From: Bryoerythrophyllum caledonicum
Lineage: Eukaryota; Streptophyta; Bryopsida; Pottiales; Pottiaceae
Direction: 5' to 3'
NCBI GenBank assembly: GCA_963971425.1
Contig: OZ020515.1
Location: forward strand, 6,526,291-6,590,290
Length of the DNA: 64,000 nt
Program-made: the position numbers and the translations under genes
Shown here: in pieces, positions 1 to 64,000 of the stretch
Layout: each line of letters begins with the position of its first letter
Numbering within the stretch: the first letter of the stretch is position 1
The notes under the pieces: model-generated
What the model was told of the DNA's origin: nothing
Database searches by the model: none
What the model saw: the letters and a program-made list of their open reading frames with translations, nothing else

Positions 1-1
1 T

Positions 2-454
2 ATTACTAGAGGAGATGTCACACCTGAAGATGAGGAGCCTGAACCTTTCTGTGGCCCACGTTCAAGCAGACCGAAGGTCGCTTTGAATCCATGGCGAGAC
101 ATCATTTCCAGATCTTGGGTCCTTCTCCGTCCATCTGACCCTGAGAGTTATCATGTCTGGTTAGGGAGAGCGCAATCAGCAGTCAATAGAGTAGTTGGTG
201 ATGAGCAATATGGAATGTTTATTATTCAATTTTGGGAGCCAAGAAATGCGTTCAAGAACCACAAGAAGAAGTACGAGGATTGTTGATCGGAGACGTGGGT
301 TCCGGAGAAACGACGTCCGGTGCATGTTCATGTTGATTCCGTCGTATTTTCTTCTTGGTCAAGTACATTGAACCCTCAGACTCAAACAATTCCACGGAGG
401 GACCGAATAGCAGCAATGACAAACCTTGAAGCTACAAACACGGCGGATCCTTGA
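2..454 (+). pseudogene. C-terminal fragment of an unidentified plant-type protein, one in-frame stop
   Basis: The frame is open from the window edge, stops at a TGA at 284-286, and continues in the same frame for 55 more codons to a TGA at 452-454. The text around the stop (KKYEDC, stop, SETWVPEKRRPVHVHVDSV) reads as one continuous domain. From memory, a Trp usually follows YEDC in plant transposon-associated proteins of this kind, so TGG to TGA is the likely change; that is recall, not a search. The fragment contains a VWLGRAQSAV segment and a closing stretch RIAAMTNLEATNTAD. The N-terminal part lies outside the window. Its function is unknown, and a transposon-derived origin is only a guess. 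Confidence 0.4.
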
Positions 455-520
455 GTTCAAAGACTAGACGACCTATCGATCCTCAGGCGATATCCTATAT
501 CGACCCTAAGTCTAGAAGAT

Positions 521-1057
521 TGGAAGATCTATCGATCCCTACTCTATCTGAATGTGTAAGATTTCACATCCTAATACATACGATATTGAATCGCCTATTG
601 TTGTGATAAAAATTCTTTAGTGAATCAATCCTCTTTGGAAAAGCCTTTTGTGCCTACTGGGACCGATTGTATGTTACATTTGTTGGGTGCTTCTGAGTGT
701 AGGAGATAGGAAGATCTATCGATTGCACCTATACCAGCATGTGTCTGATTTGCGTATCTTAATACATACGGTTATGAATTTGCCTATTGTTGTCATAAAT
801 TGTCTTTAGTGAATTAGTCCAAGAGATAGGAAGATCTATCTATCCCTCCTATACCAGCATGTGTCTGCTTTGCGTATCTTAATACATTCGGTTATGAATT
901 TGCCTGTTGTTGTCATGAATTGTCTTCAGTGAATCAGTCCAAGAGATAGGAAGATCTATCTATCCCTCCTATATCTGCATGTGTTAGATTTCTACATCTC
1001 AATTTATTCTATCATTGATTTGCCTGTTGCTATCATGATTTATCTTTAATGTCTTGG
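521..1057. repeat. 120-bp tandem repeat, four diverged units
   Basis: Four related units begin with (A/T)GGAAGATCTATC near 521, 709, 829 and 949. Each continues through a CATGTGT segment, an AATACAT-type segment and TTGCCT(A/G)TTG, and most end in GTGAAT(C/T)AGTCC. The last three are spaced exactly 120 bp apart. The first is separated by an extra 65 bp carrying a CTACTGGGACCGATTGTATG block, which recurs in altered form near 1081-1105. No coding function is seen. Confidence 0.75.
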
Positions 1058-2359
1058 CCTTTTTTTAAATTGCTTGTTGTGTCTACTGGATCCGACTGTA
1101 TGCCACATTTGTTTCCTACCGGATTGTTCTCGCATGTACTACTAGCATGTCCCCCTTGATCTGATTTGGAACATCATCAGTTGTTTTTTAAAGGATCCAT
1201 TCACCCTTATTTATCATCAGTTATTCTTTCCTCATACTTTTGAGGGATTCACTTCCAAGTTCTCTAGGTACAGTTGGTCACATCGGAAGATCCTCCTATA
1301 TGTGAATGCAAGGGCACATGGTACCATTTCACACCCATTAATGTTTCCTACGCTTCTTCCATAAAGCTCCTTCCTTTTAGAAGAATTTCACCATCTTCGA
1401 TTTCTTCGATAGATCTCCCGATGCACCTTTGTGCCATATTTTCTGCACATTCTCTTGATGACTCAATCTAGACTTTGACCATTCTGGACTATTCAAAGTC
1501 TAGATTTAGTTAAATGTGGCATCCCTACATTTCAAAGAGTCTTGTTTGTGGTCTTTTAAATGTTTCAATATTAGATTCGTTTGTCCTTCAAAAATCTTGA
1601 TTTTTCCATATTATTTTTATTCTTTATATCTTGATTTTTCCAAATTCATCAACTTTGAATTGGTGTAAACCTTATTATTGTCCATTTGCATCATCTTTCA
1701 AATACATATTTAGGGGAAAAAAAAGAATAATATGCTTAACATAAGTCCTTTTTTGTTTTGACGGGATAGCTACAGTGGTTGCAATGGAAGGAGAGTGGTG
1801 GCAATTTTGGTTTTTCAAGGAGGTGGGTGGTGGAAACATGTGGCAATTGAGAGAGTGGAATGGAAGCAATTAGGCTCCAAGAAAAGAAAAAAATGAAACT
1901 CCTATACCCAAAGGAATCAACTAACATGATGGTATGTTAGAGTTAGAATCTGCAATACTCTAACACTATGTGAAGTCAGAATGTGGTGATCCATGTAAAG
2001 CAAAAAAAAATTTTAAATAAAATGAATAATTTTAAGTGCTTCGAACACTATAATATTTCATTTCAAATTATAAAAGCTTATAATTTATTTTTTTAATATG
2101 CTGCTCGACAAGTTTGAATTGATAGGCAACGGTTAAAGCCAAAAATAAAACAATTTTTTCCTAACTATAGTCATTGCACTGAAATAAATAGTTTGAACTC
2201 CTATTGGTGTGCAAATGCCATTAAAATTTAGGTGTTCACATCGTTGGTAAAATTTATTGGAAAAAAATACACATTACAATATTGAAGACACATAAACTTT
2301 ATAATCAGTAATACATATATGTTTCCGTATTAAAAAATACAGAATTTTAGTAGTTACTT
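1058..2359. other. AT-rich stretch with no recognisable gene
   Basis: Only short open frames occur, none with recognisable domains. The stretch may include the unrecognised 3' flank of the neighbouring Harbinger copy, but I saw no convincing terminal inverted repeat. Confidence 0.5.
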
Positions 2360-3751
2360 TCATTCACTAGTTGTTGAATGCCCTTCTAAACTCCATAAAT
2401 GTTCAACAATGGCATGTCTTATAGCCAAGGCCTCATCAGTAATAACTCTTCGACTTCTAAACTGTGGGACTCTTTCATCATGATAACCTACAAGTGGAAG
2501 TTCCTCATGAACAACATCTCGCCTATCGAGCATCATATTATGCAAAATACAACAACAGTAAATAATCTTTGGCACCATGGTAACGTCTACTGTATGCATA
2601 GTTCTTTTCAATATGCGCCACACTCCCTTCAAGATGCCAAAAGATCGTTCAACACACATTCTTGTGCTTGAATGTTTGAAGTTGAATTGATCATACATTG
2701 AGGCTAAATTGTAGCCCGGTATTGGAATTAGCATCCATGTGCTCTGAGTATAACCCGCATCTCCAATTAACAATTCGGGAATAAGAACCCTGCCAATGAC
2801 TCGAGGTCTTCCATTCAATTGATCACCACGATCTACCAAAGCTTTGAAGCCAGAATTTGAAAAGACTCGTGCATCATGGACCACTCCTGGGAAGCCCGCA
2901 AAAATATCTAAGAACCTTGTATCAGAATCGACAATAGCTTGTAGAGTGAAACTGTAATTTTTATCCTTGTCAAAAAAATTAGTGGCCCGCTCATTACCAG
3001 GTAAGTCGACTTGAATATGAGTGCAATCAATGGCTCCTCATACTTGTGGAATTCCGTGTTTTGCCTCAAAGTTTGCCTTCACTCTTTCCAATCCTTCAGC
3101 AGTTGGCCATGATAAATGATGACGAGCACGATTTACAATCGATCGTACAAAATTGGATACGGTCTTTGATGCAGTGGAATTTGCAACACCAAACATCTCT
3201 CCAACTGTAGAAAGAGAATCTCCAGTGGCCAATCTCCGAATGGCTAATGCGACTTGTCTGGTAACCTCTAATTTTTTATTTGGTATATTCTTAAGACCAA
3301 ATGGAGGATTCTTTTCAAGATCCACCCTAACCAATTCAGTGATGTAGTAAAAAGTAGAAATTGACACCCGAAAAAACTCCTTGAATCTCTCTGGATCATC
3401 TCTCAAAACATACCCAAAAAATTGGTCCCACCAATGTGTACTTCTAGGTTTGATATACCAATGTCCCCAATTGATGCCATTGAGCTCGCGAATAGTCAAC
3501 TTTGTAGAAGCCAATAAACAATATATGTCTTCTTCGTCAAATATTGCTTGAGCCGTGTATTTTTTAACTACACTTTCTTGAAGCAATGGAAAAATCGAAG
3601 ACGAAGAATCAATAGAGCTACAAGTTGTAGAATGGTGAGAACTCCGCCTTCCAAAATCACTTAAAGCATCTAAGTTTAGCTTCAATGCCCATCCAATAGA
3701 GATTAAAGCACCAGCCATATGACAAAATCGCGCGCTATGGTCCATTGCCAT
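2360..3751 (-). pseudogene. PIF/Harbinger transposase, one nonsense codon
   Basis: This is the DDE transposase of a PIF/Harbinger DNA transposon, which would cut and rejoin element ends in the nucleus. Reading right to left, the N-terminal part holds a helix-turn-helix-like region (TRQVALAIRRLATGDSLSTV, then a serine/threonine-rich recognition segment). The DDE_4-type core follows: first Asp in GAIDCTHIQ, second Asp in GDAGY, and the catalytic Glu in ERSFGILKGVW. All three acidic residues are present. An in-frame TGA at 3038-3040 sits directly before GAIDCTHI, where the family normally has Trp, so a single G-to-A change broke the gene. The frame is otherwise open from 3751 to 2360, about 460 codons, near the usual length. 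The second (Myb-like) Harbinger ORF and the terminal repeats were not found. Confidence 0.85.
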
Positions 3752-4552
3752 CTACATATACAATGGTGTTATAAATTTAATTTTCTATCTCCACTAAATT
3801 TAAAATTACTTTGATATTGTTTGAGAACAAAATAAAGCCATAATACAAAACATCAATAGTTTTTTACCTTACAAAGCTTGAGGTAGAGCTCCAAATGAAA
3901 ATGCTCCCAAATAGGTTTGCTCCAATAATCCCTGCATTCATCCATGAAAATCACAAAAATTCCACTCTTTTGGGCCATCAGAAAAATCACCACCTCAAGC
4001 ACTCTTTTGGGCCACTAAAAAAATCACAAAACATGCACTCTTTGGGCCAACAAAGGACTGTTTAAAAAAAAAACTAAGTAAGCAGCCATCATGTTGAAGG
4101 AGAGCAACACAAACCTGACAAAATCAAGTGCAAAAAGGAGTCTGTCATATGGAAGAAGGCTCTTATGGGTGAGGTTCGTAAGGAAAAGATGGGAGAAGAA
4201 GAAATGGTCACATAGAACACGTTCCCATGAGATATGCCCAGTCAACGAGGTCAGAAAATTCTTTGTGGCTTTCCCACCTTAATTGCGAGCCATCAATGAT
4301 CTGACCAATCTGCAACCAAATTAGCATGACGGGTATTTACATGGAAGAACTTGAATGGGATCACCACCTCAACTGACATGTTGGGAAGCTACAGTCTTTT
4401 GGATGGGATGGGAGGAGCATGGAAACTCGCCCTAAGTCCGAGCGTGGGATATCCTGTCAAATCGGTTTCAAACAAAGATATTTGCAGTCAATACCTGTTA
4501 TGGCAGCGTTATGGGACCACCAACACAAACTCTAGCAAAGGAGTTTGTTGGC
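3752..4552. other. No recognisable gene
   Basis: This intergenic stretch lies between the Harbinger pseudogene and the MITE. The small open frames here show no domain and no conservation with other parts of the window. It may contain the 5' end of the Harbinger element. Confidence 0.5.
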
Positions 4553-4556
4553 TTAA

Positions 4557-5483
4557 CCCCTAAAGGACCAGAGTCTCCTTCGGGGGGATTTCTAATTTTG
4601 GGCAGGTTCCTAAAATTTGAAAAAAAATCCTTTTTCTCTGAAATTTTTATTCTAGATTTCCTTTGATAAGAGTTTCGTGGACATATTTTTATTTTATTTT
4701 TTGGATTTGTGGTTGGAAAGTTAGTACCACTTAAAGCCAAAAGTAGGGACACCGGGCACCTCCAAAAATTTTGACAAAAGTTTCTATTGACATTGGGATT
4801 TTTCGCACATATAAAGAATATTTCCTTTTCCGGAAATTTTCAAAAAAAATTCTTGTCTTTAGTGTAAAAAGGCAATATATTCCAAGTCAAATATTTTCAC
4901 ACAGTGTCGGGCAACGGGGGAAAAAAAACTTCATCTATTCTACATAAAACCTAGAGATCTTCATATTTTTCACTTTTTATTTTTTCAACAACAATATGTG
5001 GTGAAAATCTTCTTAATGACCGTTTGGATTATCATTTGAATACATACGTAGTTCACAAAAAAATAAAACGTGAAATGACAATTTTTGAACCTCCACTCCT
5101 TGCACACTTGTTTTGAATATGCTACACCCCTTTTTTACCTCTAAAAGTTGGTGTGTTGGGAAATAACATCATGCTTAAGACTATGGTAAAAGATTTAGAC
5201 CTTGTACAATGCAAAATTTTGATACAAAGTGAAGTCAAAGTCTGCTGATCTACTCAACGCAGGGAAGAAAATGAACCATTGTTTTGACTTTAAACACTAA
5301 AATCTATCAATCTGTGCAACGGATTGCAACCAAAATTTGACGGCATGTTTATATAGAAGTCTATTTTAAGATCTTACGGTTGAAAATCCAAAATTCACTT
5401 TAAAATGTGATTTTCATGTCTCTTTTTGGTAGTGGCAATTTTGGACTGGTTTTAGAGCAAAAGTGGTTGTGGTTCTTTAGGGG
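4557..5483. mobile_element. TTAA-flanked MITE, copy 1 (927 bp)
   Basis: The element begins CCCCTAAAGGACC and ends GGTTCTTTAGGGG, a 13-bp inverted repeat with one mismatch, flanked by TTAA at 4553-4556 and 5484-5487. It shares its ends and several internal blocks with the copy at 13365-14513, including the stretch after the left end containing CCTTCGGGGGGATTTC and the ATCTTACGGTT block near the right end. No transposase is encoded, so it is non-autonomous. TTAA duplications and CCC-starting ends are the signature of the piggyBac superfamily; that assignment is inference. Its right end touches the 5' end of LINE N1. Confidence 0.8.
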
Positions 5484-5533
5484 TTAATTTCCTCTGTGGG
5501 CATATTTTTCTAAGTCATGGCGAACTTTGAGTA

Positions 5534-5543
5534 GAGCTCCGTA
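5534..5543 (+). promoter_or_regulatory. Conserved 5'-end box GAGCTCCGTA (N1)
   Basis: The same ten bases occur 45 nt from the 5' end of N3 (15784-15793) and 33 nt from the 5' end of N4 (62157-62166, minus strand). Internal promoters close to the start are usual in LINEs, so a core promoter or 5'-RNA role is plausible. That function is inferred only from position and conservation. Confidence 0.35.
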
Positions 5544-6387
5544 ATTCCTGGTGAGGAGGGGTAAGGGACTTAGTCTCAGAGAGGGAAGGCACAAACAACA
5601 GGAGGTTGTTGGCCCTATTGCACGTCCATTGTGTGTTTTCAAATCTGAGGGGTAGGTGAGGTTGTTTAGATACATGTGTTGGCAAAGAATGCTAAAAACA
5701 CTAGATCTGCAAGAAGGGACGGTGTTAGAGTTGGTGAGAAAGTCTGAGTGGTGTTACATCTGGAGTAAGGGAACACATGTATTGGCGCACGGATCCTTAC
5801 CTCTCACACACCTCCATAGTAGATCTGAGTTAGATCTAGCAAAGGATACCGAAACTGAACGCCTCGCCCGTGAGTCCCACTACCCCTCCAATCCAGAATC
5901 CGACACCAACATTGAGAGCAACAAGGAGCCAAGACGGCAGCACTGCTCCCACCACAACAACGCCCTTCACCACCCACATGCTACCTCTTACCTTACCTTC
6001 ACCTTGCTGCTTTTTCTTCATTTCATAGTTGTTAGTTTCACAGTTGCACAATATCCTCTTTGAACCACATATATATTACACAATAGTACTGATATCATTT
6101 GCTTAAGTCATTGGTACACTAGATTTGGAGGACATCACTGCAGAACAACCTCTGGAGCGAAGCACGACAAAATACGACCCACAGATCTACTCCTAGGCAG
6201 CAACGTCACGTCAAAACAAGCCACTTCTACCCACCTCTATATCTTTTTTGCAATAGACACTGTGATTTCTAACAACACATTGCACCACACCACACACACA
6301 CATACACTAACTATAGTACACCTAAATCTCACCTAAATCACATAAAACTTAACGACCTAACCCTAAAAAACTTCACTAAGTTCGTGT

Positions 6388-6410
6388 GTGTAGATCGCAC
6401 ACGGAAGCGC
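6388..6410 (+). promoter_or_regulatory. Conserved leader box GTAGATCGCACACGGAAGCGC (N1)
   Basis: A GC-rich block inside an AT-rich leader. Matching blocks lie at 16681-16695 (N3), 35139-35153 (N5) and 61270-61285 (N4, minus strand), each followed within about 30 nt by a CAGATCT motif. It is probably a functional RNA or DNA signal, since the surrounding leader is much more diverged. The role is unknown. Confidence 0.35.
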
Positions 6411-6852
6411 TCGCAAATTTCTCCAGATCTGGATCAACCTACGCAGCAGCAACAAAGAAACACATCATTAGCACCGGAGCAAACGACAACACCTGGAGGT
6501 GGCGCGCGACAAGAGATCAGCAGATCAACAACAACATTACACCAGCAAGCCCCTCTCAAACGCACAAAAAAGAAGGTAAGTACACTCATCAAACCTCTAG
6601 CTCTCCCCATAACCTCCCCCCTACACATTCACAATCTTTCTCCCTCATACCTCTCATCCCCCTCCTCACAGCCTCCCACCTCTTCCTCACAGCCTCCCAC
6701 CTCCTCTCAACACACCTCACCTCTCTACCCTCCCCCGAACCACCCCCCTCTCCCCCTCTCCCTCTCCCTGTAAACTCCCCGTTATTCCCCACTCTCCCTC
6801 CCCCTAACACTCCCTCCCGATCTCCCACCCCCTTCCTTTCCGGAGCCCCTCC

Positions 6853-7700
6853 CTCACTGATTACAGCCCCCCTCAAACCCCTCTCCCCCTCTTCCTCCTC
6901 CTAAATCCCCCCCAGCTCCCAACTCCCCTCCCCGACTCCCCACCCCCCCTCTCTCCAAAATCCCTTGCCAACTATCTATAGTCTCTTCCCTGACTCTCAC
7001 AGTCTCTCCACCAAACCTCACAGACACTCCCCAGATCCGAATTACCCCCCCCCCCCCGAATCCCACACTCACAACAATCTACCACAATCTTCCTCTCGCC
7101 TCCTGCAAATCTCCCCCACCCCTCGTAACTCCTCCCAGACCTCACTTCCCCAAAACCCAAACCCCCACTCACACAAATCCCCTTATTACAGCCCCCCCTC
7201 AAACCCCTCTCCCCCTAAAACCCCCCCAGCTCCCAACTCTCCCTCCCCGACTCCCCACCCCCTCTCTCCCCGAAACCCCTCCCCAACTGTCTACAATCTC
7301 TTCCCCGACTCTCACAATCTCTCCACCGAACCTCACAGACACTCCCCAGATCCGAATTACCCCCCCCCCAAATCCCACACTCACAATAGTCTACCACAGT
7401 CTTCCTTTCGCCTCCCGCAAAACCCCCCACCCCTCGTAACTCCTCCCAGACTCCACTTCCCCAAAACCCAAACCCCCACTCACACAAATCCTCTGTTGAT
7501 CACAGCCTCTTCTCCAAACCCCTCTCCCCCTCTCCCTCCCCTTGAAATCCTCCCCTTCTCCACTCCTCCTCCCTCTAACACCCTCCCCGACTCCCCACTC
7601 CCTCCCTCCCCGGAGCCCCTTCTCAACTGTCTACAATCCTGCCTGCTCCCCGGTCCCCGATCCCGATAGACACGCCCCAGATCCCCACAGAAACTCCCCA
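6853..7700 (+). repeat. Pyrimidine-rich tandem repeat of about 315 bp
   Basis: Two long units and a partial third start near 6853, 7181 and 7492. Each opens with TTACAGCC- or TCACAGCC-type text followed by CAAACCCCTCTCCCCCT. They share the block (C/T)CTCACA(G/A)TCTCTCCACC and the block CACAGACACTCCCCAGATCC. Strand composition is extremely C+T rich with C runs up to 14. Frames are not preserved between units, so this is leader sequence and not a protein. Confidence 0.7.
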
Positions 7701-7974
7701 ACCGACTACAGCGTCCCCCTCGCCTCCCGCAGACCCCTCCCTACTGCTCACAACCCCTCTCAGACCTCACACCCCCAGAACCCTCACGTACACACACCCC
7801 CGCCTTCAAACCCAAACCTCTGCACACACATATCCCCCCCCTCAATCCCGAACCCTCACCCACACATCCTCTCCCACAATCCCAAACCCTCACTCACACA
7901 CCCTCCTTCCCTCAAACTCTACTCCTAGAACCACTACCACCCTAACCAGAGCTCTCCAGAGAGTCGTTAACCCC

Positions 7975-8135
7975 CCTCCCCCTACGACCCCCCTTCAACG
8001 ACCCTCCTAAACCCCTGCGACCTCCCAACTCCTACTGCGACCTCCCCCCTCCCTCCACAACCCCCCTTAACGACCTTCCTCCCCCCCTGCGACCTTCCTT
8101 CCCCTCCTAAGACCTCCTCCTCTCTCCTGCGACCT
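7975..8135 (+). repeat. Interspersed GCGACC / ACGACC repeats upstream of ORF1 (N1)
   Basis: Short motifs (T)GCGACCT or ACGACCC recur every 12-30 bp in CT-rich text. The same motif array sits just upstream of ORF1 in N5 (about 36425-36720) and N4 (about 59880-60130, minus strand). In N3 it occurs at 17236-17507, where it is expanded into 21-bp units. A conserved position in all copies suggests a leader function such as protein binding or RNA structure. Confidence 0.5.
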
Positions 8136-8295
8136 TCCTCTATCTCTAAATCCCCTATCTCTCAGCTTAAAACACCTCTCCTACTCCAAAACTCCATCTT
8201 CTCCAATAACTAACACTAAACTAGCACTAAAATACCACCACTTAGACACAAACAAACTAACTACAGCAGTTGTATTAGAAAGAAGTGGAACTAAC

Positions 8296-9943
8296 ATGGC
8301 AGGAACGGCAAGAAAAAACTTATGCCAAGACTTAGAGATGGTGGACCAAACGGACGTAAGCCCCAACCTCACCACGAAATCAAAGACACCAAGAGGCAAA
8401 GAAGGCGGAGCCAGCAGTAGCAAGAAAAGCAAAAGGTCCAACACCATTGAAGGTAAGTCCACTAAACCCTCTTTTACCACTCACAAATTTTGGATGGGGT
8501 TTGAGGCCATGGAAGCTCTTGCAAGGGAAGAAGGAGCTGAAGAGCTCTTTAGCGGTGAATCAATGGCGGACATGATAACTAGAGGACTCAAAGAAGAAGA
8601 GGCCGAGGAGGCCCTCGACGCGCGGGTGGCCTTCTCTCAAATCCCTCAAGTGTTGTATCCCATGGAGGTAAAGAAAGATATGGTCAAACAACACTATAAC
8701 ATTACGCAACTTTCTTGCGAAGTCAAGACAAATGAATCCACGGGTTTATCTCTTGACTTCCATATTGCCGTTCATTTTGAAATTCCTAATACACCCATAA
8801 TGTATGACACGGCTAAGAATATGATTGTGAAAAGATTGGAAAAAATGAACATCATGCTTGGCACCGATGTCTACGACCCACTATACATATCATGTTTTAG
8901 CATTAAACAAGGGAAAACAAAGGGAGTTTGGGCGGGAAGCTTTAAAGTACATCTCCTTAAACCCAAATATGATGAACTTGCATTGCTCAAAGGTCTTAGA
9001 TTGTTCATTTTAAACATTGATGGTCAAGATGTTGTTGGCAAAGTATGCAAGACTTTTAACAACCTCTCTAAAAGTTCTAACCTCTCCGTGAAAGTGAAAA
9101 GTGAGTGTCTAGTGGCGATTTCAGCTCAAGCGGTGTTTGAAGAAATCCTTGGGCATAGTTTTGCACAAGGGCATGACTATGAAATAAACGATGTGCGAAA
9201 GGTATCTGGTGAATCATGGGCATTCATCATAGCCTCAACACCAACACAAGTGAAGAACATGATCACCAACCGCATCATAGTGCAAAACAAAGTCATACTC
9301 CCAAGACAAGTTATGGACACCAAAGGACCAAATGGAGTAATCGAGACAAAGGCAAGGAAAAAAGCTCTAACCCTTACCCTTTCTTCTCTTCCTATCACTT
9401 TGAACACCATGAACACCTCACAAGAAATTTACAAGATCATGGGAGCCCTTAACTTAAGAGGAAATTTGGTACCATAGAGAGAGAGACAATTACCACAATG
9501 GAAGTTGCAATGTACTTTGTGCTAACCCCATTGTATATAGAACTTTTGTGAAAAAGACCCATATGATAGATGGGAATTATGTGGACTTCTTGCCACATCC
9601 AAGGAGCTTGGAAGGACTACACCCACCTACCGCCAACGCCATCAAAGACTTTGGATTTGATGACATCAACACCGCCCTCATCAACACAATCACCACATTC
9701 AACGTCCAAGCCCCCCCATCATCACCCCTCTATTGCACCACGGTGGAAGTGGCAAAAATGATTGAAGACAACAACAACAAGGTGATCCAAGCAAATAAAG
9801 ACTACACCGACATGAAGCACAAAGAACTCAAGCTCCACATGAAAGACATCCAAGCAACAATGTTTTCACTAGTGCAAAAGATGTCCGCCGTGACCAGTAA
9901 ATCCAACTTGCCACTACTCCAAGACAAACCGCCAAACATGTAG
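8296..9943 (+). pseudogene. ORF1 protein of LINE N1, frameshifted
   Basis: This is ORF1 of the LINE, which in other LINEs is an RNA-binding protein of the ribonucleoprotein particle. It starts at ATG 8296 (context CTAACATGG), as the N2 copy does (GTARKN). A basic Ser/Lys-rich N-terminus of about 55 residues leads into the conserved core beginning KFWMGFEAMEALAREEGAEE. An extra G near 9460 shifts the frame: the first frame ends at 9477 just after GALNLRG, and the correct frame resumes and reaches TAG at 9941-9943. The intact N2 copy reads through this point (GALNVREIWFHRE), which shows the error directly. The tail region is a predicted coiled coil (IEDNNNKVIQANKDYTDMKH). Comparison with N5 suggests about 540 residues when whole. 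Confidence 0.8.
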
Positions 9944-10673
9944 TGACTAAAGATCACACGGTAAAATCCATTTACCACCTCTTTACTCCCCCCACGACAC
10001 TATGGAGTAGAAAGTATAGAATAGCACAAATACCTTCATACCTTAGCTACATACAAATACTTGCATTAAAAAAATACATACATTGTATTAGATGTTATCT
10101 TAAATACAAAAAACAATATTCTATTAGACCTCACAAGTATTTATACCGTATTAAAAAAACAAAACTACACATACTCCATAAAACATACAAAAAATTTGAG
10201 TCAATACTATACTACAAAACAAATACTTGTACAAATACTAGTACATATGTTGATGCATATACTAGTACATGTACAGATACAAATACTAATATGTATACTG
10301 GTACCTATACTGGTATGTATTTTAATACAGATATGTATACAAATACTGGTACACGCACTAGTACGAATACTGAAACAAATACTGACATACATACCGGTAC
10401 GTATACTGGTACGTATACCAGCACAAATACAGATATATATATTGGTACGTACACTAATACAAACACTGATACTAATACGAATACTGATGAAAATACCAAT
10501 ACGAATATTGATACGTGTACTGACACGAATACCAACACGAATACTGATACAAATACCAGGACAAATACTGAGGCATATACTAATACAAATATACGTATGA
10601 ATATCAATATAAAAACAAATAAAACTACATATACACACACAAAGACAAACACACAACATCAACGAAACACACA
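9943..10673 (+). pseudogene. ORF2 N-terminus of N1, cut by N2
   Basis: The frame follows ORF1 with a one-base overlap (ATGTAGTGACT) in the -1 frame. It has no ATG until deep in the repeat region; the nominal first codon is GTG. It begins TKDHTVKSIYHLFTPPTTLW, almost the same as N2. After about 85 residues it becomes a low-complexity Thr/Asn/Tyr/Asp array, and it ends at QHQRNT where N2 is inserted. In the other copies this motif continues (Y)IYTHTYKDEYIQS, so N1 is interrupted and not terminated here. The enzyme domains of N1 are outside the window. Confidence 0.7.
10215..10610 (+). repeat. Degenerate 12-bp array TATACTGGTACG, coding Tyr/Asn-Thr repeats (N1)
   Basis: Units such as TATACTGGTACG and AATACTGATACA repeat in frame and encode strings of YTGT, NTNT and YTDT. 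Every element here has one or two such arrays in the N-terminal part of ORF2. They look like an expanded dodecamer, or a hexamer with third-position drift. The antisense strand gives Val/Ile-rich shadow frames. Confidence 0.7.
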
Positions 10674-10684
10674 AAGAAGAAGAA

Positions 10685-10709
10685 CGCCGGTTCCCGAAGG
10701 GAACCGGCG
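10685..10709 (-). other. 3'-terminal hairpin of N2
   Basis: A perfect 11-bp inverted repeat (CGCCGGTTCCC and GGGAACCGGCG) encloses a 3-nt loop and is followed in element direction by (TTC)n. The same hairpin, with changes, ends N3, N4 and N5. In stringent LINEs the reverse transcriptase recognises a 3' stem-loop plus a short repeat tail, and that role is inferred here. Confidence 0.8.
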
Positions 10710-10763
10710 TGAATAAAGTGTCTGTTCGTTCCATTGCTAAGACCATGCCCACCGGACAAGGAA

Positions 10764-13360
10764 TTAGCGAACTGGAACTACTTCCCCCTTTCGAGGGTAG
10801 ACACTATGTAACGAGTAGCCAGAAACCAACCAACAACGACCAACCACGACCAAACTAAACAACAAAAAGCAAAACCAAACAGGCAGCCAATCAGGGAGAG
10901 ACAGAGTGGCGAAGTTCCTAGGGGGGTCTTGCCTATCAGGGAGGACTTGGTTGTTTTCAATTTTGCGTTTATGCAGTAAAATAGACATGGCATGTTGAAT
11001 AGCGATGGTGTTGATATTTTTAAAGGTAGTTTTAATTGTATCAATGGGTATCTTGAAGGTATCTTCGAGAGTTTTCATAGATGGGATAAAGGTGGTGGCA
11101 CGAGCGCCGGATGTGATAACAATAAGGGGGTCCACATTCCAGCCGAGGGCAATGATGTCGTCTATGAGGGGTTGGTATTTATCTATTTTGTTTTGTATTG
11201 TTTCCGGGGAGAATCTATCGTTGCAATATGTAAATTCAATGAATTGAATGGTGTAGTCTTGGTTGATGTTCTCGGGTGGTGGGTCGTTGTATGGTAAACC
11301 TTTGACACAAAGAATGTCCGGTTTGAGCCTAGCGTTGCAATGACATCTTTGGGTCATACATGAGCATGGAAGTAGCCATGGGGGGACCGTGTTTTCTTGT
11401 GGATTGCTATTAAAAGTGCTGGCGTTCATAAGTATGAAACATCTCGATTTATTGTAGGAGGTGATTAGTTTTCGGACTTCCCATACCGCTTTGTTATGTC
11501 TTTTAACAATTAGAGAGTGTATGTGGTGGTTTTGGCATTTGAGTAGCACATGAAGCCATGTGTCGGGGTCCGTTGAGGGGCATATGGGGCATGTTATGGA
11601 TGGGAATCTTTCTATTCCAAAGAAGAGTTGTTTGCGAGCGTTTCCCATGTACTGACCCGTACGGAATTTGATGAGGCACGTTATTTGTGAGTCTGAGATG
11701 ATGGGTTTTTTCCAAAAGTTTGTAGAGAGTTCATTGTCTATGTCGTTATTGTTAGTCCATTTTTCTATGTTAGGAATATTTTCTAAGATTGTATCCACGT
11801 TGTTGTAGAGGTCTTGTTTTTTGAGATATTTGCCCAGAAATCTAATTGGGCCTTTGTCGAGGGTATCTTCTTTGGAAGGCCAATCTTCTTTTTGAAAGTA
11901 GTATGGGGTGGCATGAGCATGTTCGTGAGGGTCTTTGGCATTTTTGTGTGTTTTTTCTCGGCCTTCTTTTGCAAGTTTGTCTGTTTGTTCGTTGCCATCA
12001 ATGTTGGCATGGGCTCTAACTTTGTGAAGGGTTGTGATTTGTGTGCGGTTTTGTAACATTTGTACCATTGATGTTAATATGGTTTGGTCGGGGTGACTGT
12101 TGTGAAGGGTTGGGTGTGTTATTTGAGTGTTTAGTAGGTAGAGTGCATTTATACAATCGGTGAATATATGTGCAGGTTCATTTGTGTATTTTGTTGTGAT
12201 GATTTGTAGTGTTTTGTGAATGGCCATCAGTTCTGCTCTGAGGATATTTTGTAGTTCATGAAGTCTTTTGGCTAGTTTAATTTCTTTGGTAGAATTATAT
12301 ATGCCATATCCAGCTTTTTCTCTGCGCCAAGAGCCCGGGCTAATTTGTTCCGGTGGTTTAAAGGAGCCGTCGGTGTAATAATTGTTTGCGGGGTTAAATT
12401 TTGGTGTGGTATGAGTTGGGTAGTCTGGGAGGGGAGGAGGTATGACGGAGTAGTTTAATGTGTTGTTGATATAGTTTAATTTTGACCAATTTTAACTTTT
12501 GTTTACGGGGGTTTGTATGGGTGTTGGTGGGGCCGGTTTTGTGTATGGTCTTTGTATATCTAGATTGTCTGTTATGGAGGTAAGTTCCGCAAGTTGTTCT
12601 AGAGAGCCAATGGTTTGATTTTGATGATGGACGCATAGTATTTGTAATGTAGATGGTTCAGTTCGGGGTTTTTTTAGCTCGGGTGGAATATTAGGTTCTA
12701 CGTATGTTATTGTGTCTGCTTCGAATACTGCAATGATGTGGGAGTCTGGAAATGGATTTGAATGTTGGTTGTTGTTTTGGTACCAATTGTTGTTCGGTGT
12801 GACAATGATTGTTTTTGTGTTATTTGGATCGTGTTTGGCGGCAAGTCTAGCCCAATGCATGGCTTCTCCCATGTCTTTCTCGTTGTGGGGGTGAGCTATG
12901 CCATTTCCGATCCATTTGTGGTCAAAGGCCTTGCCTAGGGATCCAAATATTTTGTCTCTTTCGTATGGTGAGTAGAATTTATTTAGTTTGGTAGGACATG
13001 TGATCGGGGAGGAAAAGTATGAGTGCTCGATGTTAAAGGATGAGATTAGTGAGCCTAAGATGGGGGTGGGTATTGTGTATTGCGCATTTTTGAGGGGGTC
13101 AGTTTTTGGTATTCGATATTTATACCTTTGGTAAAGCCATATTAGTTCGGTTTCAAAGGGTTGGGTTGTTGGTTCAATGTTTGTAGGGGTTTGAAATTTT
13201 GTATGATATTGTTTCCTTAAACATTGGAGCCTGGTAATGGGTATGGTGTGTAAATGTCGGCCGTTTTCTTCGTATAGATGTGCTTGATTGTTATCTATTT
13301 GAATTGTGTTTGAGGATGTAAGGATATCATTTTCGGGGTTGCATTTTGTTGTGTAGATGT
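10764..13360 (-). pseudogene. ORF2 C-terminal part of N2: RNase H, zinc knuckle, PD-(D/E)XK-like domain
   Basis: Read right to left, this begins at the MITE junction and ends near the 3' UTR. It contains the RNase H domain (YYTDGSF, RAELMAI, HIFTDCINAL, AHANIDGNEQTD), a CCHC-like knuckle (CPICPSTDPDTWLHVLLKC), a Cys cluster CSCMTQRCHC, and a PD...E domain (RLKPDIL, then IQFIEFTYCND). An in-frame TAA at 12492-12494 replaces a Lys codon seen in N3, N4 and N5 (KSKNWS), so the protein is broken upstream of RNase H. The original stop after QDPP is lost by mutation, so the frame runs on to 10764 with a spurious tail. The last 487 codons encode the same protein as N4 (32841-34304). Confidence 0.85.
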
Positions 13361-13364
13361 TTAA

Positions 13365-14513
13365 CCCCTAAAGGACCAGAGTCTCCTTCGGGGGGATTTC
13401 AGGTTTTGGGCAGGTTCCTAAAATTCGAAAAAAAACCCTTTTTTTTTTAAACTTTTATTGTAGATCGGCCCTGATAAGAGCTTCGTGGAGGTATTTTTAA
13501 ATTTTTTTTTGGATTTACGGTGTGATAGTTAGTACCACCTATTGTCAAAAATCGGGAGGCTGGGCAGCATGGGCACCTCTGGGAACCAATGAAATGCAAG
13601 TATGAAAGAGGGGCAGTAATTAGGGGCACAAAGGGTGGAGAAAGGGTGGGGCAGCCCAAATCAAGGGGAGGAATAGTGGAAGGGAAGACCCCACAAATTC
13701 CAAGAAAAGGGATAAATAGAAAATTTAAAAAAATAGCAAAAAGTGGTGCTTGGCAGGGGCTGTGGGTACTGAAAGAGATGGCACGTGTGAGAGAAAAAAA
13801 AAAAAAAAAAAAAACGCCGCCTTGCAGTGGCGGGCCACCCCCGAGGGAGCTGCGCGGGTCCCGCACAGGGGAGTGGGTGAATGAGGTGGCCCTTCATTTC
13901 TTGAAGGGTCCCCATTTTGAAGCCCTGCCCTCACCTATAATATTTGAATAATTCAATAAACTCATTAAAATTAGAGGTTTAACCCGTTTTAGAAAAAAAA
14001 ATCTCTAAAATAAGTAAAAAATTAAATTCCACATTTGAACTGTACGGATTTCTAAATTTGTAAATTCATATTTAGCAAATAATTTCTCACTTCATTTGTA
14101 GTCATTTGCATTGTTTTATACCCCCTTTCACTAAAGTATTTATTTGAGCATGATGAACCACTCGAAATGACCTCAAATTTTGCACACACTTAGCTAACAT
14201 CATATTCTTTGTACTGGTTATGATTTCCAACACAATGTACTCTAAAAACTAGGAGATATGCTTAGTCAAAGTGAGCTGACTTTGTCGGGCAAGAGGGAAA
14301 AAAAACTACTTTGTGCACTTCAAACACTATAATCTTCACATCCGTGCGGTGGATTGCAACTAAAATTTAAGAGGATTATCATACATGAGTCTAGTTTTAG
14401 ATCTTACGGTTAAAAATTGAAAATTCTTCTAAAAATTGTGATTATTGCAGCCATGTTTGACTATGGCAGTTTTGGACTAGTTTTGGACAGAAAATGTCAA
14501 GGAACTTTAGGGG
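13365..14513. mobile_element. TTAA-flanked MITE, copy 2 (1149 bp), inserted in N2 ORF2
   Basis: It starts CCCCTAAAGGACC and ends GGAACTTTAGGGG, with TTAA at 13361-13364 and 14514-14517. The uninterrupted site is visible in N4 (GATGTTTAAGAGTGG near 50108-50122) and, reverse-complemented, in N3 and N5. This shows that TTAA was duplicated on insertion and that the element is exactly what was added. It carries about 220 bp more than copy 1, including a 20-A run near 13795-13814 followed by GC-rich text. No transposase frame is present. Confidence 0.9.
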
Positions 14514-14517
14514 TTAA

Positions 14518-15738
14518 GAGTGGCATAATTATGGGTGGTGTTACGGATCTTGAGTCTGGGAATTGTTCTTGGGGGTGATGGGCTAGGATGATATCCGCGT
14601 ATGTTTTGTTTTGAATTTTTTGGTAGTATTGTTTCAATTTTTCGGTGTTATGTGTGGAGGTATTGGTATCGTGTCGTGGAAAAAGGTCTCTTTGGGGGAG
14701 CCATTTATTATATGTATTATCATTGTGTTGCCATTGGCATAGATATTTTGTGTAGGTATTTTGTATGTTGTTTGTGTCTATGTGTTGGATATGTTTATGG
14801 TGTATGATGTTATTAATGGGATATGTGGTAGGATTTTTGGGGATGTATGTTGGGGGGTGGGGGCGAGGGTGATATGTATGTGGAGGGTTAGCGGGATTGA
14901 TTGGTGTGGGGATATTTCTTGGGTTGATGTTATTGTTGAGGGTGATGAATGAATCTTTAAGTATATGAGAGTATAGATGTATGTTACAAGGAATACGACA
15001 TATATTGGGGCATGTTTGGTGGCAAAATAGTTGTTTAGCAATATTTAAGGCACTTTTTAATAGTTTGGATGGGGTGAAGTGGTAGGTTTTGAAGTCCTCG
15101 TTGTTCATGATATGTGTGCCGTTGGGTAACGTAATTTGTGCTAATTCAAAAATATTTTTTGAGAGGAGTTTTTGTAGAAGCTTTTGGGAGAGTTGTGCAT
15201 TGAGTGTGTTGTGGTTTAGTGTTTCTTGTCGCCATAGTGTTTCAAGTGTTGTAGGATTAATGAGGAAGTTTGGGAGTGTGTTTTTAAGGTGGACTTTGGC
15301 TATATGTTTTAATAAGAAGAATGTTTGTGTTATTGGTGATCTTATACAATCGTTTTTTCTAATTCTGGGTATGTTTTCGGCGCCCCTGTATTGGGCGAGG
15401 ATGTAATGAGTTAATCCATTATAAATTTTTCCAAGTCTACCTTTATCGTTTAAGGCATTTTGTAGTTGTTCTCCTATACATCGGAGATATGCATTTTTTA
15501 GGGAGAAAGCTTCAAGACCAAATAGGTTATGTGGTAGTTGTGTTATTACGTTTGACATACATTTTGGTAGTCCACATATGGTTTTTTGTATGGCGATTAT
15601 TTTTTGATCAAGTTTTTTAATGGCTGGCATAGAGTATGGTACCCCATAAAAACTGTATGCCACACCTGGGCGTAGTACGGTATCAACCATTTTTATTTTT
15701 TGTTTCATGGTGGCCGGACATGTTGTTAGTTCTTTGCA
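14518..15738 (-). pseudogene. ORF2 middle part of N2, between the MITE and N3
   Basis: This encodes the region between reverse transcriptase and RNase H (TTCPATMKQKIKMVDTVLRP to SRSVTPPIIMPLL). The frame runs into the MITE, which supplies a false ending (TPKVP). It joins seamlessly to 13360 when the MITE is removed and to 25656 when N3 is removed. No internal stop is seen. It is closer to N5 than to N3 in sequence, for example the SALNIAKQLFCHQTCPN stretch. Confidence 0.85.
15727..15738 (+). repeat. Target site duplication of N3, left copy (TAGTTCTTTGCA)
   Basis: It is identical to 25645-25656. The empty site is present in N4 (GTTAGTTCTTTGCATTGTTTG near 51320), where the text runs straight through. 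Confidence 0.9.
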
Positions 15739-17559
15739 GTCTAGATTGTCAAGTTTTGAGGAGAGATGTCTGAGAGTAGCTGAGAGCTCCGTATTTTCTG
15801 GTTAGGTGCAACAAAGAAGTTAGTCTCTGGGAAGAGGTGTGAGTGCAACGAAGGTGGCTGGATCTGTTGCATACCCCGCTCATAGCTAAGATCAGAGGCA
15901 ATAGTGGGCTTTGAGAGTGGCGTTGTGTTGGGCAGGGGTAGTAAAGGTCAGATCTAACCCTGGCATTCGAAATTTGAGCGATCTGAAGGTAGATTGGAGT
16001 GAGGGATGACCTGAAAGCACTGGGACCCTGTGTTGGCACTCGATCTAACTTCTTAGAACTCAAACACGATATACAGGTGTAGATCTAACTTGTGTTGGTT
16101 GTGACGCCCTAAGCCCACTTAGACTTCTTGATTGTTGCCCCGACCCAGAAACCACCACACATACGATCTGAAGTCCACACACAGATTCGGGATAGTAGCG
16201 GCTCACACTGAAGGAGCCAACCAGCAGCGAGAACGAGATCTCAAGTCCACACAAGTGCAAGAGAGTGCAACCAAGTTACAGAACAGACGAGAGGAAACCG
16301 ACGATCAAGGAAGTTCACATGACCTGAAGTGCATCCAAGTTCTGCAGCAAACATCAGCCACAAAGAAGCACACCAACAGCACGAAACCAAGCAGACAGCA
16401 CTCCATCCCTGGAGTGCCCAGGTTCGATCTGACCTTACTTCATTTCAATTTATTTTTTGTTTGTTTATTAGTGTTTGATTTGTTTGCACATTACAGTATA
16501 CGAGTGATACAAAGAGATCTACAGAGCACTCACACACTAGTAGCTACCTCCGACATCTTACATATCACCACACTCACATACACTAGATGTAGATCACCAC
16601 AAGCTCACTGTAACAACACGCACATAAAGCTCCACACTAGATCTCTGATAGAAAACCCTATTAAGCTCGTATGTGTAGATCGCACGCGGAAGCGCTGGAA
16701 ATTTTTCCCAGATCTAGATCTACCTGCACATCAGCAACAAAGACACACAACATCAACACTGAAGAAAACGACACGTCGACAGCAGTGCACAAGAACACGA
16801 CGCAACGGCCAACAAATCCGTAACTCTATCCACATCACAACAAGACCTCACAGCAAGATCGCAACATACAATAACACCTCAACAGGGAGCAACCTACAGC
16901 AACTTCACACCAAGATTCGATCAAACGTAACGGAGGACCAAGATCCAGCCCGCGGCAACATAACAGGGAGCACACTCTACCCCTCCTCTCACAGTTCTTC
17001 CCCTTCTTGCATTCCTCACTCACCGCTCTCACCTTGCTTAAACCCTCCACCTCTCCTCCATGTTCCCTCCTTCATTCTCACCACAGATTCCAAGCTCCCC
17101 CACCCAAGCCCCCGGCGCATTACTACAGACAGTCACCTGAATCGAATCCAAAGACCACGACCCAACCCTCCACAAACCCTCGCACTCACACAACTTCTCC
17201 CTGCGAACCTCTCCCTGCAAACCTCTCCCCATAGCGACCCCTGGAACTCCCCTTGCGACCTACAAAACCTTGGTAGCGACCTTGTGAATCTTCATAGCGA
17301 CCCCTGGAAATCCCCCTGCGACCTATCAATTGGTAGCAACAACCCCTGGAAATCCCCCTGCGACCTACCAATTGGTAATAGCGACCTCCCTAATCCCCCC
17401 TGCGACCTACCTAATTCCCCTAGCGACCTACCTAATTCCCCTTGCGACCTACCTAATCCCCCTTGCGACCTACCTAATCGCCCTTGCGACCTACCTAACC
17501 CCACTACCAGTACATATACTGGTACGTATTCTGGTGCGTATTCTGGTACGTATTCTGGT
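15739..17559 (+). other. 5' leader of N3
   Basis: It carries GAGCTCCGTA at 15784-15793 and CGCACGCGGAAGCGC at 16681-16695. It shares long matches with the N5 leader, for instance AAGCCCACTTAGACTTCTTG and GGAGTGCCCAGGTT. The frame of ORF2 happens to stay open back to about 16132, but with no ATG before 17560. That upstream reading is therefore probably leader and not protein, although non-AUG initiation cannot be excluded. Confidence 0.7.
17236..17507 (+). repeat. Expanded 21-bp GCGACCTACCTAATCCCC repeats in the N3 leader
   Basis: About a dozen units each contain GCGACCT. Early units are longer and include CCCCTGGAAATCCCC. Late units are regular (TGCGACCTACCTAATTCCCC). The array ends at the deletion junction with the Thr/Tyr array. 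It is the N3 form of the GCGACC leader motif. Confidence 0.75.
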
Positions 17560-17850
17560 ATGTATAATCATACGAATACCGATATGAATACTGATACATA
17601 TATTGATACGTATATTGGAGTACATATTGGTACGTATATTGGTACGTATATTGGTACATATACTGATTCATATACTGATATGAATACTGATATGAATACC
17701 AATACAAATACTTGTACGAATACTAACACGAATACTTACACAAATATTGATACGAATACCAAGACGAATACTTACACGAATACTCATACAAATACCAAGA
17801 CGAATATTAAGGCACATACTAATACGAACATACGAATGAATACAAATATA
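17508..17850 (+). repeat. 12-bp array TATACTGGTACG (N3)
   Basis: In-frame units encode YTGT, YSGT, YIGT and NTNT. This is the only such array in N3, and it appears to correspond to the second array of N2, N4 and N5, next to the 2A motifs. Confidence 0.7.
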
Positions 17851-20800
17851 AAACCAAATACAACTACATATACACACACAAAGACAACCACACACCATCA
17901 AAGAAACACATACATATACACACACACACACAAAGACGAATACATACAATCAAAAAAGCACCAAAAAAAATACCAAAGCCACATACAAAAACACAAAATT
18001 CCAAAACAAAACAATAAACCCACCTACTACAAACTACTAATATTAATTGGAGGGGACATAAACACAAGGCCAAACACAACCAAAAAAAAATATAAACAAA
18101 CACACACACACCTATACACCATTAATAAAACAAAAACAAGTACGCAAACAAACACATGGACACAAAAAAAATTAAAGATAAATACAATTACATTCAAAAA
18201 AAATATTGAATTTATAAACATCCACCTCTCTCCAAACAAACAAGACCTCCATAACATAACAAAGCCCCAAAGAATTACAAAAAAAGAAAAAACATTAAAA
18301 AACAACACTAAACACACATATCACAAACTCCTACTACTTCTAGGAGGGGACATAGAAACTAACCCAGGACCCATGCCTAATATACTAAAAAGACACCCTA
18401 CTTCACATAAGAAAAATGCAAAAATTTACTTCATACCTAATACCATAAAACTACAACCGGAATATAGACACATTGCAAAATCTTTTGCACCTTTCTTAAA
18501 AAACACACATACATTACACCACACACATAACAACACATATCCAAACATTGCCCGATACGTTCAACAAAAAAATGCGCATCCACCACCTCACATACTATAT
18601 GCTCTAGTAGTCACTACCCATCCACACATAGATGAATGTAACCATCTCTTAAACCCACAAAACCTGAACACAATTACATGGGTCAATACACTTCTACAAA
18701 ACTTACTAAACTTACAAAATCCACCGGAACGACACATCTACACTTCACACCCGTATACAAAGTTCCTTGAAGACAACCAAAATATTATAAACCATGAGAA
18801 CTCAATACATAAGGAACTATATGACTTTTTACACAGCGAAACAATATCTCCCTCAAATGAAACAATAAAAATAAAATTCCCCTACCTACCTAACAATCTC
18901 ATCAATGAATCACTAAAATGTTTGGACCCTATACCAGAATACACCCACCCACCCCCACCACTTCCCTACATCTCTCCGCAAAACCAAAATATTATATCAA
19001 ATCAAGAAAATACATACATAATCACATGGAATGCCTCCTCTCTAAACACTGCCCTTCCTAGCCTACAAACTTTGGTCACGCACACAAATACACCACCAGC
19101 CCTCATAGTTATACAAGAAACAAAATTATCTGCCACAAAATCCACAAAATATATACAAAATATATTTCAAGACTATAAACTCATCTATAACAATATACAT
19201 GCACTTACAAGATGCATTCAACAACGAAGACCATACACACCAGGCCGAGGAGGTCTCCTTACACTAATACACAAAAAATATGCCTTCCCGGGCAACATCA
19301 ACAAAATCCCTACCCCAATGCACATATCACCTTACATTCAAATAATCAAAATTACTAATCACCCTCTACAACCATGGTTAATCTTTCACATGTATATGCC
19401 ATCTCATCCCGAAGACACTAGATTTATCATAGACATACAAAACACTATTACTTCCCAAATTCATAATAACCCTAATCACACATACCTATTGTGTGGGGAC
19501 TTCAACAGAGACATAGCATTAATTGGTCGCCAAAATGGAAATCATAACACCCCCCCTCAAACCATTGATTACCAATGGCGCCGCTTCACAGAAAACTTAA
19601 ACTTCGTCTACATCGATACCGATACACAATTCTCTAGACAAGGTGGCTATAATTACAGCGACTGGAGTCTAATAGATGGATTCTACATAAATACAAACAA
19701 CAATACACAATACACCTCTACAACAAACAAGGATGTTATTCTCAACTCGGACCACTCACCTATACAATTACACATTCCAAATAACACATTAATTAATAGA
19801 ACTCCTACAATCCTAAAAAATGATACTATACGCATACTCAACCCCATTCCAAAAGACAATATAGAAAAATTCAACACCAAATTCTTTGAAAAAAACTCCA
19901 TACAAATAGACTCCCTCATAAACACTCTCGAAAATAACAATCAATTATCACAAATACAATGGCAAGAAGCATGCCACACCCTAGACAAACTTATCAATGC
20001 AATCTCTGACACACTAGAACAAACTTGTAAAGCCCAACCAATACCTCAAATGACAAACAGAACTTCTCAACAAGGAGGTTACTTACCCCGTAAACTTTCT
20101 AAAACTTGGAAACAACACCTAACCACATACCATACTATACGGAAAACCATTAGAATTGTAAAAAATAACCCTCAATGGCGTAATCACCCCATATGCAACG
20201 AACTACTAACTATACAATACACCCAAATCCCTACCCCGCCACCTTCGGACCTACCTCACGATACATGGATAAAAAATATAGCACTAATTGCAAAAAATGC
20301 CAACATACAAGCCCGCAAAATTACCTCAAAATATACCAAAGATAACATTAAAAAAGCCATTTCAAAATATAGACAACTATACGAAATTAGCCCCAAAAAA
20401 ATTAACAGGAAAGTTTTTAAAAACCTTGAATATCCACCAATGGATTGTATCACAGACCAATACAACAATATTCTAACTAGCCCAGAAGACATTGCAAATG
20501 AAATATTCAACCAACAAACCAAAAGTAATAGACCAACAGTACCAACATGTAATTATCAACCACAACATCCATCTGAATGTACATGTGCAGTACGCCAGTA
20601 CCCATGGCACGACCTCGATGGATTTACCCTTGACAAACGAGGCGAACCAGAAATCTCACTACATAAATACTTTAATATAGCCACATATGACACATGTCTT
20701 CACAATCTTGGTAACAACAAAGCCCCAGGCCCAGACCGCATCCCAAACTCAATACTAAAAAACATGCCCCCAAGATTCCATAAACTATTATTACTATTCT

Positions 20801-23800
20801 TTTCTCATTGTTACAAACAAAAACAAATACCTATGTCATGGAAATCAAGTACAACAATTCTACTATACAAAAAAGGCGATCCATCTATACTACCCAACCA
20901 TAGGCCAATTGCACTAGCTAACACAATATACAAACTCTTCACTAGTACACTCACCTCTATACTATCCTCATACGGTGAAAAATTCAAAATCTTACATGAT
21001 AGTCAAGAAGGATTTAGAGCAGAAAGAAGTACCGCTAGACAAATACAAACTATAATAGCCGCACTAGAAGACGCAAGATTTACAAACCAAGATATATACA
21101 TACTATACGTCGACTTCAAAAACGCCTTTGGCTCAATGGACCATGCCCGACTATTAGCAATAATGATGGACCTTGGTTACCCAAAAGATGCAACTACACT
21201 TATTGGTAACATCTATTCTCAATCATCTACTTGTTATACTGGTGAACATTTTGGGAAAACAAAACCTATACCCATTCAAAGAGGAACTATACAAGGGGAT
21301 ACCCTTAGCCCATACCTATTCATTATATTCTTAGAACCACTACTCAGATGGCTAGAACGAGGCAACAATGGATACACTTTTGGCACATCACAAGTCACAA
21401 TAAATTCTGCCGCATACGCAGATGACCTCGCCGCCATAACTAACAAAATCAAATCTATCCAAATACAACTCAACAAAATTGATAGATATTGTAAATGGAC
21501 CGGAATGGACGTAGGTGTCCCAAAATGTGCCGCTACCGGATGCCCAAACAAATCCAAAATAAACCCTACCACTTTTAAAGCCCTTATGCAAGCTTCCAGC
21601 ATCAATTACCGCAATCAACCAATCCCCATATTACACCAAAATGAACCATACATATACTTAGGTACAAATCTTGTTCCATCACTAAAATGGAAAATCCAAA
21701 TCCACACCACAACGACGAAACTCATCAAACAATGCAATGAACTAACAACATGCCCGGCCACCATGAAACAAAAAATAAAAATGATTGATACCGTACTACG
21801 TCCAGGTGTGGCATACAGTTTCTACGGTGTACCATACTCTATGCCTGCTATCAAAAAACTTGATAAAAAAATAATAGCCATACAAAAAACCATATGTGGA
21901 CTACCAAAATGCATGTCAAATGCAATAACCCAACTCCCGCATAACCTATTCGGGCTTGAAGCTTTCTCCCTCAAAAACGCATACCTCCGTTGTATAGGTG
22001 AACAACTACAAAATGCCTTAAATGATAAAGGTAGACTTGGAAAAATATATAATGGACTAACTCATTATGTCCTTGCCCAATACGGTGGCGCAGAAAACAT
22101 ACCTAGAATTAAAACAAGTGACTGCATAAGATCACCGATAACACGAACATTCTTCTTATTAAAACATATAGCTAAAGCCCACCTTAAAAGTACGCTCCCA
22201 AACTTCCTCATTAATCCTACAACACTAGAAATACTATGGCGCCAAGAAACACTAAATCATAACACACTCAATGCCCAACTCTCCCAAAAGCTTCTACAAA
22301 AACTCATCTCAAAAAATATTTTTGAACTAAACCAAATTACTATACCAAACGGCACACACATCATGAACAATGAGGATTTCAAAACCTACCACTTCACCCC
22401 ATCCAAACTAATAAAAAGTGCCCTAAATGTTGCTAAACAACTATTTTGCCACCCAACATGCCCCACTACATGTCATACTCCTTGCAACATACACCCATAC
22501 TCTCATATACTTAAAGATCCATTCACCACCCTCAACAATAACATCATCCCAAGAAATATTCCCACACCAACCAACCCCCCTAACCCTCCACATACATACC
22601 ACCCCCGCCCCCCAACATACATCCCCAAAAACCCTACCACATATCCCATTAATAATATCATAAACCATAAACATATCCAACACACAGACACAAATAACAT
22701 AAAAAATACATACACAAAATATTTATGTCAATGGCAACACAATGATAACACATACAATAAATGGCTTCCCCAAAGAGACCTATTTCCACGACATGACACC
22801 AACACCTCCACACATAACACAGAAAAATTAAAACAATACTACCAAAAAATTCAAAACAAAACATACTCGGATATCATCCTAGCACACCACCCCCAAGAAC
22901 AATTCTCAGACTCAAGATCCGTAACACCACCCATAATTATCCCTCTCTTAAACATCCACACAACAGAATGCAACCCCGAAAATGATATCCTTACATCCTC
23001 AAACACAATCCAAATAAATAACAATCAAGCACATCTATACGAAGAAAATGGCCGACATTTACATACCATCCCCATTACTAGACTCCAATGGCTATGGAAT
23101 CAATACAATATAAATTTACAAACTCCTACAAACATCGAACCAACGACCCAATCCTTTGAAACCGAAATAATCTGGCTATACCAAAGGTATAAATACCGAA
23201 TACCAAAAACTGACCCCCTAAAAAATGCACAATACACAATACCCACTCCCATCTTAGACTCATTAATCACATCCTTTAACATCGAACAAGCATACTTTTC
23301 TTCCCCGGTCACATGTTCTACCAAACTAAAAAAATTCTACTCATCTTATGAAAGGGATAAAATATTCGGATCCCTAGGAAAGGCCTTTGACTATAAATGG
23401 ATTGGTAAAGGTATAGCTCACCCCCACAACGAGAAAGATATGGAACAAGCAATACATTGGGCTCGACTTGCCGCCAAACACGATCCAAATAACACAAATA
23501 CGATCATCATCACACCGAACAACAATTGGTACCAAAACAATAACCAACATTTAAATCCATTTTTAGATTCCCATATCATTGCAGTATTTGAGGCAGACAC
23601 AATACCATACGAAGAACCTACTATCCCACCCGAACTAAAAAAACCCCGAATCGAGCCATCAACATTACAAATACTATGCGTCCATCATCAAAATCAAACC
23701 CTAGGTTCCCTAGAACAACTTGCTGAACTTACCACCATAACAAACAATTTAAACATACACCGAATATACACAAAATTGGCCCCACCAACACCCATACAAA

Positions 23801-25395
23801 CCCCAGTAAACAAAAGTAAAAACTGGTCCAAACTAAACTATGTCAACAACACATTAAACTACTCCGTCACACCTCCCCCTCTCCCTGACTACCCAACTCA
23901 TACTACACCAAAATTTAACCCCGCACACAGTTACTACACTGACGGCTCCTTTAAACCACCAGAACAAATTAGCCCGGGTTCTTGGCGCAGAGAAAAAGCT
24001 GGCTATGGCATATTTAATTCTATCAAAGAAATTAAACTAGCCAAAAGACTCCATGGCCTACAAAACGTCCTCAGAGCAGAACTCATGGCCATTCACAAAA
24101 CACTACAAATCATCACAACAAAATACAAAAATGAACCTGCACATATATTCACCGATTGTATAAATGTACTCTACCTACTAAACACTCAAATAACACACCC
24201 TACCCTTCACAATAGCCACCCCGACCAAACCATATTATCATCAATGGTCCAAATGTTACAAAACCGTACACAAATCACAACTCTTCACAAAGTGAAAGCC
24301 CATGCCAACATTGACGGCAACGAACAAGCAGACAAACTTGCAAAAGAAGGCCGAGAAAAAACACACAAAAATGCCAAAGATCCACACGAACATGCCCATG
24401 CCACCCCATACTACTTTCAAAAAGAAGATTGGCCTTCCAAAGAAGATACCCCCGACAAAGGCCCAATTAGATTTTTGGGCAAATATCTCAAAAAACAAGA
24501 CCTCTACAACAACCTTGACACAATCTCAGAAAATATTCCTTACATAGAAAAATGGACTAATAATAACGACATAGACAATGAACTCTCTACAAACTTTTGG
24601 AAAAACCCCATCATCTCAGACTCACAAATAACATGCCTCATCAAATTCCGTACTGGTCAATATATGGGAAACGCTCGCAAACAACTCTTCTTTGGAATAG
24701 AAAGGTTCCCATCCATAACATGCCCCATATGCCCCTCAACGGACCCCGACACATGGCTTCATGTTCTACTCAAATGCCAAAACCACCACATACACTCTCT
24801 AATTGTTAAAAGGCATAATAAAGCGGTAGGGGAAGTCCGGAAATTAATCACCTCCTACAATAAAGCGAGATGTTTTATACTAATGAACGCCGGCACTTTT
24901 AATAACAATCCACAAGAAAATACAGTCCCCCCTTGGCTACTCCCATGCTCATGTGTGATCCAAAGATGTCATTGCAACGCTAGGCTCAAACCGGACATCC
25001 TATGTGTTAGAGGTTTAGCATACAATGATCCGCCACCCGACCACATTAATCAAGACTACACCATTCAATTCATTGAATTCACATATTGCAACGATAGATT
25101 TTCTCCGGAAACAATCCAAAACAAAATAGACAAATATCAACCCCTCATTGACGACATCATTGCCTTTGGATGGAAGGTAGACCCCCTTATTGTTATCACA
25201 TCTGGCGCTCGTGCCACCACCTTTATCCCATCTATGAAAACTCTAGAAGATACCTTCAAAATACCCATTGAAACAATCAAAACCACCTTTAAAAAAATTA
25301 ACACCATCGCTATTCAATATGCCATGTCCATTTTGCTACATAAACGTAAAATTGAAAACAACCAAGCCCTCCCCGATACTCAAGATCCCCCTTAA
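17560..25395 (+). CDS. ORF2 polyprotein of N3: 2A, APE endonuclease, RT, RNase H, zinc knuckle, PD-(D/E)XK-like
   Basis: This is a LINE replication protein of about 2611 aa from the first ATG of an open frame that extends further upstream without ATG. Order by residue: Thr/Tyr array 1-100; degenerate 2A-like (GGDINTRPN) near 159-172; intact 2A (LLLLLGGDIETNPGP) 257-271; APE-type endonuclease about 488-735 (TWNASS, IQETKL, CGDFNRD, SDHSPIQ); reverse transcriptase about 1050-1340 (NKAPGPDRIP, YVDFKNAFGS, catalytic YADD near 1286); RNase H about 2125-2260 (first Asp in YTDGS near 2128); zinc knuckle from 2388; PD-E domain from 2479 (KPDIL, then FIEFTYCND). No stop or frameshift is seen. All key catalytic residues are present, so the enzymes could be active although the element lacks ORF1. 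Confidence 0.85.
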   Translation: MYNHTNTDMNTDTYIDTYIGVHIGTYIGTYIGTYTDSYTDMNTDMNTNTNTCTNTNTNTYTNIDTNTKTNTYTNTHTNTKTNIKAHTNTNIRMNTNIKPNTTTYTHTKTTTHHQRNTYIYTHTHKDEYIQSKKHQKKYQSHIQKHKIPKQNNKPTYYKLLILIGGDINTRPNTTKKKYKQTHTHLYTINKTKTSTQTNTWTQKKLKINTITFKKNIEFINIHLSPNKQDLHNITKPQRITKKEKTLKNNTKHTYHKLLLLLGGDIETNPGPMPNILKRHPTSHKKNAKIYFIPNTIKLQPEYRHIAKSFAPFLKNTHTLHHTHNNTYPNIARYVQQKNAHPPPHILYALVVTTHPHIDECNHLLNPQNLNTITWVNTLLQNLLNLQNPPERHIYTSHPYTKFLEDNQNIINHENSIHKELYDFLHSETISPSNETIKIKFPYLPNNLINESLKCLDPIPEYTHPPPPLPYISPQNQNIISNQENTYIITWNASSLNTALPSLQTLVTHTNTPPALIVIQETKLSATKSTKYIQNIFQDYKLIYNNIHALTRCIQQRRPYTPGRGGLLTLIHKKYAFPGNINKIPTPMHISPYIQIIKITNHPLQPWLIFHMYMPSHPEDTRFIIDIQNTITSQIHNNPNHTYLLCGDFNRDIALIGRQNGNHNTPPQTIDYQWRRFTENLNFVYIDTDTQFSRQGGYNYSDWSLIDGFYINTNNNTQYTSTTNKDVILNSDHSPIQLHIPNNTLINRTPTILKNDTIRILNPIPKDNIEKFNTKFFEKNSIQIDSLINTLENNNQLSQIQWQEACHTLDKLINAISDTLEQTCKAQPIPQMTNRTSQQGGYLPRKLSKTWKQHLTTYHTIRKTIRIVKNNPQWRNHPICNELLTIQYTQIPTPPPSDLPHDTWIKNIALIAKNANIQARKITSKYTKDNIKKAISKYRQLYEISPKKINRKVFKNLEYPPMDCITDQYNNILTSPEDIANEIFNQQTKSNRPTVPTCNYQPQHPSECTCAVRQYPWHDLDGFTLDKRGEPEISLHKYFNIATYDTCLHNLGNNKAPGPDRIPNSILKNMPPRFHKLLLLFFSHCYKQKQIPMSWKSSTTILLYKKGDPSILPNHRPIALANTIYKLFTSTLTSILSSYGEKFKILHDSQEGFRAERSTARQIQTIIAALEDARFTNQDIYILYVDFKNAFGSMDHARLLAIMMDLGYPKDATTLIGNIYSQSSTCYTGEHFGKTKPIPIQRGTIQGDTLSPYLFIIFLEPLLRWLERGNNGYTFGTSQVTINSAAYADDLAAITNKIKSIQIQLNKIDRYCKWTGMDVGVPKCAATGCPNKSKINPTTFKALMQASSINYRNQPIPILHQNEPYIYLGTNLVPSLKWKIQIHTTTTKLIKQCNELTTCPATMKQKIKMIDTVLRPGVAYSFYGVPYSMPAIKKLDKKIIAIQKTICGLPKCMSNAITQLPHNLFGLEAFSLKNAYLRCIGEQLQNALNDKGRLGKIYNGLTHYVLAQYGGAENIPRIKTSDCIRSPITRTFFLLKHIAKAHLKSTLPNFLINPTTLEILWRQETLNHNTLNAQLSQKLLQKLISKNIFELNQITIPNGTHIMNNEDFKTYHFTPSKLIKSALNVAKQLFCHPTCPTTCHTPCNIHPYSHILKDPFTTLNNNIIPRNIPTPTNPPNPPHTYHPRPPTYIPKNPTTYPINNIINHKHIQHTDTNNIKNTYTKYLCQWQHNDNTYNKWLPQRDLFPRHDTNTSTHNTEKLKQYYQKIQNKTYSDIILAHHPQEQFSDSRSVTPPIIIPLLNIHTTECNPENDILTSSNTIQINNNQAHLYEENGRHLHTIPITRLQWLWNQYNINLQTPTNIEPTTQSFETEIIWLYQRYKYRIPKTDPLKNAQYTIPTPILDSLITSFNIEQAYFSSPVTCSTKLKKFYSSYERDKIFGSLGKAFDYKWIGKGIAHPHNEKDMEQAIHWARLAAKHDPNNTNTIIITPNNNWYQNNNQHLNPFLDSHIIAVFEADTIPYEEPTIPPELKKPRIEPSTLQILCVHHQNQTLGSLEQLAELTTITNNLNIHRIYTKLAPPTPIQTPVNKSKNWSKLNYVNNTLNYSVTPPPLPDYPTHTTPKFNPAHSYYTDGSFKPPEQISPGSWRREKAGYGIFNSIKEIKLAKRLHGLQNVLRAELMAIHKTLQIITTKYKNEPAHIFTDCINVLYLLNTQITHPTLHNSHPDQTILSSMVQMLQNRTQITTLHKVKAHANIDGNEQADKLAKEGREKTHKNAKDPHEHAHATPYYFQKEDWPSKEDTPDKGPIRFLGKYLKKQDLYNNLDTISENIPYIEKWTNNNDIDNELSTNFWKNPIISDSQITCLIKFRTGQYMGNARKQLFFGIERFPSITCPICPSTDPDTWLHVLLKCQNHHIHSLIVKRHNKAVGEVRKLITSYNKARCFILMNAGTFNNNPQENTVPPWLLPCSCVIQRCHCNARLKPDILCVRGLAYNDPPPDHINQDYTIQFIEFTYCNDRFSPETIQNKIDKYQPLIDDIIAFGWKVDPLIVITSGARATTFIPSMKTLEDTFKIPIETIKTTFKKINTIAIQYAMSILLHKRKIENNQALPDTQDPP
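18034..18075 (+). other. Decayed upstream 2A-like motif (N3)
   Basis: It reads LLILIGGDINTRPN. The NPGP core is gone. It is the N3 counterpart of the NPRP motif in N2, N4 and N5, and no ribosome skipping is expected. Confidence 0.6.
18328..18372 (+). other. Intact 2A-like ribosome-skipping motif (N3)
   Basis: It encodes LLLLLGGDIETNPGP followed by MPNILKRH. It fits the consensus D-(V/I)-E-x-N-P-G-P, with the hydrophobic Leu run usual upstream. Skipping would occur between the last Gly and Pro, separating the array region from the endonuclease-RT part. Confidence 0.85.
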
Positions 25396-25644
25396 ATGCT
25401 TCTCCGCCGAGACTTATCTTGACTGGTTGGTTTTGTGGTTTTGGCGACTTGCTTTGTTAGTTGTTACATTGGTTGTTTGTGTGCTTGGTTGGTATCAGGT
25501 CACCTGTTACATAGTGTCTACCCTCGAGAGGGGGAAGTAGTTCCAGTTTACTAATTCCTTGTCCGGTGGGCATGGTCTTAGTAGTGGAACGAACAGACAC
25601 TTTATTCACGCCGGCTCCTTCGGAGACCGACGTTCTTCTTCTTC
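25396..25644 (+). other. 3' UTR, terminal hairpin and (TTC)4 tail of N3
   Basis: The 3' UTR shares ACATAGTGTCTACCCTCGAG, CTAATTCCTTGTCC and GGAACGAACAGACACTTTAT with all other copies. The hairpin at 25609-25632 pairs CGCCGGCTCC with GGAGACCGACG, with one mismatch and one bulge. The tail TTCTTCTTCTTC ends exactly at the target duplication. Confidence 0.85.
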
Positions 25645-25656
25645 TAGTTCTTTGCA
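25645..25656 (+). repeat. Target site duplication of N3, right copy
   Basis: TAGTTCTTTGCA is identical to 15727-15738. From here the minus-strand ORF2 of N2 resumes. Confidence 0.9.
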
Positions 25657-28600
25657 CTGTTTGATGAGCTTTGTGGTTGTAGTGTGGATTTGGATTTTCC
25701 ATTTTAGTGAGGGAACAAGATTTGTACCTAGGTATATGTATGGTTCATTTTGGTGTAGTATAGGGATTGGTTGGTTGCGGTAGTTGATGTTAGAGGTTTG
25801 CATTAGGGCTTTGAAAGTGGTAGGGTTCAATTTAGATTTGTTTGGGCATCCGGTAGCGGCACATTTTGGAACTCCCACATCCATGCCAGCCCATTTACAA
25901 TATCTATCAATTTTATGGAGTTGTATTTGGATTGATTTGATTTTGTTAGTTATGGTAGCTAGGTCATCTGCGTATGCGGCGGAGTTTATTGTGACTTGTG
26001 ATGTGCCGAAAGTATATCCATTATTGCCTCTTTCTAGCCATCTAAGTAGTGGTTCTAAAAATATAATAAATAGGTATGGGCTAAGGGTGTCCCCTTGTAT
26101 AGTTCCTCTTTGGATGGGTATAGGTTTTGTTTTCCCAAAGTATTTGCCAATATAGCAAGTAGATGATTGGGAATAGATGTTTCCAACAAGTGTAGTTGCC
26201 TCTTTTGGGTAGCCAAGGTCTGACACTATTGCTAGAAGTCTGGCATGATCAATTGAGCCAAAGGCATTTTTGAAGTCCACGTATAGTATGTATATATCTT
26301 GGTTAGTAAATTTTGCGTCTTCTAATGCGGCTATTATAGTTTGTATTTGCCGTGCGGTACTTCTCTCCGCTCTAAATCCTTCTTGACTATCATGTAGGAT
26401 TTTGAATTTTTCGCCATATGAGGATAGTATGTGGGTGAGTGTACTGGTAAAAAGCTTATATATTGTGTTAGCTAGTGCAATTGGTCTATGATTGGGTAGC
26501 ATGGATGGATCGCCTTTTTTGTATAGTAAAATTGTTGCACTTGTTTTCCATGAATTTGGTATTTGTTTTTGTTTAGAGCAGTGAGAAAAGAATAGGAATA
26601 GTAGTTTATGAAATCTTGGAGGCATGTTTTTGAGTATTGAGTTTGGTATGCGGTCTGGGCCTGGGGCTTTATTATTTCCAAGATTTTGGAGGCATGTGTC
26701 GTATGTGGCTCTATTGAGGTATTTATGTAGTGGAATTTCTGGTTCGCCCCGTTTGTCAAGGGTATATCCGTCCAGGTCGTGCCAAGGGTATTGGCGTATT
26801 GCACATGTGCATTCTATTGTATGTTGTGGCTGGTAATTACATGTTGGTACTGTTGGTCTATTGGTTTTTGTTTGTTGGTTGAATATTTCATTCGCAATGT
26901 CTTCGGGGCTAGTTAGAATATTATTATATTGATCTTTGATACAATCCATTGGTGGGGATTCAAGGTTTTTAAAGACTTTTTTGTTAATTTTTTTGGGGCT
27001 GATTTCGTATAGTTGTCTGTATTTTGAGATGGCTTTTTTAATGTTTTCTTTTGTGTATTTTGTGATTATTTTCTGGACTTGTATGTTGGCATTTTTTGCA
27101 ATTATCGCGATATCATTTATCCATGTATCGTGGGGAAGGTCCGGAGGCGGCGGGGTAGGGATTTGGATGTGTTGTATAGTTAGTAGTTTGTTGTGTATGG
27201 GGTGGTTACGCCATTGAGGGTTGTTTTTCACAATTCTAATGGTTTTACGTATGGTATGGTATGTGGTTAAGTGTTGTTTCCAAGTTTTAGAAAGTTTGCG
27301 GGGTAGATACCCGCCTTGTTGAGAGGTTCTGTTTGTCATTTGGGGTATTGGGTGTGCTCTACAAGTTTGTTCTAGTGTATCAGAGATTTTATTGATGAGT
27401 TTGTCTAGAGAGTGGCATGCTTCTTGCCATTGTGCTTGTGTTAATTGACTATTGATTTCAAGAGTGTTTATGAGAGAGTCTATTTGTACGGTGTTTTCTT
27501 CGAAGAATTTTGTGTTGAATTTTTCTATGTTGGTTTTTGGGATGGGGTTGAGTATGCGTATAGTGTCTTTGTTTGGGATTGTAGGAGTTCTACTAATTAG
27601 TGTGTTATTTGGGATGTGCAGTTGTACCGGTGAGTGGTCCGAATTGAGAATAATATCTTTGTTTGTTGAGGAGGTGTATTGTGTGTTGTTGTTTGTATTT
27701 ATATAGAAACCATCTATTAGACTCCAATCACTATAATTGTAGCCACCTTGTCTAGAGAATTGTGTATCGGTATTGATGTAAGTGAAGTTTAAGTTTTCTG
27801 TGAAGCGGCGCCATTGGTAATCAATGTTTTGAGGGGGGGTGTAGTGGTTTCCATTTTGGCGGCCAATTAGCGTTATGTCTCTATTGAAGTCTCCACATAA
27901 TAGGTATGTATGATTGGGATGATTATTAATATGGGTTGTAATAGTGTTTTGTATATCTAAGAGAAATCTAGTATCTTCGGGATGGGATGGCATATACATG
28001 TGAAAGATTAACCACGGTTGTAGTGGGTGATTAGTGATTTTAATTATTTGAATGTATGGTGATATGTGCATTGGGGTAGGGATTTTGTTGATGTTGCCGG
28101 GGAATGTATATTTTTTGTGTATTAATGTAAGGAGGCCACCGCGGCCCGGTGTGTATGGTCTTCTTTGTTGCATGCATCTTGTAAGTGCATGTGTATTGTT
28201 AAAGATGAGTTTATAGTCTTGAAATATATTTTGTATATATTTTGTAGATTTTGTGGGGGTTAGTTTTGTTTCTTGTATAAATATAAGAGCCGGTGGTGTG
28301 TCTGTGTTTGCGACTAGAGTTTGTAAGCTAGGAAGGGCAATGTTTAGTGAGGAGGCATTCCATGTGATTATGTATGTATTTTCTTGGTTTGGTCTAATGT
28401 TTTGATTTTGGTTTTGAGGAGGGATGTAGGGAAGAGGTGGGGGTGGGTGGGTATATTCAGGTATAGGATCTAGGCATTTTAGTGATTCACTTATGAGGTT
28501 GTTAGGGAGGTAAGGGAATTTTAGTTTTATTATATCATTTGAGGGTGGTATGTCTTGACTATGTAAGAAGTCGTATAGTCTTTTATGTATTGAGTTCTCA

Positions 28601-29022
28601 TGGTTTATAATATTTTGGTTGTCTACTAGGAATTCAGTATAGGGGTGTGGAGTGTAAATGTGTCGTTCTGGTGGGTTTTGTAAGGTTAGTAAGGTTTGTA
28701 GGAGTGTATTAGTCCATGTAATTGTGTTCAAATTTTGTGGATTTAGAAGTTGGTTACATTCATCTATACTTGGATGAATAGTGATTATTAGTGCATATAA
28801 GATGTGGGGTGGTGGATGCGTATTTTTTTGTTGTATGCATTGGGCAATGTTTGGGTGGAAAGTGTTATGTATGTGGTGTAATGTATGTGTGTTTTTTAGA
28901 AATGGTGCGAAGGGTTTTGCAATGTGTTCATATTCTGGTTGGAGTTTTATGGTATTAGGTATAAAGTAGATTTTGGCATTTTTCTTATATGATGTAGGAT
29001 GTCTTTTTAGTGTATTGGGCAT

Positions 29023-29067
29023 GGGTCCCGGGTTGGTTTCAATGTCTCCTCCTAGAAGTAGTAGAAG
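29023..29067 (-). other. Intact 2A-like motif (N2)
   Basis: It encodes LLLLLGGDIETNPGP then MPNTLKRHPTS. The protein motif is identical to N3, N4 and N5. Confidence 0.85.
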
Positions 29068-29532
29068 TTTGTGGTATATATGTTTAGTGGTGTATTTTAA
29101 AGGCTTTGTTGTGTTATTAATGACTTGTTGGTTTGGGGGTAGGTGGATGTTTGTATTTTGTGTGTGAGTTGTGGGTTTATTTATTTTTATAGTAGGTGTA
29201 GTTGTTTTCGTCTTTAGTTTATTTTTTGTCCATGTGTTTTTTGTGGTTGTTTTTGTTTTAGTCGTGTGTGGATGTATATATGATTGGTTGTATTTTACCT
29301 TGGTTGTTTTTGTCCGTGTGTATATGTAACTATTATGTTTAAGACTATTTGTATGTGGGTTTATGTTGGTTTTTAAAGTGGCTTTTAAGTCCTTTTTTTC
29401 ATATGCGGTGTTATTATATACTTTGTGGTTTGTACAATTGTTTGTTTTGGTGTTTGTATTAGTATTTGGTATGAAATATGTTTTGGCATTCTTTTTGTGC
29501 GAAGTGGGGTGTCTTTTTAATATGTTCGGCAT

Positions 29533-29577
29533 GGGTCTTGGGTTAGTCTCCATGTCTCCTCCAATTAATATTAGTAG
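29533..29577 (-). other. Upstream 2A-like motif with NPRP (N2)
   Basis: It encodes LLILIGGDMETNPRP then MPNILKRHPTS. Gly to Arg in the NPGP core should abolish skipping. It is 510 bp from the intact motif, and the flanking text is duplicated too. Confidence 0.75.
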
Positions 29578-29809
29578 TTTGTAGTAGATGGGTTTTTTGT
29601 TTTGTTTTAGAATTTTTTGTTTTTGAATGTGGCTTTGGTATTTGTGTTTTTTTGATTGTATGTGTTTGTCTTTGTATGTGTGTATGTATATGTATGTGTT
29701 GCGTTGATGGTGTGTGGTTGTCTTTGTGTGTGTGTATGTAGTTTTATGTGGTATTATATTAGTATTCTTTTGTATGTTTGTATTAGTGTATGTCACGGTT
29801 TTTGTCTTG

Positions 29810-30020
29810 GTATTTGTATCAGTATCTTTGTTAGTATTTGTGTTAGTATTCGTATGAGTACACGTACCACTATTTGTATTGGTATTTATATACATACCGG
29901 TATGTGTATCAGTATACATACCAGTATTTGTATCAGTATATTTATAAGTATACTCATCGGTGTATGCATCAGTATAAGTATCAGTATATGTATCAGTATA
30001 TGTACCCGTATATTGAAATA
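29810..30020 (-). repeat. 12-bp Thr/Tyr array, second array of N2
   Basis: In-frame units (TATACTGATACG type) encode YTDTYTDTYTDA and similar. The array lies between the 41-aa repeats and the 2A motifs. Confidence 0.65.
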
Positions 30021-30399
30021 ATGAGTTTTCTAAAAGATTTCTTTCTAAACATATTTTGTCGAAAACTATGATTTCTAAAAACAGATTGATATTTATTTCA
30101 ATCAGATTCGTATATATTCTTACTTTTATTAGAATTTCTATATTTAGTAAGTCTATTTTTGGGGCCTTCGGCGCCCATCCGGCCGGCGAGACAGGAATCC
30201 CACCTCCTATTTTAATAATCCTACATACTCTCAACAAATTTCTACTATTTAATAGCGAACTCTCCTCATTTTAAATATAACAATTTTAATATTACTATTA
30301 ACTTTCCATTTATCCCTGTAGTTTATATTCCAATTTTTATTTTTAGTATTTACTCTTTTATTATTACTATCTTCTCTATTTATTTTTACTCTGAAGTTT

Positions 30400-31510
30400 A
30401 TATTTCTCATTACAAGTTTGGTTAATTTTCCATCCGTTATTTTTGAATTTCTTAGAAAGCATAATCTTTTTTTAGTACTGCTGTTTATAGCTATAGCCTT
30501 CCTATTTGTATTCTTATTATATTTGATTCCCATTACTGACTTGGTGCATTTTTCATCTTTTATTTTTGAATTTCTTAGAAAGCATAATCTATTTTTAGTA
30601 TTGCTGTTTATAGCTATTGACTTCCTATTTGTATTCTTATTATATTTGATTCCCATTACTAATTTGGTGCATTTTCCATCCCTTTTTTTTGAATTTCTTA
30701 GGAAGCATATTCTATTTTTAGTACTGGTGTTTGTAGCTATGTTCTTCATGTTTGTATTCTTATTATAATTAATTCCCATTACTAATTTGGTGAATTTTCC
30801 ATCCCTCATTTTTGAATTTCTTAGGAAGCATATTCTATTTTTAGTTCTGCTGTTTATAGTTATGTTCTTCATGTTTGTATTCTTATTATAATTCATTCCC
30901 ATTACTAATTTGGTGAATTTTCCATCCCTTATTTTTGAATTTCTTAGGAAGCATATTCTATTTTTAGTACTGGTGTTTGTAGCTATGTTCTTCATGTTTG
31001 TATTCTTATTATAATTAATTCCCATTACTAATTTGGTGAATTTTCCATCCCTCATTTTTGAATTTCTTAGGAAGCATATTCTATTTTTAGTTCTGCTGTT
31101 TATAGTTATGTTCTTCATATTTGTATTCTTATTATAATTAATTCCCATTACTAATTTTGTTAATTTACCATCCCTTATTTGGGAATTTTTTAAGAAGCAT
31201 ATACTATTTTTAGTTCTCTTCTTTATAGCTATGCTCTTAATAGTTGTACTCTTATGATAATTAATTCTTATTACTAATTTTGTTAATTTTCCATCCCTTA
31301 TTTTGGATTTCCTTAGTAAGCCTATTTTATTTTTAGTTCTGTTGTTTGTTGCTATGTTCTTCATATTTGAATTCTTATGATATTTATTTCTCTTTACTAT
31401 TTTGGTTAATTTTCCATCCCTTATTTTGGAATTTCTTAGGAAGCATATTCTATTTTTAGTACTACTGTTTATTGTTATGTTCTTATTATTTGTTTTCTCA
31501 TGATCATGGT
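30400..31510 (-). repeat. 123-bp tandem repeat, nine units, coding a basic 41-aa repeat (N2)
   Basis: Units are recognised on the plus strand by (A/T)TTTTCCATCC(C/G)TTATTTTTGAA followed by GAAGCATA. Spacing is about 123 bp, so frame is kept. The coded unit centres on KNRICFLRNSKIRDGKLTKL and then a YNKNTN stretch. N4 and N5 carry four units each, N3 none. Confidence 0.85.
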
Positions 31511-32079
31511 TTTCTACTTTACCCTTCATTTTCTTCTTACATATCCTCTCCATTTTTGTTTTTTTATTTTTAATATTTCTTGCTCTAATTGAAACCTTTG
31601 TAATTTTATAAGTATCTAACTTCTTCCTATTTAATTTATAATATATCTTTTCGCTCTCCTTGATTTTCCTATTTTTAGCCATTTTTATATTCCTTATCTT
31701 CTTATGGTTTTTGGGTTTAGATTCCCTTCTACCCTTATTTATCTTTATTACAAAAAATTTATTATTGTTTTCATTTTTATTGTTTCCTTTTTTGTTATAT
31801 GTAGTTATGATATTTATTTTCTCTTTCCTTTTATTATTTATTCTAATTCCATCTCTTCTCTTATTCCTTCTATTTTTTATTTTGGTTTTGATACTTTCGT
31901 TTTTTGTTTGTAAATTTAGTCTATTCCTTTGATTAATTTTATTCTTTTCCTTTATTTTTTTGTATATGTGTATGTATGTGTTTCGTTGATGTGGTGTGTT
32001 TGGCTTTGTGTGTGTATATGTGGTTTTGTTTGGTTTCATATTAATATTCATACATATATTCGCATTAGTATGTGCCATA

Positions 32080-32415
32080 GTATTTGTCATGGTATTTGTA
32101 TCAGTATTTGTGTTAATACACATATCAGTATTCGTATTGGTATTTACAACACTATTGGTATTATCAGTATTTGTGTTAATGTACGTACCAGTGTACGTAT
32201 CCGTATCTGTACTACTATACATACATGTAGGTGTACAAGTATTTCCAGTATTCGTACTAGTATGTATACCAGTATACGTACCAGTATTTGTATGTGTATA
32301 TGTATCAGTATACGTACCAGTATATGTTCCAGTATATATTTTGGTATTTGTATCCGTATACGTACCAGTATACGTACCAGCATATGTACTAGTATTTGTA
32401 CACGTATTTGTTTTG
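32080..32415 (-). repeat. 12-bp Thr/Tyr array, first array of N2
   Basis: Units such as TATACTGGTACG and AATACCAAAATA encode YTGT, NTKI and YTGT strings, as at 10215-10610 in N1. Confidence 0.65.
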
Positions 32416-32738
32416 TAGTATAGTATAAACTTAATTTTTTTGTATGTTATATGGTGTGTGTGTAGTTTTGTTTTTTCTTTAATGTGGTATAAATACTTGT
32501 AAGGTCTTATACAATATTGTTTTTTGTATTTAAGATAACTTCTAATACAATGTATGTATTTGTTTAATGTAAGTATTTGTATGTAGCTAAGGTATGGAGG
32601 TACTTGTGCTATACTATACTTTCTACTCCATAGTGTCGTAGAAGGAATAAAAAGATGGTAAATAGGTTTTACCGTGTGGTCTTTGGTCACTACATGTTTG
32701 GCGATTTGTCTTGGAGTAATGGTAAGTTGGATTTACCG

Positions 32739-32750
32739 GTCACGGCAGAC
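32739..32750 (+). repeat. Target site duplication of N4, left copy (GTCACGGCAGAC)
   Basis: It matches 62200-62211 (GTCACGGCGGAC) with one mismatch. N1 (9888-9899, reverse sense) has the G form, so this copy carries the later mutation. It lies in the ORF1 codons for SAVT of N2. Confidence 0.85.
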
Positions 32751-32761
32751 AAGAAGAAGAA

Positions 32762-32786
32762 CGCCGGTTCCCGAAGGGAACCGGCG
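32762..32786 (-). other. 3'-terminal hairpin of N4
   Basis: Perfect 11-bp stem CGCCGGTTCCC / GGGAACCGGCG with a 3-nt loop and a (TTC)n tail, identical to N2. Confidence 0.8.
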
Positions 32787-32840
32787 TGAATAAAGTGTCT
32801 GTTCGTTCCATTGCTAAGACCATGCCCACCGGACAAGGAA

Positions 32841-34390
32841 TTAGCGAACTGGAACTACTTCCCCCTTTCGAGGGTAGACACTATGTAACGAGTAGCCAGA
32901 AACCAACCAACAACGACCAACCACGACCAAACTAAACAACAAAAAGCAAAACCAAACAGGCAGCCAATCAGGGAGAGACAGAGTGGCGAAGTTCCTAGGG
33001 GGGTCTTGCCTATCAGGGAGGACTTGGTTGTTTTCAATTTTGCGTTTATGCAGTAAAATAGACATGGCATGTTGAATAGCGATGGTGTTGATATTTTTAA
33101 AGGTAGTTTTAATTGTATCAATGGGTATCTTGAAGGTATCTTCGAGAGTTTTCATAGATGGGATAAAGGTGGTGGCACGAGCGCCGGATGTGATAACAAT
33201 AAGGGGGTCCACATTCCAGCCGAGGGCAATGATGTCGTCTATGAGGGGTTGGTATTTATCTATTTTGTTTTGTATTGTTTCCGGGGAGAATCTATCGTTG
33301 CAATATGTAAATTCAATGAATTGAATGGTGTAGTCTTGGTTGATGTTCTCGGGTGGTGGGTCGTTGTATGGTAAACCTTTGACACAAAGAATGTCCGGTT
33401 TGAGCCTAGCGTTGCAATGACATCTTTGGGTCATACATGAGCATGGAAGTAGCCATGGGGGGACCGTGTTTTCTTGTGGATTGCTATTAAAAGTGCTGGC
33501 GTTCATAAGTATGAAACATCTCGATTTATTGTAGGAGGTGATTAGTTTTCGGACTTCCCATACCGCTTTGTTATGTCTTTTAACAATTAGAGAGTGTATG
33601 TGGTGGTTTTGGCATTTGAGTAGCACATGAAGCCATGTGTCGGGGTCCGTTGAGGGGCATATGGGGCATGTTATGGATGGGAATCTTTCTATTCCAAAGA
33701 AGAGTTGTTTGCGAGCGTTTCCCATGTACTGACCCGTACGGAATTTGATGAGGCACGTTATTTGTGAGTCTGAGATGATGGGTTTTTTCCAAAAGTTTGT
33801 AGAGAGTTCATTGTCTATGTCGTTATTGTTAGTCCATTTTTCTATGTTAGGAATATTTTCTAAGATTGTATCCACGTTGTTGTAGAGGTCTTGTTTTTTG
33901 AGATATTTGCCCAGAAATCTAATTGGGCCTTTGTCGAGGGTATCTTCTTTGGAAGGCCAATCTTCTTTTTGAAAGTAGTATGGGGTGGCATGAGCATGTT
34001 CGTGAGGGTCTTTGGCATTTTTGTGTGTTTTTTCTCGGCCTTCTTTTGCAAGTTTGTCTGTTTGTTCGTTGCCATCAATGTTGGCATGGGCTCTAACTTT
34101 GTGAAGGGTTGTGATTTGTGTGCGGTTTTGTAACATTTGTACCATTGATGTTAATATGGTTTGGTCGGGGTGACTGTTGTGAAGGGTTGGGTGTGTTATT
34201 TGAGTGTTTAGTAGGTAGAGTGCATTTATACAATCGGTGAATATATGTGCAGGTTCATTTGTGTATTTTGTTGTGATGATTTGTAGTGTTTTGTGAATGG
34301 CCATCAGTTCTGCTCTGAGGATATTTTGTAGTTCATGAAGTCTTTTGGCTAGTTTAATTTCTTTGGTAGAATTATATATGCCATATCCAG
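32841..34390 (-). pseudogene. ORF2 C-terminus of N4 (RNase H remainder, zinc knuckle, PD-(D/E)XK-like)
   Basis: This is the continuation of the frame at 49054 after removal of N5. It starts within the RNase H domain after AGYGIYN and keeps RAELMAI, HIFTDCINAL and AHANIDGNEQTD. The zinc knuckle, CSCMTQRCHC, RLKPDIL and IQFIEFTYCND follow. The encoded 487 residues from the internal Met are the same as in N2, including the readthrough tail after QDPP, so N2 and N4 inherited or share the lost stop. The upstream part of the gene is broken. Confidence 0.85.
34379..34390 (+). repeat. Target site duplication of N5, left copy (TGCCATATCCAG)
   Basis: It is identical to 49054-49065. The uninterrupted text TATATGCCATATCCAGC is present in N2 near 12295-12312. 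Confidence 0.95.
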
Positions 34391-36926
34391 GAGGCGTTGT
34401 GTTGGGCAGGGGTAGTGAAGGTTAGATCTAACTCTGGCATGCGAACCTTGAGCGATCTGAAGGTAGATCGAACTGTAGGCTGATCTGAAAGCACTGGGAC
34501 CTCGTGTTGGACTTTGATCTAACTTCTTAGATCTCAAATTCGTGATGAAGATGCAGATCTAGCTTGTGTTGGTTGTAACGCCCTAAGCCCACTTAGACTT
34601 CTTGTGACTGTTGCCCCGACCCAGAAACCACTACACATACGATCTGAAGTCCACACAGAAACCCGTGATAGCAGTGGTTCACACAGAAGACCATTTACCA
34701 AGGCAAACGCGAGATCAACAACGCACGCACAACCAGAAGCAAATACAAGGTCTGGAGAGAGTAGCCAACCCGCAGCGAGAACAAGATCTTAAGTCAACAC
34801 GAGCGCAAGAGAGTGCAAGCAACCAAGATCTGCAGCAAACAGTAGACACAAAGGAACACGCCAACACCAAGAAACCACGCAGCCAGCACTCCACCTCTGG
34901 AGTGCCCAGGTTTGATCTAACATTACTTCAATTCATTTTATCTTTTGCTTGTTTATTAGTGCTTGATCTATTTGCACATTACAGTACATCAGTGATACAA
35001 AGAAACCTGCACAACACTTACACATTAGTAGCTATCTTGGACACCTTACATATCTCCACATGCACACACACTAGAGGTAGAACACCAATCCACACTAAAA
35101 CCCTAAAAAGAAACTACACTAAACTTGCGTTTGTAGACCGCACGCGGAAGCGCTTGCAAAAAGTTTCAGATCTGGAGCAACTTGCGCCCCAGCAACAGAA
35201 GACAAACACATTTTCAGCATCGACACCGAAGTCACAAGATCAAGAGTGCACAAGACAGCAACACAAAATTCAACAACTCTGCACCGACCCTCCCCACAGT
35301 CAAGCAACAACGACACAACAATCAACAGAACAAGAGCAAGAAAACCTCCAGGTAAGTTTACTCACAAAACTTCTGATTTTTTGCATAATCCCCCCTCTGT
35401 TGCGTCCTCGCAGCTCCCTCCCCCCTGCAACAATATCCCTCCTCCCCCTCGTCTCTCATCCCTCCCATCTTCTATCCTCTATCCCGAAGACTAAACCTGA
35501 ACGACCTAGACAGACTATCCCTACCCCCTCCCCACCCACAGACTCTCCCTCCCCACTAGTAGACACACCCTCTCCACCCGCAGACTCTCCTTCCCCACTT
35601 GCAGACACCCCCTCCCCACCCACAGACCTCCCCTCCTCGCCCGTAGACTCCCCCTCCCTACTCATCGACTCTCTGTCACTGCGCGCAGACAGCCCCTCTC
35701 CACCCGCAAACCTCCCCTCCTCACTCGTAGACTCTCCTACCCCACCCACCCACTCTCTGTCCTCGCCCTCCGACCCTCTGCCCGTAGACTTTTCTTCCCC
35801 ACCCACCGACTCTCTGTCCCCCGACTCTATCACAGACTGTCCCAATCCTCACTCCACAAAACCTCCCCCCCCGACTATAGACTTCCCCTCGCCCTCGCCC
35901 ATAGAATCTCACTCTGCCCCTCCCTTCCTCAAACCCGCTCATAAACACTTAACCCACTCCCCCAGATCTCCACCCTTCATCTCTCACTTACAAACACTCC
36001 CCTCAAAACTACTCTCAGACCCTCACTCATCGTCTCCCTCAGACCTTCACTCTTTATCTCCCCCAGGTCCTCATCCCACTCCCTCAGAATCACCCTTCCC
36101 TCCCTTCCTCGCTTTAAACCCTCCCTCCCTCAGACTCGCCCCCCTCGCCTCCTACTCTCAATCACTCCCCTTCCTCCCCAGTCCTCAACTTCTCCCCAAA
36201 TCTGAAACACCACCAGTCTATGAGACTCCCTCCCCGCCCTCCTCCGCTCTAAACCTACTCTACTCCTCCGCCCCTCCCAACCCCAGCTGCTCCCTGTCTT
36301 CAGCTGCTCCCTGTACCTCCCTCGCAGGGACTCCCACACTACCCCATCCCAGCCCTAGTAGCACAGCGACTCCCAAAAACTCCCAGTCTAGCAGACCGTT
36401 ATCCCCTGCGACACCAGAAACGGGAGTGGCGACACTCCTAAGTTCAGTTCCGACCCCCCTCAACAAAACTGCGACCCTCCTATGCCAAGTTACGACCCCC
36501 CTAAACCACACTACGACCCTCCTAAGCCAAGTAGCGACCCCCCCCACAAACCCTACGACCCCCCTCACAGCGACCCCCCTCCCACCAGTAGAGACCTCCT
36601 CTCCTACACATAGTGCCCCTCTAAACTCCCAGCGACCTCCCTCTCTATCGGTTACTTCCCTCTCTCACTGCGACCCCCTTCCCCCCCACTTTAGACCCCT
36701 GGCCTTCTCCCAACGACCTACCTCCCGAACCCAGCTTTCCCCCCACTATCAGCAACGACCCACTCAACTTCAAAAACCCTCAAACCACACCCCACTTCGA
36801 ACCAGCCCCGACTCAACTCCAAATCACGTGGTAAGTCTCCTCAATAAGGTACGTCACACACCTTTTGTATTTTCCGTTATAAAGTTAAGTGATAAAAAAA
36901 CCAAGAAAACAAGTACAGCTAACATA
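34391..36926 (+). other. 5' leader of N5
   Basis: The leader holds CGCACGCGGAAGCGC at 35139-35153, a donor-like GTAAGT at 35352-35357, a CT-rich tract with 24-bp repeats at 35515-35860, GCGACC motifs at about 36425-36720 and a second GTAAGT at about 36830. The ORF1 frame is open back to 34611 but has no ATG before 36927. The Pro/Ser-rich reading is therefore treated as leader; translation from a non-AUG codon cannot be ruled out. Confidence 0.7.
35515..35860 (+). repeat. 24-bp pyrimidine-rich repeats in the N5 leader
   Basis: Units of the type TCCCCACCCGCAGACTC repeat with a spacing of about 24 bp, changing among GCAGAC, GTAGAC and ACAGAC. In the open frame they would read as eight-residue Ser/Pro/Asp units. 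They parallel the CT-rich repeats of N1 without close similarity. Confidence 0.6.
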
Positions 36927-38549
36927 ATGTCAAACACAAAACGAAACCTTCACTTTGAAGAAAATATGGATATCGATGGTGAAGGGGCAAGCTCAGTACT
37001 AAAAGGAATAAGAAAGAACACAGAGATGGAGACGGGCAGCACCAAGAAGAGTAGGAGCGCACAAGAAGGGGTAAGTCAATCTCCTCCCTTTAATTTGATA
37101 ACCGTGCCTCTCAAGTTTTGGCTAGGATTTGAAGACATGGAACGTCTCGCAATCGAAGAAGGGCTGGAGGAACTCCTTTATGATGAAAAGGTGGAAGACA
37201 TGATGACTAGAGGATTCCAAGAGCATGAGGCAAAAGAATTCAAGATATCGAAGGTGGCTTATCCAAGGATACCCCAACTATATTACCCCATTGCAAGGCC
37301 GGGAAGCGAGGAGCAACACTACAACATCACCCAGATTCCTCAAAACACCAAAGTCAATGGTGCCACAGGTTTGGCAAACGGTTTCCATGTGGCTATCCAT
37401 TTCGAACCCCCTTCCTCCATTTTATTGCATGATGAGGTTCATAAAATGATAACTCATAGGCTCGAAAGCATGGACATTAAATTAGGTAATGGTGTCATGG
37501 ATCCTATCTATATTCATTGCCATAGTGTCAAGAGGGGTGGGCAAAAGGGTGTATGGACCGGGATGCTCAAATTACACTTACTTAACCCCGAAACTGACGC
37601 TCTCATGTTGCTAAAAGGCATTAGGCCTTTCATTCTCACCATAGACAACCAAAACATAATTGGTAAAGTATGTAAAGCTTATCCTCAAATTGCTAACCCC
37701 TCTAACCTCTCCGTGCAAGTGAGAAGTGATACATTAGTAGGTATCTCCTCCCACCTACTTTTCAAGGACATCCTCATCAATAGTTTCAAGAGAGGCCAAG
37801 ACTATGAGATCACCGAGGTGTCTAAAGTGGAAGGAGACCCCTACGCCTTTATTGCCGCCACCACTCCTCTCCAAGCCTCAAGGATCCAACTTCAACACAT
37901 CACCACCCATCATGAAGTCATCAAAGCACGGAAGACCTACACCGGCGGTCGTATGACCCCCGAAACCAAGGCAAAGAAGGATGCCATATCTCTCACCCTC
38001 TCTCCTTTGCCTCTTCTCATGGATGTGCAAGATGTCACTAATGCCATTCAAAGGATCATGGGAGTTAACAACGTTAAAAACATATGGTTCCATAAAGAAA
38101 TTGGTGGTAGGCATAATGGCAAAGCTAACGTGGAATGTACTAACCCAATTGTATACAAGCAATTTGTTAGGAAGCATTTTGACATTGGAGACAACTATGT
38201 GGACTTCACCCCACATTGGAAGAGCTTAGAAGGCACACAACCCCCAACGGAGGAACAAATCAATGCCTTTGGGTTCAACGACATCAATGCCGCCATGGTC
38301 TACACCGTGGCAACCTTCAAAATACAAGATGCACCAGCCGCCATCACCAAGAAGGAGTTGAAGGAGGCATTGGAGGAAAACAACAAGAAGGTGATAGAAG
38401 AAAGCAAGAAGTACGCCGACACACTACACAACTCTTTGATGGAGCATCTAGACAAAATGGAAGAAGCCATGAATGCCACAAGACTTGCATTCCAAGCCAT
38501 GAAGGGAAGAATGCCACCTAGACTCGAAGATAGGTCGCCAAACATGTAA
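36927..38549 (+). CDS. ORF1 protein of N5 (540 aa)
   Basis: Probable RNA-binding partner of the LINE RNA. The start is chosen at 36927 because it is the first ATG of the frame and aligns with the ATG starts of N1, N2 and N4. Residues 1-50 are variable and basic. The core begins LKFWLGFEDMERLAIEEGLE. Residues about 352-430 (SLTLSPLPLLMD, then VKNIWFHKEIGG and GDNYVDFTPHW) have the spacing and beta-rich look of an RRM. About 475-530 (KEALEENNKKVIEESKKYAD) is a predicted coiled coil that could mediate trimerisation. It ends PNM-TAA. ORF2 follows 21 nt later in the -1 frame. The RRM call is by eye and the core family is unknown to me. Confidence 0.8.
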   Translation: MSNTKRNLHFEENMDIDGEGASSVLKGIRKNTEMETGSTKKSRSAQEGVSQSPPFNLITVPLKFWLGFEDMERLAIEEGLEELLYDEKVEDMMTRGFQEHEAKEFKISKVAYPRIPQLYYPIARPGSEEQHYNITQIPQNTKVNGATGLANGFHVAIHFEPPSSILLHDEVHKMITHRLESMDIKLGNGVMDPIYIHCHSVKRGGQKGVWTGMLKLHLLNPETDALMLLKGIRPFILTIDNQNIIGKVCKAYPQIANPSNLSVQVRSDTLVGISSHLLFKDILINSFKRGQDYEITEVSKVEGDPYAFIAATTPLQASRIQLQHITTHHEVIKARKTYTGGRMTPETKAKKDAISLTLSPLPLLMDVQDVTNAIQRIMGVNNVKNIWFHKEIGGRHNGKANVECTNPIVYKQFVRKHFDIGDNYVDFTPHWKSLEGTQPPTEEQINAFGFNDINAAMVYTVATFKIQDAPAAITKKELKEALEENNKKVIEESKKYADTLHNSLMEHLDKMEEAMNATRLAFQAMKGRMPPRLEDRSPNM

Positions 38550-38569
38550 AGACTAAAGACCTCAAGGTA

Positions 38570-41500
38570 ATGCACAAGTACCACCTACTACACACTACTC
38601 TCTACACACGGTATTTTACCCTAGATAAATACCTCCCATCCATTAGTATTATATATGTAGAAGTTCTCACACAACCTACAACCATACTTTGTACGGTCTA
38701 TTATACGAATATCAAATACATTTTACACTACAAATACATGTACAAAATACCCAACCATTATACCATCTACCAAACATATACTAAAAAATATTTCTCCCAT
38801 ACCAAATACAAGAACTATACCAAATACTACCCTAACTACTATAGCAAATACCAAATACCAAGTACAAAAATATATACACTCACATGTACACATACACATA
38901 CACATATACACAATACTAAAATACATACACATACAAATACACTAGTAAACACACACATACATACACAAACAAATAAGAAAACAAATTACAAACAAAAACA
39001 CACAAAAATACAAAATAAATCACATACACACAAACACTCATACACCAACATAAACACACATACACATACACACAAATCATCAAAAAAACATACAAACATA
39101 ATCAAAATACAAAGGAAAATATGCAAACATACACTCAAACATATAACCACAAAAACGCACAACAAAAACAAAATTAAAATTAAAACTAACACCATAAACA
39201 CAAAAAAGAATACAATCTCACACACCAACCAAAAAACAAAAACACCCAATATGCATTATAAATCAATTAAACATCCATATACCACAAAAACAACTACAAA
39301 CAAAACAACCCACACAAACAAAGACACACACACACCTCCAAACAAACATAACCTCAAAAACATCATAAAACCTCAAAAAACCGCACAGAGAATTAATACA
39401 AATACATACACACATACATATACAAAATCAAACATACACCATCAAAGAAATACATACATATATACACACACATATAAAAACAAATACATACAATCAAATA
39501 AACCAAAAACAAGATACCAAAGCCACATACAAAAAATTCTAAAACAAATGAAGATAGATATTTATAAAATTTCAAAGGTTTCAAATAGAACAAGTAGTAT
39601 TAAAAATAAAAGAAAAAAATCGGAGAGGATATGTAAGAAGAATATAAAGGGTAAGGTAAAAAACCATTATCATAAGAATACAAATAATAAGTACATAGGA
39701 AGAAATTGTTGTACTAAAAATAGAATATGCTTCCTAAGGAAATCAAAAATAAGGGATGGAAAACTATCCAAACTTGTAATGAGAAACACAAATTGTAGAT
39801 TAAAAATAAACAGAAAAGACACTAGAAACATAACAAAACATACTAAAAATAGAAGTTGGAATACAATTTATAGGGATAAAAGGAAAAAATCGGAGAGGAT
39901 ATGTAAGAAGAAAATAAAGGATAAGGTAGAAAACCATTATCATAAGAACACATATAACAAGAACATAGCAACAGAAAATAATAATAAAAATAGAATATGC
40001 TTCCTAAGAAAATCAAAAATAAGGGATGGAAAATTAACCAAATTAGTAATGAGAAATAATTATCATAAAAATACAAATAATAAAAACATAGCAAGAAACT
40101 TTAGTACTAAAAATAGAATATGCTTTCTAAGGAAATCAAAAATAAGGGATGGAAAATTAACCAAATCTATAATGAGAAATAATTATCATAAGAATACAAG
40201 TAATAAGAAAATATTTACAATCAGCAGTACTAAAAATAGAAAACGCTTTCTAAGAAAATTAAAAATAAGGGACGGAAAATTAATGAAACTAGTAATGAAA
40301 AACAAAAAATTTAGAGTAAAAATGAGTAGAGGAAATGGGAATAATAAAATAGTGCAGAATAAAAATAGAAACTGGAAGATGGATCATAGGGATATTGATA
40401 AAAGGAAAGTTAATAGTAAAATTAAACTTGATATATATAAAGATGAGAAGAGTTTGCGGTTAAAAAGTAAAAATTTGTTGAGAGGATGTAGGGGGAAAAA
40501 AATAGAAGGGGGGAAATGTGTTTGGCTGGCCGGATGGGCGTCGAAGGCGCCAAAAATAGACTTACTAAAAATAGAAATTCTAATAAAAGTAAGAACATAT
40601 ACGAATCTGATTGAAATAAATATCAATCTGTTTTTAGAAATCATAGTTTTAGACAAAATATGTTTAGAAAGAAATCTTTTAGAAAACTCATTATTTCAAT
40701 ATACGGGTACATATACTGATACGTATATTGATATGTATACTGATACGTATACTGATACATACACCGATGAATATACTTATAAATATACTGATATAAATAC
40801 TGGTACGTATACTGATACACATACTGGTATATATATAAATACAAATAATTATACTTGTAGAAATGCAAATACCAATACAAATATTGGTACGTGTACTCAT
40901 ACGAATACTAACACAAATACTAACAAAGATACTCATACAAATACCAAGACAAAAACCGTGACATACACTAATACAAACATACAAAAAAATACTAATATAA
41001 TACCACATAAAACTACATACACACACACAAAGACAACCACACACCATCAACGAAACACATACATATACATACACACATACAAAGACAAACACATACAATC
41101 AAAAAAACACAAATACCAAAGCCACATTCAAAAACAAAAAATTCTAAAACAAAACAAAAAACCCATCTACTACAAACTATTAATATTAATTGGAGAAGAT
41201 ATGGAGACTAACCCAAGACCCATGCCGAACATATTAAAAAGACACCCCGCTTTGCACAAAAAGAATGCCAAAACACATTTCATACCAAATACCCATACAA
41301 ACACCAAAACAAACAATTGTACAAACCACAAAGTATATAATAACACCGCATATGAAAAAAAGGACTTAAAAGCCACTTTAAAAACCAACATAAACCCACA
41401 TACAAATAGTCTTAAATATAATAGTTACATATGCACACGGACAAAAACAACCAAGATTAAATACAACCAATCATATATACATCCATACACTACTAAAACA

Positions 41501-44500
41501 AAAACAACCACAAAAAACACATGGACAAAAAATAAGCTAAAGACGAAAACAACTACACCTACTATAAAAATAAATAAACCCACAACTCACACACAAAATA
41601 CAAACATCCACCTACCCCCAAACCAACAAGTCATTAATAACACAACAAAGCCTTTAAAATACACCACTAAACATATATACCACAAACTTCTACTACTTCT
41701 AGGAGGAGACATTGAAACCAACCCGGGACCCATGCCCAATATACTAAAAAGACATCCTACATCACATAAGAAAAATGCCAAAATCTACTTTATACCTAAT
41801 ACCATAAAACTCCAACCAGAATATGAACACATTGCAAAACCATTTGCACCATTTCTAAAAAACACACATACATTACACCACATACACAACACTTCCCACC
41901 CAAACATTGCCCAATACATACAACAAAAAAATACGCATCCAACACCCCACATCTTATATGCACTAATAATCACTACTCATCCAAACATAGATGAATGTAA
42001 CCAACTTCTAAATCCACAAAATTGGAATACAATTACATGGACTAATACACTCCTACAAACCTTACTAACCTTACAAAACCCACCAGAACGACACATTTAC
42101 ACTCCACACCCCTATACTGAATTCCTAGTAGACAACCAAAATATTATAAACCATGAGAACACAATACATAAAAGACTATACGACTTCTTACATAGTCAAG
42201 ACATACCACCCTCAAATGATACAATAAAACTAAAATTCCCTTACCTCCCTAACGACCTCATAAGTGAATCACTAAAATGTCTAGACCCTATACCAGAATA
42301 CACCCACCCACCCCCACCTCTTCCCTACATCCCTCCTCAAAATCAAAATCAAAACATTAGACCAAACCAAGAAAATACATACATAATCACATGGAATGCC
42401 TCCTCACTAAACATTGCCCTTCCTAGCTTACAAACTCTAGTCGCAAACACAGACACACCACCGGCTCTTATAGTTATACAAGAAACAAAACTAACCCCCA
42501 CAAAATCTACAAAATATATACAAAATATATTTCAAGACTATAAACTCATCTTTAATAATACACATGCACTTACAAGATGCATGCAACAAAGGAGACCATA
42601 CACACCGGGCCGCGGTGGCCTCCTTACATTAATACACAAAAAATATACATTCCCCGGCAACATCAACAAAATCCCTACCCCAATGCACATATCACCATAC
42701 ATTCAAATAATTAAAATCACTAATCACCCACTACAATCGTGGTTAATCTTTCACATGTATATGCCATCCCATCCCGAAGATACTAGATTTCTCTTAGATA
42801 TACAAAACACTATTACAACCCATATTAATAATCATCCCAATCATACATACCTATTATGTGGAGACTTCAATAGAGACATAGCGCTAATTGGCCGCCAAAA
42901 TGGAAACCATCACACCCCCCCTCAAAACATTGATTACCAATGGCGCCGCTTCACAGAAAACTTAAACTTCACTTACATCAATACCGATACACAATTCTCT
43001 AGACAAGGTGGCTACAATTATAGTGATTGGAGTCTAATAGATGGTTTCTATATAAATACAAACAACAACACACAATACACCTCCACAACAAACAAAGATA
43101 TTATTCTCAATTCGGACCACTCACCCATACAACTGCACATCCCAAATAACACACTAATTAGTAGAACTCCTACAATCCCAAACAAAGACACTATACGCAT
43201 ACTCAACCCCATCCCAAAAACCAACATAGAAAAATTCAACACAAAATTCTTCGAAGAAAACACCGTACAAATAGACTCCCTCATAAACACTCTTGAAATC
43301 AATAGTCAATTAACACAAGCACAATGGCAAGAAGCATGCCACTCTCTAGACAAACTCATCAATAAAATCTCTGATACACTAGAACAAACTTGTAGAGCAC
43401 ACCCAATACCCCAAATGACAAACAGAACCTCTCAACAAGGCGGGTATCTACCCCGCAAACTTTCTAAAACTTGGAAACAACACTTAACCACATACCATAC
43501 CATACGTAAAACCATTAGAATTGTAAAAAACAACCCTCAATGGCGTAACCACCCCATACACAACGAACTACTAACCATACAACACATCCAAATCCCTACC
43601 CCGCCGCCTCCGGACCTTCCCCACGATACATGGATAAATGATATCGCGATAATTGCAAAAAATGCCAACATACAAGCCCGGAAAATAATCACAAAATACA
43701 CAAAAGAAAACATTAAAAAAGCCATCTCAAAATACAGACAACTATACGAAATCAGCCCCAAAAAAATTAACAAAAAAGTCTTTAAAAACCTTGAATCCCC
43801 ACCAATGGATTGTATCAAAGATCAATATAATAATATTCTAACTAGCCCCGAAGACATTGCGAATGAAATATTCAACCAACAAACAAAAGCCAATAGACCA
43901 ACAGTACCAACATGTAATTACCAGCCACAACATACAATAGAATGCACATGTGCAATACGCCAATACCCTTGGCACGACCTGGACGGATATACCCTTGACA
44001 AACGGGGCGAACCAGAAATTCCACTACATAAATACTTCAATAGAGCCACATACGACACATGCCTCCAAAATCTTGGAAATAATAAAGCCCCAGGCCCAGA
44101 CCGCATACCAAACTCAATACTCAAAAACATGCCTCCAAGATTTCATAAACTACTATTCCTATTCTTTTCTCACTGCTCTAAACAAAAACAAATACCAAAT
44201 TCATGGAAAACAAGTGCAACAATTTTACTATACAAAAAAGGCGATCCATCCATGCTACCCAATCATAGACCAATTGCACTAGCTAACACAATATATAAGC
44301 TTTTTACCAGTACACTCACCTACATACTATCCTCATACGGCGAAATATTCAAAATCCTACATGATAGTCAAGAAGGATTTGGAGCGGAGAGAAGTACCGC
44401 ACGGCAAATACAAACTATAATAGCCGCATTAGAAGACGCAAAATTTACTAACCAAGATATATACATACTATACGTGGACTTCAAAAATGCCTTTGGCTCA

Positions 44501-47500
44501 ATTGATCATGCCAGACTTCTAGCAATAATGTCAGACCTTGGCTACCCAAAAGAGGCAACTACACTTGTTGGAAACATCTATTCCCAATCATCTACTTGCT
44601 ATATCGGCGAACACTTGGGGAAAACAAAACCTATACCCATCCAAAGAGGAACTATACAAGGGGACACCCTTAGCCCATACTTATTTATTATATTTTTAGA
44701 ACCACTACTTAGATGGCTAGAAAGAGGCAATAATGGATATACTTTCGGCACATCACAAGTCACAATAAACTCCGCCGCATACGCAGATGACCTAGCCACC
44801 ATAACTAACAAAATCAAATCAATCCAAATACAACTCCATAAAATTGATAGATATTGTAAATGGGCTGGCATGGATGTGGGAGTTCCAAAATGTGCCGCTA
44901 CCGGATGCCCAAACAAATCTAAATTGAACCCTACCACTTTCAAAGCCCTAATGCAAACCTCTAACATCAACTACCGAAACCAACCAATCCCTATACTACA
45001 CCAAAATGAACCATACATATACCTAGGTACAAATCTTGTTCCCTCACTAAAATGGAAAATCCAAATCCACACTACAACCACAAAGCTCATCAAACAATGC
45101 AAAGAACTAACAACATGTCCGGCCACCATGAAACAAAAAATAAAAATGGTTGATACCGTACTACGCCCAGGTGTGGCATACAGTTTTTATGGGGTACCAT
45201 ACTCTATGCCAGCCATCAAAAAACTTGATCAAAAAATAATAGCCATACAAAAAACCATATGTGGACTACCAAAATGTATGTCAAACGCAATAACACAACT
45301 ACCACATAATCTATTTGGTCTTGAAGCTTTCTCCCTAAAAAACGCATATCTCCGATGTATAGGAGAACAACTACAAAATGCCTTAAACGATAAAGGTAGA
45401 CTTGGAAAAATTTATAATGGATTAACTCATTACATCCTCGCCCAATACGGGGGCGCCGAAAACATACCCAGAATTAAAAAAAGCGACTGTATAAGATCAC
45501 CGATAACACGGACATTCTTCTTATTAAAACATATAGCCAAAGTCCACCTTAAAAGCACACTCCCAAACTTCCTCATTAATCCTACAACACTTGAAATACT
45601 ATGGCGACAAGAAACACTAAACCACAACACACTCAATGCCCAACTCTCCCAAAAGCTTCTACAAAAACTCCTCTCAAAAAATATTTTTGAATTAGCACAA
45701 ATTACGCTACCCAACGGCACACATATCATGAACAACGAGGACTTCAAAACCTACCACTTCACCCCATCCAAACTATTAAAAAGTGCCTTAAATATTGCTA
45801 AACAACTATTTTGCCACCAAACATGCCCCAATACATGTCGTATTCCTTGTAACATACATCTATACTCTCATATACTTAAAGATTCATTCATCACCCTCAA
45901 CAATAACATCAACCCAAGAAATATCCCCACACCAATCAATCCCGCTAACCCTCCACATACATATCACCCCCGCCCCCACCCCCCAACATACATCCCCAAA
46001 AACCCTACCACATATCCCATTAATAACATCATACACCATAAACATATCCAACACACAGACACAAACAACATACAAAATACCTACACAAAATATCTATGCC
46101 AATGGCAACACAATGATAATACATATAATAAATGGCTCCCCCAAAGAGACCTTTTTCCACGACACGATACCAATACCTCCACACATAACACCGAAAAATT
46201 GAAACAATACTACCAAAAAATTCAAAACAAAACATACGCGGATATCATCCTAGCCCATCACCCCCAAGAACAATTCCCAGACTCAAGATCCGTAACACCA
46301 CCCATAATTATCCCACTCTTAAACATCTACACAACAGAATGCAACCCCGAAAATGATATCCTTACATCCTCAAACACAATTCAAATAGATAACAATCAAG
46401 CACATCTATACGAAGAAAACGGCCGACATTTACACACCATACCCATTACCTGTCTCCAATGGTTATGGAAACAATATCACACAAAATTCCAAACCCCTAC
46501 AAACATTGAACCAACAACCCAACCCTTTGAAACCGAACTAATATGGCTTTACCAAAGGTATAAATATCGAATACCAAAAACTGACCCCCTCAAAAATGCA
46601 CAATACACAATACCCACCCCCATCTTAGACTCGCTAATCTCATCCTTTAACATCGAACACTCATACTTTTCCTCCCCGATCACATGTCCTACCAAACTAA
46701 ATAAATTCTACTCACCATACGAAAGAGACAAAATATTTGGATCCCTAGGCAAGGCCTTTGACCACAAATGGATCGGAAATGGCATAGCTCACCCCCACAA
46801 CGAGAAAGACATGGAACAAGCCATACATTGGGCTAGGCTTGCCGCCAAACACGATCCAAATAACACAAAAACAATCATCGTCTCACCGAACAACAATTGG
46901 TACCAAAACAACAACCAACACTCAAATCCATCCCCAGATTCCCACATCATTGCAATATTCGAAGCAGACACAATAACATACGTAGAACCTAATATTCCAC
47001 CCGAGCTAAAAAAACCCCGAACTGAACCATCTACATTACAAATACTATGCGTCCATCATCAAAATCAAACCATTGGCTCTCTAGAACAACTTGCGGAACT
47101 TACCTCCATAACAGACAATCTAGATATACAAAGACCATACACAAAACCGGCCCAACCAACACCCATACAAACCCCCGTAAACAAAAGTAAAAATTGGTCA
47201 AAATTAAACTATATCAACAACACATTAAACTACTCCGTCATACCTCCCTCTCTTCCAGACTACCCAACTCGTACCACACCAAAATTTAACCCCGCACACA
47301 GTTATTACACCGACGGCTCCTTTAAACCACCGGAACAAATTAGCCCGGGCTCTTGGCGCAGAGAAAAAGCTGGATATGGCATATATAATTCTACCAAAGA
47401 AATTAAACTAGCCAAAAGACTCCATGGACTACAAAATATCCTCAGAGCAGAACTCATGGCCATCCACAAAACACTACAAATCATCACAACAAAATACAAA

Positions 47501-48766
47501 AATGAACCTGCACATATATTCACCGATCGTATAAATGCACTCTACCTACTAAACACTCAAATAACACATCCAACCCTTCACAACAGTCACCCCGACCAAA
47601 CCATACTAACATCAATGGTACAAATGTTACAAAACCGCACACAAATCACAACCCTTCACAAAGTCAGAGCCCATGCCAACATTGATGGCAACGAACAAGC
47701 AGACAAACTTGCAAAAAAAGGCCGAGAAAAAACACACAAAAATGCCAAAGACCCGCACGAACACGCCCATGCCACCCCATACTACTTTCAAAAAGAAGAT
47801 TGGCCTTCCAAAGAAGATACCCCCGACAAAGGCCCAATTAGATTTTTGGGCAAATATCTCAAAAAACAAGACCTCTACAACAACCTTGACACAATCTCAG
47901 AAAATATTCCTAACATAGAGAAATGGACTAACAATAACGACATAGACAATGAACTCTCTACAAACTTTTGGAAAAACCCCATCATCTCAGACTCACAAAT
48001 AACATGCCTCATCAAATTCCGTACTGGCCAGTATATGGGAAACGCTCGCAAGCAACTCTTCTTTGGAACAGAAAGATTCCCATCCATAACATGTCCCATA
48101 TGCCCCTCAACAGACCCCGATACATGGCTTCATGTTCTACTCAAATGCCAAAACCACCACATTCACTCTTTAATTGTTAAAAGACACAATAAAGCGGTAT
48201 GGGAAGTCCGAAAACTAATCACATCCTACAATAAATCGAGATGTTTCATATTAATGAACGCCGGCACTTTTAATAATAATCCACAAGACAATACGGTCCC
48301 CCCTTGGCTACTCCCGTGCTCATGTATGACCCAAAGATGTCAGTGTAACGCTCGGCTGAAACCGGACATCCTTTGCATTAAAGGTCTACCATATAATGAC
48401 CCACCACCCGAGAACATCAACCTAGAATACACCATTCAATTCATTGAGTTCACATATTGCAATGATAGATTTTCCCCGGAAACAATCCAAAATAAAATAG
48501 ATAAATACCAACCCCTTATTGACGACATCACCGCCCTCGGATGGAATGTCGCCCCCCTTATTATAATCACATCCGGCGCTCGTGCCACCACCTTTATCCC
48601 ATCTATGAAATCTCTTGAAGATACCTTCAAGATACCCATTGAAACAATTAAAACCTCCTTCAAAAACATTAACACCATTGCTACTCAATATGCCATGTCC
48701 ATTCTCCTACATAAACGCAAAATCGAGAACAATCAAGCCCTCCCCGATACACAGGACCCCCCTTAA
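38570..48766 (+). CDS. ORF2 polyprotein of N5 (3398 aa): repeats, 2A, APE endonuclease, RT, RNase H, zinc knuckle, PD-(D/E)XK-like
   Basis: This is the replication protein of the LINE, expected to nick target DNA and prime reverse transcription. Order by residue: Thr/His/Lys-rich N-terminus; four basic 41-aa repeats (about 375-585); Thr/Tyr array (about 705-810); dead 2A (GEDMETNPRP) 870-884; intact 2A 1040-1054; APE endonuclease about 1268-1525 (TWNASS, IQETKL, CGDFN at 1430, SDHSP at 1515); reverse transcriptase about 1838-2130 (YVDFKNAFGS at 1968, YADD at 2071); RNase H about 2910-3050 (YTDGS 2913-2917, E2961, AHANIDGNEQAD from 3034); zinc knuckle C3175-C3193; PD-E domain from 3265 (KPDIL, E3293 in FIEFTYC). 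It starts at ATG 38570, but the frame is open from 38534. GFGAERS replaces the GFRAERS of the other copies. No stops. Confidence 0.88.
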   Translation: MHKYHLLHTTLYTRYFTLDKYLPSISIIYVEVLTQPTTILCTVYYTNIKYILHYKYMYKIPNHYTIYQTYTKKYFSHTKYKNYTKYYPNYYSKYQIPSTKIYTLTCTHTHTHIHNTKIHTHTNTLVNTHIHTQTNKKTNYKQKHTKIQNKSHTHKHSYTNINTHTHTHKSSKKHTNIIKIQRKICKHTLKHITTKTHNKNKIKIKTNTINTKKNTISHTNQKTKTPNMHYKSIKHPYTTKTTTNKTTHTNKDTHTPPNKHNLKNIIKPQKTAQRINTNTYTHTYTKSNIHHQRNTYIYTHTYKNKYIQSNKPKTRYQSHIQKILKQMKIDIYKISKVSNRTSSIKNKRKKSERICKKNIKGKVKNHYHKNTNNKYIGRNCCTKNRICFLRKSKIRDGKLSKLVMRNTNCRLKINRKDTRNITKHTKNRSWNTIYRDKRKKSERICKKKIKDKVENHYHKNTYNKNIATENNNKNRICFLRKSKIRDGKLTKLVMRNNYHKNTNNKNIARNFSTKNRICFLRKSKIRDGKLTKSIMRNNYHKNTSNKKIFTISSTKNRKRFLRKLKIRDGKLMKLVMKNKKFRVKMSRGNGNNKIVQNKNRNWKMDHRDIDKRKVNSKIKLDIYKDEKSLRLKSKNLLRGCRGKKIEGGKCVWLAGWASKAPKIDLLKIEILIKVRTYTNLIEININLFLEIIVLDKICLERNLLENSLFQYTGTYTDTYIDMYTDTYTDTYTDEYTYKYTDINTGTYTDTHTGIYINTNNYTCRNANTNTNIGTCTHTNTNTNTNKDTHTNTKTKTVTYTNTNIQKNTNIIPHKTTYTHTKTTTHHQRNTYIYIHTYKDKHIQSKKHKYQSHIQKQKILKQNKKPIYYKLLILIGEDMETNPRPMPNILKRHPALHKKNAKTHFIPNTHTNTKTNNCTNHKVYNNTAYEKKDLKATLKTNINPHTNSLKYNSYICTRTKTTKIKYNQSYIHPYTTKTKTTTKNTWTKNKLKTKTTTPTIKINKPTTHTQNTNIHLPPNQQVINNTTKPLKYTTKHIYHKLLLLLGGDIETNPGPMPNILKRHPTSHKKNAKIYFIPNTIKLQPEYEHIAKPFAPFLKNTHTLHHIHNTSHPNIAQYIQQKNTHPTPHILYALIITTHPNIDECNQLLNPQNWNTITWTNTLLQTLLTLQNPPERHIYTPHPYTEFLVDNQNIINHENTIHKRLYDFLHSQDIPPSNDTIKLKFPYLPNDLISESLKCLDPIPEYTHPPPPLPYIPPQNQNQNIRPNQENTYIITWNASSLNIALPSLQTLVANTDTPPALIVIQETKLTPTKSTKYIQNIFQDYKLIFNNTHALTRCMQQRRPYTPGRGGLLTLIHKKYTFPGNINKIPTPMHISPYIQIIKITNHPLQSWLIFHMYMPSHPEDTRFLLDIQNTITTHINNHPNHTYLLCGDFNRDIALIGRQNGNHHTPPQNIDYQWRRFTENLNFTYINTDTQFSRQGGYNYSDWSLIDGFYINTNNNTQYTSTTNKDIILNSDHSPIQLHIPNNTLISRTPTIPNKDTIRILNPIPKTNIEKFNTKFFEENTVQIDSLINTLEINSQLTQAQWQEACHSLDKLINKISDTLEQTCRAHPIPQMTNRTSQQGGYLPRKLSKTWKQHLTTYHTIRKTIRIVKNNPQWRNHPIHNELLTIQHIQIPTPPPPDLPHDTWINDIAIIAKNANIQARKIITKYTKENIKKAISKYRQLYEISPKKINKKVFKNLESPPMDCIKDQYNNILTSPEDIANEIFNQQTKANRPTVPTCNYQPQHTIECTCAIRQYPWHDLDGYTLDKRGEPEIPLHKYFNRATYDTCLQNLGNNKAPGPDRIPNSILKNMPPRFHKLLFLFFSHCSKQKQIPNSWKTSATILLYKKGDPSMLPNHRPIALANTIYKLFTSTLTYILSSYGEIFKILHDSQEGFGAERSTARQIQTIIAALEDAKFTNQDIYILYVDFKNAFGSIDHARLLAIMSDLGYPKEATTLVGNIYSQSSTCYIGEHLGKTKPIPIQRGTIQGDTLSPYLFIIFLEPLLRWLERGNNGYTFGTSQVTINSAAYADDLATITNKIKSIQIQLHKIDRYCKWAGMDVGVPKCAATGCPNKSKLNPTTFKALMQTSNINYRNQPIPILHQNEPYIYLGTNLVPSLKWKIQIHTTTTKLIKQCKELTTCPATMKQKIKMVDTVLRPGVAYSFYGVPYSMPAIKKLDQKIIAIQKTICGLPKCMSNAITQLPHNLFGLEAFSLKNAYLRCIGEQLQNALNDKGRLGKIYNGLTHYILAQYGGAENIPRIKKSDCIRSPITRTFFLLKHIAKVHLKSTLPNFLINPTTLEILWRQETLNHNTLNAQLSQKLLQKLLSKNIFELAQITLPNGTHIMNNEDFKTYHFTPSKLLKSALNIAKQLFCHQTCPNTCRIPCNIHLYSHILKDSFITLNNNINPRNIPTPINPANPPHTYHPRPHPPTYIPKNPTTYPINNIIHHKHIQHTDTNNIQNTYTKYLCQWQHNDNTYNKWLPQRDLFPRHDTNTSTHNTEKLKQYYQKIQNKTYADIILAHHPQEQFPDSRSVTPPIIIPLLNIYTTECNPENDILTSSNTIQIDNNQAHLYEENGRHLHTIPITCLQWLWKQYHTKFQTPTNIEPTTQPFETELIWLYQRYKYRIPKTDPLKNAQYTIPTPILDSLISSFNIEHSYFSSPITCPTKLNKFYSPYERDKIFGSLGKAFDHKWIGNGIAHPHNEKDMEQAIHWARLAAKHDPNNTKTIIVSPNNNWYQNNNQHSNPSPDSHIIAIFEADTITYVEPNIPPELKKPRTEPSTLQILCVHHQNQTIGSLEQLAELTSITDNLDIQRPYTKPAQPTPIQTPVNKSKNWSKLNYINNTLNYSVIPPSLPDYPTRTTPKFNPAHSYYTDGSFKPPEQISPGSWRREKAGYGIYNSTKEIKLAKRLHGLQNILRAELMAIHKTLQIITTKYKNEPAHIFTDRINALYLLNTQITHPTLHNSHPDQTILTSMVQMLQNRTQITTLHKVRAHANIDGNEQADKLAKKGREKTHKNAKDPHEHAHATPYYFQKEDWPSKEDTPDKGPIRFLGKYLKKQDLYNNLDTISENIPNIEKWTNNNDIDNELSTNFWKNPIISDSQITCLIKFRTGQYMGNARKQLFFGTERFPSITCPICPSTDPDTWLHVLLKCQNHHIHSLIVKRHNKAVWEVRKLITSYNKSRCFILMNAGTFNNNPQDNTVPPWLLPCSCMTQRCQCNARLKPDILCIKGLPYNDPPPENINLEYTIQFIEFTYCNDRFSPETIQNKIDKYQPLIDDITALGWNVAPLIIITSGARATTFIPSMKSLEDTFKIPIETIKTSFKNINTIATQYAMSILLHKRKIENNQALPDTQDPP
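39705..40320 (+). repeat. Basic 41-aa repeat region of N5 (four units)
   Basis: Four units of KNRICFLRKSKIRDGKLTKL type, the first separated from the rest by a second tandem duplication with a period of about 273 bp (RKKSERICKKKIK segment at about 39606 and 39878). In frame with ORF2. Confidence 0.75.
40700..41000 (+). repeat. 12-bp Thr/Tyr array of N5
   Basis: In-frame units TATACTGATACG and relatives encode YTDTYTDTYTDE and TNTNTN. It corresponds to the array at 29810-30020 in N2. Confidence 0.65.
41177..41221 (+). other. Upstream 2A-like motif with NPRP (N5)
   Basis: LLILIGEDMETNPRP followed by MPNILKRHP. The core Gly is Arg and the preceding GGD is GED. It is expected to be inactive. 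Confidence 0.75.
41687..41731 (+). other. Intact 2A-like ribosome-skipping motif (N5)
   Basis: LLLLLGGDIETNPGP followed by MPNILKRHP. The nucleotide sequence differs from N3 at synonymous positions while the protein motif is unchanged, consistent with selection on the peptide. Confidence 0.88.
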
Positions 48767-49053
48767 ATTTTTTCCCCGCCTTGATTTATCATGACTAGTT
48801 GGTTTTGAGGTTTCTTGATGAATTGCTTGATTTGTGGTTGGTTCGTTGCCTTGTTGATTAGTTAGTGGCTCGTGCGTTGGTTTGTCGTTCCTTGGCTACT
48901 TGTTACATAGTGTCTACCCTCGAGAGAGGTACCCTCGAGAGAGGGAAGTAGTTCCAATTTACTAATTCCTTGTCCAGTGGGCATGGTCTTAGTAGTGGAA
49001 CGAACAGACACTTTATTCACACCGGTCCCCTTAGGGAACCGGCGTTCTTCTTC
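48767..49053 (+). other. 3' UTR, hairpin and tail of N5
   Basis: Shares ACATAGTGTCTACCCTCGAG with the other copies, here with a local 16-bp tandem duplication (TACCCTCGAGAGAGG twice near 48914-48945). The hairpin at 49020-49044 pairs ACCGGTCCCC with GGGAACCGGC with one mismatch and is followed by TTCTTCTTC up to the target duplication. Confidence 0.85.
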
Positions 49054-49065
49054 TGCCATATCCAG
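49054..49065 (+). repeat. Target site duplication of N5, right copy
   Basis: TGCCATATCCAG, identical to 34379-34390; the ORF2 of N4 resumes here on the minus strand. Confidence 0.95.
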
Positions 49066-52000
49066 CTTTTTCTCTGCGCCAAGAGCCCGGGCTAATTTGT
49101 TCCGGTGGTTTAAAGGAGCCGTCGGTGTAATAATTGTTTGCGGGGTTAAATTTTGGTGTGGTATGAGTTGGGTAGTCTGGGAGGGGAGGAGGTATGACGG
49201 AGTAGTTTAATGTGTTGTTGATATAGTTTAATTTTGACCAATTTTTACTTTTGTTTACGGGGGTTTGTATGGGTGTTGGTGGGGCCGGTTTTGTGTATGG
49301 TCTTTGTATATCTAGATTGTCTGTTATGGAGGTAAGTTCCGCAAGTTGTTCTAGAGAGCCAATGGTTTGATTTTGATGATGGACGCATAGTATTTGTAAT
49401 GTAGATGGTTCAGTTCGGGGTTTTTTTAGCTCGGGTAGAATATTAGGTTCTACGTATGTTATTGTGTCTGCTTCGAATACTGCAATGATGTGGGAGTCTG
49501 GAAATGGATTTGAATGTTGGTTGTTGTTTTGGTACCAATTGTTGTTCGGTGTGACAATGATTGTTTTTGTGTTATTTGGATCGTGTTTGGCGGCAAGTCT
49601 AGCCCAATGTATGGCTTGTTCCATGTCTTTCTCGTTGTGGGGGTGAGCTATGCCATTTCCGATCCATTTGTGGTCAAAGGCCTTGCCTAGGGATCCAAAT
49701 ATTTTGTCTCTTTCGTATGGTGAGTAGAATTTATTTAGTTTGGTAGGACATGTGATCGGGGAGGAAAAGTATGAGTGTTCGATGTTAAAGGATGATATTA
49801 GTGAGTCTAAAATGGGGGTGGGTATTGTGTATTGCGCATTTTTGAGGGGGTCAGTTTTTGGTATTCGGTATTTATATCTTTGGTAAAGCCATATTAGTTC
49901 GGTTTCAAAGGGTTGGGTTGTTGGTTCAATGTTTGTAGGGGTTTGTAATTTTGTATTATATTGATTTCATAGCCATTGGAGTCGGATAATGGGTATGGTG
50001 TGTAAATGTCGGCCGTTTTCTTCGTATAGATGTGCTTGATTGTTATCTATTTGAATTGTGTTTGAGGATGTAAGGATATCATTTTCGGGGTTGCATTCTG
50101 TTGTGTAGATGTTTAAGAGTGGGATAATTATGGGTGGCGTTACGGACCTTGAGTCTGAGGATTTTTCTTGTGGATGGTGGGCAAGGATGATATCTGAGTA
50201 TATTTTGTTTTGGATCTTTTGGTAGTATTGTTTTAATTTTTCAGTATTATGTGTGGAGGTATTGGTGTCATGCCGTGGAAAAAGGTCTCTTTGGGGGAGC
50301 CATTTATTGTATGTATTATCATTGTGTTGCCATTGGCATAGGTATTTTGTGTAGGTATTTTGTATGTTATTTGTGTCTGTGTGTTGGATATGTTTATGGT
50401 TTATGATATTATTAATGGGGTATGTGGTAGGGTTTTTGGGGATGTATGTTGGGGGGTGGGGGTGGTATGTATGTGGAAGGTTAGGGGGATTGGTTGGTGT
50501 GGGAATATTTCTTGGAATGATGTTATTGTTGAGGGTGATGAATGGATCTTTAAGTGTATGAGAGTATGGGTGTATGTTGCAAGGAGTATGACATATAGTG
50601 GGGCATGTTATGTGGCAAAATAGTTGTCTAGCAACACTTAGGGCACTGTTTATTAGTTTAGATGGGGTGAAGTGGTAGGTTTTGAAGTCATCATTGTTCA
50701 TGATGTGTGTACCGTTAGGTAAGGTAATTTGGTTTAGTTCAAAAATATTTTTTGAGAGGAGTTTTTGTAGAAGCTTTTGGGAGAGTTGGGCATTGAGTGT
50801 GTTATGATTTAATGTTTCTTGGCGCCATAGTATTTCTAGTGTCGTAGGATTAGTGAGGAAGTTCGGGAGCGTACTTTTAAGGTGGGCTTTAGCTATATGT
50901 TTTAATAAGAAGAATGTTCGTGTTATTGGTGATCTTATGCAGTCACTTTTTTTAATTCTCGGTATGTTTTCAGCGCCACCATATTGGGCAAGGACATAGT
51001 GAGTTAATCCATTATATATTTTCCCAAGTCTTCCTTTATCGTTTAGAGCATTTTGCAGTTGTTCGCCTATACATCGGAGGTATGCGTTTTTGAGGGAGAA
51101 AGCTTCAAGACCAAATAGGTTATGTGGTAGTTGGGTTATTGCGTTTGACATACATTTTGGTAATCCACATATGGTTTTTTGTATGGCTATTATTTTTTTA
51201 TCAAGTTTTTTGATAGCTGGCATAGAGTATGGTACACCGTAGAAACTGTATGCCACACCTGGGCGTAGTACGGTATCAACCATTTTTATTTTTTGTTTCA
51301 TGGTGGCTGGGCATGTTGTTAGTTCTTTGCATTGTTTGATGAGTTTTGTCGTTGTGGTGTGGATTTGGATTTTCCATTTTAGTGAGGGAACAAGGTTTGT
51401 GCCTAAGTATATGTATGGTTTATTTTGGTGTAGTATGGGGATCGGTTGATTGCGGTAATTGATGTTCAAGGCTTGCATTAGGGCTTTGAAAGAGGTAGGA
51501 TTCAATTTGGATTTGTTTGGGCAACCGGTAGCACACATTTTGGGACACCTACATCCATACCGGCCCATTTACAATATCTATCAATTTTGTTTAGTTGTAT
51601 TTGGATTGATTTGATTTTGTTAGTTATGGTGGCTAGGTCATCCGCGTATGCGGTAGAGTTTATTATGACCTGTGATGTGCCAAAAGTGTATCCGTAATTT
51701 CCTCTTTCTAGGCATTTGAGTAGTGGTTCTAGAAATATAATGAATAGGTATGGGCTGAGGATATCCCATTGTATAGTTCCTCTTTGGATGGGTATAGGTT
51801 TTGTTTTCTCAAAGTGTTCACCGGTATAACATGTAGATGATTTAGAATAGTTGTTTCCAACAAATGTAGTTATATCTTTTGGGTAACCAAGGTCCATCAT
51901 TATTGCTAGAAGTCGGGCATGGTCAATTGAGCCAAAGGCATTTTTGAAGTCCACGTATAGTATGTATATATCTTGGTTAGTAAATTTTGCGTCTTCTAAT

Positions 52001-54696
52001 GCGGCTATTATAGTTTGTATTTGTCGTGCGCTACTTCTCTCTGCTCTAAATCCTTCTTGACTATCATGTAGGATTTTGAATTTTTCGCCGTATGAGGATA
52101 GTATGGAGGTGAGTGTACTGGTAAAAAGCTTATATATTGTGTTAGCTAGTGCAATTGGTCTATGGTTGGGTAGTATGGACGGGTCGCCTTTTTTGTATAG
52201 TAGAATTGTTGTACTTAATTTCCATGAGTTTGGTATCTGTTTTTGTTTATAGCAGTGGGAGAAGAACAGAAAAAATAGCATGTGAAATCTTGGAGGCATG
52301 TTTTTGAGTATTGAGTTTGGTATGCGGTCTGGGCCTGGGGCTTTATTATTTCCAAGATTTTGGAGGCATGTGTCGTATGTGGCTCTATTGAGGTATTTAT
52401 GTAGTGGAATTTCTGGTTCGCCCCGTTTGTCAAGGGTATATCCGTCCAGGTCGTGCCAAGGGTATTGGCGTATTGCACATGTGCATTCTATTGTATGTTG
52501 TGGCTGGTAATTACATGTTGGTACTGTTGGTCTATTGGTTTTTGTTTGTTGGTTGAATATTTCATTCGCAATGTCTTCGGGGCTAGTTAGAATATTATTA
52601 TATTGATCTTTGATACAATCCATTGGTGGGGATTCAAGGTTTTTAAAGACTTTTTTGTTAATTTTTTTGGGGCTGATTTCGTATAGTTGTCTGTATTTTG
52701 AGATGGCTTTTATAATGTTTTCTTTTGTGTACTTTGTGATTATTTTCTGGACTTGTATGTTGGCATTTTTTGCAATTATCGCGATATCATTTATCCATGT
52801 ATCGTGGGGAAGGTCCGGAGGCGGCGGGGTAGGGATTTGGATGTGTTGTATGGTTAGTAGTTCGTTGTGTATGGGGTGGTTACGCCATTGAGGGTTGTTT
52901 TTTACAATTCTAATGGTTTTACGTATGGTATGGTATGTGGTTAAGTGTTGTTTCCAAGTTTTAGAAAGTTTGCGGGGTAGATACCCGCCTTGTTGAGAGG
53001 TTCTGTTTGTCATTTGGGGTATTGGGTGTGCTCTACAAGTTTGTTCTAGTGTATCAGAGATTTTATTGATGAGTTTGTCTAGAGAGTGGCATGCTTCTTG
53101 CCATTGTGCTTGTGTTAATTGACTATTGATTTCAAGAGTGTTTATGAGGGAGTCTATTTGTACGGTGTTTTCTTCGAAGAATTTTGTGTTGAATTTTTCT
53201 ATGTTGGTTTTTGGGATGGGGTTGAGTATGCGTATAGTGTCTTTGTTTGGGATTGTAGGAGTTCTACTAATTAGTGTGTTATTTGGGATGTGCAGTTGTA
53301 CGGGTGAGTGGTCCGAATTGAGAATAATATCTTTGTTTGTTGAGGAGGTGTATTGTGTGTTGTTGTTTGTATTTATATAGAAACCATCTATTAGACTCCA
53401 ATCACTATAATTGTAGCCACCTTGTCTAGAGAATTGTGTATCGGTATTGATGTAAGTGAAGTTTAAGTTTTCTGTGAAGCGGCGCCATCGGTAATCAATG
53501 TTTTGAGGGGGGGTGTGGTCGTTTCCATTTTGGCGGCCAATTAGCGCTATGTCTCTATTGAAGTCTCCACATAATAGGTATGTATGATTGGGATGATTAT
53601 TAATATGGGTTGTAATAGTGTTTTGTATATCTAAGAGAAATCTAGTATCTTCGGGATGGGATGGCATATACATGTGAAAGATTAACCACGGTTGTAGTGG
53701 GTGATTAGTGATTTTAATTATTTGAATGTATGGTGATATGTGCATTGGGGTAGGGATTTTGTTGATGTTGCCGGGGAATGTATATTTTTTGTGTATTAAT
53801 GTAAGGAGGCCACCGCGGCCCGGTGTGTATGGTCTCCTTTGTTGCATGCATCTTGTAAGTGCATGTGTATTGTTAAAGATGAGTTTATAGTCTTGAAATA
53901 TATTTTGTATATATTTTGTAGATTTTGTGGGGGTTAGTTTTGTTTCTTGTATAACTATAAGAGCCGGTGGTGTGTCTGTGTTTGCGACTAGAGTTTGTAA
54001 GCTAGGAAGGGCAATGTTTAGTGAGGAGGCATTCCATGTGATTATGTATGTATTTTCTTGGTTTGGTCTAATGTTTTGATTTTGGTTTTGAGGAGGGATG
54101 TAGGGAAGAGGTGGGGGTGGGTGGGTGTATTCTGGTATAGGGTCTAGGCATTTTAGTGATTCACTTATGAGGTTGTTAGGGAGGTAAGGGAATTTTAGTT
54201 TTATTATATCATTTGAGGGTGGTATGTCTTGGCTATGTAAGAAGTCGTATAGTCTTTTATGTATTGAGTTCTCATGGTTTATAATATTTTGGTTGTCTAC
54301 TAGGAATTCAGTATAGGGGTGTGGAGTGTAAATGTGTCGTTCTGGTGGGTTTTGTAAGGTTAGTAAGGTTTGTAGGAGTGTATTAGTCCATGTAATTGTG
54401 TTCAAATTTTGTGGATTTAGAAGTTGGTTACATTCATCTATACTTGGATGAGTAGTGATTATTAGTGCATATAAGATGTGGGGTGGTGGATGCGTATTTT
54501 TTTATTGTATGCATTGGGCAATGTTTGGGTGGAAAGTGTTATGTATGTGGTGTAATGTATGTGTGTTTTTTAGAAATGGTGCGAAGGGTTTTGCAATGTG
54601 TTCATATTCTGGTTGGAGTTTTATGGTATTAGGTATAAAGTAGATTTTGGCATTTTTCTTATGTGATGTAGGATGTCTTTTTAGTGTATTGGGCAT

Positions 54697-54741
54697 GGGT
54701 CCCGGGTTGGTTTCAATGTCTCCTCCTAGAAGTAGTAGAAG
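54697..54741 (-). other. Intact 2A-like motif (N4)
   Basis: LLLLLGGDIETNPGP then MPNTLKRHPTS, as in N2. Confidence 0.85.
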
Positions 54742-55206
54742 TTTGTGGTATATATGTTTAGTGGTGTATTTTAAAGGCTTTGTTGTGTTATTAATGACTT
54801 GTTGGTTTGGGGGTAGGTGGATGTTTGTATTTTGTGTGTGAGTTGTGGGTTTATTTATTTTTATAGTAGGTGTAGTTGTTTTCGTCTTTAGTTTATTTTT
54901 TGTCCATGTGTTTTTTGTGGTTGTTTTTGTTTTAGTCGTGTGTGGATGTATATATGATTGGTTGTATTTTACCTTGGTTGTTTTTGTCCGTGTGTATATG
55001 TAACTATTATGTTTAAGACTATTTGTATGTGGGTTTATGTTGGTTTTTAAAGTGGCTTTTAAGTCCTTTTTTTCATATGCGGTGTTATTATATACTTTGT
55101 GGTTTGTACAATTGTTTGTTTTGGTGTTTGTATTAGTATTTGGTATGAAATATGTTTTGGCATTCTTTTTGTGCGAAGTGGGGTGTCTTTTTAATATGTT
55201 CGGCAT

Positions 55207-55251
55207 GGGTCTTGGGTTAGTCTCCATGTCTCCTCCAATTAATATTAGTAG
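55207..55251 (-). other. Upstream 2A-like motif with NPRP (N4)
   Basis: LLILIGGDMETNPRP then MPNILKRHPTS, as in N2; inactive core expected. Confidence 0.75.
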
Positions 55252-55374
55252 TTTGTAGTAGATGGGTTTTTTGTTTTGTTTTAGAATTTTTTGTTTTTGA
55301 ATGTGGCTTTGGTATTTGTGTTTTTTTGATTGTATGTATTTGTTTTTGTGTGTGTGTATGTATATGTATGTGTT

Positions 55375-55415
55375 ATGATTCCCACCGGCCTTTGTTGGAG
55401 ACCGGCGTTCTTCTC
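55375..55415 (+). mobile_element. 41-bp ultra-short LINE insertion (3' hairpin only)
   Basis: N2 lacks this piece at the matching place. It consists of ATGATTCCCACCGG, a short spacer and GGAGACCGGCGTTCTTCTC, which is the 3'-terminal hairpin and tail of the LINE family in plus orientation. It is flanked by TGTATGTGTT (55365-55374) and TGTATGTATT (55416-55425), a 10-bp duplication with one mismatch. It is best explained as an extremely 5'-truncated retrotransposition product. The frame of ORF2 stays open through it. Confidence 0.75.
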
Positions 55416-55449
55416 TGTATGTATTACATTGATGGTGTGTTGTTGTCTT

Positions 55450-55720
55450 TGTGTGTGTATATGTTTTTTTATTTGTTTTTATATTAGTATTTATTCGTAT
55501 GTTCATATTAGTATATGCCTTGGTTTTTGTCTCGTTGTTTGTATCAGTATCCTTGTTAGTATTCGTGTTATAATTTGTACTAGTATACGTACCAATATTG
55601 ATATTAGTATTTGTATTAGTGTAAGTATTAGTATTTGTATTAGTATATGCAATAGTATACATATCTATATACATACCATTATACATATATTTATACATAT
55701 ACATACCAGTATACGGAAAA
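55450..55720 (-). repeat. 12-bp Thr/Asn/Tyr array, second array of N4
   Basis: In-frame units encode NTNTYTNTNT and YTGMYMYK-type text; position equals the second array of N2 and N5. Confidence 0.6.
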
Positions 55721-56034
55721 AATATATTGATATTTATTTCAATCAGATTCGTATATATTCTTACTATCATTAGAATTTCTATTTTTAGTAATTCTATCTT
55801 TGGCGCCTTCGGCGCCCATCCTGCCGGCGAGACATGAATCCCCCCTTCTAATTTTATTATTCTACATAATCTCAACAAATTTTCACTCTTTAATCGCAAA
55901 CTCTTCTCATCTTTATATATATCAAATTTAATATTACTAGTAACTTTCCTTTTATCCCTGTAATTTATTTTCCAATTCGTATTTTTGGTCTTTACTATTT
56001 TATTATTACTACCTTTTCAATTTATTTTTACTCT

Positions 56035-56515
56035 GAAAATTTTATTTCTTATTACAAGTTTGGTTAATTTTCCATCCCTGATTTTTGAATTTCTTAAGAT
56101 GCATATTATATTTTTAGTACTACTGTTTATAGCTATGTTCTTCCTATTTGTATTCTTATTATAATTAATTCCCATTACTAATTTGGTGAATTTTCCGACC
56201 CTTATATTTGAATTTCTTTGGAAGCATATTCTATTTTTAGTACTGCTGTTTATAACTACGTTCTTCATATTTGTATTCTTATTATATTTAATTCTCATTA
56301 CTAATTTTGTTAATTCTCCATCTCCTATTTTGAATTCCCTTATGAAGCATATTCTATTTTTAGTTCTGTTGTCTGTTGCTATATTCTTAATATTTGGATT
56401 CTTATGATAATTATTTCTCGTTGTTATTTTGGTTAATTTTCCATCCCTTATTTTGGAATTTCTTAGGAAGCATATTCTATTTTTAGTACTGTTGTTTATT
56501 GTTATGATCTTATTA
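56035..56515 (-). repeat. 123-bp repeat, four units, basic 41-aa repeat (N4)
   Basis: Units recognised by TTTTCCATCCCT(G/T)ATTTT(T/G)GAA on the plus strand; they encode KNRICFLRNSKIRDGKLTK and relatives. N2 has nine. Confidence 0.75.
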
Positions 56516-57539
56516 TTTGTTTTCTTATGATCATGGTTTTCTACTTTACCCTTCATTTTCTTCTTACATATCCCCTCCATTTTTGTTATTTTATTTTTAA
56601 TATTACTTGCTCTAATTGAAACCTTTGAAATTTTATAAATATCTATCTTCTTCCTATTTAATTTATTATATCTCTTTTTACTCTCCTTGATTTTCCTATT
56701 TCTAGCCATTTTAATATTCCTTGTCTTTTGATGGTTTTTGGGTTTAGAATCCCTTCTACCCTTATTTATCTTTATTACAAAATTTCCATTATTGGTTTCA
56801 TTATTATTGTTTCCTTTTTTGTTATATGTAGTTATGATACTTATTTTCTCTTTCCTTTTATTATTTATTCTAATTCCATCTCTTTTCTTATTCCTTATAT
56901 TTTTTATTTTGGTTTTGATACTTTCGTTTTTTGTTTGTATATTTAGTCTATTCCTTTGATTAATTTTACCCTTTTCATTTATTTTTTTGTTTGTTTTTAT
57001 TTTATTACCTTTTCTTATTTTTGTTTTATTTACTTTCTTTGTTTTATTTCCTTTCTTTAGTTTTATTTTATTTCCTTTGTTAGTTATATCTTCTCTTGTA
57101 GTTTTCCTTTGTTTTTCAATATTCTTCTTAGTATTTATTTGTTTTGAATCATTTCTAATCATTGTTTTCCATATGTATTTCATGTAAGTTCTGTATATAT
57201 TGGTATTCATATTTAGTACTAGTATTTTGGGTTTTTTGTTTTGTTTTAGAGTTTTTTGTATGTGGCTTAGGTTTTTTATTTTTTGTTTATTCGGTACTAT
57301 GTATTCGTCTTTGTATGTGTGTATGTATGTGTTTTCTTGATGGTGTGGTTGTTTTTGCATATATGTGTGTATATGTAGTTGTGTTTGATTTAATGTTAGT
57401 GTTCATACTTTGTGTTAGTATTTTGTAGTATGTGGGTTTTTTGTCTAGTTTTAGGATTTTTTGTTTTTGTGTGTGGCTTTGATATTTTATTTGTTGTTTA
57501 TTTGATTGTATGTATTCGTCTTTGCGTGTGTGTATGTTT

Positions 57540-57890
57540 TTTTGACGGTGTGTGTTTGTTTTTATATTAGTATTCACACATACATTTGTGTTAGTATGTG
57601 CCTTAATATTTATCTTGGTATTTGTGCCACTATTCGTATTAGTATTTATGTTAGTATTTGGTCCAGTATTTGTACCAGTATTTGTATTTGTATTTGTATT
57701 GTTTTTTTTCAAGTTTGTATTATTATTGTTATCAGTGTATGTTTCGGTATTCCTGTACGTACAATTATACGTATCCATATACTTTCCAGTGTACATACCA
57801 GTCTCTGTATAAATACACATATCAGCGTATGTATCAGTATTTGTGCTAGTAGCGGCGTATGTACTTGTATTTGTATTCGTATTTGTACCA
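57540..57890 (-). repeat. 12-bp Thr/Asn array, first array of N4
   Basis: Encodes TNTNTNTGTNTGPNTNINTN-type text near the ORF2 start; diverged from the N2 array. Confidence 0.6.
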
Positions 57891-58200
57891 TATTTTTGTG
57901 TTAACTTAATTTTTTTGTGTGATTTACGATGTTTTCTTATGTTTATTGTACTATATGGGGTATAGTAGTTTTTTGTATAGTTTTAAGTATAGTCTTTGAG
58001 GTATTCGGTATAGTATTTGTATTGAATGTGGTATTGAATACAATGATTTTTTTTTGTATAGTAGATATGTATTTTGTATTTTGTATTGGTATACTTGCAT
58101 ATTACTATTTTTTTGGAGTATTGCTCAAATACTATACGTCCTATACTATGGGTATTTACTATACGGTTTCTATGTAGTGGTATGTAGTCTTTGTTCCTAA

Positions 58201-59832
58201 CTAGTTTGGCCTTCCATCTTCAAGCATTGGGGTGGACATAGTGCTTGCCATGGCTTGTAGTGTGGCAAGGGCGGCCTTCATGGAGTCTTGCACGCTTGCC
58301 ATTTGTTTCTTCAACTCCTCACTCTTCATATCGGCGTATTCTTTGTTCTCCTCCCGAATTTTCTTGTTATTTTCTTCCAATATTGCCACTAGTTCTTCCT
58401 TGGTCACATTGTTGGTCTTGTCTTGTGTTTGGAAGGTGGTCATGGTGTTGACAATGGCCGTGTTGATGTCATCAAATCCAAAGGATTTGATTTCTTCCAT
58501 GGTGGGAGGGGTGTCTCCTTCCAAGCTACGCCGGTGAGGTGCAAAATCCACATAGTTACCTCCAATGATGTGGGTTTTCCCCACAAAGGTCCTATACACA
58601 ATAGGGTTAGCACATAAAATATTGGCATTGCCATTATGGCTAGTGCCGTTATCCTTGTGGAACCATATGGAGCGGACATTTGCACCACCCATAACTTTGT
58701 AAATTTCGTGGGTGGTGTGCACTACATCCAAGTGAATGGGGAGGGGAGATAAAGTTAAGGTTAGTGCATCTTTCTTAGCTTTGGTTTCGAGTTTATCTTT
58801 TGGCCCATTGACTTCGAGCACTTGTCTTGTTTCCAAAACTTCATGTTGTGCGGTCGCTTGGTGGAGGAGGATTTTCTTCACTTGCTTGGGGGTGGTGGTG
58901 ATGAGGAAGGCATGGGAGTCCTCATATTTCTTTTGTACTCCCGTTAGCTCGAATTCGAAGCCTCGGCGGAAACTATCTTCGAGCACTTCCTTGAAGAGTG
59001 CTTGGGCCGTGATATCCTTCAATGCATCACTTTTGACTTTCACGGAGAGGTTAGCATCTTTAGAAATGCCTTGGTAGGCCTTGCAAACTTTGCCAACAAC
59101 TAGTTCTTCCTCAATTTTAAGAATAAAGGGTCTAATGCCTTTTAGTAACATCAACCCATCAACTTCGGGTTTGAGCAAGTGTAACTTAATGCTTCCCGCC
59201 CATACCCCCTTAATCTTCCCTTGTTTGATGCTTAAACATTGAATAGCTATAGGGTCAATTAATTGTTTGCCAAGAGAAATGTTCATCATTTTTAACCTTG
59301 CAATGACCATCTCCTTTACCTCATCATGCATAATAGGGATTTTTGGGATTTCAAAGTGAATTCCCACATGAAAGTCTAGTGACATACCAGAATTCTCGTT
59401 TGTGGGAATGTCGAAAGGAATTTGGGTGAGGTTGTAGTGTTGTCCAACCTCCCCTTTCCTTGACATTGGGTATAGCACTTGTGGGATTCGGGGGAATGCT
59501 ACCCTTGCAATGCTCACTTCCTTGGCCTCCTCCGGTTTTAGCCCTCTAGTAATCATGTCTTCCACCGTTTCGCCGCTAAATAAAGGTTCAGCTCCCTCTT
59601 CAATTGCCATTGCTTCCATAGCTTGGAAGCCCATCCAAAATTTGAACGAGCATAGTTCCGGTGTGGAAATTATCTTACCTTCTTGCCTCGGGGATGTCTT
59701 GCTTTTCTTGCTGCTCCCACCTTCCTTGTCCATCCTTCTTGTTGTTTTCGCGGTTGGGGTTGTTCCGAAGTTGTCCTCCATGTCCTCTATCTCCATGTGG
59801 GTGCTGGAGCTTTTCCTAGTGTTGCCCGTCAT
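58201..59832 (-). CDS. ORF1 protein of N4 (543 aa), open
   Basis: It starts at ATG 59832 (MTGNTRKSS), aligned with the N1 and N2 starts. The frame is open further upstream but only from a TTG codon, so that part is treated as leader. Basic Ser/Lys-rich N-terminus, then core FKFWMGFQAMEAMAIEEGAE. The RRM-like segment is ALTLTLSPLPIHLD with IWFHKDNGTSHNG and GGNYVDFAPH. A coiled coil follows (ILEENNKKIREENKEYADMK). No stop inside, although ORF2 of the same element is broken. It is clearly diverged from the N2 ORF1, even though the ORF2 regions of N2 and N4 are nearly the same. It ends GRPN-TAG, without the Met found before the stop in the other copies. Confidence 0.8.
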   Translation of the reverse strand: MTGNTRKSSSTHMEIEDMEDNFGTTPTAKTTRRMDKEGGSSKKSKTSPRQEGKIISTPELCSFKFWMGFQAMEAMAIEEGAEPLFSGETVEDMITRGLKPEEAKEVSIARVAFPRIPQVLYPMSRKGEVGQHYNLTQIPFDIPTNENSGMSLDFHVGIHFEIPKIPIMHDEVKEMVIARLKMMNISLGKQLIDPIAIQCLSIKQGKIKGVWAGSIKLHLLKPEVDGLMLLKGIRPFILKIEEELVVGKVCKAYQGISKDANLSVKVKSDALKDITAQALFKEVLEDSFRRGFEFELTGVQKKYEDSHAFLITTTPKQVKKILLHQATAQHEVLETRQVLEVNGPKDKLETKAKKDALTLTLSPLPIHLDVVHTTHEIYKVMGGANVRSIWFHKDNGTSHNGNANILCANPIVYRTFVGKTHIIGGNYVDFAPHRRSLEGDTPPTMEEIKSFGFDDINTAIVNTMTTFQTQDKTNNVTKEELVAILEENNKKIREENKEYADMKSEELKKQMASVQDSMKAALATLQAMASTMSTPMLEDGRPN

Positions 59833-62199
59833 TGGTTTGTCTAGGATAAAGTTATGGGAGGGGGAAACGTTTCTATGGGAGGGGGGGAGGTCATTGCGTG
59901 AGAGAGGGGGGTCTTTGTGGGTGGTAGGGGGGTCTCTTTTGAGGGGGGGTAGGTCGCTATGGATATATGGTAGGTCGTTGGGGTTAAGTAGGGGGTCGTT
60001 AATGTCTATGAGGAGGTTGCTACCGGAATTAGGTGGGCCGCTAGTGCGAATTTGTGGGTCGCTGGTGGAGCTTGGCAGGTCGCGGCCTTCGCTTGCAGGG
60101 TCGCTGGGAAGGTCTGGGTTGGGAGCAGGGGGGGTCGCTACCGCAGTCGGGTGTATGTCGGAGTCGGAGGAGGAGGGGGTCACGACTACAACCAGGTGCA
60201 GTCTGCAGGCAGAGGGCGAGGGTTCACTCGAGCAGGCAAGGGCGGGGGCTCTTGGCTCGTGACAGGGGTTCTGTCTGTATAGACAGGCTTCTACGCGAGG
60301 TACGAAGACACAATCTGAGGTTACTGCGAGGGTTTTTGTTTCGCGGCCTGGAAGGTATTTGCGGGTTATTTTCGGGGATGTTCTGGGAGGCAGGGTTGGG
60401 GTTTTGAAGCTGAGGGTTTGAGGGAGGTGGGGGTACCAACAAGTTTGGGTGGGGTGAGTTTTGAGAGAAGAGTGTTGAGCGGTGGTGATACGGGGCAGGG
60501 GGGAGCTACGATTCGAGAGGGGAGGGATGTCTGTGATCTGAAGAGTTTGTGTTCGATAGAGGGAGGGATAGTCCGGGCTGTTGGTGAGGTGTGTGTGGAT
60601 AGGGGAGTACTGGGTGAGAGTGGGGCGATGGGATGTTGAGCTGTGGTCAGGAGTAGGGAGAGTGTCGAGGATCTGGGGAGTTCGAATGAGGGAGACGGAG
60701 GGACAATCAGGGCGGGTGATGGGATCTATGTGGATAGGGGGGGATTGAGCAACAATGAAGTGGGGGAAGGGTGGGCTGTAATCAGGGGGGATTTGGTCGC
60801 CGAAACTGAAGTGCTTGTTGGAAAGGCAGAGAGAGGGTGGTACGCTGGGGTTTCTAGGGATTATGGGGAGTGGGGAAGCTGCAGAGCTAATGTCCGTGTT
60901 CGATCGGCAGGGAGTAGGTGGGACTGTGGTCTGATTGGGAGGGGGTCGGATGGAAGGAGCAAGCAGACCAAGCGCGCACGAAGACAAGAACAAGGATATA
61001 TCAGGTGAGTACCAACGCAAAACATCTTTTTTTTTTCACACCCTCACGCACCAGATCCCACCTCTCTCCCCCAGATCTCACCATCTGGGGGAGATGTTCT
61101 GACTGCTGGTCCTTTGTCTTGGAACATCTCCAAGTTGCTCGGTTTTGTTGCTGATGCACTGTAGGGTTGTTCTTTTGGCGCATGTTGTTTGTGGGTGCGT
61201 GAGAGGTGGCTCCAATGTGCGAGGTTGCTGAATCTGCACAAGTAGATCTAGATCTGGAAATATTTGCGAGCGCTTCCGCGTGTAAGTGGGTTTAGTGTTT
61301 TCTAGGGTTAGGTTTTTAGTGCTGATCTGTGCATGTGTGGTGTATTGGTGGAGTTTTGGTGTTCTATAGCTAATGTGTGTAGATGCAGTGAGATCTAATG
61401 TGCTTCTGTATACCAAAATTTCTACTACAGAAAATAAATGGAAAAGGGAAGAAATAGCCTGATTTGATGTGTTGTGGTTGTATCGAGGCAAATTTGAATG
61501 TTGTATTGTGCTGAGCTTCACTCCAGATGTTTTCTTGTGGCGTTGTTCTCCAGATCTGGTGCATAAGATTCTTGAGCGAGTGATGTTAGGTCTGATTCGT
61601 AAGGTGTGTGTTTTCCTATAAGGCCATGGTAACAATATGGAACTAACAATAACAAAGGAATGAAAGAAAAGAAAGATGTAAGGTAGGTAAGAGATAGCCT
61701 GTGAGTGTTGACGCAGATCTGGCTTCCAGGGAGTGGTTGAATGCTTCTGTCCTAGTAACGGCGCTGTCTCCTTGTGTTGTTCAATCTCTTGGTATGATGG
61801 GATCGTGGATCGAGGAGGATCAAGGACTAAGTGGTGGGCGCAGATCGCGACCTACTACACTCAATCTGGGCAGATCTAGAGTTGTGGAGGGTCAATGAAT
61901 CCTAATCTTTGCAACAACACTAGTTTCCCACGCTTCAGATTAAACTTGCAAAGATCACTCTCAAAAACTTGTCCAACACCTCTAAAAATTCCAGATCGAG
62001 TGTTCTGAGGTCTTCCAACAACTATGATCTACCTCTCAAGCCACACCAGCACCTAGATCTTGAACAATGTGGGCTCACAGTAAGGCCAGCAACCTCTTAC
62101 TGCACAAACTCCAAGATTTTCTAGACTAAGTCCTTGTGCCCCCCCTCACCACGAAATACGGAGCTCACTCTCTCCTAAACATCTCACATCCGTACAATT
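59833..62199 (-). other. 5' leader of N4
   Basis: In element direction: AATTGTACGGATGTGAG start, GAGCTCCGTA box (62157-62166), ACACGCGGAAGCGC box (61270-61285), CAGATCTAGATC, then a pyrimidine-rich tract (G-rich as printed, about 60350-61000) and GCGACC-type repeats (about 59880-60130). No conserved protein. Confidence 0.7.
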
Positions 62200-62211
62200 G
62201 TCACGGCGGAC
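62200..62211 (+). repeat. Target site duplication of N4, right copy (GTCACGGCGGAC)
   Basis: Pairs with 32739-32750; this copy has the ancestral base by comparison with N1. Confidence 0.85.
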
Positions 62212-63797
62212 ATCTTTTGTACTAGTGAGAACATTGTAGCTTGGATGTCTTCCATGTGGTGCTTGAGTTCTTCGTGCTTCATGTCGGTGTAGTCCTTGTT
62301 TGTTTGGATCACCTTCTTGTTATTGTCTTCAATCATCTTTGCCACTTCCTTCGTGGTGCAATGAGAGGGTGATGATGGAGGAACTTGAATGTTAAATGTG
62401 GTGATTGTGTTGATGAGGGCGGTGTTGATGTCGTCAAAGCCAAAGTCCTTGATGGCATCGGTGGTAGGTGGGTGTAGCCCTTCCAAGCTCCTTGAGTGTG
62501 GTGAGAAGTCCACATAACTTCCTTTTATCACGTGAATTTTCTTCACAAAGGTTCTATACACAATGGGGTTAGCACAAAGCACATTGCAACTTCCATTGTA
62601 GTGAGTGTCTCTCTCTCTATGAAACCAAATTTCTCTCACATTGAGGGCTCCCATAATCTTATATATTTCTTGTGAGGTGTCCAATGTGTTCAAAGTGATA
62701 GGGAGAGAGGAGAGAGTAAGGGTTAGAGCTTCTTTCTTTGCCTTTGTCTCGGTGATTCCATTTGGTCCTTTGGTGTCCATCACTTGTCTTGGGAGTATGA
62801 CTTCGTTTTGTACTATGATGCGGTTGGTGACCATGTTCTTTACTTGTGTTGGTGTTGAGGCTATGATGAATGCCCATGATTCACCATACACCTTTTGCAC
62901 ATCGGTTATCTCATAGTCATGCCCTTGTGCAAAGCTATGTCCAAGAATTTCTTCAAACACCATTTGAGCTGAAATTGCCACTAAACACTCACTTTTCACT
63001 TTCACGGAGAGGTTAGAACTTTTGGAGAGATTGTTAAAAGTCTTGCAAACTTTGCCAACAACATCTTGACCATCAATATTTAAGATGAACAATCTAAGTC
63101 CTTTGAGCAATGCAATTCCATCATATTCGGGTTTGAGGAGGTGTACCTTAAAGCTTCCCGCCCATACTCCTTTTGTTTTCCCTTGTTTGATGCTAAGGCA
63201 TGATATGTATAGGGGGTCGTAGACCCTGGTGCCAAGCATGATGTTCATTTTCTCCAATCTTTTAACGATCATATCCTTAGCCGTCTCATACATGATAGGT
63301 GTGTTAGGAATTTCAAAATGTACCGCAATATGAAAGTCAAGGGACAAACCTGTGGATTCGTGTGTTTTAACTTCGCAAGGAAGTTGTGTGATGTTGTAAT
63401 GTTGCTTGGCAACACCTTTCCTTACCTCCATAGGGTATAGGAGTTGTGGGATTCGAGGGAAGGCCACCTGTGCTCCATGGGCCTCTTTGGCTTCTTCTTC
63501 TTTGAGTCCTCTAGTTATCATGTCCATCACCGTTTCGCCGCTAAAGAGTTCTTCAGCTCCTTCTTCCATTGCAAGTGCTTCCATGGCCTGAAATCCCATC
63601 CAAAACTTGTAAGTAGAAAAAGCGGGTTTAGTGGACTTACCTTCATTGGTGTTGGATCTTTTGCTTCTCTTGCTACTGCTAGTTTCAACACCTTTGTCTC
63701 TTGGTGTCTTTGATTTTGTGGTAAAATTGAGGCTTTCGTCGGTTTGGTCCACCATCTCTAAGTCTATGGATAGATTCTTCCTTGCGGTTCCTGTCAT
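62200..63797 (-). pseudogene. ORF1 of N2, interrupted by N4 near its 3' end
   Basis: It starts at ATG 63797 (MTGTARKNLS) and reads without error through the core (KFWMGFQAMEALAMEEGAEE), the RRM-like segment (LTLTLSSLPITLN, IWFHRERDTHYNG) and most of the coiled coil (IEDNNKKVIQTNKDYTDMKH). At SAVT the N4 insertion begins and adds a false end (IVRM). The true last residues lie across N4 at 32750-32690. Without N4 this ORF1 would be whole. It is most like N1 ORF1, and it shows the base that N1 gained by mutation. Confidence 0.88.
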
Positions 63798-64000
63798 GTT
63801 AGTTTTGCTACTTTCTAATACTACTAATGTAGTTAATTTGTGGTGGTATATTAATGTTAGCTTAGATTAAGGGATAGAAAAAGAGGAGGTTTTATGGTGA
63901 GAGGGGAGGATTATACTAAGAGATAGGGGGTTTGAGAAGGATGGAAGGAATGAACTAAGAGTACCGTATTTTTCGCGGATGAGGAGGTATTTCCTGTGGA
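63798..64000 (-). other. Leader of N2, cut by the window edge
   Basis: Upstream of ORF1 in element direction it shares the short block TTAGAAAG(A/T)AG and ACTAACATG with N1. The 5' end of N2 should be 2-2.8 kb further right. Confidence 0.7.

Follow-up and report, generated by a model that had tools for sequence, protein, structure and literature searches.

The 2A of the trypanosome LINE L1Tc is found close to the N-terminal end of the open frame, and Odon et al. reportedly described 2A sequences in APE-type non-LTR elements of multicellular organisms in 2013. The use of StopGo by trypanosome and sea urchin LINEs is established (PMC5972666, PMC11512398), and the Gly of the 2A together with the preceding Pro is reported to be essential (PMC5972666). 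A 2026 StopGo survey defined both the core of the motif and an L-rich class of preceding hexapeptides, and according to it no natural use of StopGo by plant viruses has been reported (PMC12846837); in plant cells (N. benthamiana), the 2A is active (PMC4981915). Three further systems offer points of comparison, namely SART1, with its UAAUG stop-restart coupling (Kojima et al. 2005, cited via PMC5972666), Cardiovirus, in which a −1 frameshift follows closely after StopGo (PMC5009743), and the Dualen/RandI non-LTR group, for which APE plus RLE and RNase H have been reported (PMC4640811).

Here, we analysed a stretch of 64,000 nucleotides (the window, G000:C2:6526291-6590290) from a 437,360,962-base assembly of 894 contigs, which was also scanned as a whole; its host is photosynthetic, as 58 chlorophyll a/b-binding matches in the assembly indicate. 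For one of the host's LHCII proteins, the PDB matches ranked second and third are 8htu and 7xqp, from the moss Physcomitrium. Like the 2As of L1Tc and of sea urchin LINEs, the 2A found here lies upstream of an APE endonuclease and an RT and has the D(V/I)ExNPGP core. In contrast to those elements, the host is a plant, ORF1 is separate and followed by an ORF2 in which a long spacer able to expand precedes the 2A, and this 2A belongs to a tandem pair of one dead and one live copy. Viral StopGo sequences share the LLLLSG-like hexapeptide, the D at p12 and the core octapeptide (PMC12846837), whereas here the x of the core is T (K at some other genome sites) and the setting is a plant retrotransposon. 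No earlier report of a 2A in a plant LINE was found in the open-licence literature searched; LINE 2As are known as such, and the spacer with its ORF1-coupled setting in a plant LINE looks new. We consider it probable (about 0.75) that a working StopGo/2A frees the enzyme of a large plant LINE superfamily from a spacer that is entered at the ORF1 stop. A plant retrotransposon of very high copy number would thereby join the natural users of StopGo, and some 1400 sites, accompanied by 2A-1 as a dead control supplied by nature, would become available for testing sequence rules on plant ribosomes.

The 2A motif and its conservation

The earlier note on this DNA had placed the 15-residue peptide LLLLLGGDIETNPGP at four positions in the window, and exact translation recovered it at every one, each time within a long open frame: in copy N5 at 41687..41731 (+ strand; LLLLLGGDIETNPG followed by P, termed 2A-2, also used in the conservation comparisons), in N3 at 18328..18372 (+), in N2 at 29023..29067 (−) and in N4 at 54697..54741 (−). 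As to the synonymous DNA differences that it mentioned, the 27 nt coding for GDIETNPGP were compared among N3, N5 and N2: they read the same in N5 and N2, and N3 departs from these two at 4 synonymous positions. Both the window motif and the genome sites match the core (D/G/C/N)(V/I)ExNPGP. The hexapeptides preceding the D (LLLLGG, LIILCG, LLLLSG and LLLQSG) belong, judged by eye, to the L-rich class with D at p12, the GG end of the family A hexapeptide differing from the (A/S/C)G ending that PMC12846837 gives for this class.

Such an L-rich 2A might instead act mainly as a signal or targeting sequence with part-time skipping, sending the enzyme to two destinations in the manner of the sea-urchin NLR 2As. 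The L-rich stretch precedes the core in the families read, and 2As with a dual role as signal sequences are functional in both mammalian and plant cells (PMC4981915), but in the present elements a long spacer separates the motif from the distant start of the open frame, and secretion would bring no obvious gain to a retrotransposon enzyme; we regard a targeting role as highly improbable.

A genome-wide search for GDIETNPGP, which the earlier note had suggested, gave 1402 sites in the 437 Mb assembly with a degenerate 26-nt pattern against 0 in the reversed control, which rules out a chance motif. Sites coding for GDIETNP numbered 1598 (control 1), and 1402 of them (88%) go on with GP; those coding for D(V/I)ExNPGP numbered 1714 (control 2) and include DIEKNPGP. 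Four DIEKNPGP-coding sites are located within the initial 6 Mb of contig 1 (G000:C1:2354649, 2803293, 5238331 and 5518843) and perhaps mark a further 2A-bearing family.

Families A and B were sampled with queries lacking the motif. The family A sample consists of the best 50 of 150 scored loci from 3932 candidates (query: a 199-aa stretch downstream of the motif), and the family B sample of the best 30 of 150 scored loci from 3822 candidates; since these are the best-scoring loci, old copies are under-sampled. The motif was exact in 45/50 of these best A loci, one further locus reading RDIETNPGP, and in 20/30 of the best B loci. The loss of NPGP from most related copies, which according to the earlier note would speak against a functional motif, was not seen among these best-scoring loci. 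The motif was also present in 20/20 C-type copies (L110-L129), a figure that is no unbiased rate because these copies were chosen mostly for long open frames.

Codon substitutions were compared between families A and B after omission of stop codons, of codons containing N and of stretches below 25% residue identity. The results showed a pN of 0.027 for the nine motif codons versus 0.24 for 90 downstream codons, while pS was about 0.7 for motif and downstream codons alike, synonymous change being near saturation. The six residues before the motif are free to vary (pN 0.35). By its pN, the motif ranks 7 of 98 windows, and the six lower ones comprise three that overlap the motif and three in the KIYFIPNTIKL block, which is better conserved than the 2A between the two families. 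The dN/dS test across copies that the earlier note had proposed was run here on nine codons within families, where the values of the motif were unexceptional. Within family A, dN/dS was 0.41 for the nine codons (0.77 for NPGP, with few changes) versus 0.38 downstream, with an intactness rank of 57 of 88; within family B, it was 0.164 versus 0.179, with rank 39 of 88 (codons in badly mismatched neighbourhoods omitted in both). We read these values as those of young copies decaying after insertion. That the 2A is a mere relic of recent copying is ruled out by the saturation of synonymous change between A and B. At the level of codon substitutions, the comparison shows that the 2A is under purifying selection between families. 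Judged in this way, the window motif is a real, selectively maintained StopGo/2A-type signal in a plant LINE, and it is very probably functional.

An upstream copy of the motif, 2A-1, was found by translation in all four window elements. In N5 (LLILIGEDMETNPRP, 41177..41221, +), N2 (NPRP, 29533..29577, −) and N4 (NPRP, 55207..55251, −), it lies 510 bp upstream of the live 2A and reads LLILIG(E/G)DMETNPRP, the Gly being replaced by Arg; in N3 it is wrecked (LLILIGGDINTRPNT, 18034..18078, +). The dead spelling recurs genome-wide: 179 sites code for GDMETNPRP, and among the matches listed all but seven have one common spelling, which indicates that one master was probably amplified with 2A-1 already dead. 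In 37 of the 50 family A loci, those agreeing with the majority at >85% of their upstream codons, 2A-1 showed 16 nonsynonymous and 7 synonymous variant types, compared with 1 and 3 for 2A-2. Because the Gly and the preceding Pro are reported to be essential in active 2As (PMC5972666) and 2A-1 drifts, only the live copy seems to be needed. These counts show the dead, drifting 2A-1 to be an internal control for the live 2A-2. Exact GDIETNPGP pairs 510 bp apart also occur, at G000:C1:6319947/6320457 and 44910457/44910967, where both tandem 2As may be intact.

The spacer between ORF1 and the 2A

The spacer of N5 (38549..41686, +) has 1046 codons that are stop-free in the −1 frame, many in-frame repeats (of 12, 24 and 123 bp), and an A content of 51%. 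Upstream of the 2A, families A, B and the element C2 have no obvious likeness beyond A-rich, low-complexity sequence: the family A spacer is built of repeats of 12 to 123 bp, that of family B contains (CAA)n, which encodes polyglutamine tracts differing widely in length (seen in ten near-identical copies, L092-L101), and that of C2 comprises 419 codons rich in Thr, Asn, His and Lys. The copies L092-L101 are apparently very young and differ almost only in the (CAA)n length directly before the 2A, a hypervariable coding microsatellite; they look like members of a recently active element. Like L110-L129, they were picked from matches with mostly long open frames, and the B1 copies accordingly give no unbiased rate.

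Stops were counted after the CAA runs had been shortened. None occurred in the 2A frame of N5 (80 and 106 in the other two frames), C2 (21 and 13) or B1 (16 and 13), or in the corresponding frame of the leader 9940+ (6 and 30), which an insertion ends before any 2A; in each of these four cases, 0/500 simulations were stop-free. For five other B loci, stop-free runs arose in 1 to 5 of 500 simulations. The spacers of N2 and N4 are now broken by stops or shifts. In the copies tested, the spacer is open only in the 2A frame, and unrelated spacers precede the same 2A.

A conserved protein encoded by the spacer was considered: the 123-bp repeats preserve the reading frame, but the differences between codon positions show only a weak bias (158/205/317 in N2, 54/43/60 in N4 and 46/42/52 in N5), dN/dS between 2A-1 and 2A-2 is 0.5-0.7, and a Pfam search with the spacer gave no match. 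By these measures, the frame of the spacer is kept and its sequence is nearly free. The earlier proposal that an N-terminal protein is released by the 2A can be upheld as far as the position is concerned, skipping at the motif being placed to free the endonuclease-RT protein; the upstream part, however, with its open frame, mostly free sequence and lack of relation between families, does not behave as a conserved protein.

In N5, the enzyme frame after the 2A (41732..48766, +, by translation) has a Met directly after NPG/P, and since nearly every copy has a Met there, an internal start would be possible. According to this alternative, there would be no skipping, synthesis of the enzyme would begin at the AUG that immediately follows NPGP, and everything before it would be a leader that ribosomes do not translate. 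The Met is indeed found in 50/50 A and 30/30 B sampled loci and in 19/20 C-type copies, and in ten open B loci this AUG is the first in frame after the ORF1 stop. However, a leader that is not translated would have no need to keep one single frame clear of stops for 73 to 1046 codons, nor would it need nine codons held at a pN of 0.027 with saturated synonymous change, and we think an internal start without skipping unlikely, with only a small chance of being right.

The ORF1 stop and the proposed entry into the spacer

ORF1 of N5 is an open frame at 34611..38549 (+; core tested from about 36921) with the end GCCAAACATGTAA, and ORF2 is open from 38570-48766 (+). At their junction (38534..38572, +), the −1 frame overlaps ORF1 by 13 nt, the ORF1 stop occupies 38547-38549, and the first ATG of the −1 frame is at 38570. 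Relative to ORF1, the 2A is in the −1 frame in N5, B0, B1 and C2, as is the leader of 9940+, and this frame is already open at the ORF1 stop, with overlaps of 13, 22, 40, 121 and 175 nt. In N4, the 2A is in frame 0 relative to ORF1, from which many stops separate it; the −1 frame of N4 is nearly open (one stop) for about 900 bases past the ORF1 stop, which suggests a later indel. No ORF1 core adjoins N2 or N3 in the window. Stop-codon readthrough from ORF1 is argued against by the −1 relation.

Among family B junctions, the ORF1 end was placed in 36/40 loci (L081 is without a stop there). The 2A frame was −1 in 26/36, with 5 loci in each of the other two frames, and 20 of the 26 were wholly open. 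Ten of these open loci have no in-frame ATG before the 2A, and the other ten are young and near-identical, with a first ATG at +284. By hand count, the 2A was intact in 20/20 open B loci versus 8/16 others and, with the young copies left aside, in 10/10 open versus 8/16 not open.

The 17 family A junctions read TAATGAC in ten cases and TAAAGAC in seven. Of six fetched, three have an AUG at +2 and lack one at +23, and three with AAG at +2, the kind to which N5 belongs, have the +23 AUG; in one of the six, L131, a stop interrupts the −1 frame. The restart AUG of family A thus seems to have moved between +2 and +23. The UAAUG overlap (10/17 A junctions) is absent from N5, N4, 9940+, C2 and the B loci read. 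The +2 codon of the B loci is not conserved (17 ATA, 10 GCA, 4 GGC, 2 GGT and 2 ACA), and no AUG is found near the ORF1 stop in ten B loci, B1, C2 and 9940+. By their sequences, the family A junctions point to UAAUG-type coupling, and those of family B to near-cognate restart or frameshifting. The likeness to SART1 lies in the UAAUGA at the ORF1 stop of the 10/17 family A junctions and in an AUG in the −1 frame; here, in contrast, the restarted frame crosses a spacer that the 2A would remove, and several lineages are without the AUG.

Entry might instead occur by a programmed −1 frameshift as in gag-pol, close to the YCAAAC with which ORF1 ends, in which case the 2A would split an ORF1-spacer fusion, and not a spacer-only peptide, from the enzyme. 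YCAAAC ends ORF1 across diverged ORF1s, as TCAAAC in 34/36 B loci (ten of them near-identical and young) and C2, and as CCAAAC in N5, N4, 9940+ and 15/17 A junctions (the last C being fixed by the search pattern); moreover, the −1 frame is open ahead of the ORF1 stop (by 13-175 nt), and the ten open B loci have no AUG before the 2A. Against this, YCAAAC does not have the form of an X XXY YYZ heptamer, and a search of the ORF1 overlaps of N5, B1, B0 and C2 gave no such heptamer; downstream folds at seven junctions are weak, none being strong (z −1.87 to +0.31); the overlap sizes are, by estimate, about those expected by chance; no YCAAAC is present at the end of the ORF1 at 62184-63797; and family A keeps an AUG near the stop. 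Taken together, we give entry by frameshifting somewhat less than even odds. Cardiovirus offers a precedent for two recoding events in one message, as would be the case here if frameshifting holds, whereas here the frame change would precede StopGo by hundreds to thousands of bases.

In the reading that we prefer, ribosomes that have finished ORF1 would restart or slip at its stop and enter the −1 frame, by a termination-coupled restart in family A and by near-cognate restart or a −1 frameshift in family B. They would then translate the long stop-free, low-complexity spacer and stall at the L-rich GDIETNPG, where the spacer polypeptide would be let go with the Gly-Pro bond unformed while synthesis of the endonuclease-RT-RNase H protein continues. 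As a skip at Gly-Pro makes the enzyme start with Pro whatever the spacer, the 2A would insulate it from the fast-changing, repeat-expanding leader, and this decoupling of an essential enzyme from a fast-evolving leader would be a reason for a LINE to keep a 2A. The skipping activity, the entry event and the insulating role of the 2A are what we infer from these patterns. The old question of how LINE ORF2 is translated would thereby become testable in lineages with versus without a restart AUG.

A more far-reaching and tentative idea, which we doubt slightly more than we believe, is that the whole forms a gag-pol-like cassette. At the ORF1 stop, ribosomes would change frame or restart; they would then translate a spacer that is nearly sequence-free and expands by repeats (including hypervariable polyglutamine tracts), and the 2A would finally cut this spacer away. 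For the B lineage without an AUG, the cassette would mean −1 frameshifting and then StopGo in one message. We know of no like expression system. If true, spacers could be swapped or expanded with the enzyme untouched.

Enzyme domains and genomic surroundings

Downstream of the 2A, N5 encodes an APE-like endonuclease domain at 42386..42907 (+; Exo_endo_phos E 3.7e-5, 0.5 bit under the Pfam cut-off; PDB exonuclease III E 1e-4 over a short stretch) and a reverse transcriptase at 44243..45028 (+; RVT_1 E 6.2e-24; PDB best match R2 at E 5e-32, LINE-1 next). An APE-like domain upstream of a LINE RT is the arrangement of APE-type non-LTR elements, the APE match being the one 0.5 bit below the cut-off. 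RNase H follows at 47300..47725 (+; E 2.3e-12), and the C-terminal motifs CPxC...H...C, KRHN and KPD...E at 48092..48478 (+) resemble a restriction-like endonuclease by eye only, a PDB search for such a domain in the N5 C-terminus being without a match. The APE-like domain, the RT with R2 as its best PDB relative, the RNase H and the C-terminal CCHC-KRHN-KPD motifs, which resemble an RLE by eye only, recall the Dualen/RandI group. Different from that group are the 2A and a PCIF1-like domain, neither of which is known there to our knowledge.

This PCIF1_WW-like domain lies between RT and RNase H, at 46490..46891 in N5 (+; Pfam E 2.4e-10) and at 22999-23598 in N3 (Pfam E 1.4e-11). A PDB search gave a PCIF1 structural match at only E 0.33, and a two-row profile search gave none; the domain is assigned by its Pfam match, and any PCIF1-type catalysis would be putative. 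A literature search that paired PCIF1 with retrotransposons listed no paper whose title or opening abstract lines mention a domain of this kind. Just before it, at 45500-46460, there is a weak chromodomain-like match (E 0.016 in N5 and 0.12 in N3, below the cut-off). An NCBIfam search and tRNA and Rfam scans of the window gave nothing useful.

The family is present in high copy, with about 3900 candidates per query, of which 150 were scored, and the window copies have a common 3' end. At the 3' ends of four compared copies, a further member of the family adjoins directly, inverted at 10675, 25643 and 49054 and in the same orientation at 32751, which suggests frequent self-nesting or a target preference. 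Three further ORF1 cores in the window, at 8449-9940, 58204-59832 and 62232-63695, are 43-49% identical to that of N5. The core at 58204-59832 precedes N4 and that at 8449-9940 precedes an A-like leader, which hints at ORF1 swapping between LINE lineages.
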